Assembly (NCBI GenBank): GCA_030549335.1
Contig: CM060189.1
Span: 33,317,001 to 33,381,000 of the forward strand
DNA length: 64,000 nt
DNA from: Pontederia crassipes
Lineage: Eukaryota; Streptophyta; Magnoliopsida; Commelinales; Pontederiaceae
Direction: 5' to 3'
Part shown: one piece after another, positions 1-64,000 of the stretch
Position numbering within the stretch: position 1 is the stretch's first letter
Layout: the number at the start of each line of letters is the position of its first letter
The notes under the pieces: model-generated
The model's database searches: none
Seen by the model: the letters and a program-made list of their open reading frames with translations, nothing else
What the model was told of the DNA's origin: nothing
Position numbers and translations under genes: made by a program

Positions 1-329
1 TGAATATATTTCTTCTGGAGTTAAACGAATGCGAGGCGTGTCTATTTCGTTTAATTTAATTTCTAAAAGAAGTGAACATTACGATAAATTAATTAAAAAA
101 ATGAATAAAATAAAAGGAAGGGTAAAAGTTATAAAAAAAAAGAGTAAACTAAAATAACGGTAAAACAGTCCTTCAGTTAAAATTGGGGAGTCATATTATA
201 GTTTCAAATGACAGTAGAGTCACCCAAGAATAAGACTTTTACAAGCAAATAAGAAACGAGTACGTGGAAAATGTTCTCTCATTTTTCAAATATTTTCATG
301 AGTAAAATGTTCATCCAAATTTAAATAGA

Positions 330-351
330 TTATATATATATATATATATAA
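330..351. repeat. (AT)n microsatellite
   Basis: Uninterrupted AT dinucleotide run of about 22 bp in AT-rich intergenic DNA. Confidence 0.9.
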
Positions 352-525
352 TTTAAACTTACATAGTAGATTACCTCCACAATCATAAATGAGCATTCAA
401 AAATAAATTAATTGACTAATGGACATGAGTTCCCCCATTGGGTCCCTTTGATGTACTTAAATTTTATATTTTCTTTTCTTTTTTGTTTTACCTGGGTTAT
501 GAATTCTTTATGTTACAGCTAAACG

Positions 526-541
526 GAGAGAGAGAGAGAGA
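526..541. repeat. (GA)n microsatellite
   Basis: Uninterrupted GA dinucleotide run of about 16 bp. Confidence 0.9.
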
Positions 542-753
542 TTATCCATATACCCATTCCTAAAAGTATTATGGAAAAGAAAATAATTACTGAGGTCACA
601 TGTGAATGTACTCAATGTCTCAATCCAAGCCTAACAAATGAATAATTTATGTCACTGGTGCAATAAATGGGTCTGCCAGAAGACCTACATTTGCCCTGAT
701 GAACCGGCAAAAAATCAAATATATTGGTCCATCCATGCTACATATCCACTTTG

Positions 754-755
<2 letters not shown>

Positions 756-796
<41 letters not shown>
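756..796. repeat. (TA)n microsatellite
   Basis: Uninterrupted TA run of about 40 bp. It creates spurious open frames on both strands that translate as Tyr-Ile repeats. Confidence 0.95.
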
Positions 797-798
<2 letters not shown>

Positions 799-1365
799 TT
801 CTGCATGCAGGTAAAAGTTAGAAAAAAAATACCAACGAAAAAAAGTTTGGATCATTGTTTTTACTTTCATCCTTGCCGTATCTGCAGAGTCCGAGTCAAA
901 CAAACAAATATTTCCAAAACACCAACTTCAATTAAGAATATATAGATATTTAGATAGATACTGTATGTGTACTTTTTAACATAAGTAGATTTGAATTTTT
1001 TATCTCAATTTCAATAAGCTTCACTGAGATAATAATATCTTTATTATATAAATAAATACTTTCACATAAATGAATTTTGGCTTGGGCATAGGGAAATTAA
1101 AAGCTTACAATGATTATTACTAATGCCGAATAGAGTTGTTGTTCAACTGATTTCAAGTGCAGTGCACATACATGCATTCATTCATATTCCATAACTCTTT
1201 TTACCTTATTTTGGTAAATTTTTTTTTTGTTTTACCTTTATTTTTTGTTTATCGTAATGGATTCGTCTTTCGAGTAAACAATAAAGCTTATACAATTTAA
1301 CCTGTTGCTTATTTAGTTTAATCAAGCCAGGGAGTGTTTAGGTTGTAATGACTGATTGATAATCT

Positions 1366-1740
1366 TGTTAGAGTTGGTGAATGCTTCAGGGCCCCTTGTT
1401 TTTCACACCGGGTTCGCCCACGTGAGTTTAGGAGAATCTGAGTATTACCCAATTAACAATATTGCTGGCGTACGAACGAAAGGGGGGGTTCGGGGGGCCG
1501 TGTGGTTCGGATTAGGTTTTTTCTCTGTTTTGTTCGGATTTTGAACCCGTTTAGAGAGGCTATTTATAGCTTATTTTCAGATGTAATCTGTGCGGCGGCT
1601 GAAAACCTAAACGATATAGTGGAACTTCTTTGCAGAATGTAGCCCTAATCTCAAGGGTGAACCTGGGTAAATTCGTGTGTCTCCTCTATTTTTCTTGCAA
1701 TCTCTGCGATCTTCTCTCCTTGTTCTCGAATTTTCCCATC
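1366..1740 (+). mobile_element. Possible LTR-retrotransposon remnant
   Basis: This block stands out from its flanks by higher GC. It begins with a TGTTAG-type start, carries a TATA-like CTATTTATAGC near 1560, and ends in a pyrimidine-rich stretch like the end of some plant LTRs. No second LTR, primer-binding site or coding part was found nearby. It could be a solo LTR or unrelated sequence. Confidence 0.25.
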
Positions 1741-4580
1741 AAATCTAATGGTCAGTATGTATTGCATTAGATGTTTGAATATTGTTTCAAACCATTCGAT
1801 TTATATGTAATTAATAACGTCATAAATGGGAGAAAAAACATTCAAAAAAGTGGGAATATTTTCTGTTGAAGTTATCATATTCGATCTCAATTCTCAAGTT
1901 AATTAGATACTTAAATGTTGTCAACCATCGATATAATGAATTAGGTTATTCTAAGAGTTTAGATAACATTGATTTTAAAATAATAAAAATATCTTAAATA
2001 TTTGTGTTATATCATAAATGATAATTTGCTATGATGGTTATAACACTGTGAAACTCCCATGGTCATGGATGTATGCCTTCTTACTTGAGTAGAAGAACAC
2101 ATCTGCAATAGAAATTTATCTTCATGAGGTCGATGTTGCAAAAAGATATTCTTACGTGATTAGGTTTATTGAACCCAAAACAATCCGGTCGCGACCGGCA
2201 TACTTAGTAAAAATAAAAAAAAAGTGCAAGAATTTGCCACCAAGTCTCATCAATCACATTTGACAGAGAGGAGAATGGAGAAGAGAAAGAGCCGACATAG
2301 ATTAGTGTGGAACGAAAGAGTAGAGAGGAAAGCGCTGGAAATTTATAATCAAAATTAGATTTCTTAAAATTAATTATGATTAGAAATATTAAAACTCTGT
2401 CATGTAATCTTTCGATAGAATAAATAATTAAGATTCTTAATCATAATTAATATCAATAAAGATAGATAAGTAAATGTGGATTATACCTCCAACCATTGAT
2501 GTTCAAAGAATGAATTTAATTTGGGAGTCAACTCACAAAGGAAATATAAAAAATATCTTCCTCCCTTTTGTCAAATCCATAAATGGTATATGAATTTGTC
2601 ACCATAGCTAAGGAATATGTGCTTAATTGAAAGATGAAATTTATTGTAGAAAAATGTTTTCTTTGGAAAATCATTGTGAATATATAATAGGACTAGCCGT
2701 GGTCATAGAAGACTTACCCAAGAATTTACAGATGGAGTTGAATATTTCATAATTTTTCTTATGAGTCATTTTAATACTTGAATGAAGGAACTATTAGATA
2801 TCTTTGTCCAAATGGTTTCAGTACAAATTTTAGACAATAGGGACTATTAAACTCCATATATACAAAATGGTTTTAAACTAAATTATTGTTATTAGGTTGA
2901 ATTTGGAGAAACATCTATTTCAAATTTGGACATTAATAAATTTTATCCAATTAAGAGGATGATGTAGTTCATAGATAACAAAATTTGCTTTACAGTGCTA
3001 CTACAACTGACAGAGACATATGTAGTATCATTGGAATTTATGAATTGTGTGAAGAGAGTCAACATGTCCAAAAGTAAAAGAATTATGTAATACTAAATGC
3101 TTCATATCAGTCTAAATGTCCTAGTTATGAAATTCATTTCGAAATAATATTAAGCCTAAAATCTAATCATAATATATTACATGCATACTTCAATGTCTTT
3201 ATGAAATTATTAAAGAAGGTGATATCATCAGGTGCACGAATTCCATGAAATTATATATTATAAAAATGTCAATTTTAAATCTTGATCAAGAAATTAAGAT
3301 TGTTTGTTGTTTAAATGGATGCATGTTTCTTTATTATTGTAAAATTAATTTGATACTATGCTAATTTTGTGGTGTTGAGTGATACAAATATTTCAATATT
3401 GTATATTGAAGGTAGAAATAAAGTGAAATTCTGATCAAAAGAATATATTATTGGTCTCTTCTTCGAAAACTTAAAAGACTAAATTCTTTCATGAATTTCT
3501 TCTCAAATGAAATGACATGATGATCATGACTTGATTTGTGTGCATTAAGCATAGGATATCTGTCGTCTCAGGCAGGATAAGATGTAGGGTGGTCAACAAG
3601 TTGAGATGGATTTAAAATTTGCAATATCCTAGACATAACTTCAATATGTATTAGAGCCATCATTGCAATCCATATGTTGATAATATTAATTTGCATCCTT
3701 TAATTACTGCAACAAGACAAACCTCAAACCAACTAAAAAAAATAGTTTTTAATAAATTCATCTTTAACATTTTTTGCAAGAAAAAGTTAGTGGTAATTTT
3801 TAGTATAATCAGAACACCATCGGAAAATATCCAAATATATCTACTTTTAAATATTATATTGAGGACATTGTGTATAATTAAATAAGACAAATGATATATC
3901 ATCATAAAATTTTAGCCTAATAATTCTCCTGACACGCACATGTTAAAAACAGTCCTATACGTTGACAAATTTATCATGTGTGCTATTGTGAGGCAATTAA
4001 GAAGCTTATCCTCCTGATTTAGGAGGATATCACACAACTCAATTAATCGGGAATTTTCGAATTTATTGCCCAAAAACTAATTAGAAAGTTACGGAGTCTT
4101 ATTTGCTATATTCCGTACAATCCTTGAATGCATAGCTACAAAGGCTCCGGGTAGATTGAGAAATTATTCAGAATTTTTACAACCCTCGCAAGACAATTTC
4201 CCTTTTTAGGGTTCCACTTTTTCAATCTTGTTATAATATTTTAAATTTATGAGTAATGATTAAAATTATATAGATGTGCCAAATTTTGTATGAATAATTC
4301 TAGTAAAAGATCATCAAGAATTAAAATCTGATAATTAAAAATAAATTTCATTTTAGGTTAAATATTTATGTGAATTAATTATTTCTAATTATAAAACCTA
4401 ACTCTACCCGTCGAACTTTAAATATATAATTATTATAATTTATAATTAACACCATCCATATAAAATACTGCACCTTGCATACATAAATCATTATGTAATC
4501 GTAAATCAGAATACAAAAATTATACTTTACATGCGCACAAACATTGAAACCCAACATTTATAGAGCCATATTAAGGTTTA
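1741..4580. other. AT-rich intergenic DNA, no gene seen
   Basis: No reading frame above about 80 codons and no recognisable domain. The only local structure noted is a short inverted repeat near 4010-4032 (ATCCTCCT against AGGAGGAT). I see nothing else to annotate. Confidence 0.6.
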
Positions 4581-4785
4581 AACTCATCCCACATTATCCG
4601 TAGTTTCAATGTATGCATATACAAATCATCAATCATGAAGGTCAACTCATCCCACATTATCCGTAGTTTCAATGTATGCATATACAAATCATCAATCATG
4701 AAGGTCAACTCATCCCATATAGTCCGTAGTTTCAATGTATGTATAGTCGTGCATATTGTCAATCATGAAGTCTAAACTCATCACA
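4581..4785. repeat. 63-bp tandem repeat, three copies plus a partial fourth
   Basis: Copies start at 4581, 4644 and 4707. The first two are essentially identical; the third is diverged and about 66 bp long, followed by a partial unit. Because 63 is a multiple of three, the array keeps a minus-strand frame open (4571-4762), which I treat as an artefact of the repeat. It lies downstream of the XPG stop codon. Confidence 0.9.
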
Positions 4786-4984
4786 TATCCTACTTTTTAC
4801 AAGGTTGCATGAACCGACACCAATGAATAATTAAATAGATTGCCACAATAAACATAGTATTATGTAGATTCCAATATAGAGCGAGTTTAATATACAAGTA
4901 ATAAAAATATTGGTGACAGAAACAGTTAACATTTTACTGCAAAAGCACTGCGTGCTGCAGTCAACAAAGAATGACTGTGTTCGT

Positions 4985-7900
4985 TCAAAATTTCCTCCTC
5001 TTCCTCAGAGAAGGCATAGCTCTTAAGCTGGTGCCGCCAGATCGTTTGACTGGCGATATACGATCCTCAGTGTGTTCTTGTGAGACTGTCTGAATATTTG
5101 CTCTTTCAGAACTTGTAAATTCCGAGTTCTGGGCATTGTCCGAATTCAATTGATTGTTAGTCTCTGGCTCTCCTCTAGGTGTTGGATCTGTCAAAGCATG
5201 TTCGTCTTCTATGGCTTCATCCATGCCGAACCTAGCTCCCCAACCAAGCCCGTCTCTAGGGGGGCCATCCTCTAGGACACTATTTCTGAAATCATCACCA
5301 ATTCTGTGCTCACCTTCCGGGTCATTTTCATCCACACAAAATCCACCACCTGAGGTAAGATATTCCTTGGAGCCATCTTCTGTGTATTGATGTGCTCCAA
5401 CATCCAGGTCGCAAGAGTCTTCTACAATTTGATGCTCTGCGGTAGCTCCTATGGTCATCTGCTCTGCTGTAGCTTCTTCTGGTTCCTCAAAATTCTCTTC
5501 TGCATATTTTACTCGTTTCTTCTGTTGCGGTGATGATGTAATTGATAACGTGCACAAAACATAAAGTAGACAACGTAAATAATCAGGAAAGAAAATGACT
5601 CCACAAAGCAGGAGATATAATGGTACCAAAGGCATTAATCTTTTCTCCAAGCCTTTGATGAATTGCTTAAAAAGTGCCATGTCATATTTTTATTTTTGCA
5701 GAAAGAAAATGATGACTAATAGGTGTACAAGTAATACCTATATATATATATATATTATCAGATATATATATATTTATATTATCAGATATATATATATATA
5801 TATATATTCCCAAGTTTGATAAAAATGTTGTATCTGATTTTTGCTTTTCTATTTTCCACTTCTACATCATCTACACATTTTTGGAGAGTTCTATTTATCT
5901 ACTTTTGGTGATCCGCGTCATGGCACAACTGTGAAACAGGTTGAGGATATGGATGAAATCTGAAAAAGCAGCTATGCAATTTTTGCAACAGAATAGTCCA
6001 CTGGTAAGAAATGTGTAAGAACATGATGTTTTCTGGGGATGGAACACATTTTATGGGGATTCATTTTTTAACATCATAGCTTGCTAGCACAAAAAAAATT
6101 GTTAATGAGGAAAATGCCACAAACAAAATTAAATAGATGGAATAAATCAATTTTGTTGTCACGAAATAACAACAAAGCATTATTGTCACGAAATAAATGT
6201 AAAATTTTACCCTGCACGATCTTTGTGGCAGATCCTTGTGTTTCTGCTTTAGTCCTGCAATGGAATCACTCGAACTTCCGGAAGAGGATTCAGATGGGAC
6301 CTCTAGTTTACCACTTCTTCGAACTCTACTGCTTTGTCTCCCTCTTCCTCTTTGTCCAACTCTTCCTCTCCTTCCACCAGATCTCTCTGTTCCACTTCTA
6401 TGCTTACCCAATCCACAGTTTTCTTGACCAGGTTGTTCTTTAATATGGGAGTCAATGACAACATCTTCAGCTATCTTTAGAATCTTTTCTACTGATTCTT
6501 CTGATACACAATTTCCTGTATTGCGCCTGACAACTCTTGAGGTCCCAGCTTCAGATTTGTTCTGCAACGGAGATGCTTCTTTCACCACATCATCAGTTAA
6601 ATCAGAAGACAATGTACCTGTAATTCCTTTTAGAGCCTTTTTAATTCTTTGGCTACGTATTTTTGCAAATCTCTCATTGAATGTATAAAAAGCCTCCAAC
6701 CTCAGCTGTGTCTGCAGTAGAGAGTAGCAAGAACATGAGGACTTTTAGAGATGATCAAATCAGCTCGTATCGGTTGGTACTAGCTAGTACAGATTTCATA
6801 TTTGGCTGATATGCAGCACCCTGACTAGCATGCTTAAAATAATTTTATATGATATACAAGCCACTACGATTGGAAGAAAAACAAATGAAGAATACCCAAG
6901 ACCCTTTCCAACTTATATCTTTCTGTCGTCTTTCTTTTCGTCTTTTTATTTTCCAGAGGGGTATCTGCAGCAAACCTTACCTGAAGGGTTAATATTTCCT
7001 TTTTGAATTTTTATGCAAAATTGTTTACAGGATCTTCCATGTTCCATCTTTATACTATTTTTCTTCTCTTCTCTTCCCTCTCCAGCAAAATCACTAGGCA
7101 CTAAACAGTGTAAAACCGTGGTACATAAAACCTTGATATATCATAGTTTACACTATCTCAATATGAAATATGTTTCCCAAACTACCCATCATAAAGCATG
7201 TCCAGATCAAAAACTAAAAAGAGGATAGTTTACAATGCGGAAACAACTTATTGATAACAATTTTTAACTAGCATTGTAATGTAGATAGACCAAATTGAAA
7301 TCTTCATATGAGGATCAAAGAATGCCTGGCCATGTAGCAAAGAAAAAGGATGCCTAGTCAGCTAACATTTTTTTGAAAGATGGTCAACATATATTTACTC
7401 TGTAAACAAGAGCGGCAGACTTCAGAGAGAAAGGAAAAGAGAAGAGATGTACACTTCGAAATTCATATTTGCTAACAAAACTTGGTGGTGAAGTTACAAG
7501 AATTTCTAATGTTCAAATCTCCGAAAAATGTTATAAAATTTCATGCCAAACTATATACAAAGGTAAGTTGGATAACTCATCGGCTTTATGTCAAATGCCT
7601 CTCAGATAGAAAGCAAATTATACATTAATTCTAATAGAAAATTACTATTTATGCTAGATGCAGAGGAAAACAAACCTCATGCTTACTGTACTCCTTCAAA
7701 ACTGGGCCAAGCAATTCATCAGATTTTTTATTAGTCCATCCAAACTTTTCCCAACATAACCTGAGGATTGGATATCGCCCAAAAATAAGTTTGAAAAAGA
7801 CTTTTATTTCATGTATTCTGTTCCAACTACATGCAGCTTAAGAATTGACTGTCACGACAATAAGGGCAAGTAGCAGAAAGAAAAAAAATAAATGAAAAAA

Positions 7901-8193
7901 AGAATTCTAACACTGTATAATGTCAGCGAAACAGCATGAGTATCAAGTTTGGATTTCAGAGTAACTCTGTCAATGTTCATGAGAGCTTTATGATGTTTCT
8001 ACTGACAATGGAAAATTACACATGTAGATATTACAAAGATAGAATTGTCTTCATAAATAGATGACAAAAATAAGGGTTCGTGTAAAAGAATTCCTGATGA
8101 TATAATCATTGTCAATATGTACAATTTGTCATGTTCACTTTGTCATAGAACTTTTTTTTAGGGGAAAAAGGATGGCCGCCAAAGTTGTGGTTG

Positions 8194-8241
<48 letters not shown>

Positions 8242-11200
8242 CTTGACAATGATCATACAGTGCACCGTGCAACATTTGATGCATAGCATGGAGACGCAGC
8301 AAGGATCAAAAGGAAAGTCATTCAAATTTGCATAAAGACTTCACTGCTACATGAAAATTAGTGCTGTAGTGAACTCCTGCACACAAACTGTAGATTCCAG
8401 AGATGTCATGCCTCCACAGCTGCCACGGTCTGTCCCGTACAAAATGTGTGCTCGATCCTCCATCCTGGAGGTCCCTAATGATCATTTCCGTTGGCAAAGA
8501 TAGGAGAATACACCATTCGTTGCATTTAAATAGAACATCATCCTGAATATGAAAGAATTTGTGGCTTGATGAAGTAGGCATTTTGTAGAAACGTCTTTGA
8601 AATCATTATGATCTGCATAGAGTTTTTCGAGTGAAAAACTCATTGCATTTGACACCTTATTCTCAATCCCAGCCTTCCATTGTAGGACAAATTTGAATCT
8701 CTGGACAAAAGTAAACCAGTGAGCATGCATGCAATTAACATGCCTCTGGGTTCAGCACCTCATGGTCTGCAAACAGAACGAGTTCACACTGCTCACAATG
8801 CTTCAAGGCTTAAATAACAGACAGTTCTAATTCATATGTTCTCCACTTTGTGCACATCTTCAGCCAACTTTGCACTAAAATATGCCACTGGATAGTCACC
8901 TTGGGAGATAACTGTCCCAACGGCTACAATGGACGCATCACGTGCCACCGTGAAAACCTACTCAAAGTCTATTAGTGCTAAGACAGGAACTGGCACGAGG
9001 CATTCTTTGATAAGGTTAACGTAAGCTTTGGTTTCAGCATTCCAGTTCTGTTTCTTGGGTAATTGATGCCATCAAGCGGCTAAATTTGCGAATAAGACGC
9101 CTATTAGAAGAGGCCAAACCAGCAAAATTCCCAACCTCACTGACATTTTTTCAGTGTTGATCAAGATATTGCTTGCACCTTTGGATCTTCAACTCTGTTC
9201 CATCTGCAATGATGACATATCCCAGGAAAAGGAGGCCGGTTGTAGGAAAATGCTCTTTTTTTAAAGGAAGAAAAGAAATTCTTTCAGAGCAACATAAAGC
9301 TTGTTGGACTGCAATGTCTCCAAGACTTCTCTTAAATGCTGAAAGTGATCAGCTGAATTCTTGTTGTAAATTAGGATGTCATCTAAATAGACTACTACAA
9401 CTTTAACGATGAAAGGTTTTAGTACATAATTCATGAGTCTCATGAATGTGCTTGGAACATTGGCAAAACAAATGACATGACAAGCCATTCATACAGACCA
9501 TCCCCAGTTGCATGAACAGCTTGGGAGTAAGAATTTTTACTTGGTATGTACCTCTAGATAAAAACGTCATTGCTCTCTTAAACACAGAGAACACTCCCTG
9601 GGTGCAACTTGTAATATTAAATATGGTAAGTTCTACCCTTGGTTTAATACTAACAATTGTAGTGACTTGATAAAAAAAAACAAATAAATAAGCAATTGCC
9701 AGGACTTGGCATGGTGCTGGCAACTAATTATGAGGCATATGGTTATATCTACTCATGCTTCAACTTTTTTTAAGGGAGAAAAGAATGACTAGAAAGATGG
9801 TAGTCACCCAGTCCCCTGATTATCTTCTTATTTCTAAATTAATGCATACGTACTTCTAAATTTAATGCATACTTATGTAAATGTCAACCTTGTTTCTTCT
9901 GAGATGAATGTAAGTGATTTTATTACTGACCAATGATGGGATATGACTAGGTTACAAAGCTGTTTTGGACCTTTATTGGTTTTACTTTATCTCTGCATGT
10001 GGATTTGGAAGTCAAACACTCATGGTATAGTTAAAGCTACCTCTGTTCACTCACCGCATGAACTTTCCTAGTGATGACAATGGATTTCATACATATTTTC
10101 ATATATTAAGTAATGCATTTGATCTAATTTTTTTTTTATAATTTATTGGACTCACTTTGTAGCCGACCCCACCTAGTGGGATAAGGCTTTGTTGTTGTTG
10201 TGGTTGTTATTGAACTCGCTTTGGTTTTTACTGATACTTTTTCTTAATTTCATGAAACCCATGTCAGCTTTTCATCAAATTGCAATTCAAATGTGAAGTG
10301 CCCCTACCTCTTGCTTATTTGTGCTACGGGAACTAGGAGAAGGTAACTCCTCTTAGGAAGTTTTGACACATGTAGAAGACACTTGAAGCGAGCACTTGAC
10401 ACCGACCTAGGGGTAAGCGAACAGACAAAGTTGCAGAAAAGACAAAAAAAGCATCAGTTTTCTAAAAAAGATTGCTCCTACAAGATAGAGTAAGCTTCCT
10501 GAGCTGGAGAAAGGAGGAAAGTATCATGAGGAGAAGAAAAGGGGGTGAAATCCTAGGAGATAAAAGGCAAAAAGGAACCAAATTTTGGGGGCACACTGTT
10601 TTTTGATAGGAAAGAGGTGAGAAGAAACTTTGGGAGAAGGGACTAACCCTAAATTGTTTTACTTCTACATTTTAAGACTTTTTATATTTGTTATGTCTGT
10701 GATGGAGATGATCAAGTGGATGTTTTTTTTTGAGAGAATGATCAAGTGGATGTTGGTACAATTTCATATGAACATTTGTAGCTAAATCATCTAGCCAGGG
10801 CTGGCAGTGCTTAAGGGGCGAATTTCTATAATTTTTATCTGTGAACATTTATCTCTTAATGGTCATGTGGTTTTGCAATTGATTTTTGCTCTTTATAATT
10901 GCATTGCAATGTGGAGTTTCATGAGTAGTAACTCTCTCTCTTTGAATCTCTATCTTTTGGGCATTTGCTCCTCGCTGCAATGACTAGACAAGATGGTTTT
11001 GATGTTGTATTTGGCGTTGTGATCAACTGACAGGTCAGCAGAGATTTGAGGAGCAACTAGCTTGTAACTTTCATGCTGGATTATCAGCCGAGTGGTGCTA
11101 CTCCAGTTGATTTATCACCCACCGATAGCTGAGAAGCTGCTCTACGTGGGTATTAAGCAAACCAACTTAGAAGATTGTTATATTCATTCGTGTTTTTTTC

Positions 11201-14200
11201 GTGTTACAATCTCAGGTCCTGAACCGGGAGAGTGAAAGTTGTTGATCATGTTTTATTCGTATTAGAATCTCAAATCCTGAGTCACGGGAGCAAGGAAATT
11301 TGAAGGGATGGGCACTACAAGAGGAGGCTTCTCTGCATTTAAATGATTTCTATTGGAATCTCAAATCCCAAATCACAAGAATGAGGGATGTCATCTACCA
11401 GAGTAGGAATGTTTATATTTGAATTATTTATGGCCAACTTTTGTGATTTTGATCTGAGTATATGATGGAAGATCTTCCTAAAAGCATCTCTCATGCCCTA
11501 TCATTTTTTTCCTATTAGACAACTTTGATTTCTTTCCGTTTTCTCCTCAAAAAAAAAATCTTTTCTGTTTTAATTCGTTTTAATTTCTGTCAATTTTTTT
11601 AGAAGAGTTTCTGTCAATATTTAAAACCCAGAAAAAAAACCAAAATACGTTTACTTTCATTTTTGCAATTTGATTTTCTGTTCTTGTAGTGTTCGCAACC
11701 ATAATTTTCAAATTGGTTTAGCTTAATGACAATTAGTTTTAGTCTAACATTTGTAAATCATTCCCTCCGTGGTTTCAACCCTAAAGTAGTACAATGAAAG
11801 TTGTATACTTGCAAACAAAATTTTGTAGCTAGATTTATAAATTTTAAAATTCGTCGGGAGAAAGTGTTCATGAGGGTCACCTAGTGACTCGGGAGTACAT
11901 CCCACCTGGGGGCATGTCACTCATTTGAAACCTGCCCCACTTGTCCATGGTATGAAGCAAGTCATTTCTGCTTGGGTTTGATCAATTTTCAATCACTTAT
12001 TTCGAGAATTTTTTTGAGGACTAGGCAATGTAACCCAGCATTTCAAGACTATTACTCATGATTGTGCTTTTTTTTGGGGGGGGGAGAAAAAAGATAACCA
12101 CAAGAGTTGTGGTTGTTATCCATCTATATATATAACTGTGAGATATTACTCATGATTGTTCACATCAACTACCTTGCATATTTAAAGGTATGTTAGGAAG
12201 TTGATCTAGACCATCCTGATCAAATTGCTGCAAGTATCAAACATGACGCTGGCTCGGTACTGGAAAATGAAACCTGGGGAATGATGTGCGAACTAGCAAA
12301 TGTAGCTTGGTCTGCCAAACATTTGGATTGAATCAAACTCCATTGAAAGGCCAAGTTCCCTAGCTCTATAGTAAGCACATCTCCTAGAAGCCAAATGCTG
12401 AAATGCACAATAGATCTTTTGTCAAATCTTAGGTGAGGCAGGTGATGTTTTTAGGGAGGAGCGCCCTCCTATAGGCCTCAATATTTTGTACTCAGATTGT
12501 CCTTGTTCTTATGTTAGTAGATAACCTCATCAGTTTCCATTTTTAAAAAAATGAAGTCCTTACTAAAGAGATTTTTTCATCTTGATTTAATCTTCCTTAT
12601 CGCCCAAATATAATGTCACTCTAATAATATAGCTTATGTAGTGAGAATCTACATTACTTAAGAAATAAAAATCTATATTACCTGGACACTTCAATTTTCC
12701 ACAGCTTACATGTTGAAAGAAGGTTCCAAGACCGTTGCATGACACATGTACATTTGCATTTAATCAAGCTATTGAACTTATGAAATATAGGCAAAACCTT
12801 TGGCACGACCATACTTGATATTTGTATGCTGTCTCTAGTTAACATAAATGATTATTTTTTTACAAAGTTTATTTTTTCTTATACTGAGATAAATGTAGGG
12901 TAGAGAAGTAAAGGTGATCGGAATGATCCTTTTATTTTACCTTGAATTTAAAAGCAAACAATTTTGTAAGCTTTCGAGAAATTGGCAAATCCATGGATGT
13001 AAATTAACAATCATAAAAAATACAAGACCAAATTGAGCTACAGATAACAATATATGGTAGAAATAAGATACTTTTTTGAAGAAACCACATGATATTAACC
13101 AGAGCTTAACCTACACCGAGGTCACTTGTTACTTGAATGTCTATAATTACTTAATGCTTATGAGACTGACAGGGTGATTCACCTGCGAAGTAAAAGCAAA
13201 TCAGGCATTCCCCATGTGAAAGCCTCAGTGGAGTCATCAACCTGTGGGGAAGTATATGCAGTAATAACTGATTCACTAGGAAATGATGGAGGTATATGCC
13301 AATTCTTGCTGATATTTCTCTGCATTTCAAGGATGACACAAAAACGTCAAAGAGAACATCTATCAACAAAATAATAATTTGACAAGGAGAAACGAAAGAA
13401 GAGTGAAACAGCCTAGCTCACATGTTTGCTCTTGAACTTTTCTTTAATGTCCCCATGAACCATAGCTTTTTTGCCATGTTCTTTTACATCAATCCCTTCA
13501 GATGTGTGCCCTTCCATACTATTGCCACTAATCTCCTCATTGCTCTCTTTTGATGACCTTCGGCCAGAATTACTACCAGTATTAGAATCAAATTTCCCAA
13601 AAATAGTAAGATCTGGTGACTCGATCCATTCTCTAAACTTCTGAAGACCGTCTTCTTCAGGAAATGCATGGACAACTTCAATGGCATTAACAATGCCAAT
13701 TCCACTGCAATACATCCAAACATATGATTGTATCGACAAAGAAAACAGAGACGGTCAATCAACTGGCACAATAATTCGTTTCAGAAAAAAAATGGCACAA
13801 TAATACTAGGGTATTCCACATCATGCAAAATGAAATTATGACATGAGATGGATACCACTAGAAACAATCAAAAGAGTATCACATTTTTACTAATTTCAGT
13901 CAAAAGATATGAAAGAATATTATTTCCTAAATATTCATGGAAAGACATTTAATATCCATTATTAAATGAGATAACAAAATCTGAACAGAATATCCAGTTA
14001 GAAGTATGATAGCACCTTCTAGTTCAAAATAAATATATAAAAAATTAGAATAAAAGTTAGATCAAAATTTTCTAGTAAAAAACAGACAATATCCAAGGGT
14101 TTGCTACTCTAAAATGCAAATTAAGCAGATAAGCATAATATTTTCAAGTTCTGTGAAATAATTATCTCTTTACTTGGCATTTGAAGCAAATAGTTTTGTA

Positions 14201-17200
14201 AGCATGAAGATTTCCTCATGGAGGATCAAAGACAAGTTTATCACATAACCACAAAAACAGTGAACACATTAAATTTTCAGAAAATGAGTATTACTATAGT
14301 TGTATATACACAGTTATAAGTTACATGTACCTTATGGTCCTCTCAAAAAAACCAAAAAAAAAAAAAGCATGTACCTTATGGCTAAAAGGTACATGAAGAT
14401 TACCATGAGTGTAATAATAGACATAATGCATATTTGTTGAATATCAGACTTCTAAAATTTTCCTTTGATGTTAGGCAATTAACCTAGAAACAAACTGTAC
14501 ACTATATGTTCTTTTGGAAAGGATAGAAGATGCTAGGACCATTGCTGAGCCATCCAAGTATGTTATGACTGTACAAACATGGTTGAGAAGTGGAGCAAGT
14601 ATCAAAAAGTTTTTGAAAACTTAGCCTCCTGCAAAAGTAATTGAAGATATGGAATAATGATGAAACACTATAGGATGTATAAGTTTACAAGACTTGAGAA
14701 CAGTGTAAAAGATCTTTTTCCACGCATCTATAAGGCTTTATTTTAGGAAGTCTTTTGTAACATCACTACACCATGTAGTAGACGAACATCTTGTTTTTCC
14801 TAAACACACACACCTATTCCTTTTGTGCTGATAGTGTCTCCAGGTAGGATTTATATAACATATTGCAACTGATATGATTACAAATATACAGCACTGACTT
14901 TTCAGAACAATACGCACGATGATTCAGATTGTTTGAATTCCATGGCTGGCTTTTGTTTTTTTTTTCAAAAATCAAATATTCATGAGGAATAAAACATCGA
15001 TCATCATAGGCATTCTCTTACAACGGCCATGAAAAATTATTTGATTTGAGCAATTACAACATACATGGCCAAGAAACTACAATCTTCTCTCAGATCCGGT
15101 GTTCCTTGTTGGAGAATAAACATAAAGAATGAGACAACTTTTAGCTTTGCATGGTGAAACCCCTAAAAAAACTTTGTTTTCCATAAAAAAAATGGCATGG
15201 TGTGACAACATGACTATTCAAATGATCTTGCATCCATCAGTGCTACACGTCAGAACCAAAAGCAATTAGCTGGTGATAAAGATGGAAACCAAATAGGCAT
15301 GATACAATATGACAATTAACAGAAATTAGATCATGTCGGTTGTTAACTTTATGCTAACAAAACAAATGAACCATTGGCACTTGATGCCGAAGGCCCAACT
15401 ATAAACTCTAGAAAGCTTAGTTTTTTATTAGCACTAGGAAATCATATTGTATGAGATAACTCTGTGAAGCTTCTCCTAAAAAAAACTCTATGAAGCTCAC
15501 GTAGTGTTCAACAATATGAGATAACATCCCTAGATTTTACATTTTTATGGCTATATGCAGAAAACCATACTATAGAAGCAAATTAAACTAATTACAAATG
15601 GGGCTTACCTAACTCCTTCTGTATAATCACTTCCTAGAAGCAATGCCATACGAATTAACATTTCATGATTTAATCCAAGTTCATTCTCGATGTCCTGGTA
15701 GGATAAAAAGGTTTGCTAAGTCATTATATCAAGGAAAAGAACTTGTTCTCTTTGAGTGGATTGACTAGTTTGTTTCCATGTCAGATAAGCAAGAACACAT
15801 ATAACATGTTCAAACCACTCATGCTTGCATAGCTAGCACATATGTTTTTCTTTATTCTCCTAAAAAAAATTATTATGATTTTATTTTCATCTATCAAAGT
15901 TAACTGCTCCATTCAAGTGAAATGAAACTAATTACACTAAGCCTCCATTCCAAACTAGCCATTGTTAGCTATGTCAATCTGTCTCATTCAACTTTATCAC
16001 AACTCATAGTTTTGATTGAGATGATGTGAAGTATGTTAACATAATGGTGTCCCGAGCATGATTGTTACACATATGCTAGCGTGGACGTCATTGACATTGT
16101 GGCTGTCAACATGGATTGTAGATACAATTGGGGATACAACTTCGAACAGGCATTCTTTTGAACATTACTTCAGGCATGCCTCTATAGAATTGGCAAGACA
16201 AACTAATCATAAGAACGCATAAGTAGCATACTTTTTACAAGAGAAATTAGGACAATCTTGAGAGGAAAATCTTAACTACATAAACCTATGAGCCGAAGGA
16301 AAACTATGCTAATAATTCATAGGTTGTCCCCTTATAAGTATATACCTTCATGAAGTATGTCTCAACATATTTGCGGTCATCAAATATGTTCTTGTAGACA
16401 CTACGAGCTCCAAATAAGAAAACATCAGAATCATCAGTCACAACCCCATCAACAAGTTTTGCTATTTCCATGTAAGCACATTGAGCTTCCGCTTCCATAG
16501 GAGCAATTATATATGGCAAGCCAAACATCTGAAGCAATTCCTACAGTTTTAAAGAAGAGATGTTATCTTAACTCATTCAACAATTCCAACATAGTATCGG
16601 AAGTATGCGATGTGCCTCTGGCTTGCAGGTGTGGCTCAAATACCTAATTAAATTTGGATGCACTGATCAAATCATAACTGTTCTTCCTGGTAGAATATTA
16701 GATATGGAAAAGATGTTTTTGAACATAATGTAACCACCAAATGTAGAACAAGACTATATTGAATATTTTGATTTTAACTTCCATTATAAAGCCAAACATC
16801 ATGAATCAAAGTGAAGATTCATGTTAGCAAAAAACACCCCACACTGCAGCATGAAAAGGAGTTTTTGAAATTACAACTCAAGAATTGATAGTCTCGTTTC
16901 ATCTGAATAGCCTGGTTAGATCAATAAAGGCCAAAACTTGTACCCTCAGAATATACAATCTGATATAGACTGAAGAATAAACTTATTCCTTTTTGTTTCT
17001 TTTATTTCAATTTTAATGGTCAGCACCTTCATTGCCATTTAGTCCAAGCTGTTGTTTGGCACTAGAGGTGGTAGGCACTTTTAATCTTTGAGAAACATCT
17101 ATGATTGAATTGACAAGGAAAATGAAATCAAGATCGTTCGATTTTCACTATCAGATATATATTCTCTTCTTTTTTTTTTGAGAAGATGAAGGATATGAGC

Positions 17201-20200
17201 CAAGCGCTCACATCCATTCTTTATTCATTATAAAAGCTTGTATCTACTACAACATATCTTATAACCTAGCCCACTCACTCTGCCAAATTTCTAGCTACTA
17301 TTACAATGTTATCAATATAACACTTTTCTCCCTTGAAAGTGCATTTTTTTTAAAAGTTGGAAAATGCATATACATTCTCTTATATCTCTCAATTTCTGAA
17401 GTAGCAAATATAAGGTGTCTAGAAATATCTTAATCAAAGGAGTTCTATGTCATCTCCCTTGACAGGAGATGAAAGATTCGATCTCGAGAAATTCTAAATC
17501 AATGTCATATAGCATCTAAATGCTAGCTTGTCCAAAAAGGGTAAGATTAATAAATTTTGTACTCAATGTATATACACTTCAGAAATGTTGGGACCTGACA
17601 TTCAGCAAACATCTCACTGCTGACAGATTCTGCATTTCGCTCTAGCTTTCTTTGCTCATTTCCAAGATCTGTATACTCCTGTCTAAGAAGCAAGATCTCT
17701 TCATCCAGACGAGCTTCAGATACTTCCATTTGATCAAAGGAATTTTGAATCGAACTTCCATCTCTAATTACATTTTCCTCCTGTGGTTGCATTTTATCAC
17801 TGCCGAGGGTTGTTTCTTCTACTATAGAGCTAATATCAGCATTGGAGCCATTGAGACCCCTCCCTGATCTTGATTCTTGGCAACCATCAAGACTAGCGGC
17901 ATGGAAAGAAACCCCAGGTACATCACTTGTGGATGTAGAAATCCTACTAGAACTGATGCCACCAATAGACTGATTTGGGGTGCTGAAAGAAGGCTTAATC
18001 TGAATCAGACAATTGTTAACATCTATATTTTCAATTACTGAAGTATTGCTTTTGATTTGGATTTTTAAAGCATCTTCAGCATTTCCTTCATCACTCATCA
18101 ATGATCCAGACTCAAAAGGAGATAAAACATGTGAATCAAGTCTCTTTTCTGAGGAATCAAATCTTTGCAAAAAATCCATTTTTGAGACATCTGATTCTCC
18201 AGGTTGTAACAATGGATTTCTTTCAAACTCTTTGTCTGAATGATGACCAGTGTTCTTGGTAATTGTCAAATCCTGCAAAGCCGACCCCGAGGGACTCAAG
18301 TTATTGATAGATTGACGTAAAATGGTTTCTGCTGAAGCTAAAGTTTCGGTAGCATCTTCAAGGCTTCTCCTTATTGCTTCTTGTATATCAGCCTCTTCCT
18401 CCTCCAAGCCACGTGAAACAGTTACATCAGGCTCGTCCCTATAAGAAGTTACATCAGAATCATGACAGACTCCCTCCTCCCACTCCACTTTGTCTTCTTC
18501 AGAGTTTTCTCTTTCAAATAAAGATGATTGTTTTTCTATGTTTGCACATTTAGGCCTTCCAGTAATTTGTTTTGTCAAACCTTTTGGAGACACTAGAGTC
18601 TCATTGACCTCATCTTCCCAAATGATTTCAGAATCAGAATCGTGAATATAATGTACAGGAGCAGATTTTGAGTGTAAGTTAGATTTTGGACTTTGAGAAA
18701 CCAACTCAAGGAATATGTTATCATCGGTATCTCTTATTTCACCATCATCCAAGAAAGATATCTCTATTGAATCAGATTGATTAGTATTTAAAACTTTGCT
18801 TGCCCTTTGTGTAGAATTATGATTGTCCCAAGTATTAATGTCATCAGTATCTTCGATAAGCGCTGATGTATTTTGGCAAAGACCCTCAGAAATACCAGTA
18901 ACTTCATTGATTCTCGAAGCCTCCAGATTCTGATTCCCCATTCCCTCTGAAATACCAGTAACTTCATCAGTTCTGGGAGCCTGCATATTCATACAATGAT
19001 TTTTCATTCCTTTTTGCTGCTCATGCTCTTTCATCATATCCAAATTCCTCTGAAGATCTCGAGTAATACGAATTCCCAGTCCTCTAACTCTACTGACTCG
19101 AAAGAGACCTCTCTCATCATGATAAGTCTCAACATTAGGTCCAAAATCCTTTTTAAGTTCGCATGATTCCCCTTTTTTATCACATTTAGGTTGGTTACTT
19201 AATGCACCAAAAGTTGTCTTGTCTGAGATGGTGGCCTCTTCTGCTCCATCATGATCTTTGCATACACTTTCTGCAACTCCTCTTGAAAGCGTTCTGAAAC
19301 AGAGGATAATAACAACCTTATTAATACTAACACAATTAATTGTTTTAAAGAAAAGTAGGGACGTACAAAACAAATGCTTATCTTTGCACACTCAAATGTC
19401 ATGTTTTTCCACCACCTCTATACTTGTTTAATACTCCACAGTCCACACATGCACATCATTTTGAACATCATATATAAAATATATACACACATATACGTAT
19501 ACTTGGATGACTAGCCATTCCAATCATCCTTTTACCCTAAAAAAATGTGTCATTTTTTTCTCTTTGAAAAAGAATGTCATTAGAAAAAAAAAATATAAGC
19601 ATCATGTTTTTTCAGAAAGATATAGGCATCATTTTTTGAAATCAATATGCCATCAATTACCCTCTCAAAAAAAGAAAAATGTGCCATCAATTCAGACTGA
19701 AACTAAGGAAATAAAGTACGCTTACTCCTTATCACCAGTAAACGATGATGAAAATATGAATTCTCTACTGGCTTCAGATGCGATTCTTGATGTTTGTATA
19801 CCACCTAATCCCCTTCCAGCAGCATGCTTTTGAACTTGATCTATTTCACGTCGGAAAGCAACAGTTTTAAGATATGACTGTATTTGCAGCACAGAAAATT
19901 TTGCTGGGGCCTGAGGTAGAAAACTTCCTCAGTATTTATTAAAACCGAAATCTCAAGAACACTAAAAAAAGGTGAATGAGTTATATATATTTAATTAATC
20001 AGATTTACGGAAAAGAATGGGTATGACTATGATTATCAGCCATTTGCGATAAGAAAATTTTATAGGATCACAAAGAAAGCATTTCGAGGAGACACATATC
20101 AGTTATCTGTATATAAATTCATATAATAGCATTATATCTAAATTAGCCATTTTGCGATTATACATCAATGATGAATTCACTGTCCCAAATGTCATCATTG

Positions 20201-23200
20201 GTCACATCTGCTACAACATTATAAAACCAAATGTCACAGCAATCTTTTCATTTCACTCATCAAAGGAAAAAAAAAAGCTTTTCATTTCAACATTAATTTG
20301 GCAAGCCTGTTCCATGACAAGCTTTCTAGTGCAACCTTCATCGAATAATAATTTGAGGTCAAAACATTGAAACACGCAGAATTGGATTAGAACCATATGA
20401 CCCACTTACTCAACTAATAAGCTGCAACTCTCAAAAAAAACTAATAAGCTGCAACATCTTTGAATAGCTACGCAACAAGGGAACAAGTACGATACCAGGT
20501 ACGGATATGGGTAGATGGTATGTAAATTTAAAAAAAAAACTACGGTGGGTAAGGCAATATATTAAATTTATAGTATATATAAAATAAACATCATAAGATA
20601 ACATTTTATAATTATCTAGTATAATAAAAAAATTACATAGAATAAGATAATAAAGGATAAGAACATTAAAAATAGTACTTATTTTAAAAAGAGAAGTTCC
20701 TACTTCTAAAAAAATAAGCTAACAAATAACATTTTGCTTTATTAAAATAAGGTAAGCGGCTAAAATCTGTCAACATCTTAAATGCTCTCTTCTTTTGATA
20801 AGTTACCAGGTGACTTTTAGGTTCCAAAGCAAGTCACAAGCTGCCCATTTATGTTCCCATAGCTTTTTTGCCCTCTTCAACGTTGTACACAGCAGACAAA
20901 GACAATTCCATCTCACTGAACGAAGAAGACTGGCAGCTGAGCGTCTCAACAGACTAGCAAAGTAGAGAATGGTCCTGCAACCTTCTTCTGCTCACATTAT
21001 GAGATGATATGGTATAAAGGTAATCATAATAGGTTTTTTTCCTTCATCCTTTCACTTCAACGTCATCTCTAGTGCTGGTGCATATCTTACTTCATTTTTT
21101 TTTGGTTTCGTACGCCATGACATGCCCTTCGTGGGGGTCATTGTTGCGGAGCCGAAGACTGATTGTAGAATCAAAATCTTTTCATGGCTACTTTGACATG
21201 GACAACCATTCACTAAAGCCTATAGAGCCCGGTGGCAAAACTATGTCAATATTAACTGTCCTTTGCAGTGATGCATTGGAGGATCCAAATCATTTGCTTT
21301 CTTAGTGTAGCATGGCCAAGGATGTGTGGGCAGCCACAGGTGTTTATGGCTGAACGTTAGAATATGTGTGGACAGTCAGCAGGTGTTTATGCTTGAATGC
21401 GTCATCTACTGCAGACTTTTGAAGTTCCCTCGAAATGGTGGTCGACAAAAGAACATTAGCATACATCTTTCGACAGAAATCACATATTACCCTATTTGAC
21501 CTATGGGAGATTTGGTCTCAACAAAATGCTGTCATATGCAAGGGTGAAAGTTGTGCAAGGAGAATATTATCTCACAAGCGGTAGAATCAGAAAGAGGGTG
21601 AGCGAACCATTGATGAGCAATTGGGGACATGCTATGTATATAATTTCTTTGATGTAACTCTAAAGTGTTTTCATTACTTAAGTAGGATGGCTACAACCCT
21701 GATACTCTGGTAGCCTTATTTTGCTACAAGGAATCATATCCCTCATGTACCCATGGATGTGCCCATTTTTTAAAAATTGCTTTAAATTGGGAACATGTGG
21801 GAACACATACGCTCATGTCCCCCGAGATTACCGTACCAGGTATGTACCCAGCATGGTACCCAGCATGGGCCCTTGCGGGGAACTCGGGTACCCAAGCATC
21901 ATAGTTGAATAATCATCCATGGAAGACGATATTTCTTTTATAATTCAAAACAATATGTATAGTGCACCTTCCATCCTGTAGCTTATCTAAGAAACCAATT
22001 CATGAAGTAAAGATATACCACTAAATATTCATGATGATCGAGACATTACCCACAAATCTACAACAGAACAAACATCCCTTGGCCACAACGCATCGAAAGA
22101 AAATATGTGATGCATCATTAAAGGTGCCACAGAAATTGCAAAAAAATGTAGTTTACTACTTCGTAATGATCATTCAAAAAGATGATCTCTAATGATGTCT
22201 TTTTTATGCTCCAGAAGATCTTCCTCTCTTGAGAACAAAATTCCTACAAAATTGTCCTGATGCCCACAACAGACAACCATGTCTTGAATTGATTAAAGAT
22301 AATGTGAAGATATAATATTCATGGGAATTCATATTACAAAAATGAAGAGAAGACAGAAGGTATATTAGCGAAAACAATATAGGACGAGAAAGTGTTAAGG
22401 TATAGCTCCCTTAAGAACCATGTATGAACTCTTCAATGATTTCATTTTCTATATAATATTTACCTCTTTTACAGAGTTTTTTTTTTTTTTTTGAGAACAG
22501 AAAGGATGACTACCATTTTGGTAGACATCCAAATTTATTAATAATAAAAAGAGGTTACATCATAATTATAACAGAAGTAATTGAATGCTGAATTCTCCCT
22601 CCACCACTACTCGCACAACCATTTGTTACATAACGTTACATACCTCTTTTACAGAGTTGGGAACAAAAGTTGCACTTTTTTTTTTGAAGAAGAAGAAATT
22701 TGAATTAGTCAAAGAAATAATCATATTCAGATCACTGTTTGGATTAAAGGTTAAAACCAAAAACACATTTTTGAATATGTAATTACTCTGTTTTCCGATA
22801 TTATTTTGGCTACCTACTATCTTAAGAAAATATGATCCTCAGTAACATGCAACAACATCTGGCAACTAGTGAATCAAACATGTTTGTACCACTATGTAAA
22901 GATATTATCAGAACTGTACTTTTCAATCTGTCAAACTTAGTGCAAAAGGTAGATTATTACACTTCCAGAATGAGAATTATATACCTTCTTCAGTTTCTGA
23001 TACTTCTGGCGATTCTCAGCCATTACTCTTTCTCTCATCTACATATAAAGTAGTGCCTAATTAAAAAGTGATCAAATTACAAACAAAAAACATCCGGATC
23101 TCATACTCAAAATATGCACAACTACCAAATATCATTTACCTGAACAAGAAGATCTAACTGCATTGATGGAGGCAAGGACGCTAAAACTGCAGGATCAATA

Positions 23201-24468
23201 TTGTCGCTTCCAATTGGCTGTAGTTACAAACATATTCGAGAAATCAATGACGGTATATCAATTCTATACAGGTTGCACTTTAGTAGCATATCTTCTAAAG
23301 AAGATTACATGGAGAACCAACAACTTGAATCCAGGATCTAGATTATTTGGTAAAAGGTATCTAATCTAGGAATAGACAAATGAAAGTTGTTTTGCAGATT
23401 TTGGATATGTCAGAAAAAATCACTGCACTGTGTTTTAAAATCAATTGATTTGGAAAGCAAACTCGGGATAGGTGTCTTACAAAAACCATTTCTTCATTCT
23501 CATCATCGTCCCCTTCATCTTTACTTGGAGGAACATTGGCAGCTGCTGCACCGACATCCCAGTACCTCCCTTCCTCCTCGGCAGCAAGAGATGCTGCCAG
23601 ACTAATGAATCCGAAATGACATACTTCAACATTGAACAAAAACTAGATGGCATAAGACAATAGAAAAATAATCACAAAACTCCGCATCACACGTACAGTT
23701 CGTCTAGGCTCTCATGGATAGAAGAACTTCCTCTTGCTTCTCCACCGCCAACACCAGTTCTGCCACTGCTCCCTTCTCCAGTTGCAATTCCATCGCCTGG
23801 AGCTTCCAAAACCTGACCCTTCAACATGCTGTTATCGTCATCATGACTGAGAATAACGTTTTTCCCCTTGGGATCATGCGCCTTCTGTCTCCCGTTCTTA
23901 ATTTCTGCAGCTAATTCTTCGAGTTTCTTGGCTTTGAGCTGTATGGCCACCATAAAGATGGAACATGAAACCATAAAGGAAGAGTTGAACTTATAAAAAC
24001 AAAGAGGATGGTCACGGACGTGATTGAGGAGGAGCTTCTCCGCGGTCTTGCGGAGCTTAGCGCGGGCCTGGTCGCGGTGGCGGCGGCGGGCTGCTAAGGT
24101 TCGGCGCTTGAGGGAGGGGGTGCCGCCGTCGAAGACGAAGACTGGCTTGGTTCGGAGGAAGAGGAGCTTACAGATGCGGCGGAAGAAGCCGATGAGATGG
24201 GCGTTGCGAACCATCTCCCCCTTCTCGTCTCTCATGGCCTTCATGAACTGCACCATCCATATGCTCGCGTCTGACCAAAACTGCAACCGGATCAAAACTG
24301 CGACTCTATTTGAAAAACAAAATAAAAAGAAAACGAAAAATTAAAAAGTGGACGCGAAATGGAAATAGACGGCCGCCTACCAATGGCCAATCTTTTGCCC
24401 GCGAGAGTTTCGACGGAGACGCGGCGACCCACGGGGGCGAGTAGATCCCAAAGCCCTTGGACTCCCAT
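4985..24468 (-). CDS. UVH3: DNA-repair endonuclease XPG/UVH3 (RAD2 family), 15 exons
   Basis: Structure-specific 3' flap nuclease of nucleotide excision repair. Exons, 5' to 3' on the minus strand: 24468-24381, 24270-24020, 23938-23697, 23601-23481, 23217-23140, 23038-22985, 19910-19726, 19293-17595, 16540-16346, 15694-15609, 13704-13422, 13319-13183, 7760-7676, 6711-6211, 5521-4985. All 14 introns are GT-AG and all phases join, giving about 1513 residues; Arabidopsis UVH3 is similar in length. The XPG N domain starts at [12 protein letters not shown] with D30 and D77. The XPG I domain has E922, E924, D943 and D945; D994 and the helix-hairpin-helix [12 protein letters not shown] follow. These match the human catalytic residues in identity and spacing. 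The long acidic spacer (exon 8) carries a ubiquitin-interacting-motif-like [17 protein letters not shown] at 637-653. A degenerate PCNA-box-like TQLRLEAFY starts at 1169. The C-terminus is basic (RKRRKF). The gene looks intact; exon joins are inferred from homology and not from transcripts. Confidence 0.95.
5739..5808. repeat. Compound (TA)n microsatellite in XPG intron 14
   Basis: Three TA runs separated by short TATCAGA-like interruptions, inside the intron between exons 14 and 15. Confidence 0.85.
8154..8235 (-). mobile_element. 82-bp LINE 3' end in XPG intron 12
   Basis: Minus-oriented short LINE tail. On the plus strand it reads as a T-run, AGGGGAAAAAGG, the family hairpin (GGATGGCCGCC ... 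GGTTGCTA) and a long TA run. It is flanked by a 9-bp direct repeat ATAGAACTT at 8145-8153 and 8236-8244, taken as the target-site duplication. Confidence 0.7.
8320..9500 (-). pseudogene. Decayed Ty3/gypsy pol fragment in XPG intron 12
   Basis: Read on the minus strand, three pol segments follow in the right order. First is reverse transcriptase with the active-site block [12 protein letters not shown] (about 9400-9370) and its downstream [12 protein letters not shown]. Next is a decayed RNase H end (WVTF-like sequence with a [11 protein letters not shown] block near 8650). Last is an integrase N-terminal-like segment (IIRDLQDGG ... HFVRD) near 8440. Several stops and frameshifts separate them, and no LTRs were found. 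It lies in the same direction as XPG transcription. Confidence 0.8.
9765..9815 (-). mobile_element. Short LINE-tail-like segment in XPG intron 12
   Basis: A T-run, GGGAGAAAAG and an imperfect hairpin (GAATGACTA ... TAGTCACCC) resemble the LINE 3' ends elsewhere in the window. I found no clear flanking duplication. Confidence 0.4.
10161..10205 (+). mobile_element. Au-type SINE 3' end (truncated)
   Basis: GTAGCCGACCCCACCTAGTG followed by GGATAAGGCTTTGTTGTTGT matches the known 3' end of plant Au SINEs and is shared with the copies near 39126, 44222 and 56745. Upstream SINE sequence is missing or too diverged to recognise. Confidence 0.75.
12066..12143 (-). mobile_element. 78-bp LINE 3' end in XPG intron 12
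   Basis: Minus-oriented. It is flanked by a perfect 16-bp direct repeat, TATTACTCATGATTGT, at 12050-12065 and 12144-12159. The insert is a T-run, a G-run, a hairpin (GATAACCACAAGAG ... GTGGTTGTTATC) and CTATATATATAACTGTG. The last part matches the LINE at 59523-60594. Confidence 0.85.
17169..17367 (-). mobile_element. 199-bp truncated LINE in XPG intron 8
   Basis: Minus-oriented. It begins on the plus strand with a T-run and GAGAAGATGAAGGAT, with a hairpin-like GGATATGAGC ... GCTCACATCC. It is flanked by a 14-bp direct repeat with one mismatch (ATATATATTCTCTT at 17155-17168, ATATACATTCTCTT at 17368-17381). Confidence 0.65.
21940..22330 (-). pseudogene. LINE zinc-binding (zf-RVT-like) relic in XPG intron 6
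   Basis: Translated on the minus strand across stops, the segment shows a [17 protein letters not shown]-like block. This is the cysteine pattern of the zinc-binding region that follows reverse transcriptase in plant LINEs. It is heavily decayed with no clear ends. It has the same direction as the host gene. Confidence 0.45.
22479..22640 (-). mobile_element. 162-bp truncated LINE in XPG intron 6
   Basis: Minus-oriented. It is flanked by a perfect 18-bp direct repeat, TACCTCTTTTACAGAGTT, at 22461-22478 and 22641-22658. The insert starts on the plus strand with a long T-run and GAGAACAGAAA, then the hairpin GGATGACTACC ... GGTAGACATCC. Confidence 0.9.
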
Positions 24469-24732
24469 GGCACGCTGCTACGCTGTGTTTCTTGCGAGAA
24501 TCGACGGGGGGGAGAGACGACAAGAGAGCAGGGTGCGCAGGGCGAGGGCGAGCGCGCGAGCGCGTGCGAGCTGTGACGGTTTGGAAACCCGGGCATGGCA
24601 TATAAGGCGGCCCGCTCGCGCTGTGGCTTGCTGGGCCCACTAGCTCGGCGGCGGCGCCGGCTCGTTGATGCGTTGGACGGCCCAATGGCTCATAGATCCG
24701 GTAGCTCTCCCGACCGGCTGGTGGAGCATGAA
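24469..24732 (-). promoter_or_regulatory. XPG 5' flank, CpG-rich
   Basis: GC-rich, CpG-rich segment between the XPG start codon and the left terminus of the Mutator element. A TTATATG element near 24598-24605 (minus) could act as a weak TATA box. The transcription start is not visible. The Mutator terminus at 24733 truncates or displaces anything further upstream, so the native promoter is probably confined to these 264 bp or extends into the transposon. Confidence 0.35.
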
Positions 24733-24875
24733 GGGAAAAGAGTCCTTTCTTAGCGCATTTGCTAAGGAAGCTACTGAGACGTCATCCTAGTCGTTGCGCA
24801 TTTATCTAACGGTGAGCTCTTTAATGCTTTTATCGCAGCTGTTCATTTTATTCAACGGACACGATCTTTACTTCT
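24733..24875. repeat. Left terminal inverted repeat of the MULE
   Basis: Pairs with the reverse complement of 30279-30421 over the full 143 bp. It contains a short internal palindromic stretch around CTTAGCGCATTTGCTAAGG and the run GGTGAGCTCTTTAATGCTTT shared exactly by both ends. Confidence 0.92.
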
Positions 24876-25615
24876 AAAGAAATGCCCTAATTTTCTCTCT
24901 CCTATGGCCGCTTGTTGCGACCGCGTGCTGATGGATTTCATATCGATCTTTCGCCTACTCCGATGAGCAAATGAAAATGTCCTGAAAGCCTGATGTTGTT
25001 CGTTTGCATACTCTGGTGAGTGAACGACGATGTCCTGACAGTGGGTTGTGTTCGTATATTTGCAACCTTCATCATCATGCTATCTTCGTCATCTTGTCTG
25101 GTATGAACCCTTATTTCACATAAATAAAGATAATGTTTAGATATCATGCATTGTCGATTATGTTTTGCCAAATTTTTGAAAGAAAAAGATGACCATACAT
25201 TCCAAATTGCTCTTTTTGCAAAGATAAAGGACCACACATTTCATTTGCTATTATGTCCACATTATTTTTGTGTTGATTATGTCCCCAGAATTAATTAGCT
25301 TCATGAAAGATGGGGATGAGTTAATCTAGAGGCCCTTATTGCTGTGATCTTTTGGCTTATGCCATGAAGCCTTCTCGAACATTTTTTTTTTGTGTTTCTT
25401 AATAACATTTTTTTTTACTTTCATATGCCTCATTTATAAGTTCAGTTTCAATTTTTACATTAATATAAAAATAATTGTGTTAAGTTTTAGCAATTACAAT
25501 GAATGTTTATATGTTTTATGAACACACTCCTCTCCTTAATTTGATTTCAATTATAGTTCTTAACTATAAGAAACAATAAATGACAAAGATATATGATCAC
25601 ACCTTCCAGTAAGAC

Positions 25616-28094
25616 ATGGATGCAAGTGAAAATAATCAACATGGTGAAGATCGAGGCTTTGAAGAACTTGAAATCGCACAAGAAAGGTGTATACATTAAT
25701 CTGTCTACTTGTTACAAATTATTTAAGCTTGTAGTAATTTTTTGGTGTGCTTTTTCCCTTACTACAGTTTGCAAAATGTCGAAGAAACTATGAATGAAGA
25801 TATTCAGGTTGACAAGTTAGATCAAAAGTCGTATGAAATTAATAAATCATACCTTGAAATGACTTTTGAAACAGAGAACGATGCATACACATACTACAAT
25901 CTATATGCTAAGGTAGTTGGGTTCTCGATACGAAAAGATTATCCGATGAAGTCAAGGAAAAGTAATCAAGTCATAAGAAGAAAGCTTGTTTGTTCTAAAC
26001 AAGGTTTTAAGAATCTTAATGACAAACGAACTTTGGGAAGGGAAGTGAAACGAAGAAGCGATGTTAGATATGGTTGTAAAGCACATTTGATAGTTGGTTT
26101 AAACAATGATGCTAAGTGGGAGGTAAAATCTTTTGTTGAAGAGCACACACATTCTTTAGCTACTCCATCAAAAATTCGCATGTTACGTTCTCATCAATCA
26201 TTGTCGACATCTTCTAAGGCAGATATGGAAAGATTACATCAACGTGGATTTGATCCATTGACAATAGTAAAAGTCCTTAACTTTTGTGGTGATTCATCTG
26301 TCACTACACAAAATTGTAAGGACCATCTGAGAGCGATAAGACGAAATAATATGGATAGAGAATGCATGAATGTAATTTCATATTTTCACAACAAGTCAGA
26401 AGAAGAAGAATCCTTCTTTTCTAGTTGGGAGTTGGATGGGACTTACACTGTGAGAAGTTTTTTTGGACTGATAGTAGAGCATGAGATTCTTATATAAACT
26501 TTGGTGATGTTGTTATTTTTTATACGACCTACAGAACTAATAAATTTTGCATGACATTTGCACCTTTCACTGGAGTAAATCATCACAATCAATCAACATT
26601 ATTTGGATGTGAATTATTAGCTGATGAAACTGAAGAAACATTCTGGTTATTTGAAACATTTATTAGGTGCATGTGTGCGAAACATCTGGTGGCCATTATC
26701 ACCGATCAAGATGTTGCAATGGGTAATGTCATTCGCAAAGTATTTCCTAATACACGACATAGATTTTGTATTTGGCATATTCGAAGGAATGTCATGTCTC
26801 ATCTTCAAAACCTATATTCATGAGATAATTTTAAAAAGGAGTTTGAAAAGTGGATATATGAATCAGTAGATGTGGAACATTTTGAAGAGAAATGGATTCA
26901 GCTGAAGGAAAAGTATGACATTCCAAACGATCATTGGTTAGAAATCATGTATGAAAAGCGTCATCATTGGGTTCCTGTGTACTTGAATGATATTTTCTTT
27001 GCAGGAATGACAACCACACAAAGATCTGAAAGCATTAATGCATTCTTTGATGGATTTGTAAATTCAAATACTTCGTTGACTGAGTTTGTCCTTCAATATG
27101 ACCAAGCACTTGCATGTCGTCGTGAGGCCGAGGAACGAGAAGATTTCAGAAACTTTAACTCAAAAAATATTCCATTGACAGCCAGCCCTTTAGAGAAACA
27201 TGCAGCAGAAATGTACACTAAAAAAATATTTCTATTACTACAAAATGAATTCAAGGAGTTTTTAAAATTTTGGTCACGAAAATTATCAGAATCCAATGGA
27301 GAAGAAGTGTACTCTGTTTATGAAGCCGGCTGCGAAGACAAGGGGAGGATAAGAGTACAATATACTGATGTGTCAAGTGCTTGTGTAAGTTGTTCATGCA
27401 AAAAATTTGAACAAAGTGGAATATTTTGTGCTCGCATTATTCTTATTCTTAATGAAAAAAGAATTATCAGAATATCAGAGAAGTACATCATTCACCGTTG
27501 AACAAAGAGTGCTCGATATTCAAATGTACATGTATTCCATGATGTTGTGTCAACAATTGAAAATTGTATTACTCCCTCAGATATGTGGACTTGGCGGACT
27601 AATATATGGAGGGCATTAGAGATGGGAGTTCGTTCTCGTAAGCATTTCAACATTGGGATTCCTATTTTAACTCATCTTGTTAATCAGTTGATTATTGCTG
27701 GAGAAGATGATAACTCAAGCCATCCTGACCTTGCAACTGCTCCTGAGGACTTAATTTGCAATTTACAAGGATCCGAGTTTACGATACATGACCCTAATCC
27801 TATGAAATCAAAAGGGAGATCGAGAAAATGTGCAAGAATAAAATCTGGGATAGAGATTTCATTGTCCCAGAATGAGCAAAAAAAGAGAACATGCAAAAAG
27901 TGTGGCAAACAAGGTCATTTTACTAAAAAAATGTCCGATGTCTAAGGTAATATGTATTCTCTATATGATTGAGTTGTTAATATTATTAATTCTCTAATAA
28001 ATATCATGTTGTTAATTGACTTATTTTGGACTTATTCTTTATATTTCATTTTATTTTTGTGAAATAGGATCAAGAGGCTAACATGACACAATAG
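25616..28094 (+). pseudogene. FAR1/FHY3-like MULE transposase, broken
   Basis: Three putative exons: 25616-25686, 25768-27946 and 28068-28094 (GT-AG). Domains in order are a FAR1 DNA-binding zinc region (YTYYNLYAKVVGFSIRKDY to EHTHSL), a MULE DDE core (TTYRTNKF, FAPFTGVNHH, ITDQD, FCIWHI, TTQRSESINAFFDG), a SWIM finger (CSCKKFEQSGIFCAR) and a C-terminal CCHC knuckle. Lesions seen: loss of one T in the T-run near 26460 (frameshift), TGA at 26482, TGA at 26821, and TGA at 27499 where family members have Trp. The first catalytic Asp is replaced by Tyr at 26521-26523. The SWIM His is Arg at 27433-27435. An extra A in the run at 27925-27931 shifts the last knuckle Cys out of frame. It cannot make active transposase. 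Assignment is by domain pattern, and relation to domesticated FAR1 genes is inferred. Confidence 0.9.
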
Positions 28095-29049
28095 ATATCA
28101 GGTTGTTAATACTGGCTATTTGGACTTTTCACTCAACTGATTTTTAGAGCAAAAAAAGAACTTGCAACAACTAGGCATAAGGTAACACTTTTGGATTCTA
28201 CTATTAGTTGGTTGCTTACTAGCTTATTGGAGATTTCACTTAACTGACTTTTATATTCTGTTATCAATTTGATTCAGGAGGTTAACATTTTGTTGTTGTT
28301 TGGCAGTTGACACTTTGTTGTTGTTTTGAGGTTAACAAAGTTTGGAGAGCAAGAATTTTATATGTATTTGATTCATACTTGCTATGCTCGATAAGAAGAA
28401 TGTTTGTTATATGTATTTGATCCATATTGGCTGCTGCCTGGATCCGTTGAAAATATTATGTTATGGTTCATTTTGTTATGGTTCATTTTGTTAGTGTTCT
28501 ACATGAATCCATTGAAAATATTCAATGTTTTGTTAGTGTTCAACATGAATCCATTGAAAATATTCTGCTATGGTTCATTTTGTTGTTGTTTGCTTAAAAC
28601 ATTCATTATCATTGTTTTACTCATTCTGCTATGGTGCAGATGTATTCTTGTTGTAATTAGCTCATTCACGACACCTTGTTTTGTTTTGGCTTTAGATGAA
28701 CAAGATTGTGCACTGTGGAATTTGATGACTTCCAAGTCAGCACAAGTGCTTCTTATTGAACCACATCTAGTACCTCGTGTGGTTATCCCATTTGACGTGT
28801 GTAAACAATGAGTCTCAAATGACGTGTGAAAAAGAAGCAGTGCAGCGGCGTCCTTGTTCGATAAAATCACTGATAAAAAAAGTAAATCATCTTCGAATAA
28901 ACAAGAGATTCTTTAGACTTTCCATAAATAAGAAGGTAAACAAAACACACCAAACATTTCAATTTCGACATGCTTAATCAAATAATCACTAAAAATACAA
29001 TCTTCCATAGGCATATTCATCCCGATTCTAAACATTATGACATATTATT
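28095..29049. other. MULE interior without recognisable gene
   Basis: AT-rich interior between the transposase end and the GRF frame. A motif of the form ATGAATCCATTGAAAATATT recurs near 28440-28565. The open frame at 28404-28811 is driven by this repetition and has no recognised domain. Confidence 0.5.
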
Positions 29050-29410
29050 TTAAAATAAAAAAATACATAACAGAAGCATCCTTCTAAACATTCTTTGACA
29101 TTGTTGCTTTTCCTCTTCAAGCTCATTCACCAATTTATTAAATGCAGCCATATATCGTGGCTCAAGTAGAGAATCCAACCAATGAAAGTAATCACATGAT
29201 CTTGCTTTCTTGCAAAAGTTAAAACACATAAATTAGATATCCAATTATAGCAAATCTAAATTCCATAGATGTAAAAAAACATATTTACGAGGAAACTAAC
29301 CCCATAATTATTGCATCCATAAAATCTTCGCCCGGAATTTTTATTGGTGGACGAAATTTTAATACATGATACTTCTCTGCATTCACATATCGGTGGATCA
29401 AATTTTATAC
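29050..29410 (-). pseudogene. GRF-type zinc-finger reading frame inside the MULE
   Basis: Two minus-strand exons can be joined by GT-AG: 29410-29301 and 29208-29050. The first reads PPICECREVSC, then NSGRRFYGCNNYG. The second reads SCDYFHWLD followed by a helical Glu/Lys-rich stretch and a short hydrophobic end (MLLLCIFLF, stop at 29050-29052). The spacing CxC, GRRFYGC and CxxFxWxD is that of the GRF zinc finger, a small nucleic-acid-binding module. No start codon or first exon was identified upstream, so the gene is incomplete or decayed. It lies antisense to the transposase. Either it was captured by the element or it is a regular second gene of this MULE type; I cannot decide from one copy. 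Confidence 0.65.
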
Positions 29411-30278
29411 CTAAAATATGTGTTTGTGAGAAGCTATTAAAATATGATCAGAGAAAAAAAATAAAGAAACATGAATTTGTCGCATAAGGTCTCAATGCCA
29501 AGAATCACATTAGATATTGGATCAAAATTTATTGATAGAAATCAATATAATGAGAGAAAAAAATTAAAAATATGAATATGTCCAATGAGATCTCAATTCC
29601 AAAAATCATATTATACTAAGAGAAATCAAAACAATGAGTGTAAAATGAAATAAAAAAAATAATAATAATTGATCACAACCGACCTTATTATTAGGAATCA
29701 CATGAGTCTAGATCTAAGACCTTATTGTTAGGAATCACATGAGTCTAGATCTAAGAGTACTAACAGATTAATAATAAGTGAAAGAAAATAAAATAAGATT
29801 AGACTTAAGAATTGTTGCAGACGGTCTCAATGACAGGAATCATATTAGATTTGGATCTAAGATTACTAAATGAAAATAATGAAACTGATATGACCATGCC
29901 ATGGGCTAATCTTCATGCGAGTGCGGATGGAACTGAGATGATCTTTACAAACTGCTTCGAAAGGGGAACTAGTGAGCACTGACAGGGGGAGTGCGAAAGG
30001 AAGAACAAAAATGATCCATGGTTGGCATTCCATGGTCGACCTTGAAAAAAAAATCATACCTTCAAGTCCCATGGTTGGCATCTCTTTCTCTTTGTCAGCG
30101 GCATTCCATGGTCGACGATCACTGCTCCAACTGGTTGATGATGTCTTCTTCAGCATTTGAAAGGTAGATGTCACAAAAGCAGCAAGAAGAGTGGTAGGAG
30201 ATATCGTGCACAGCTGCCAGAGAGAGAAAGTTAGGGTCAATATGGATTTGAGAAAGATATCATGCACAACAGCCAGAG
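29411..30278. other. MULE right interior with short duplications
   Basis: AT-rich sequence with local direct repeats. AATCACATGAGTCTAGATCT appears twice (about 29695 and 29736). GGCATTCCATGGTCGAC appears near 30024 and 30100. A subterminal GCACA-CAGCCAGAGAG motif appears near 30208 and 30264. No gene is supported. Confidence 0.5.
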
Positions 30279-30421
30279 AGAAGTAAAGATCGTGTCCGTT
30301 GAACAAAATGAACGGCTGCGATAAAAGCATTAAAGAGCTCACCGTTAGATAGACGCGCAACGGCTAGGATGACGTCTCGGTAGCCTCCTTAGCAAATGCG
30401 CTAAGGAGGGACTCTTTTCCC
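30279..30421. repeat. Right terminal inverted repeat of the MULE
   Basis: Reverse complement of the left terminus 24733-24875 with the same length and only scattered, mostly transition, differences. Confidence 0.92.
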
Positions 30422-33400
30422 AAATATAAACTAGCACTACCAGGATTGTGTCGTGATCCTACTAGCTCCATGTTCAAATTTTTAAGTTATTACTTTGATG
30501 AGAAAATGCATATTTATCATTTTTTCATTCTATCTTCCAATTTGTTAGTAACCTTGATACACCACTTGTAACACTTCGAATGGATCCAAAAAAAATAAAC
30601 CTAATATATTTCGATTTTAATTGAATCTAATTAAGTCGAATTGACATTATTTTAAACCTCTACATTTAATGTGTTAGTCCGAGTCTATGGGAGATCTTCG
30701 ATATAAGCCCCCCAACTAATTCAAAATTAAAAAGATATAATATATATTCTCTAGTTGATAGCTTCAAGATCTAAACATGGGGCTACTAGTACTTGAGACT
30801 CAATCGTACTATCATTTGAGCCAACCAACACTGATTAACTTTCACTTTAATTCTAATGAGATTACCAATCACATTTTATTTTTTTTCTCTCTCTGTTTTT
30901 AAAAATATTTAATATATAAATAATTATATATTAATTCATATTTAAAACATTCTATTTTAGTAAATTTTATAATCTAAATAATATATCAACTTGAAATTAA
31001 TTTAAAAGTATGAAAATTAGAAGAAGGAAAAAAAATAGATCGAATCGAGTTGATCTTTTCCTAGTTTAATTAATCCCCAAGTGCAAAGATATTCTTTTCT
31101 AATCTAATTATTGCCCCAGTGCAATTGATCCCCTGACTTGGGCTTTAAACTATTTTTTAGTCTCCCTTCGACCTTGTCAATGTGCTAATTTTAAGATATC
31201 ATTCATAGAATAAACCATGGGTGGTTGAATTTTTTGTTATATTTTGAAACTTTATCCTCATGTCATCAGTGTTTCATGATTGTGATGTAAGGATGTTAAA
31301 AACTTCATTGCTCTTCAAATTAAATGCCTAAAAACATCCAAATGTAGGAGTAAGAAAGAAGTTGAACTATAAGTTGAGCCCTAACAAATATAAAATAGTA
31401 GTTTAAATGCACCAGCTAGGATTAGGTACACATATATCATATATCATGTCAAGCTTGACTACAACTATGTTTTCCATTCATTGAACAATGTCTGTGATTA
31501 ATTTGTAGTATGCAAGATGATGCTTCAATTCACTAAACATTATTGAATTATTGTTTGATTTTTCTTGCGTTATTCATATTATCAAGTTTTGATATTTCCA
31601 TTGTGAAAGTTTATGCATGTAACAATTGTTCTATTTTCCTTAATTATTTGTGTCTATCTCTTCTAGTGGCATCCTTTTGTTTTTCTATGCATAGAAACAA
31701 CTTCAATGTATCTTTTAATTATTTCTATCGTAGTTATGTCAAATAATTGAGAGTTGAAATTTTAATGAAAATTTAAATTTATTTGTGATATTCTAAAAAA
31801 ATATGCTTATTCATGTGCTGCATTATTCTCTTTCTTATAACTTTTTATATGATTTTATATCTTATGAACGTTCCCTCAACATTTTCTTTCTTATATCTAT
31901 TATTTGGAACAATGAAGAAATAATTCTTTTTTGTGACATGTCTTGAATATATATCACGAAATGCATTTGGTTCACTCAAGAAAAGTTTGAAAAAAAAGTA
32001 ATAATGCATGCCATTTAAAAATAAATATGATGAAACAAACAAAAAGATTGATTGATTTTAAAAAAATATAAAGAAACTGAACTAGATTAGAGTGGAACTC
32101 TATTACCAAAACATTTTATTGTTTAGATGAACGATGAGAAACAAAAATTATGATAAGATTTTGAATAATATCAAAATAGCTAGTTCATCCTACCTTTATC
32201 TTTGACTTTTTGGCAATAAATAACTATGCAAAAAAATATAAAAAATGTTTAGATACAATTTTTGGAAGATAAATAAATGAAAATAAGTGATAAATGGAAA
32301 AGAATGTTTGTGCACTCTCAATGAACCCCCCTAAAATAAAAATATTGATAAAGAAATAAAGGCTCGGAGAGGAAAGTTAAAAATTGGTGAAGAACAAAAT
32401 TTGTATATAAAAAAGGATCAAAGAATGACACCCTTTTTAGTATATTTTCTTAAGATTAATATATTTTCTTAATATTTTCGTATATGAAGTTTAATATATT
32501 TTCTTCATTTTTAGTATGTTTGATGTGATTTCACTTAAGATTCAATACGAAAAAGACTTAGGGAGGTATAATTTAACATTAAAGTGTGACGTATTTATAA
32601 GAAAAACATCTGTTATTTTAAAAATATTTTTTTATTAATAAGTGAAATCTTAGAATCCTTAATCCAATCTTCAATCTTAAGATTTCCCTCCAAATCTTAT
32701 ATAAGATTCTGGTCTCGACAACCTTACATATTACTAATGCATTAATAATCAATAAATCAAACATTTAAAATGAACTATATTGGTAGTATAAAATGTTCAA
32801 TTTAGATTCTCTAATTTTACAATGTCCTCATGAATAATAATAAACTTTTCTCCAAATTTTCATGAAGCAGATCAAGAGCACAATATAATTTTACCCATTC
32901 CAATGAATATCAATGAAATGTTTTTTTTTTCATGTTCGGTGTATTTATAAGATGATTTTTTTATCTCATCACACATATTCAAATCAATATAACAAAGATA
33001 ACCCTTTATTTTTCTTTTTAAAATAGAAAAATATATATAAGAAGTCGGTGGATGAAAAATTTAAGGGATTCATTGAGTAAAAAGTAACTTAATGCAATAA
33101 CTATAAATATTATTAAATTTTACTACTAATAACAATCTTGATACCAATTAAGACATCAATAGAGGTAGGAGTTTTAGGGTGAGTTGGTATTTAAAAATTG
33201 ATGAATGAATTTTGTAAATAAAGCATGAACTTATAAGATTGATTCATATAATTAAAAAGTTCAAACTATATTGTAATTAAATCAAAACCACAAGAAGATG
33301 AAAAGTAAGAAGAGAAAAGGATGCAAATACAAGAATAAGAATGCTAGTTGGTGAAGTTTGATTTATACCTTAGTCCACGTCCTCATTTTGATTTCTTGAC

Positions 33401-36217
33401 TTTGAAATCATTAAACATTTTTATTACTACTCTTTCTTAATTTTCAAAATGTGATAAGGAAGAAACTTTTTATATGATATTCTTCTAAGTCTCAAGTGTA
33501 TAGGCAACATCTCATATTTAGAAGTTTTCACATTAGTTTTGTCTTCATTCATGAGGTAAGACTCAACCTCTTATTGCTTAGGAGCTTAATTACCTATTAC
33601 AGTATTATTATAACACTCTTGTCTCTCCTTTACAATATCAAATAAGACGATAAAAGAGAAAAAAATATTTTACAAATTTGAATTCAAATGGTCTTTTTTT
33701 AATGCATTAAAGTGTTACTTTTTCTTTTCTTTTAAAGTTTCGGCCTTCTTGATGAGTTTTATATCTTTTTTATAGACTCCAGTTTCATCATAGTTGTCAT
33801 CCTTCATAATGTTCTATTTTGCAAATTTTTTTTAAAAAAATAATGTTTGCTATATACTTTTGGATGTTTGAAATATAATTTCAATGTTTGAAAGTTTTGG
33901 ATCAAAAGTTAGAACATCATTTTTAGCAAAAAGTTCTTTGTTGCACATTTTTAAATGTTCAAAATTTTTTCTTTGGTCGAATTTATGTTGCTAGCTTGGT
34001 TAATTTGTATGATCTTATATAGAATTTTTGTATTGTCATTCAAATGAAAATTTTTTATTTTGTGAAAAGGTAACACAATAATTTAAAAAATTTCATAGTG
34101 GCATAATAATATACTTAAATGAACAATTAGAGTGTACAAATAATATTCTAAATTATTTTTTTGTACTATACTATTTTAGACATAATTTTTTGGGTAGTTG
34201 TACAAATTACATGATTTCTTAATTCCATGATAAGTTGGAAGAATCATCTCTCATTTGCATTCCTCTCAAATAAAAACTAATCAACATAAACAAAATATTG
34301 AATTTAAGTGTATAAGGTATCCATTCTAAATTAATTTTTTTGACATGTAAACACTCGATGCTTGTAGAATAAAAAAATATAATTAATTTTAACATATCCA
34401 TGTGAAACTTTAAGGTAATTTATTTTGCATCACATCAAATGTCTCTTTTTAGTAATGATCACATGACAATTATTTTTTTGCATTATAAAATTATTAGATA
34501 TATTGATGGCACACATGTGACGATTTGTGTTTTCAAAATATATCAATTATGTTTTATAGGATGAAAAGATATTTCAACTCTTAATATTATGTTTGTATGT
34601 GATTTTGATGACTCTATTACCACTCCAAAGTATCGATACCACTCCCTTTTATTAGTGTGGAGTATTTTTACCCCTATCTAATAAAATAAATGTCAATAAT
34701 ATTTTTTTTGCAAGTGGTGTAGAGACAGCCTTTGATGAAATGTGTTTTACATTTGTGTTAGAGAAAAGCAAAAGATTACATATTTAAATCACATAATGCT
34801 GCATATATTTTAATGATTCTTGTTTAGTTTTGTTCTTTATTTAGGTAAATATTATTTAGTGGATAAAGAATAAAAAATGATACTTATTATTATATCCAAA
34901 ATTTCAATTTTGTTAATTAGGATTTCAAAAGAAAAACCCAAAGTTTGCACAAGAAGCATATATATACTATCCTTCATTAAATGCCAAAATTTAACGTTGA
35001 ATCAAAAATAAAATTTGTAATTAAATGCCTTGACCACATTGCTTATGAAGTGATAATCTATGGAAGGGGAAGCAATCCATATTATCACTTGGGTTGTAAT
35101 CTTTTTAATTTTATTTTCCGAATTTGTCCTTTATAGTTTTATTTTAATAAAGTATAAAACTCATTAAATAAATTATAAAACTAACTAAATAAATTATAAA
35201 TTAAATCAAATAAATATTAGTCAATTATTATAGCTATAGTATTATCATATTTTAACAAATATATTAATTATTTTATAAATTTTAATTTTATGAGTGAGAA
35301 TATATATTTGTGATTTAAGTTTACGGAGTTAAAAATAGTTTATATATGTAAATATGATTATTTTGATTAGAGATATATTGGTAAAAATTATACATTAACT
35401 TATGAATCTTTATGTATTAATAAATAACTAATATTGATTGTCAGATATATTACTTATGCATACTAAATAAGATAATGCATATTAGCGATAATTTAACAAG
35501 TGACAATATTTTTAAGAGGTAATTTGCATTGCTAGATAATGTTGAATGGCAATGCGATGAACGCACCCCTAGTAGAAAGATGATATGTAATGTAAATTCG
35601 CAATTACATTTTCAATATTCAATATATCTCACGTAGTTATACATCATTACTTAGATAATTATATATATTATTCTTATTTAATATATTTTTGCATAAGAGA
35701 AGGAATTTGTATTATTTTATGAAATTGAATATATTTGTTATTTTTAAAATTAAATTTAAATGATCAAATATGTACTTGCTATATGCTATAATATAATTTA
35801 ATTTGACTTTGGAGTATGAAAAAAAAATTATCACTTAATGTTCAAATTCATTTACATCAATAAAATAATTAAGCATTTTTTATTTAATTAAGTAGTTGAA
35901 TGGCTAATTATAAATTAAATCTCTTTTCATTGGTCGACTTGTTATCATCCGATAACTTAGCTAGTCTTAGCCAAACAAAATACATGAGTCATCTGAACAT
36001 ATTGGTATCATTCTTTTTTTTAAACAAAAATAAATTTTACTCATTATTGATTTGATAATCTTTTTATTAAGTTTCTATTACTAAAATGGCTGAGGCTCCC
36101 ATAAAAAAATTCTTTACATATACAAGAATTAAACTGGTGAAAAAATGTTTACTACTTCATCTCAACTTGTGTCCATGGAGGCCGCCAATTTTTTATAAGG
36201 TATAAGAAACCATCAAG
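30422..36217. other. AT-rich intergenic spacer, no gene seen
   Basis: Very AT-rich throughout; the longest open frames are 60-67 codons and show no domain. No transposon ends were recognised, though old decayed copies may be present. Confidence 0.6.
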
Positions 36218-36798
36218 GGGCCGTTTGGAATTCCATTAAGTTTTCGTAGTTTTAGTTATGTTTGGATGGAGTGGAATTTGATGATGAGAAATAAGATAGT
36301 TGATGTGATAGAAAAAAGTAAATGTGATGGATTAATTTTTAGTGGGTTTTGAAATAATAATGGATAATATAAATATAAAATATTATTATTAGTAAATAAA
36401 AATAAAAGTAAAAATTAAATTTTTTATAAAAAATTTCGTTAGAAAATAATTTAGTTATATTAAAAAATATCATTTTAATAATTATATGAAGTAAAATATT
36501 AAATATTTTTAATGAAATAATAAGTAAGAAATAATATTATATTAATATTTTATAATAAATAATTTATATTTAATAAATAAATTATTTTATAAGATAAGTA
36601 AGAGAGAAAATAAAAAAGAATAAAGAAAATTAAAAAAAGGCAACACATGAAGTAAAAAAAAGCGGCGTTACAGTGCTAGGAAAATGAAGTCATGTGACTT
36701 TTTTTTAGAACCGAGTTCTGCCACATGTCACATCGTTTGACGGAACCGACTGTAATATACGAAACTAGACATCTAATTCCAATTGCCAAACAGGACCC
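36218..36798. mobile_element. MITE-like element, about 580 bp
   Basis: The left end GGGCCGTTTGG and the reverse complement of the right end GGGTCCTGTTTGG form short imperfect inverted termini, with AAG on both outer sides. The GGG-C-GTTTGG start is typical of PIF/Harbinger (Tourist-like) MITEs, and the interior is AT-rich and non-coding. The usual Tourist target is TWA, so the AAG flank is atypical. Confidence 0.4.
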
Positions 36799-37952
36799 AA
36801 GAGGCGCCACCCTAATGTTTCACCCCTTTTCTTATTCCCCTCTAGTTAATTTTCTCTCTTATCCAAGTTATTTTTTTACTCTCAATCACTTCCCATCAAT
36901 ATTAGGATATGATTGACATTATTAATGATTTGATCAATGAATAACGGTTTGATATTAAACAGACGATGGTTAACAATTAGAGGTTCACACTTAGTGGTAT
37001 AATAAGTCATTAAATATAAATGACATAATTGGACGCTCCATAAATTATTTAATTCAAGCACTATATGAATTTTCCTGGAATATAATGAGTAGGTTATTTA
37101 TATCACAAATCAAGTAAAATAAAATCCCACAATTTATAATTTTATATATTTTTATTGATATATATAATCATATCTATAATAAATTTTATATAGTGCATGC
37201 ATCACATGCAATCATAATGAAAATATTAGGTATTAAATACTTTTTTTATCCATTATTAAATAAATAAAAAAAACAGTAATTAATTACGTATGAATATGAA
37301 ATAATAAACAATGTAGTAAAAAAATAAAAAAAATAAAAAAAGATAAATTAAGAAAGAAATAATAGGATAAGATTAAAACAAATATAAAAAAGGAAAGGTT
37401 AATCTCTAAATGTTAATAGAAATTTCTTTCAATATTTTCATTCAAAGCTTTAAATGCTACTTGTTTTTATCATTTACCAAACATAGAAATTAATCTCTGC
37501 TATTGCCAAATACAACATTAATATGGACATCCATCAAACATTAACAAAAATGGAAGGAACTATGACAAATAAATTCTTTTTTCCTAATACAAAAAAGTAT
37601 ATTAAATTCTGAGCTGCCGTGTTGCTTACGGTCAACGTTGTACATACGCACCCGACTCTCGCATACCTTTCCCATGTATAGCTCGGAGGTTGCGCCGTTC
37701 GCGTCACGCACGCCCGAACCGAACGCGACGCCCCTTTTTAGTTTTTAGTCCTCGGCGAATACAAATACAATAAAATAAAAATACAAACAAACGCGAGCAG
37801 AGCTGAAGGAAAAAAAAAAGATACTGCTTTGACTCGCATCCTTTCAGCTTTCTTTCCATCGCTTCCGGATCCATCTTGGTCGTCTCTTCCGGGGCAGGCG
37901 CGTGGAGAGATCGTGATCGATCCCGAGGCGGAGCAGTCGGATAGAAGCGAGC
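36799..37952. other. 5' flank of the peptidase gene
   Basis: AT-rich until about 37600, then GC rises towards the start codon at 37953, as often seen for monocot first exons. No clear TATA box at a fitting distance; AATAAAATAAAAATAC near 37768 is the nearest candidate. Confidence 0.4.
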
Positions 37953-40900
37953 ATGGGGCGGGGCGCGGCGGACGGGGCGGCGTTCACGGTGCTGCTCGCG
38001 CTGGCGCTTGTGTTCGGGATCATGGCCTACGCCAGTTACCACGTCATCCACATGAAGCACGTCTCGCCGCTCGGCTTCGACGCGCGGCTCGACAGGTTCT
38101 CCGAGGCCAGGGCGGTCGAGCACATCCGCAGGCTCACTGTGGACATCGGCGGCCGGCAGGTGATGCGGGCGTTTTGCGCAACCGAGATGGGGTCTATTGG
38201 TTTTCTTTATCGCAGTCGGCGTTCAAATGATTGGATCTTGATGGTTCTTCGGTTTTCCTTTGTGTTTGGGTGGCAGGAGGGGCAGCCGGGACTAGAGGCG
38301 GCGGCAAGGTATATAAAAGAGGAGATTGAGTCGATAGCGGCGCGGGCGGGATCAAATTACAGGTATGCTCGCTGTTTAAAACCGGGTGTTGGGAAATACT
38401 ATTTGGAGTAAATTACACTTCTGACAGTATAGCCTTGTCCCGGTTTCAAGCACTGGTGACGTTAGGATGCTTGGGAAGATAGTATTGGAAGGGAGACATG
38501 CTTGACGTTAGTAGTGTCTTCCGGATTTTAAAAGCTGCATTTTGAATGCTGATTCCTGATTGTACCACCAATTTTGCATTTGCATTCTTACGGGATTTAA
38601 GTAGTGCCATGGCCTTGCAAAATTTTCTGGATTCCTCTTCTGGAGAGTTTGTTGGTATGGGTTTTCTAGGGGTTTTTTTATGATAATTCTAACCAAAGGA
38701 AATTTACCGTTAGTAGTTACGTCCTGAGAATGGTAATGAAATTGTGTACCCAAATATGTATTTGAAACTTGAATGTGGGTTATAATAAAAAATGAGCTGC
38801 TGCCCCTTTTGTATTATAAAATTTTAACTGCTTATTCATCTACAATGATTCTTTGCATTGTCAGAAAGAGGTCCCTGTCATGTTATGGGTTGTCTGGAGC
38901 AAAAATAGGCAAGCAAATAATTGTTTGGGCCATTGGTTCTGGTTCCTATACATATATTTACTACGTGATGTTATGCAGATTTTTTTTAACTAGAAAATGG
39001 TGTTTTGGCCGCCACATCCTCCTCTAGTCTTGTTTTGATTTTGGGATACGGTTGTAAATCATTCTTGTCATAGTGATAATAAAAAAATGCACGGCTACTG
39101 AAGCATCATAATCATCTTTTTCTCTCTACAACAACAACAACAAAGCCTTATCTCACTAGGTGCGGCTACATAGATCATACGACGCCAATATATTCGTTGA
39201 TCCATGTTCATGCGATTCGACAGGGTTTTACGCTTAAAGAAAAAAAGAACTGGACCAGAACACAGATTCAGATTACGTTCCTCTAAGCCAGCTGATTATA
39301 ATATCCTATTGTAGCTCTTGACTGAATTATCATGAAAGCAATATTACCAACATGACAAAATGCCACATTTTGAGATTATATAACTTTATTGACTGTGATA
39401 CATTCACACTTTTCATCCAGCGAGAAGGGAGGCTACAGACCCTTATTATTGACACATCAAATCAGAAAGAAACCTTTGGAACATAACCTAATAGAGAATG
39501 ACCACCTTGACCGATTGCTTATATGGGGATCCACACACACTCAGTACTACAGGGAAACTAGACATAATAGAAGTTTCTTACATGGGGCCACTTTGAACAA
39601 ATGCTTCGTGAATTTTGGTTCGGTACATGGATGGCTAAATTCAAGCATTAACAACTCAGAAAAGAAAAATCTCTGGTAGTTATTGATGTTGGTGGTCATT
39701 ATCATATCTTTTGAGTAATATTATTAGCTTCTGTATGGAGAGTGGTGTTGAAGGGCTAGAGTTTGTGTCATGAAGAGATACAGAGAGTGATGTTGAATGG
39801 TTAGAGTTTATGAGCACGTGAAGAGATGTTGTAAGACGATAGAACTTATTTTCCTCATAAGCATTCCCTTTTTTATGAAGGCGTTCTATTGTATACTTAA
39901 TTGATATAAGTTCACTTTATTTTGTGTGTCACATTTTGATGGTACAGGGTAGAGATTGACGAGACTCTTGTCAGTGGTGCTTTCAACATGATCTTTTTGC
40001 ATCATAGCGTATCTCTTGCCTACAGAAACCATAAGAATATAATTATGAGGTATGCTTTTCTTGTTGTTTTGCTCTTATTTCATATTTCATTGTCAAAGAA
40101 GGCATTCTTTACCTTCTCAAAACGAAAAAAAGAAAGCAAAAGGAGAAGGCATTCCTAAATGTTCTTTTGAGGGAAAGGCATTCCTAAATGTTTGAGTACG
40201 ACCTTATGTATCATCATTCATTTCTTTCCTTCTACTGAACTTTCTTCAAAGTACACTTAAAAAAAAACTTTATTCAAAGCATATTTTCTTCCAAATTATT
40301 ACCATTCAATGTGCGCTTCCTGACTGTTTTGAACTAAAAGATGTTTGACTATTACCATTCACGTTTTAAAACTTAGGTCGGTGTTCCAAAAGATTTGATC
40401 TCTCTGGACGTATCATAGGAGATAAAGAAAATAATCATTACAGCAAAGTTTTAGATGTCCAAAAAAATACTTCATCATTCAAGTTCAGATGTCTTGATTT
40501 TATGTCATACATCAGAGGAGGGAACTGCCATCATTACATACAAAGTTTTAGATGGCCAAAAAATCCGTCATCCTTCAAGTTCAGATGTCTTGATTTTATG
40601 TCATACATCAGAGGTGGGAACTGCCTACTTTTCCTTTGAGTGCCATAAGGCTTACAGTTTTCAGAGATGAGTCTGGACTTGAGTGATCCAAGAGGTGAAC
40701 AAATTTTCTTGGAAGCTTGAGGAGAAGTAGTCTATCTTGTCAACATTTCTGTGAAAGAGAGGGCTGCATCATTAACTTTCATGGACATGATGCAATCTTT
40801 GAGAGGGGGCTGCAGCTGCATAAAGAATATAGCTATTCATGCTAGATCCTTGTACAAAGAGAGGGGCACTTGTCTAATGTGAATATAATCAAAATGCTGG

Positions 40901-43900
40901 ATGATTATCTCACTCACTAGTCATTTCTGTCCCTAAAAGAAATAAAAAAAAATCAATTCTTTCTTTCAAATTAGAAGAGGATTGTTTTGTATAATTCAGA
41001 ACTTGAAAGTTTTAAAGAAAGAAATAAAGTACACAGATGAAGTGTTGAAGGCCCAAGGATACTTAAGAAGTTGATTCAAAAGAGAACATGAGATGGAAAT
41101 AAGCGAGGAATGAAGATGAAGTTGGATTCTCCTAGAAGTTTTAGAACAGGAAATGTGGCGACATGAAGTTGACTCACTTTTTGTGAAGAAACCTTGTAAA
41201 ATGAATTTTCCTGCAATTGCACAAAGTATTTCCTATCATGATTAATATAATTAAGAATTTAAATATATATACATATGTATATTTATGAGGCATATTAGCG
41301 TGCAATCACAAATTTGTGTCTTGGGCCATCAAATCAAAATGATGGCGATCCAAAGATTCAGTGATTGCACGGTGCAATCACAATTTGTGATTACACACTA
41401 ATTTAACTATATATATTTTATATTATAATGAAGGATTTCATTATATATCTTGTGCGCTCATTGGTTTCTTTTAAGTTTCTCTTTACTCATTAAATCTTAG
41501 GTTTGGAAAGTTTTGTATAATTTGCTGCTACACTCCTGTCATTTAAACCGATAACATCTGTCATGGTATTTAGGGCATTCTATTTTTAGTGATAATTTAT
41601 TATTTTGCAAGTATTTGGTTGCGTATATACTTTGAAAGTGAAGGATTTTACAATAGCTGTGCTGTGTTCTTTCTATCATTGAAGAAAATACTCATAGAGT
41701 AATTAGTCATTGGAACAGATCCAATGAATGTTTTTTTAGAAATGACAGATCCAAAAAACTGAAATGAATATTCCCTGAAGGGACTGAAAACTAGTATAAA
41801 ACCTGAAGTAACTTGGTAAAAGTGCTATTGCATTAGACAATGGTCGAACTCTTGTATCGAGTTGGAAACATTATCTCTCACACAGTCCTTTTGGGTTTGT
41901 AGGATCTCGTCTAACTCTTCGAGTGATCATGATCCGTCTGTTTTAGTAAATGGACATTTTGATAGCGCTCTTGGTTCCCCTGGTGCGGGCGACTGTGGTT
42001 CTTGTGTTGGTATGTATCCTTAGCTCAGTGCGCGTTCTTCTGTACATTCTGTTATCATCAACTATCCTTTAATGATTGGACACTTTTATTTCTCCAGCAT
42101 CAATGCTTGAATTAGCACGACTTATTGTTGATACCAACTGGATTCCACCTCGGCCCATCATCTTTCTATTTAATGGTGCTGAAGAACTCTTTCTTTTGGT
42201 AACAAGCTATAATTTACTTAATGAAATACTATATAGGCATGTTACAGTAATGCTCCATTCTTCCATTTTAGGTTGTATTATTGTTATATTGTTTTAGGAG
42301 TATTTTTTATATTTCTTTTTACTTTCTGAGGGATTGTTGTGTCCCTAGACTAAAGAGTTATTCTGGAAAGGCACGCTTGATTCTAAGCTCATGCTAAGAT
42401 CTTAGTGTAGAAAAAAAAGCCATGCATGCAATGTAAACTCTATGCCAAGATCTTAGTGTAGTCCGCTAAAAAAAAAAGATCTTAGTGTAGAATAGAGTCA
42501 TCAGTCATGCATGGCTGTATCTCAAGACACCGCTCGGATGAGTTCAAGAGCGATGTGGGGGTCTGGACGTTTGGCTATTTCTCAACATGAGGGTTATATT
42601 GACTATTTTATGGAGCACTGCCTCAGGCACAATCATATCAGACTACCGATAGATCTAGCGAACTCACAACCACCTCGTAGTCAAGATCTTTGCTTGGCTT
42701 ATGAGGATAGACAAAGTCCTCACTAGAGCCTACAAGGTGAGGTGGGCACCTAGTAGAGACACATCTTGCACGTGTTGAGAATGGAGAGGACATTGTGCAC
42801 TTTTTCTTTGCGTTCCACATATCAGCACAAGTATGGCAACATGCCAAGGAATGATTTCCTTGTCCATGAAGAACACCCGGCGTGGCCTTAGTTTCTTCTC
42901 CCTCGAAGAGTCTATGCACCCTAGGAACACTCGATTTGCTTAAGGCACAATGCCTTCGTCAAATTTCTAAATGCACAGCACAACAATAGCAACACAGAAG
43001 CAATACGGAGAAAATGCAGTTTTATTTCACTCTGGCATTGCGCCAAACACTTAGCATTCAAATAAATGATAAGGCTTGGTGCAGTCCCAACTGACATCTC
43101 TGTGCCACTAAACTCATTCAAATTTCAATGCTCTAGTACAAAACCCAACTAGTTTGGCTGCATTGACTACCATCTGCTTGGCGCCTGCATGTCACCAATC
43201 GCTGTGCGTGCCAGTTATTACTGTCGCATCCTTCAAAATGGTCTTGTTAGCCATGCCAATGCATGGGCTGCGTGAACCATCTGCCGCCGATGCCCCATAA
43301 GATGCATACTCACCCACAAGGATGTCTCGTCAGTGTTGCACCTGCTTGGCGAGCAACTGCCTGCCCCACATCCAATGTCACACACCGATGTGGCGCACCT
43401 GCAACTTGGCAGGGTGCTCGCCTGCTGCTGTCTGCAGGGCGGCCATTGATGTTTCCTGTTGTGCGTCCAGCTACGTGCAGGGCGCTGCACCCGCCAGCCC
43501 TAGTGAGCCTTCACGTTAAGGTCACAAAGCGGACCACCTTCTCCTCTTAAAAGGCTTGTGACAAGGAGCAAAATGGTCATCAGATAGAAAAAGATCAGAC
43601 TCGATTTATCTACTGCCCCTCTTTCAGTGGCCATCTCTTGGAGGTTCCCAGAAATAAGATGTAATGGAAGCTTCGATCTGGTCGTGACGTGAAACCTCCC
43701 ACCCGGCACCATGAGGCAGTCAATGTGGTTAGTCGTCCAGTGACAACAGTTGGCTTGGCGTACAGGTGGAAAACATTGTGTTGGCATCCCCCTTCCTTGG
43801 CAATATCTATCAAGAGTGTTTCTGCCAATGGACTTCCACCTTCCCATCCACCTCTTGATGATAGCTCCATGCAGCCATCTCCTCAGTGGTGAAGTCTCGA

Positions 43901-46900
43901 AGGTTCTCCATCTGATCTAGACAAGAAATGGCAGCCAGTGACTCTGATCGCTGTTGCTCCTTGTCCTCTCGAATCTACCCCATATGTTTCCTAATGAAAT
44001 CTCGAAGTGGGGTGAGGTGAGTTGCTAGTCTCTTGGCTGCTGAAATAGAATCTGGGGTGTGGAAACACTGCTGACCATTAGCTGTTTAAATCTGTCTTGC
44101 TTAAAAAATTAGTCAGGTGCTCAAAAATGGTTGTTGTATACAAATTTATGAGGCCACATAAGGTGTTAAATAACTTATGATTAGTTGTCTTACATGCCAT
44201 TCAATATACTATGAGAACAAACAACAACAACAACAAAGCCTTATCCCCACTAGGTGGGGTCGGCTACATGGATCATACGACGCCATATTCGTTGATCCAT
44301 GTTCATGAGATTCGATAGAGTTTTACGCTGGCTGTGGGGGCCTAAAACAACCCTCCTCCTAACACAACCCTCCTCAATATACTATGAGAAACGAATTACA
44401 AATATGATGTGAGAGATTGGCCTTGTAAGGTGGATTGTACTTTTTTTTAATGAAGGAAAGGATGACTTTGAGGCATGGTTAGTCATGTAATTGAAACAAA
44501 AAATTGCGACATGTACAAGTGTTTATATTTTGAGCAAAAAAGCAAGAAAAGAAGATTGGAAGTTGGTATGTCACTCTACAGAAAAAAGACTACCCCCACC
44601 CTACCCCTCTCCCCCACCGCACACATCACTAATAGGAAAAGAGATGCAAGATGCGATGTATAATGTTCTCTGTTTAGCACCTTTCTCTCCAAAAAAGAGT
44701 ACGGTTATGTTGGAGCCAAACAATTCAAGGATCACTAGAAGCATAGGATATCTCCATGATTGATTCTTTAGAGGTTTTTTGTATACATGTTTGTGGAGAT
44801 GTAAGGAAAAAAGATTCAATGTTTTTTGGTGCAATGCAAAACCTTATTTCACATTCTGATATACCTTTTTTTTGAAAGAAAGTAGAGTGTCAATCTTTTT
44901 GTAATAAGGCAAAACAAGCAATTTAAAAGTGTGCATCAAAGAGCTACAGAAAACTGAAGCTCCCCAAACCAAAACAAGATCTATACAAATCCCACTCGCT
45001 AGTAAAAAAATGATGCGTTACATACAATATTTTCTATATGGCATTTCTCCCTTGGATTGTGCAGTTAAACTTCAGTTAGATCGCCCATGCTGTGGCCAAG
45101 GATGCAGCGCATGATCATCAGCTCCCTGATTTGTCCTGCACAGCAAGTGCTCTCAACAAGTCCCCAAAAGTATATGCTCCAGATGCGTTGATGCCAAAGG
45201 GTTTGTCCCTAATGGCGGCATGCCCTTAGGAGAAATGGAAAAAAGGTAGTCAGTGTTCTTCGCCGAACCACATAGTGTGCATGTGGGATCTGCACGTGGT
45301 CCTATATGCTCCAGTGAGGACTTCATCATGCCTCAAGAGCCAAGATCTTGATTTTGTGTGGTGTGCAAGTGCCATACACGTGTGTAGTTAGATTTGTTGT
45401 TGTCTACGTTGTGCCTCCTGGAAGCAGCTGTCAGGAGACACCTTAGACGAGTAGTGATAAAAAAACCATATCCGACTTTTCTCTCTAGAGTCGTCTGGAT
45501 GGTTCAGATCCAACCAAGTAACATAAAGAGCTTAGTGAAATGCTGATCTCACAATCCGGACTTAAACAGTGGGGTCCATGAGCCTCCTCCCGATGAGCTT
45601 GGTGCTGATCAACACTCACTAATTGTCATTGCTGGAGTTGCCTAAAGTGCTAGTGCCACCTGGCATCCATTTGTGGTTCTTGAATCTCTGTGGTAACTAA
45701 TGATTCCACTTGTTTCACATTCTGTCACAACCCAACAAGTTTGCACACATGAGTTTTTTTTTTTTGAAACGAAAAAGGACGACCAGCAGGACACGGATGG
45801 GTTGCAGGTGGATTAATGTTCAAGCAGAAACATCTTTCTGGACATCACTTAGATTTGGTGGCACAGTACACACACAGACTTATTCATCTAAAAGCTGACT
45901 GATAGAGCCATTTTCTCTTCTGTTGGCCTTTTGGTCACAAAGAAATGCTTGCATCTCTCAAGGGGTCTAGTGGTATGTTGAGAATAATATCAGGCGGCTT
46001 TAGTAGCTTTGTATTATGCATGGAGGGTGTCAGTAAATGCAACATGGAACTTCTTTGTATACTGGTGTAAGGCAAATATGTATATATACACACTAAACAG
46101 AAATAATATTTGATGACCATACACCTTGATCTTTTTATAGTGAGATATGTATATGGATGACAACCACAACCTTGGGTAGTCATCCTTTTCCCTCTCAGAA
46201 AAAAAATTGGATGACCGTATAATTGGCAGTCATTCTTTTCTCTGTCAAAAAAATATTTCTTTGGGAGAAAAAAGGCCATCTAAACTGTGTCCACTTTGAG
46301 TGTATGACCAACACATTACATAATACGTAAAAGATCATGAACATTATTGGTAGGCTATCAATGTTGGATAGAACACTTCCTTTATGGAGTTAAATATGAT
46401 GCTCAATTGGGGGATAATCTGTTTCCAGATTTATTTAATTTATAATAACAAGAATCAGGTTTATTGTCAATTGTTCAGCTTATTTCTTGCTACTGTTCAC
46501 AGTTCACAAACTAGAGACAAGGTACCTCTTTCATTAGATAATTGTGCTATTTGTAGATTTTTTTTCTGTTATCATTGATATCTGTAACATTCATCAAAAC
46601 TAGAAAGTGCCGGACAAATGAAACTTCTAAAGATTGGTTTTGAAAGGGAACCTGTAAAGGGTATTACTATTTTTTATTAATAATTTGCTGCTTTCTAAAT
46701 TCAATTGGCATTGTTACTTAGTGTTGTGCTCCTTATTACTTGTGGTTTATGCACAAGAAGTGGCTCCAGATTTTCTCAAGTATAGGCCAACCAAAAGACT
46801 ATAATTGGCTTTTCTTTTTGAAAAAGGAGGCTAATTAACTTTGAAACTCCAGGGTTCTCATGGATTTTCAAGGACACATAGATGGAGCGAGTCGATAGGA

Positions 46901-49900
46901 GCTTTTATTAATATTGAAGCATCTGGAACTGGTGGTTTTGGTATGAACTTTTTTTTCCATACTGTCTCTTGTTTTAGCTTGGTAAGTTTGAATTCCCTTA
47001 TCCAATTAAGAATTGGTTCATGTTTAAAAATCCTTCTTAAGTTGATAAAGGCGAAAATAATATTGTTGGGATTAGTAAAGCGCAAAATACCTGAATATTG
47101 TGAAGCACATTAATAAATTTGGCTAAGAAACTACACTGGATTAATTATGTATATAGGGTGAAGTAGCCAATTTAAGAAACATTATCTAGATAACAAGCTA
47201 TCTTTCTTAAATAAAGTTCTTCAAATATTGCCCTAAACACAATCCTTTGATAAGCATGGTTTAGGAGCGAGTTGTAAGAGGAGATCGCACGACGCACCCC
47301 GCCTTTGGCAACCCCTGCCGGCGGCGTCACCCCCCGCCTCCGGCAACCTCTGCCGGGGACGCCATCCCCCCGCCTCCGGTAGTCCTTGCCGGTGGCGCCA
47401 GAAAAACCGCTCTGCCTTTACCGCGTGATTCAGGATGCGGCCAAGGTTGAAGCAGCTCAACGATTGCTGGACAGCCATCTCCTGCTGCCACTCATTGCTT
47501 CAGATGTCTGGGAGAGGGCCATCTAGCGCGCTCCTGTTCGGCACCCTGCGCTGCTACGCATGTGGAGGAGAGGGCCACCGTCGGGCAGCCTGCCCACACA
47601 CGCGCCGGAGAGTGCCAACCGTGCATGCTGCTGTCGCTTCACCGCCTGACGCTGACGAGAGAAATAGGGCACTCACCACTGTTTTCGTCCCGTGTGTCAC
47701 TCCTGCCCACTGAAGGGCGCGCCCCGAGCGGGCGTGGCCATGCGCGCGAGGAGGCGGGCGTGGCCGGGGCGATTCCTACTCCTAGTAGGAATAGGAGTCG
47801 TCCAACACTCCGAAGGTCCGACGAGGAGGGAGGAGCTTTTGGAGATGAAGACTTGGACTCCTATCGTGAGTAGGAGGACGAGCGCGTGGAGAAGTGCAGG
47901 ATCGGAAGGATTCCTACTCCTAGTAGGAATAGGAATTCGGACCTCTCCTAGGTCGAGTAGGACTTGGGCACGGACGGAGCTTCCTTCTGGATCGAGGGTC
48001 ACTTGGAGATGAAGTCCTAATCATAGGAGGACTGAAGATGGGGAGAGGCCACAGGAAAACAGTCCTAGTCCTAGTAGGACTAGGACTTGTCCCGGCGGGC
48101 GCACCCGGGGCGCGCCCCGGACATGGCAGGGCGCCAGGAGGGCGGCCTGACCAGTTTGCCTTCAAGATGGACTTTGAAGGAGTGCTGGCCGAATTCTTCT
48201 AGGACTCCAAGGTTGCTGGATTTCTACTCCTACTCCAAGGAGGTTTTTTCTAGAGAAGGGCTTGCATGCCTAATAGGATTAGGTCCTTAACTTAGACTAG
48301 GAGTTGTTTCTCTTGGGCACTATAAAAGGACATGTAATCAAGGCTTGTAGGACCATCCTGGACAATCTGAGATTGCTCAATAATATTCTCTAGTTTTCCT
48401 CTAAACTCTTAGCCTCCCTCTCTTCTTCCTGGGCGGGTGTTTCGTTGTGCATCCGGGGCGTGTACGGCCAGGGTCCAAGGCACGTCCAAACGAGGGCTGA
48501 TCGGCGACCGAGCAAGGTTCGTCGAGCCGCACGTCTGGTGTTTCATATCCGAAGCGTAAGGGCGTGACAACGTGGTATCAGAGCCTAGGTTCCGACTATG
48601 TGAGGAGAAGAAGGTGCTTCGAGCAAAGGCCGTTCGATGGAAGCTGAGGACACGACCCGGGGTCGAGTCCAAGGTGCGGACGTTGGGGAAAAGAAAAAGA
48701 ATACGCGAGCAAAGTCCAGAGATCCCGGCAACCATATTGAGAAGAATATGGAGGCGCTGGAACGAAGTCTTCAGGAAACGGACGAGGCGGTCCGTATCTT
48801 GGAAGCCGCGGCAGGAGAACACAGCTTGGCACTGGAGCAAGGAGGAACCTTACACCAGGAGCTGTCCAGCCGCGTTGCAGCCATAGAGGAGGCTATGGAT
48901 GCAAGGTGGAAGGCCATGGAGACAGATTTGTTGCTGCTCAAAGGTCTTCTCTTCGATGCAGGAGGGCTGCGATCGAAGACCCCGGTGCCCAAGTTCTTGG
49001 GACCGGAACCGAAGAAATATGATGGTGCGCGGGAGGCGACGACCATCGACGATTTTCTTTGGTGTCTTGAAAAGGGTTTCAAGACGAGCAAGATCGTGGT
49101 CGAGAAGGACCAGATCGACATGGCCGTGCGCTACCTGGTGGATGGTGCGCTCTTGTGGTGGCGTCGGATGGAGGAAGGAGACGAGACTCCGATAGAGTCT
49201 TGGGCAGACTTCAAGGTGGAATTGAAGAAGCAATTCTACCCCGGCAATGCACAAGAAGTGGCTATGAACAAGCTGACCTCTCTCAAGCAAACGGGTTCCG
49301 TGAAGGAATATATCGAAAAATTCCAACCGCTTATGTTGGAGATGCCCGGGAGCATGGAGGAGTCGACATGGTTGTTCTTCTTCCTGCGGGGGTTGAAACC
49401 ATGGGCGGCTCAGGAGTTGAGACGTCAGAGGATAACGACCATGAACGGAGCATTGGTCGCTGCTGAAGCTTTGGTGGAGTTTTCAGCAAACTGGGATCCT
49501 GGCGCGGGTGCTAAGGATCAGGGCAAGTCCAAGAAGGACGGAGCCCGAGCAGGTGGCAAGAAGAACGATAAGCAAGAGAAGAAGGCGACGACATCGAAGG
49601 GAGATGCCAAGAAGACGGTCAGATGCTTCCTTTGTGGAGGGCCGCACTACGCGAGGGAGTGCGACACGAAGAAGGGGCTCTCGACCATGGCATCTACCGT
49701 GGACACCGAGCAAGGCGCTGCACACATGGGGTCTATAATGGCGCTGACGACTGCTGCCGCAATGCTCCCGACGAAGGAAGTGAAGAAGACCGCGAAGGGC
49801 CTGATGTTCGTGGAGGTCGCAGTGAATGGCCACACTTCGACCGCTCTGGTTGATACTGGAGCCACGCACAACTTCATGGATTCAAGGGAAGCGGCACGAC

Positions 49901-52900
49901 TTGGCATACGGTATGTCAAGGAGCCAGGCCTGATCAAGACCGTGAACGCGGCCTCCCAGCCAATCCTTGGTACGGCCAAGGATACCCACGCGAAGGTGGG
50001 GGAGTGGGAAGGAGCGATCACCATGACGATCGTCAACATGGACGACCATCGGTTCGTCCTGGGCATGGAGTTCATGGATGCGTTCCGTGAGGTGAGACTT
50101 TCCTAAGAGGGGATTCGTTTTTTATCTCAGGAAGCTTCGCATGAAGTTGCCACGACGAGGGCCAGCGTGAAGTCCAAGATGCTTTCGGCGATGCAACTTG
50201 ATAAGGGCATACGCCGGAAGGAGGTCACCTACTTGGCTGCCTTGAAGTTCAACGAGACCGGGCTCAAGGTTCAAGGCGTCCCAGAGGAAGTGGAAAGGCT
50301 TCTGGAGCAGTACAAGGATGTAATGCCGCCAGAACTGCCGAGCAGACTTCCTCCTCGCCGAGATATCGATCACGCCATCGACCTGGTGCCAGGTGCGAAG
50401 CCTCCGGCTATGGGGCCGTATCGCATGGCACCTCCGGAGCTGGAGGAGCTTCGGAAACAACCGAGCGAGTTGCTGAAAGCTGGGTTCATGGGATCCTCGA
50501 AGGCACCCGGTGGGGCGCCGGTCCTACTTCAGAGGAAGCAGGATGGGTCAAGGATGAACAAGATCTTTCACCCACTATTGGACAAGTGCGTGGTGGTGCA
50601 CTTGGGCGACATAGTGGCATGCTCGGAGAAACTCGCAGAGCACATGGAGCATCCCGGGGAGGTGTTCAGGCTGCTGCGAGAGAACGAGCTCGGGGAATGC
50701 TCGTTCGTCCAATCGGAAGTGATGTTCCTTGGGCACCATATTAAAGCCGGGAAGATCAGCATGGACGAGGGGAAGGTCCAAGCTATTCTCGACTGGGAGC
50801 CGCCAACGAACGTTCCGGAGATGCTATCGTTCTTGGGACTCGCCAACTACTACAGAAGGTTCATCGAGGGATACTCGCGACGGACTGCGCCCCTCACCGA
50901 CCTTCTGAAGAAGAACGCGAAGTGGGTATGGTCAGAGAAATGCGTGAAGGCATTTGAAGGCCTGAAGAACGCAGTGGCGGAGGAGCCGTGCTTGCGTCTA
51001 CCCGACTACGGGAAGCCGTTTGAGGTGCAAACGGACGCTTCCGACTTCGCATTGGGTGGTGTCCTCATGCAGGAGGGACACCCAGTGGCCTTCGAGAGCC
51101 GGAAGCTCAACGAGGCCGAGCAACGATATCCGGTCCATGATAAGGAGATGACCGCGGTGGTGCACTGCTTGCGCACGTGGAGGCATTATCTTCTTGGGAG
51201 CGCATTCGTTGTGAAGACGGACAACGTAGCAACATCTTACTTTCAGAATCAGAAGAAGCTGAGCCCGAAGCAGGCACGATGGCAGGACTTCTTGGCGGAG
51301 TTCGATTACGTCTTGGAATATAAGACGGGGCGGACCAACGTGGTGGCCGATGCCCTAAGTCGCAAGGTGCAGCTTGCGACGATAAGCGCCATCCGCATGG
51401 ACTTCAAGGATCACATCCGGGAGGGATTGAAGCAGGATCCTAAGGCTCTGGAGATGCTTCGACTTGTCGGGGAGGGCAAGTCACGACGATTCTGGACAGA
51501 AGATGGGCTGTTGTTCACAGTGGGACGTCGGTTGTACGTGCCACGATGGGAGGGTCTTCGACGGTCGATATTGAAGGACTGTCACGACTCGAAGTGGGCG
51601 GGCCACCCGGGAGCGGCTCGTACCTTGGCGTTGGTTGAAGACTCCTACTTCTGGCCTCAGATGACAGAGGATGTCGAGGCATATGTGAGGACATGTCTCA
51701 AATGTTAGCAGGACAAACTTGAGCAGAAGAAGCCGGCAGGGTTGCTAGAACCCTTGCCCGTACCGGAGCGTCCATGGCAGATGGTGACTATGGACTTCAT
51801 CTCAGCCTTGCCTAAATCTGGGGGAGCGGGATCGATCATGGTGGTGATCGACAAGTTTTCAAAGTATGGAACCTTCATCCCGGCTCCAAAGCATTGCTCG
51901 GCGGAAGAGGTCGCCCGCTTGTTTGTCAAGCATGTAGTAAAATACTGGGGCGTACCTGAGATCATCGTCAGTGATCGTGATCCGAGGTTCACGGGTCACT
52001 TCTGGAGGGAGCTCTTCCGGCTCCTGGGGACGGAGCTGCGCTTCTCGACAGCTTTCCACCCCCAGACGGATGGCCAAACGGAGCGGGCCAACCATCTTCT
52101 GGAAATCTACCTGAGGCACTTTGTTGCAGCCAATCAGGAGGATTGGGCAAAGCTCTTGGACGTTGCACAATTTTCGTACAACATGCAAAAGAGCGAGGCG
52201 ACGCAACAAAGCGCGTTCGAGATCGTCACTGGGAGGCAGCCAGTGACACCTGCAGGACTGGCGGCCAGGTACGCGGGGAAGTGTCCGGCGGCGTATCATG
52301 TGGCGCGTGGTTGGCAGGACAACCTCGAGGCGTCGAGGGCCATCTTGGATAAAGCGGTGCGCAAAATGAAAAAGTTCGCTGATCAGAAGCGGAGGCATGT
52401 CGAGTTCTAGGTGGGAGACAGGGTTCTTGTGAAGTTACGAACATGTCAGTTCAAAGCACTTAGGAACTTGCACCAAGGATTGTTGAGAAGGTACGAGGGT
52501 CCCTTCGTCATCACCAAGCGAGTAGGCACGGTGGCCTACAAGGTGGATCTTCCCAAAGAACTGCGACAGATCCATTCAGTGTTCCACGTGAGCATGCTGA
52601 AGAGATTCTACGAGGATGCAGAAGACTCTAGGCGTGAAGTGGAGACACGTGGATTAGTGAACGACATGAGCACACCGACAAGTTCAAGAGGCGCACCGGA
52701 GTTGCCGGGGACGGCAACAACTTCGGTGGGGGAGGATGTCACTCCTGCCCACTGAAGGGCGCGCCCCGAGCGGGCGTGGCCATGCGCGTGAGGAGGCGGG
52801 CGTGGCCGGGGCGATTCCTACTCCTAGTAGGAATAGGAGTCGTCCAACACTCCGAAGGTCCGACGAGGAGGGAGGAGCTTCTGGAGATGAAGACTTGGAC

Positions 52901-55900
52901 TCCTATCGTGAGTAGGAGGACGAGCGCGTGGAGAAGTGCAGGATCGGAAGGATTCCTACTCCTAGTAGGAATAGGAATTCGGACCTCTCCTAGGTCGAGT
53001 AGGACTTGGGCGCGGACGGAGCTTCCTTCTGGATCGAGGGTCACTTGGAGATGAAGTCCTAATCATAGGAGGACTGAAGATGGGGAGAGGCCACAGGAAA
53101 ACAGTCCTAGTCCTAGTAGGACTAGGACTTGTCCCGGCGGGCGCACCCGGGGCGCGCCCCGGACATGGCAGGGCGCCAGGAGAGCGGCCTGACCAGTTTG
53201 CCTTCAAGATGGACTTTGAAGGAGTGCTGGCCGAATTCTTCTAGGACTCCAAGGTTGCTGGATTTCTACTCCTACTCCAAGGAGGTTTTTTCTAGAGAAG
53301 GACTTGCATGCCTAATAGGATTAGGTCCTTAACTTAGACTAGGAGTTGTTTCTCTTGGGCACTATAAAAGGACATGTAATCAAGGCTTGTAGGACCATCC
53401 TGGACAATCTGAGATTGCTCAATAATATTCTCTAGTTTTCCTCTAAACTCTTAGCCTCCCTCTCTTCTTCCTGGGCGGGTGTTTCGTTGTGCATCCGGGG
53501 CGTGTACGGCCGGGGTCCAAGGCACGTCCAAACGAGGGCTGATCGGCGACCGAGCAGGGTTCGTCGAGCCGCACGTCTGGTGTTTCATATCCGAAGCGTA
53601 AGGGCGTGACACGTGGTACCCGTCGATTCAACGGTCTGCAGAATTCCTACGCTCTTGCCTCGTCGGCGAACCCACTGGCACTCCACCGGACCTGTCGGTC
53701 CTGCACACGACAATCGTGGTGGGTGTCAAACTCTCCACCTTTTCATTTGAGCCGTGTGACACGCTCTGGCTCCTAGTGCTTGGGTCGACACAACAGTGGG
53801 ATGCTCTCTTGGCAGCGCTGTCGTTTGTGTCGTCGGAGGTCCAGGTGCATTGGCGGCCCTGGAGAGAGGATAATGGTGCTGTCCCGGCGTCGCCAGCGTC
53901 CAGGTGCACGATCGACATCTAGGGCCTTCCGCTGCATCTCTTGCAGTTGGACGTCATCCTAGCGATTACATGCTTTGTGGGTAACCCCATTTCCCTATCC
54001 CTGCCGGTGGCGGGTTCGCCTGATCTTTCTGCCGTTTCCATAGATGTCGCAATACAGGCCGGAAGACACCTCCCATCTTCGGTCATTCTGAATGCCGTCA
54101 CAAGTAGTTTCCTTCTACGGCTCCGGCGTGCAGGACCCGTCTGATCGTGGGCAGACGTAGTCTCCGGCGTCGCCTGAGGCGTCTGCAGCGAACAGTAGGG
54201 CACGATCGTGCTCTCCTCAACAACTGTACAGGGCCACATGGGAGAAGGACACATGAGGAATGGACAACTGTAATTCAAAACACCCTTATGCAAGCTCATC
54301 AATCTCCTAAATCAGCATACCTGGTCCCTTGGGGACTCGTTTGCAGAGGCTTTCCCTCCCCTCTGGCCCTGACGACATTTCCCGAGGCCACAGTAGCAGA
54401 GACTTGGATAGAGGAGGGAGGGCCGGGATCTGGCGCTTGGTCACCCGGTTTCAGATCACACCTATTTGATCAGTGCTTCACAGAGTTTTTGGCCCTTTAG
54501 CAACGCATAGCAGGTCTACGCCCGGACCGGTCCAGGATGGACGGATGGGTCTGGCTATTGGAGTCCTCCACACGGAGTCTCTACATCCGCTTCCTCCCCA
54601 CCAACACTTTGACAGAGGACTGACTGCAGACTCATTTGGCGCACTCGGATACCGCTGAAGGTCAAGATTTTGCTTGGCTTCTCACCGAGTTACAAGGCGA
54701 GATGGGCACCACATAGTGACATATCACGCGTACTGTGCGGCGAGTCAGTGGAAGACATCCCCCACCTTTTCTTCAGTTGTCTGACATCTCGGGGTATATG
54801 GCAGTGGATGAGCATCACGAGCCTCCTTTCTTCAGACTTAGAGAGCATGTGGTAGACATTTCGGGGACTCATACGTGTTGGAGAGCTCCATTGGGGACCT
54901 TTGTGGCCGGTGCTTGGGTCATTTGGCTGTAGCGCAACCGGATCATCTTTTGTGGGGAGTGCTGTTAGCCGGAGTGTGTTGTACACCACATCTCCTTTCT
55001 TATCAGGGAGTGGGGTTTTGGCTAGCTTGGAGATTTCTTTTATCTTCTCTCAACCTTACTACATTTGTCACTATTTTTGACAGCAACAACTCTGGTGGTC
55101 ATCCTTTTCCTTCTCAGAAAAAAAAATCTCGTAAATCCAACCATAACCCATCTCAGAACAGTGAACCCTACCCAAAACCACACCCAGTTGCAATCTCACG
55201 TATCCAATTCACACGCAAGCTCGCCCACTCACAACCTCATCGTCACCCTACCGTATCCGAACCCCACCACAGCAAACCGAACTCAAACCAACACGAACCC
55301 GATCCCAACCGGAGGCACAGCCGACCCAAACCCCCTAACCAGATCCAGGCGCACCCTGCCACCCCGTCATCAGCCCAATCCATCATCTCTCCCACCTCCT
55401 TAGCAGCCCTGTCTGCCAGCGACCATCCCACCAGCGCATCGTCGCTACAGCGGAACCCATCTACTACCTTGACCTCACCACCAAAGTCCACTTCCAGACA
55501 CCTCGCCCTCCCTGACTCCCTGAAGCCAGCCGGGCGTCACCCCTCGGTGGTCGGACGCTCTTCCCTCGGATGACGACTCCCGCCAGGCGACCGCTGCATG
55601 GGACCGGCCGCGGGTATACAAACAACAACAGTCTAGGCGTGCAGCTGAGCCCTCGCAGGCTTCGCCACAGAGCGTGGTGCAGTCGGACGCCACGACTGTG
55701 GCTCTGCTGGCAGCGCGGCAGGGGCCATGGCTGGTACAGGGCGCACCCGACAAGACTCGGATACCCTCACCAGCATCGTCCATGTCCACCCCTGCTGGTG
55801 GTCACTCCAGTGGTGCGGAGCAGGCGGTCAGTGAGCCAACCCTACTCATCGGCCTCCCGGATGTGGGGGTTCTGGAGGTGGCAGACCTCGCTGATTTAAG

Positions 55901-58900
55901 ACTGGTACGCTGACACACTTGGACACGGCCTGGTGCCCCCTGGCGACCTCTTGGGGTGCGCCGACCACATTAGCGGTTCATCATGCTCTCACGGTGGGGC
56001 ATAAGGCGGAGGACGGTTGTGGGTAGTGGCTCACCCACATGCGAGGCAGCCACGGTTTTCTTATGAAGGTGCAGACATGGAATGTTCACGGCCTTGGCGA
56101 GGAGGGAAGACACCGAACTCTCGGCCGCTATATTCGGGAATGAGAAGCCGATGTAGTTTTCTTGTAAGAAACCAAGCTGGTGGAGTGTGATACGAGGATG
56201 TGGGAGCAAATTGGTGGCTCCCGTCTCTCTCAGCACCTAACCCTTAGCTCGGTGGGCTGTTCGAGCGGCTGCATCATTGCCTGGCGGCCCAATCTATTCA
56301 CCTTGGAGGGCTCTTGGACATTGGACAGCTTGTTTCTCGATGACTGTCCAGTTGAGGCGTTGCTCCGACGGTTCCTCGTACCTCCTCACTTGCGTCTATG
56401 GACTTTGCTCAGAGTCCCTTCGGGTCATCATGTGGGAGGAACTCACGGCTGCCCGCATGCACCTTTTGGAGGCTTTAATGTAACATTGGACATGGAGGAT
56501 TGCCCCATCAGACAACAAGGGAGAGACACTTGAGCAGAGGAGTTTAGAGACTTTTATTGATTTAGTTGTCGTCAGACTTCCCAGCGACATATTGCAGATT
56601 CACTTGGTGGAGCACAACGACACCTTCATCTAGATCGCGGATTGACCGATTCCTCGGCTCTGTCGAGCTGGTCGAGGCGCACCAACTAGCAGATGTCTGG
56701 ACCACGGATCGTCCATTTTCGGACCGCATACCCTTTTTGTGGAGCCGAAATGGACCGCGAACTAATAGAGCAAGAACTATTAGTGAATAATATACCGAAA
56801 GGTTTGGTTACTAATAGAGCGGAATGGCGTCGTATGATCCATGTAGCCGACCCCACCTAGTGGGATAAGGCTTTGTTGTTGTTGTATACCCTTTTTGTGG
56901 AGGTCCAATGATAGTCAGCCCTTGTGCTCTATCTTCTGCTTTGAGTGCTCCTGGCTGGCTGCAGACGTGGTGGTGGAGCACTGGCGGAATGTGGCGGCGT
57001 CCGACTCCGCGGCATGGACTCTTGCCTCTAGGCTTCACAGCTTGGGTTGGCGGACTGAGGCATTGGAGGTGATCGCTCAGCTTGATGGGGAGGACTCCTG
57101 CCACCTCACGGAAGCTGAGGTGGTGTAGCGACGGGCTCAAGGCACCATTAGTTGGAGGACAAGAAGGTGGAGATCCAGAGGAGGCAACGCTCCTGGCAGA
57201 CCTAGCTTCATAAGGGAGATACCAACACTCGGTTATTCCACCTATATGCGAGCTCGCGGCGGCGGGCAAACCGGATTGACCAACTGGAGGTGATGGGACA
57301 TAAGATCACGGGTCGCCACTGCATCGGGGCTGCCATCGCCTCCTTCCACAGTGACTTCTCCAAGCGGCGGCCCCCGTTGACTTGGGTGATCCCCTAAGGG
57401 TATTAAAGCAGTCTTCCATGTTAGTGCAGACCATTACTTAAGGCGAGGTCACCGACGCGCTTCGGGACCTCAATGGCGAGGGGTCCTCCGGCCCAGGTGG
57501 CTTCCCATTCTTCTTCTATAGGGAGTTCTGGTTCTTGGTGCGTGAGGACGTCATGGCAGTGATCCACGAGTTTTCGAGTGGAAACTGACACTTTGAGCAC
57601 CTAAACCGGTTCTTGTTATTCATGCTCCCCAAGCGCACGCCGGCGGAGAGAGTGGAGGACTTCAGGCCGATTGCCTTATCCAATGCTATTTATCTTATGA
57701 TGGCTCGTGTATTGGCCAATCGACTCCGGGAGGTGCTTTCCGACCTCATCCACCCAACATAGTCAGCAATCATCCACGATCAGTCCATCACATACAGCTA
57801 CTCCATGGCCCTTGAGATCATTCCACACTGGAGGCGAAACATGCGACGAAGCTTTCCTCTGGAAGGTTGATTTCTTTAATGCATATGATTCCCTCTCATG
57901 GTCCTTTCTTTGGTACTCAGACTCTAGTTTGATTGGATGAAGCAGTGCATTATTACTGCTTCTTTCTTAGTCCTGGTCGATGACGGGGGGTTGGGTGCAA
58001 CCGCAGAGAGGAGTTCATCATGGGTGCCCCCTCGCGCCCATGCTCTTCACATTGGCAGTTGATGGCCTCGCTAGGTGCACTCAGGAGGCATGCGGGCCGG
58101 CCTCTTCAGCGGCTTCCGGCGGACTGGTGCCTCTTTGTTTTCTTCGTGGAGGGATTAGAGCAGGAGGCCAGACGCGTGGCCATTTTGGTGGAGCTTTTTG
58201 GCGACGTCAGGCCTCGAGATCAACCATGCCAATTCATCTTTCATCCCGTTTGGCATGGTGATAGAGGACACATTTGGCTGCGAGGCGGCGCTTCGCACGC
58301 CGGTTGTTCACTTACTTGGACCTCCCTCTCTTAGATCGTCATATTGGTTCTCGGAGGTGGACCCCGATTATCGAGCGCTTGGAGCACCGACTTCAGGGGT
58401 GGAGCTCATGGCTTCTATCGAGTGGGGGTCGCCATGTTTTGTTCAAATAAGTTCTCTCATCACTCCCGACATATTTCATGTCAGTTCTCTGGATGCCCAC
58501 TCAGGCATTGGCCCGGATTGACTATTTGAGGAGTAGGTTCTTTTGGCAGGGATGTAGCGCCACCCGATGGGTCCATTTGGTTGCTTGGTAGTGCATATGT
58601 AGGCCCACCACACAGGGTGGTTTGGGCGTCTGGGACCTACGCGTCACCAACAAGGCACTCCTTGCCCGGTTGGTTGGAAGTTCGAGGCCAGCTTATGGAG
58701 GGAGGGTTTTTTCACATGTTAGGGCAAGGATCTATCATGGTGCTCCAGACCTATCCCACCCCGAGGTGCGTCTTCATTTTGGAGGGGTGTGATGGCGTTT
58801 TTCCCCGGGTGCGCCCCTTTATGACCTCATCACATGGCTCCGGGGAGGTTTTCTCATTTTGGCAGCACGACTGTGGGCCTTAACAGCACATCCCTAGACA

Positions 58901-61900
58901 TTTGTGGTGGAGTGCTGGTCCGAGAGTGGCGGTCCGGGCACCTGTTCCTGGACTCCCCTTTTCAGCTCTCCACTTTCTGACCAACATTTTTCGGAGTTAT
59001 TAGCTCTTCACCAGAGGAATGCTCCCCTTTGTCTGGACCCGACACGGATTGATGGTTGGATTTGGCTTGACGGACTCATTCTCAGCCCGTGGACTCTATC
59101 TTTGCCTTCTTCCATCCACCTCAGATACGGGGGACTTGAGAGCGGATAGCAGACTCATTTGGTGTTCTCGGGCGACGCTGAAAGTCAAGATATTTGTTTG
59201 GCTTTTGCGGCGTGAGTGGATTCTCACCAGTGTATACAGGGCCTGATGGGCACCCCACATAGATACGTCCTTTATGTGGGGAGATGGAGGAGGATGTCAT
59301 CCACTTATTTTTCGATTGTCAGGTGTCCCGAGAGGTATGGTCTCGGACGACTATTGCGGATTTCATTCCTATGGCAGTTGACAATTTTTGTTGGCTTTGA
59401 GGGGTCTTGGCAGACAGAGACAGGGTTGGAGAGTTCCATTGGCGACCTTTTTGGCCGGGGCCATTTGGTTACAATGCAATCGTATTATTTTTTGTGGGGA
59501 GAGGTGCCAGGTGGATAGTATTTATTTATTTATTTATTTATTTTTTTGAGGAGAAAAAGGATGACCACAAGAGTTGTGGTTGTCATCCATCTATATATAT
59601 AACTGTGAACTGAAGTCATGTACAAAGGTGAGCTCTCAAAGGGAGAGCAACGTCAAAAAATAAGGAGTATCCTAGCTAAACAAGACCCCACTTCTGGATA
59701 AGAAAAAGGATGTGGTGTACAATGCGCTCAGACTGATATCTCTCCCCACAAAAAATGGTCCGATTGCGCTGAAGCCAAATGGCCCAGGCACCGGCCAAGA
59801 AGGTCGCGAAAGACGCTCTCCATCCCTGTCTCTGACGGGCTAAACCACGAAGGGAGTGCCACACAGTCACCAAACCCGATGAGAAGAGGCCCGCGATGCT
59901 GGTCTGCTGCCATATGCCACGAGAAGTCGGGCAGTAGTAGAATAGATGGGTGATGTCCTTCGCCTCGTCACATAGTACGCAAGATGTGTTACTGTGAAGC
60001 GCCCATATCGCCCTGTACCGCCTAGTGAGAAGCCGTCGCGCCGTAGAAGCCAAGGAAAGATCTTGACTTTCAACGGCACACGCAACCTCCATATAAGTCT
60101 GCAGTCAAAACTGAAATCCTCTGGCAGAGTGATGGGCGGTAGGAAACGAATGTAAAGGCTGCGCGCTGAGAAAGACTCAGATAACCAGACCCAACCATCG
60201 GGTCTGGACTGATCCGGGCAGAATGGAGAGATCCGCTGATGAAGTGTCAAGAGCTCCGCAAAACGCTGATCAGAGAGGTGTGATCTGAAGAGTGGAGACC
60301 AGGAACCCGAACCTGGGCCACCATCCTCGGCCCATGTCTCCGCTACCGTCGCATCAGGGTCCGCCGCGAGGGCCCATAAACGGGGGAACACCTCAGCAAG
60401 GGAACCTCCGAGGGCCCAGTCGTGCCGCCAAAAGGAGAAAACTTCCCCCGAGCCAAGGGAAGGAACCATCAGTGGGCGGACCCGAGGGATCTGCGCCACT
60501 CCACGCCAAAAGGATGAGGCCCCGCGTGGCAGAATGGTCCTAGAATCCCAGGAGAGATCACGTCCATAACATATGTAGAAGACCCTGCGCCATAGCCAGG
60601 TGGATAGTATTGTACATCATATCCTTTTTCTTCTTTGAGAGTTGGGTTTTGATTAGTACTTGTACCCTCTTTTTTGCCGCTCTCTTCTGGAGAGCATATC
60701 AATGTACATGGTGCCTTTTTTCACTGATATATATACACGTGGATGACAAACCGAAACTAGTAGTCATCCTTTTCCTTCTAAAAAAAACATTGCCCTAAAT
60801 CCTTTGTCCCTAAGCCTTTTCTTTTTGAAAGGGTAAAGGATGACTGCCTTGGCCAAACCATCCAATTTTTATGTCTTAATGACTATATTACATGGGATCC
60901 TTACATGTTGGAAATCAGTTGCTCAACCACTCTTTCACCATATTGTTCGCTAGACATATAATATTTTCAACATAGCCATGCAATGCAAATAGTTGAACCC
61001 ATAGCGGAATCCATGCTGCCTTGTTATACTGCAGTCAATACACATATCAGCATCATCCAGTCGGTTCTCATTGTCTTCACTGTCCTTATCCATGCATCTT
61101 GTCTAGTGATATCAGCAACCTTACCTTCAAGATTTCCCATAAGGAGCAAGTCATTCACCTATTGTGATCTGATCGTGATGATACAAATTGGGGAGTCGAG
61201 GTGCCACCAGATAACATGGTTCCTGTCCAATAATTTTCGATAAGAGCATGCTTATTGCACTATGGCAAAGTGTCTTGGAAATAGTCTGGAAGGGGGGATC
61301 CATTGGCGGCCAAGAATCCTCCCAAAACATAAGCAAGCACCAGAATCCAAAGATGCTATGAAGAAAGGCTGTAGACTATGAACGTGATGACATCAGTACA
61401 ACCACCCATTAGTCAGACTATTCATTTCACAAGCAGTGCATCATTCGCAGGCTTCCCAGTCCACTTTCTAAAATAGGTCTACATAAGTTAGACCATGACA
61501 CTAGGTGAATACCTAGACCAGGAGTGTTGGGATGCCACCAAAGGAATCTTTGTTTATGTGTATCAATACATTACATCACTCCATGAGGCATATGAAAAAT
61601 CGACATATAGTACACTGGTGTAGCAGATAAATGCCGATTTTACCAAAGCCAATCCTCCTCCTCTTGAAAGGAGCTTTCAGCACCAACCTTCCAATCTGCG
61701 TTCAACATGTTCTACAATCGAAATCTAGTCCGGGCCAAAACTTTTCTATTGACTAATGAAAGGCCAAGTATGGGAGGGGAAGACTATATATGGTAATCAG
61801 GAGCTTTTTTTTGAGAGTGGTGATCTGGAGCTCCAATGAACATTTGTGTGCAAGAGGAACACATCTATTTTCTTTTGAGACTTCTTTGGGACTAGTGCTG

Positions 61901-62398
61901 GTTTGCTGCATTATTTAAATTTTAGAGAAAATAGTAGTAATGGTTGTTAATTTGAAAGATCTATAAACATCAAACTAAATTTGATAATCAGAACAGTAAG
62001 TATCACTGGTTTCCTCTTTCAAGACTCTTCCTGTTCAGCTAAGATATGTGTGTAACACATAAATGTTAACCAAAACTTTATTTTGAGGAGTGTTAATCAA
62101 GAAACTTGACTTGCATTGTTCTTTGTAAGAAGGATAAAAGAAAGATTTTAGTCTATATCCTCTAAAAAAAAAGATTTTAGTCTATAATGAAACATATTGT
62201 CTATTATGTTCCAGGACATACATGATCGTGTCTGACAAAGCTGCTTGTAACACTGCTTATCATTTGCTTCTAATTTTTTTGTTTCACTAACTTAACATCT
62301 AACTAACAGATTTAGTTTGCCAATCTGGACCTGGGTCTTGGCCATCTCATGTTTATGCTCAATCAGCGAAATATCCAATGGCAAATAGTGTAGCACAG
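37953..62398 (+). CDS. ER metallopeptidase 1-like M28 peptidase, first 7 exons (partial)
   Basis: Zinc-dependent exopeptidase of family M28, probably an ER membrane protein like ERMP1. Exons: 37953-38159, 38277-38362, 39948-40049, 41903-42009, 42098-42198, 46853-46940, 62310-62398. All junctions are GT-AG, phases join, and the total is 260 residues; the family's usual length is 800-900, so the rest lies beyond the window. A membrane segment (about residues 10-33) follows MGRGAADGAAF. The peptidase region shows metal and catalytic residues GHFD (H150, D152), GAGDC (D162), NGAEE (E196, E197) and NIEASGTGG (E223), then CQSGPGSWPSHVYAQSA. The exon 7 acceptor at 62309 was chosen over the one at 62315 because it keeps the family's Asp-Leu before VCQSG. 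Intron 6 is 15369 bp and full of transposons. The coding part looks intact. Confidence 0.92.
39126..39235 (-). mobile_element. Au-type SINE copy in peptidase intron 2
   Basis: On the plus strand it reads ACAACAACAACAAAGCCTTA, a CTAGGTG-GGCTACAT block and ATTCGTTGATCCATGTTCAT, the reverse complement of the Au SINE 3' half. It is very similar to 44225-44340. The 5' tRNA-like part is not evident. Confidence 0.75.
40445..40628. repeat. 97-bp tandem duplication in peptidase intron 3
   Basis: Units start at AAAGTTTTAGATG (40445) and again at 40542. The second copy differs from the first at only a few positions. The duplication keeps a short frame open (40455-40670), which I do not regard as a gene. 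Confidence 0.85.
41294..41402. mobile_element. 109-bp inverted-repeat MITE-like element in intron 3
   Basis: The left arm ATTAGCGTGCAATCACAAAT and the reverse complement of the right arm (ATTAGTGTGTAATCACAAAT) pair with two differences, and the arms extend a little further inward. TA-rich DNA flanks both ends. A second internal copy of GTGCAATCACAA near 41373 adds to the symmetry. No coding capacity. Confidence 0.6.
42510..42930 (+). pseudogene. LINE 3' fragment with zinc-binding domain, intron 5
   Basis: Plus-strand translation over frames gives a VVKIFAWLMRIDKVLTRAYK-like block followed by CTCVENGEDIVHFFF. This is the zf-RVT signature, closely related to the LINEs at 54314-55124 and 59050-59520. 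Ends are unclear and frameshifts are present. Confidence 0.65.
42931..44060. other. GC-richer unclassified block in intron 5
   Basis: Higher GC than the surrounding intron, with overlapping short open frames on both strands and no recognised domain. The composition suggests a decayed transposon (LTR or gag-like), but no terminal repeats or motifs were found. Confidence 0.35.
44222..44340 (-). mobile_element. Au-type SINE copy in peptidase intron 5
   Basis: Reverse complement of the Au SINE 3' half: CAACAACAACAAAGCCTTAT, then CACTAGGTGGGGTCGGCTAC, and ATTCGTTGATCCATGTTCAT upstream in SINE sense. A CCCTCCTC-AACACAACCCTCCTC direct repeat lies just beyond its 5' side near 44350-44375. Confidence 0.78.
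44439..44505 (-). mobile_element. LINE-tail-like segment, intron 5
   Basis: A T-run followed by GAAGGAAAGGATGAC and a partner TAGTCATG forms the family hairpin in minus orientation. No flanking duplication was resolved. Confidence 0.45.
44861..45720 (-). pseudogene. Truncated LINE 3' end, intron 5
   Basis: Begins on the plus strand with a T-run (3' tail of a minus copy). Minus-strand translation gives CTLCGSAKNTDYLFSIS, a zf-RVT-like cysteine block, near 45270. Multiple stops; the 5' end is not defined. Confidence 0.6.
45750..45815 (-). mobile_element. LINE-tail-like segment, intron 5
   Basis: T-run, GAAACGAAAAAGGACGACC and a partial hairpin. It resembles other LINE 3' ends in minus orientation but is diverged. 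Confidence 0.4.
46150..46255 (+). mobile_element. Two LINE 3' tails in series, intron 5
   Basis: Plus-oriented. First: GGATGACAACC ... GGGTAGTCATCC, then TTTTCCCTCTCAG and an A-run (about 46154-46206). Second: GGATGACCGT ... GGCAGTCATTC, then TTTTCTCTGTC and an A-run (46209-46252). The head-to-tail order suggests one insertion at the tail of another. Confidence 0.6.
47227..47249. repeat. Target-site duplication of the parent LINE, left copy
   Basis: ATTGCCCTAAA, then CACAA, then TCCTTTG. Without CACAA it equals the right copy at 60789-60806. It marks the 5' end of the LINE at 47250. Confidence 0.75.
47435..47694 (+). pseudogene. LINE ORF1 part with CCHC knuckle, cut by the gypsy element
   Basis: Contains a CCHC zinc knuckle, CYACGGEGHRRAAC (47552-47593), an RNA-binding module of LINE ORF1 or Gag proteins. 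The frame continues to FVPCV at the gypsy insertion point, and VPVDSTVCRIPTLLPRRR-like sequence resumes at 53612. The open frame ends inside the LTR only because of the insertion. Confidence 0.6.
47695..48569 (+). repeat. 5' LTR of the gypsy element
   Basis: 875 bp, TG...CA. U3 carries palindromes TTCCTACTCCTAGTAGGAA at 47773-47791 and 47911-47929. It also has a larger inverted repeat at 48061-48087 with 11-bp arms AGTCCTAGTCC. TATAAAA lies at 48321-48327, so transcription probably starts about 25-30 bp downstream. Confidence 0.95.
48321..48327 (+). promoter_or_regulatory. TATA box of the 5' LTR
   Basis: TATAAAA in GGGCACTATAAAAGGACATG, about 250 bp before the LTR end. The same element is at 53363-53369 in the 3' LTR. 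Confidence 0.7.
48573..48590 (+). other. Primer-binding site, initiator Met tRNA type
   Basis: TGGTATCAGAGCCTAGGT starts 3 bases after the LTR end. TGGTATCAGAGC is complementary to the 3' end of plant initiator methionine tRNA. Confidence 0.9.
48637..50106 (+). CDS. Gag-protease of the gypsy element (489 codons)
   Basis: Particle protein and aspartic protease. A Gag core region (residues about 115-290, with FLWCLEKGF, ALLWWRRME, WADFKVELKKQFYP and LFFFLRGLKPWA) is followed by a basic Lys-rich linker and a CCHC knuckle CFLCGGPHYAREC near residue 330. An aspartic protease site ALVDTGATHNFMD follows near residue 405. The frame stops with TAA at 50104-50106, but the same frame continues directly into pol, so the stop probably replaced a Gln codon in an originally single Gag-Pol frame. 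The first ATG that opens the frame after the primer site was taken as start. Confidence 0.85.
   Translation: MEAEDTTRGRVQGADVGEKKKNTRAKSRDPGNHIEKNMEALERSLQETDEAVRILEAAAGEHSLALEQGGTLHQELSSRVAAIEEAMDARWKAMETDLLLLKGLLFDAGGLRSKTPVPKFLGPEPKKYDGAREATTIDDFLWCLEKGFKTSKIVVEKDQIDMAVRYLVDGALLWWRRMEEGDETPIESWADFKVELKKQFYPGNAQEVAMNKLTSLKQTGSVKEYIEKFQPLMLEMPGSMEESTWLFFFLRGLKPWAAQELRRQRITTMNGALVAAEALVEFSANWDPGAGAKDQGKSKKDGARAGGKKNDKQEKKATTSKGDAKKTVRCFLCGGPHYARECDTKKGLSTMASTVDTEQGAAHMGSIMALTTAAAMLPTKEVKKTAKGLMFVEVAVNGHTSTALVDTGATHNFMDSREAARLGIRYVKEPGLIKTVNAASQPILGTAKDTHAKVGEWEGAITMTIVNMDDHRFVLGMEFMDAFREVRLS
50107..52755 (+). pseudogene. Gypsy pol: RT (deleted), RNase H, integrase
   Basis: Same frame as gag. 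RT begins normally (YKDVMPPELPSRLPPRRDID, APPELEELRKQ, GGAPVLLQRKQDGS), but about 80 residues that normally follow are absent. KQDGSRM runs straight into NKIFHPLLDK. The catalytic YLDD block reads HLGD. RNase H is complete in outline (TDASDFALGG, HDKEMTAVV, VKTDN, VVADALSRK). Integrase keeps the zinc-region histidines and one CxxC, then DFISALP, SDRDPRF and HPQTDGQTERAN, so the DDE residues are present. A C-terminal YEGPFVITKRVG ... HVSMLKRFY domain follows. In-frame TAG at 51706-51708 and 52408-52410 each fit a mutated CAG. The natural end, TGA, lies inside the 3' LTR. Confidence 0.92.
52725..52736 (+). other. Polypurine tract
   Basis: GGTGGGGGAGGA directly before the 3' LTR start; it contains a single pyrimidine. 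This is the usual primer for plus-strand synthesis. Confidence 0.8.
52737..53611 (+). repeat. 3' LTR of the gypsy element
   Basis: 875 bp, identical to the 5' LTR except at seven positions, all transitions. The palindromes recur at 52815-52833, 52953-52971 and 53103-53129. Confidence 0.95.
53612..54313 (+). pseudogene. LINE ORF1 continuation of the parent LINE
   Basis: Resumes after the gypsy insertion. Frames read across stops give an ORF1-like run (LPLHLLQLDVILAITCFVG), similar in pattern to the DUF4283-type region of plant LINE ORF1, around 53920-54000. It ends at the insertion point of the truncated LINE. Confidence 0.5.
54314..55124 (+). mobile_element. 5'-truncated LINE inside the parent LINE, same direction
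   Basis: Flanked by a 13-bp direct repeat with one mismatch: AATCTCCTAAATC at 54301-54313 and AATCTCGTAAATC at 55125-55137. Content: TVAETWIEEGGPGSGAWSP-like end of RT, a WVWLLESSTRSLYIRFLP block, zf-RVT remnants and HLAVAQPDHLLWG. The hairpin tail (CTGGTGGTCATCC) and TTTTCCTTCTCAG plus an A-run follow. Related in sequence to the LINE copy at 59523-60594. Confidence 0.78.
55138..56062 (+). pseudogene. Parent LINE, ORF1 C-terminal part and inter-ORF region
   Basis: Pro/Ser/His-rich coding-like sequence (55138-55573) followed by GC-rich DNA up to the endonuclease start. A long open frame here (54875-55573) begins in the truncated LINE and crosses its tail, so it is a chimeric artefact and not a gene. 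Confidence 0.5.
56063..59505 (+). pseudogene. Parent LINE ORF2: endonuclease, RT, zinc-binding domain
   Basis: ATG at 56063 opens KVQTWNVHGLGEEG, the start of an AP-type endonuclease. It then reads VVFL-stop-ETKL, where family members have Gln. RT follows from about 57430 (GSSGPGGFPFFFYREFW, RPIALSNAIYLMMARVLANR) and ends with INHANSSFIPFG near 58215; the YADD region is frameshifted. The zinc-binding domain (LKVKIFVWLLRREWI, IWLQCNRIIFCGERC) lies at about 59170-59510. A SINE interrupts at 56745-56885. Many stops and frameshifts; not functional. Confidence 0.8.
56745..56885 (+). mobile_element. Au-type SINE inside the parent LINE
   Basis: 141 bp ending GTAGCCGACCCCACCTAGTG, GGATAAGGCTTTGTTGTTGT. 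It is flanked by a perfect 17-bp duplication, ATACCCTTTTTGTGGAG, at 56728-56744 and 56886-56902. Shorter than a full Au SINE (about 180 bp or more), so probably 5'-truncated. Inserted between the endonuclease and RT parts. Confidence 0.9.
59523..60594 (-). mobile_element. 5'-truncated LINE inside the parent LINE, opposite direction
   Basis: 1072 bp, flanked by a perfect 17-bp duplication GCCAGGTGGATAGTATT at 59506-59522 and 60595-60611. The 3' tail at 59523 is an ATTT-type repeat on the plus strand. The hairpin GGATGACCACAAG ... TTGTGGTTGTCATCC lies at about 59558-59588. The insert splits the parent LINE just after its zinc-binding domain. Confidence 0.92.
59676..60499 (-). pseudogene. LINE ORF2 C-terminal end with zf-RVT domain
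   Basis: Two overlapping minus-strand frames (60499-59867 and 60092-59676) join by one frameshift. They carry ATVAETWAEDGGPGSGSWSP, LKVKIFPWLLRR, CVLCDEAKDITHLFYYC and AWAIWLQRNRTIFCGERY, ending QKWGLV-stop. This is the zinc-binding domain and end of a plant L1-like ORF2. It is the best preserved LINE coding end in the window. Confidence 0.85.
60612..60788 (+). mobile_element. 3' end of the parent LINE after the inserted LINE
   Basis: Continues from the duplicated target into a 3' untranslated region with ATATATATACACGTGGATGAC. The hairpin arms GGATGAC and GTCATCC follow, then TTTTCCTTCT and an A-run ending at about 60787, directly before the right target-site duplication. Confidence 0.8.
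60789..60806. repeat. Target-site duplication of the parent LINE, right copy
   Basis: ATTGCCCTAAATCCTTTG directly follows the A-run of the parent LINE and matches 47227-47249 apart from a 5-nt insert in the left copy. Confidence 0.75.
60815..61760 (-). pseudogene. Another truncated LINE 3' end, intron 6
   Basis: Minus-oriented: starts on the plus strand with CTTTTTGAAAGGGTAAAGG and a hairpin GGATGACTGCC ... AAACCATCC. Minus-strand translation gives FWEDSWPPMDPPF near 61310 and an AWIPLWVQLFALHGY-like block near 60970, typical of the region after RT in plant LINEs. It is more diverged than the other LINEs here; the 5' boundary is approximate. Confidence 0.65.
61761..62309. other. End of intron 6, no feature seen
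   Basis: AT-rich intron sequence with a short direct repeat AAAAAAAAGATTTTAGTCTATA-like near 62140-62185. No gene or transposon end recognised. Confidence 0.5.
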
Positions 62399-62656
62399 GT
62401 TGGCATCTAATTATGTTCTTACTTTCATGTATTTGTTCTCTCTGCTCTAGGTCGACAACTACTTTAATTTTTAGTTTAGTGTAAATTTTTACATGTAAAA
62501 GTTCATTCAACTAATCTGTCAATAATTTACATGAAGAATTACTTTTATCTTAATATTTCTTTTTGAGACATTAATTTGAAATTTGCTAAGGCCTGTCAGC
62601 GTTCATGTTTCATCTTTTCATTTTTAAAGAAAAACATTTATCTTACCTATCCAATA

Positions 62657-62808
62657 ACAGATTTGATTTCCTGTTTACTGTTTTTAGTGAATAAAATGAA
62701 CATAGAATTGAAATCAATAACTTGATGATCCGATTGGGTATGGGGTAACTTGATTGATCCATAAATTGGAAATCAATGACAGATTAGATTTCCTGTTTAC
62801 AGTTTTTA
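62657..62808. repeat. Short direct repeat in intron 7
   Basis: ACAGATT-GATTTCCTGTTTAC-GTTTTTAG occurs at about 62657-62687 and 62779-62808 with two differences, 122 bp apart. Confidence 0.7.
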
Positions 62809-63150
62809 GGGGGGTCAGGTTGGGTACGGGTTGAGAGTCGACTCGACCTGATGAACCGATTTAAATTTTTTTAGTTTTTTATTCAATTTTAATCATATAT
62901 TTGATTTATTTTTTAAAAAATAAATAAAGTATCAAAATAATTTTTAAACATTGAGGAACTTATTTTAATGCTTTAAAATAAATATTATATAATTATTTTT
63001 ATATTAAATAACGTAAAAGAAGTAAGGAAAATAATTAAAAAAAGAGCAAAAATGGTGGTCGGGTGACCCAACCAGGTCGGGTTGAGTCGGATTTGTTGCC
63101 CCAAAGGGCGAAGACCCGAACCGATCGGGTCCGGTGAATACCCCCATTTT
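62808..63150. mobile_element. Possible hAT-type MITE remnant, intron 7
   Basis: Left edge TAGGGGGGTCAGGTTGGGTA and right edge GGTCCGGTGAATACCCCCA (reverse complement begins TGGGGGTATTCACCGG) enclose an AT-rich core. The GGGTCGGGTT-rich margins resemble common plant hAT MITEs. Terminal pairing is limited to a few bases and no clean duplication was found. Confidence 0.3.
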
Positions 63151-63308
63151 TTGGTGTCAACCATTTACTAGTAAAAGTTGCTTTCAGTTTTTGATTTTCT
63201 ACTTAAAAGGCAGTGACATTTTTGTAAATAAAGAAATAATGCCATTCTATTTATGCACGAGATGCCTGGATCTGTCATTTTTGAGGGCCCTCTGCTCTTC
63301 ATGCTCGG

Positions 63309-63639
63309 CGTTGTAACACCCTTCCATCCCTCTCGTGTGTCCAGCTGGCTTTGCATACTTCTTCCAGGATCACCATAACGACGGGTGCTGCTGCTGAGGT
63401 CGGACGCTTCCCCTGTGTAGTGAGACAACCTTGACTTGGTGTCCATGGGTGCCATCCAATGGCGCCAGTCTCCGGATTGTCGAAGTTCTCCTGCCCAAGT
63501 GTCCGTATACACCTGGGGACATGGCATGGTGGATGCGCATGGCAGCGTGCCCAGTAACCGTCGCTGGTAACCTCTGTATCCGCTACACGTAATCGCCACC
63601 CATAATTGTCACCATAACTACCTAAGGTGGGTCGTGACA
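63309..63639 (-). repeat. Probable 3' LTR of the second gypsy element
   Basis: On the minus strand it begins TGTCACGACCCACC and ends GGGTGTTACA, giving 331 bp with TG...CA ends. The partner LTR is outside the window, so the left boundary rests only on the terminal dinucleotides. Confidence 0.6.
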
Positions 63640-64000
63640 ATTCTGCCCAACTAAAGGTGTCGCCGGCCTCGGTGATGTCGATCTGCCCTTCATGGCTGCT
63701 GGTGCGTTCATATCATTGACCGGGCCTCTTATCTCGGCCGCTCTTGAAGGGTCTTCCATGTCTGTGTGGTAGTTCTTTAGCATACTCACATGGAAGACTA
63801 GATGAAGTTGCTTCAAGTGTCGGGGAAGATCCACTCTGTAGGCCATCTTGCCTACTCTCTTGGTGATGATGAATGGGCCTTCATACCTCCTCAATAGCCC
63901 TTGGCATACCGACACCGACACCGACTTGACATGGCATTTCGGCTCGCGGTACGCCATCCCCTCCACCGTTTGCTTACTGTCCCCCGGGCCAGCGTCGGTA
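63640..64000 (-). pseudogene. Integrase C-terminal region of the second gypsy element
   Basis: Open minus-strand frame from the window edge to 63622. It contains GLLRRYEGPFIITKRVGKMA, YRVDLP, QLHLVFHVSMLKNYH and GPVNDMNAP. These match the homologous end of the first gypsy element (LLRRYEGPFVITKRVG, FHVSMLKRFY) at most positions. It is a fragment only because of the window edge; whether the element is intact cannot be judged. Confidence 0.8.

Follow-up and report, generated by a model that had tools for sequence, protein, structure and literature searches.

Background

The nesting of retrotransposons in plants is the subject of a review (PMC12477314). It is routine among grasses, where 36 of 132 LTR elements are nested in another (PMC1560396). 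According to Ohshima 2013 (PMC3747384), the RTE LINEs of flowering plants have (TTG)n or (TTGATG)n at their ends, the tobacco TS SINE has an RTE-like tail, and Au-like SINEs end in T tracts. Here we describe a group of five retrotransposons within one intron of a 64,000-nucleotide stretch of Pontederia crassipes DNA, called the window below, whose own numbering is used for all coordinates. In our reading one parent LINE was interrupted by four later retrotransposons, and we give this nesting a probability of roughly 0.9.

The host intron and the parent LINE

The group lies in an intron of an M28-family peptidase gene on the forward strand (46941..62309, 15,369 bp), which has GT...AG ends and interrupts the M28 domain. 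The upstream exon, ...SGTGG(F), ends at 46940, the downstream exon, (D)LVCQSG..., starts at 62310, and the two join in frame. When the joined exon peptides are searched, a Pfam Peptidase_M28 match spans the exon junction (profile 9-130, E 1.2e-27), which confirms the placement of the transposable elements inside a peptidase-gene intron in the preliminary description of this DNA.

The parent is a degraded L1-type LINE on the forward strand (47250..60788), recognized by its domains, A-rich end and flanking duplication. It is made up of the pieces 47250-47694, 53616-54313, 55138-56744, 56903-59522 and 60612-60788, with the four inserts between them. By arithmetic, 5,547 bp are left once the inserts, each with one copy of its duplication, are subtracted, in agreement with the single parent of about 5.5 kb that had been proposed. 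A Pfam search of the three forward frames of the first four pieces finds LINE domains ordered along them. The first, zf-CCHC (47252-47695, E 1.5e-4), is over its curated cut-off and is followed by a weak DUF4283 match (53620-54312, E 0.074) under its own. Exo_endo_phos (55139-56743, E 2.6e-5) has a score equal to its cut-off, and RVT_1 (E 1.2e-4) and zf-RVT (E 0.002), both in 56903-59522, are under their curated cut-offs. The succession of CCHC, DUF4283, endonuclease, RT and zf-RVT is the L1-type order, and it is from this domain set and the A-rich tail that we take the parent to be an L1 element. Its duplication is of the variable-length type. The left copy (47227..47249) is 23 bp long and the right copy (60789..60806) 18 bp, the two being made up of 11 identical bp, a 5-base indel (the extra bases CACAA on the left) and 7 identical bp. 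The 18-bp parent duplication noted earlier is thus present at both borders, although it is imperfect and its left copy is longer.

Four insertions into the parent

The largest insert is a Ty3/gypsy LTR retrotransposon on the forward strand (47695..53611), delimited by two LTRs of 875 bp each (47695-48569 and 52737-53611) and by the duplication CGTG (47691-47694 and 53612-53615). The LTRs differ at 7 sites, all of them transitions (K2P 0.00806), and at a substitution rate of 1.3e-8, as applied in PMC1560396, this distance corresponds to an age of about 0.31 Myr. The gypsy element is therefore young, at about 0.3 Myr. In common with Ty3/gypsy retrotransposons it has gag, protease, RNase H, an integrase zinc domain and the integrase core (rve), with RT-RNase H ahead of integrase and LTRs with matching ends. 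It differs in its incomplete RT core: residues 659-741 of the Ty3 chain 7q5b_A, which belong to this core, are unmatched between two aligned stretches, and no RVT_1 was found by Pfam in the insert. As some 80 residues of this core are missing, the insert is probably non-autonomous in its present state. Outside the intron, a gypsy-like fragment on the reverse strand (63774-63904) is 76% identical to part of this insert and matches Pfam SH3_Tf2-1 (E 3.2e-15).

Two further inserts are 5'-truncated LINEs of the parent's broad family. The one on the forward strand (54314..55124) contains zf-RVT (E 2.4e-6), is related to the 3' end of the parent, and is flanked by a 13-bp duplication with one mismatch (54301-54313 and 55125-55137). 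The other lies on the reverse strand (59523..60594) between perfect 17-bp copies (59506-59522 and 60595-60611); its zf-RVT match (E 2e-5) is under the Pfam cut-off, and it is recognized by its alignment to the parent's own rejoined site. The two truncated LINEs are 67% identical over 761 columns. The fourth insert is a 141-bp element on the forward strand (56745..56885) with a 17-bp duplication (56728-56744 and 56886-56902).

All five elements and the border repeats named in the preliminary description are present, and the four later inserts do carry flanking duplications, which match at 4/4, 12/13, 17/17 and 17/17 positions for the gypsy element, the truncated LINE, the 141-bp element and the reverse LINE, respectively. 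The concern that such repeats might be common by chance can be set against 60,000 random position pairs drawn from 46000-61500, a region whose LTR pair inflates the counts. With 5 bases of slack, 17/17 was reached in 2 pairs of the 60,000, 13 bases with at most one mismatch in 5, and 11/11 in 10; without slack, 262 of the 60,000 pairs shared 4/4. CGTG is weak taken alone because so many random pairs share as much, but its copies stand just outside the matching LTR ends TGTCAC/GTGACA.

The 141-bp element

The 141-bp element had been labelled an Au-type SINE. Its end is instead a (TTG)n repeat, one of the two endings given for plant RTE LINEs in PMC3747384 and not the T tract given there for Au-like SINEs. 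Ahead of the repeat, an open frame of 37 codons (56747-56857) leaves out just 2 bases at the 5' end. It closes with WRRMIHVADPT* at a TAG stop. The best score for pol III A and B boxes is 10/14, which was equalled by 298 of 300 shuffled sequences. On the strength of the (TTG)n end, the nearly complete open frame and box scores at the level of shuffled sequence, the earlier label is replaced: the element is probably the 3' tail of a 5'-truncated RTE-clade LINE. A Pfam search of the element, a scan of its RTE-like tail in viral contigs and prokaryote genome contigs, and a literature text search for the peptide motif IHVADP all returned no match.

It is possible, if unlikely, that the element is after all a tRNA-derived SINE, Au-like or TS-like, with an RTE tail, which would stay near the earlier label. 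A SINE can have a 3' end of about 100 nt and TTG repeats in common with an RTE LINE, as described for tobacco TS in PMC3747384. The element has the size of a SINE, and three more copies of its tail occur elsewhere in the window, of which those at 39 kb and 44 kb have more than the tail in common with each other. Against this reading stand the box scores, which in the three other copies were equalled by 199, 165 and 239 of 300 shuffles, as well as the T-tract ending of Au-like SINEs and the open frame. In the copy at 44 kb the same frame is open over 40 codons despite a 5' part that differs from that of the 141-bp element. The argument from the frame is limited, as the copy at 10 kb is hardly more than a tail and a 4-base gap has cost the one at 39 kb its WRRMIHVADPT* ending. 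The 44 kb copy (44218-44373, reverse strand), which lies in the preceding intron of the peptidase gene, has a perfect 17-bp duplication of its own (44201-44217 and 44374-44390).

One parent or many fragments

Whether the rejoined parent is colinear can be read most directly at the reverse-LINE site. There, the joined parent flanks and the reverse LINE form a single alignment of 1,067 columns (63%, E 1.2e-101), and the same join gives a junction-crossing alignment of 732 columns with the other truncated LINE (60%, E 6.9e-49). Both alignments are gapless at the junction. When the right flank was random, the reverse LINE bridged the join in none of 100 trials and the truncated LINE in 1 of 100. 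The two truncated LINEs therefore serve as empty-site references at this place.

The gypsy, truncated-LINE and 141-bp sites offer less. When the flanks of the gypsy insert are joined locally, zf-CCHC (47252) and DUF4283 (53620) fall in one and the same frame, an agreement with a chance of one in three. Joins of 150 nt from each flank, with one duplication copy kept, have open frames that cross all three sites: 2 at the gypsy site, 1 at the truncated-LINE site and 1 at the 141-bp site. This test has little power because shifted and random joins are often open too: joins shifted by one base were open at all three sites and by two bases at one of the three, and random right flanks from 47250-60750 gave open joins in 232, 144 and 168 of 500 trials in the same order of sites. 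Colinearity at these three sites is thus something we infer from the duplications and the domain order, while at the reverse-LINE site it is seen in the alignments themselves.

The open-frame test also does not separate one parent from a patchwork of independent LINE fragments that lie side by side, with no single element having been interrupted. Such fragments abound in the window, recognized by their tails or by protein similarity near 8.2, 12.1, 21.3, 22.5, 42.6, 44.6-45.8, 46.1 and 60.8-61.6 kb, and the single parent has weak points of its own: its duplication is imperfect, DUF4283, RVT_1 and zf-RVT are below their cut-offs, and an independent reference covers just one of its four sites and not its 5' end. 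We nevertheless reject the patchwork as most improbable in view of the gapless bridge at one site, the duplications at all four inserts, the domains in their order, and the one flanking duplication around the whole.

Order of events

Each of the four inserts lies directly in the single parent and none lies within another, which gives a nesting depth of one. The five-element nested stack of the preliminary description becomes, on this evidence, four independent insertions into one LINE, and a stack five deep is rejected. The parent is the earliest element, but topology does not give the mutual order of the four because none is inside another. The earlier statement that the order is partly readable stands for parent first and the other four later, and goes no further among the four. 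The perfect 17-bp duplications of the 141-bp element and the reverse LINE suggest, but do no more than suggest, that these two are younger than the parent, whose duplication carries an indel.

The most probable course of events begins with the entry of an L1-type LINE into the peptidase intron, presumably by target-primed reverse transcription, at a landing place that adjoins the remnant of a probably older LINE. The parent then decayed and received four separate insertions: the gypsy element, presumably by means of its integrase, a pair of 5'-truncated LINEs in opposite orientations, both of the parent's broad family, and what appears to be a short RTE-type LINE tail.

The adjoining remnant is a decayed LINE on the reverse strand of approximate extent (60818..61630), supported weakly by a tail match (60848-60818, E 0.017) and by tblastn (61630-61493, 37% identity, E 2.4e-6). 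It is probably older than the neighbouring group. A search for its duplication with exact 9-12-mers in 61201-62300 gave only A-rich chance matches.

Accumulation in the window

Tail-bearing copies were counted as nhmmer matches with E of at most 0.05. Outside the parent there are 11 such matches, 8 of L1 type and 3 of RTE type, 6 of the 11 having been used for building the models. That the parent was a preferred landing pad for three element classes is very doubtful: it holds 3 non-LTR inserts in 5.5 kb where the density in the rest of the window predicts 1.2, yet the excess is not significant (Poisson P about 0.12), the expected value rests on 11 tails of which several have weak E-values, leaves fragments without a tail uncounted and is lowered by the exons in its denominator, and an old LINE in an intron is simply neutral space. 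The earlier statement that three classes chose the same target is not upheld, with similar insertions spread through the window. Just as doubtful is the broader proposal that new L1- and RTE-type elements land preferentially in the decayed LINEs of long introns, by which intron growth would feed itself. The similar tails throughout the window and the decayed neighbouring LINE place the parent within a general accumulation.

Other repeats are found in the window as well. The preceding intron contains several decayed pieces of LINEs, some in each orientation (42599-45788), and a very short LINE tail on the reverse strand (12050-12159) is flanked by the 16-bp duplication TATTACTCATGATTGT. An inverted pair of 143 bp (24733-24875 and 30279-30421) is 94% identical and possibly belongs to a MITE family, and two tandem 96-bp copies (40434-40625) are 92% identical.

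Comparison with known systems

The intron is a clear example of growth through repeated retrotransposition, and at one site two of the inserts reveal the uninterrupted state of their own host element. The nesting is readable yet ordinary for plant genomes, and it leaves existing knowledge unchanged. As the 141-bp element suggests, a (TTG)n tail in a plant intron can be given a SINE label though it resembles a truncated RTE LINE.

The parent shares with plant L1-clade LINEs an ORF1 with zf-CCHC and a DUF4283-like domain, followed by endonuclease, RT and zf-RVT, as well as the A-rich tail, 5' truncation of copies and long, variable duplications. No notable difference is seen, and decay prevents the naming of a subfamily. 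The 141-bp element has the (TTG)n end and a coding-like 3' end in common with the RTE-clade LINEs of plants and the tail of the TS SINE described in PMC3747384, and differs in that no more than 141 bp are left. Like the nested retrotransposons of grasses in PMC1560396, the group consists of later elements within an earlier one and can be dated by LTR distance; what sets it apart is that an intronic LINE received the insertions, that all but one of the four inserts are non-LTR elements, and that the nest is one level deep.
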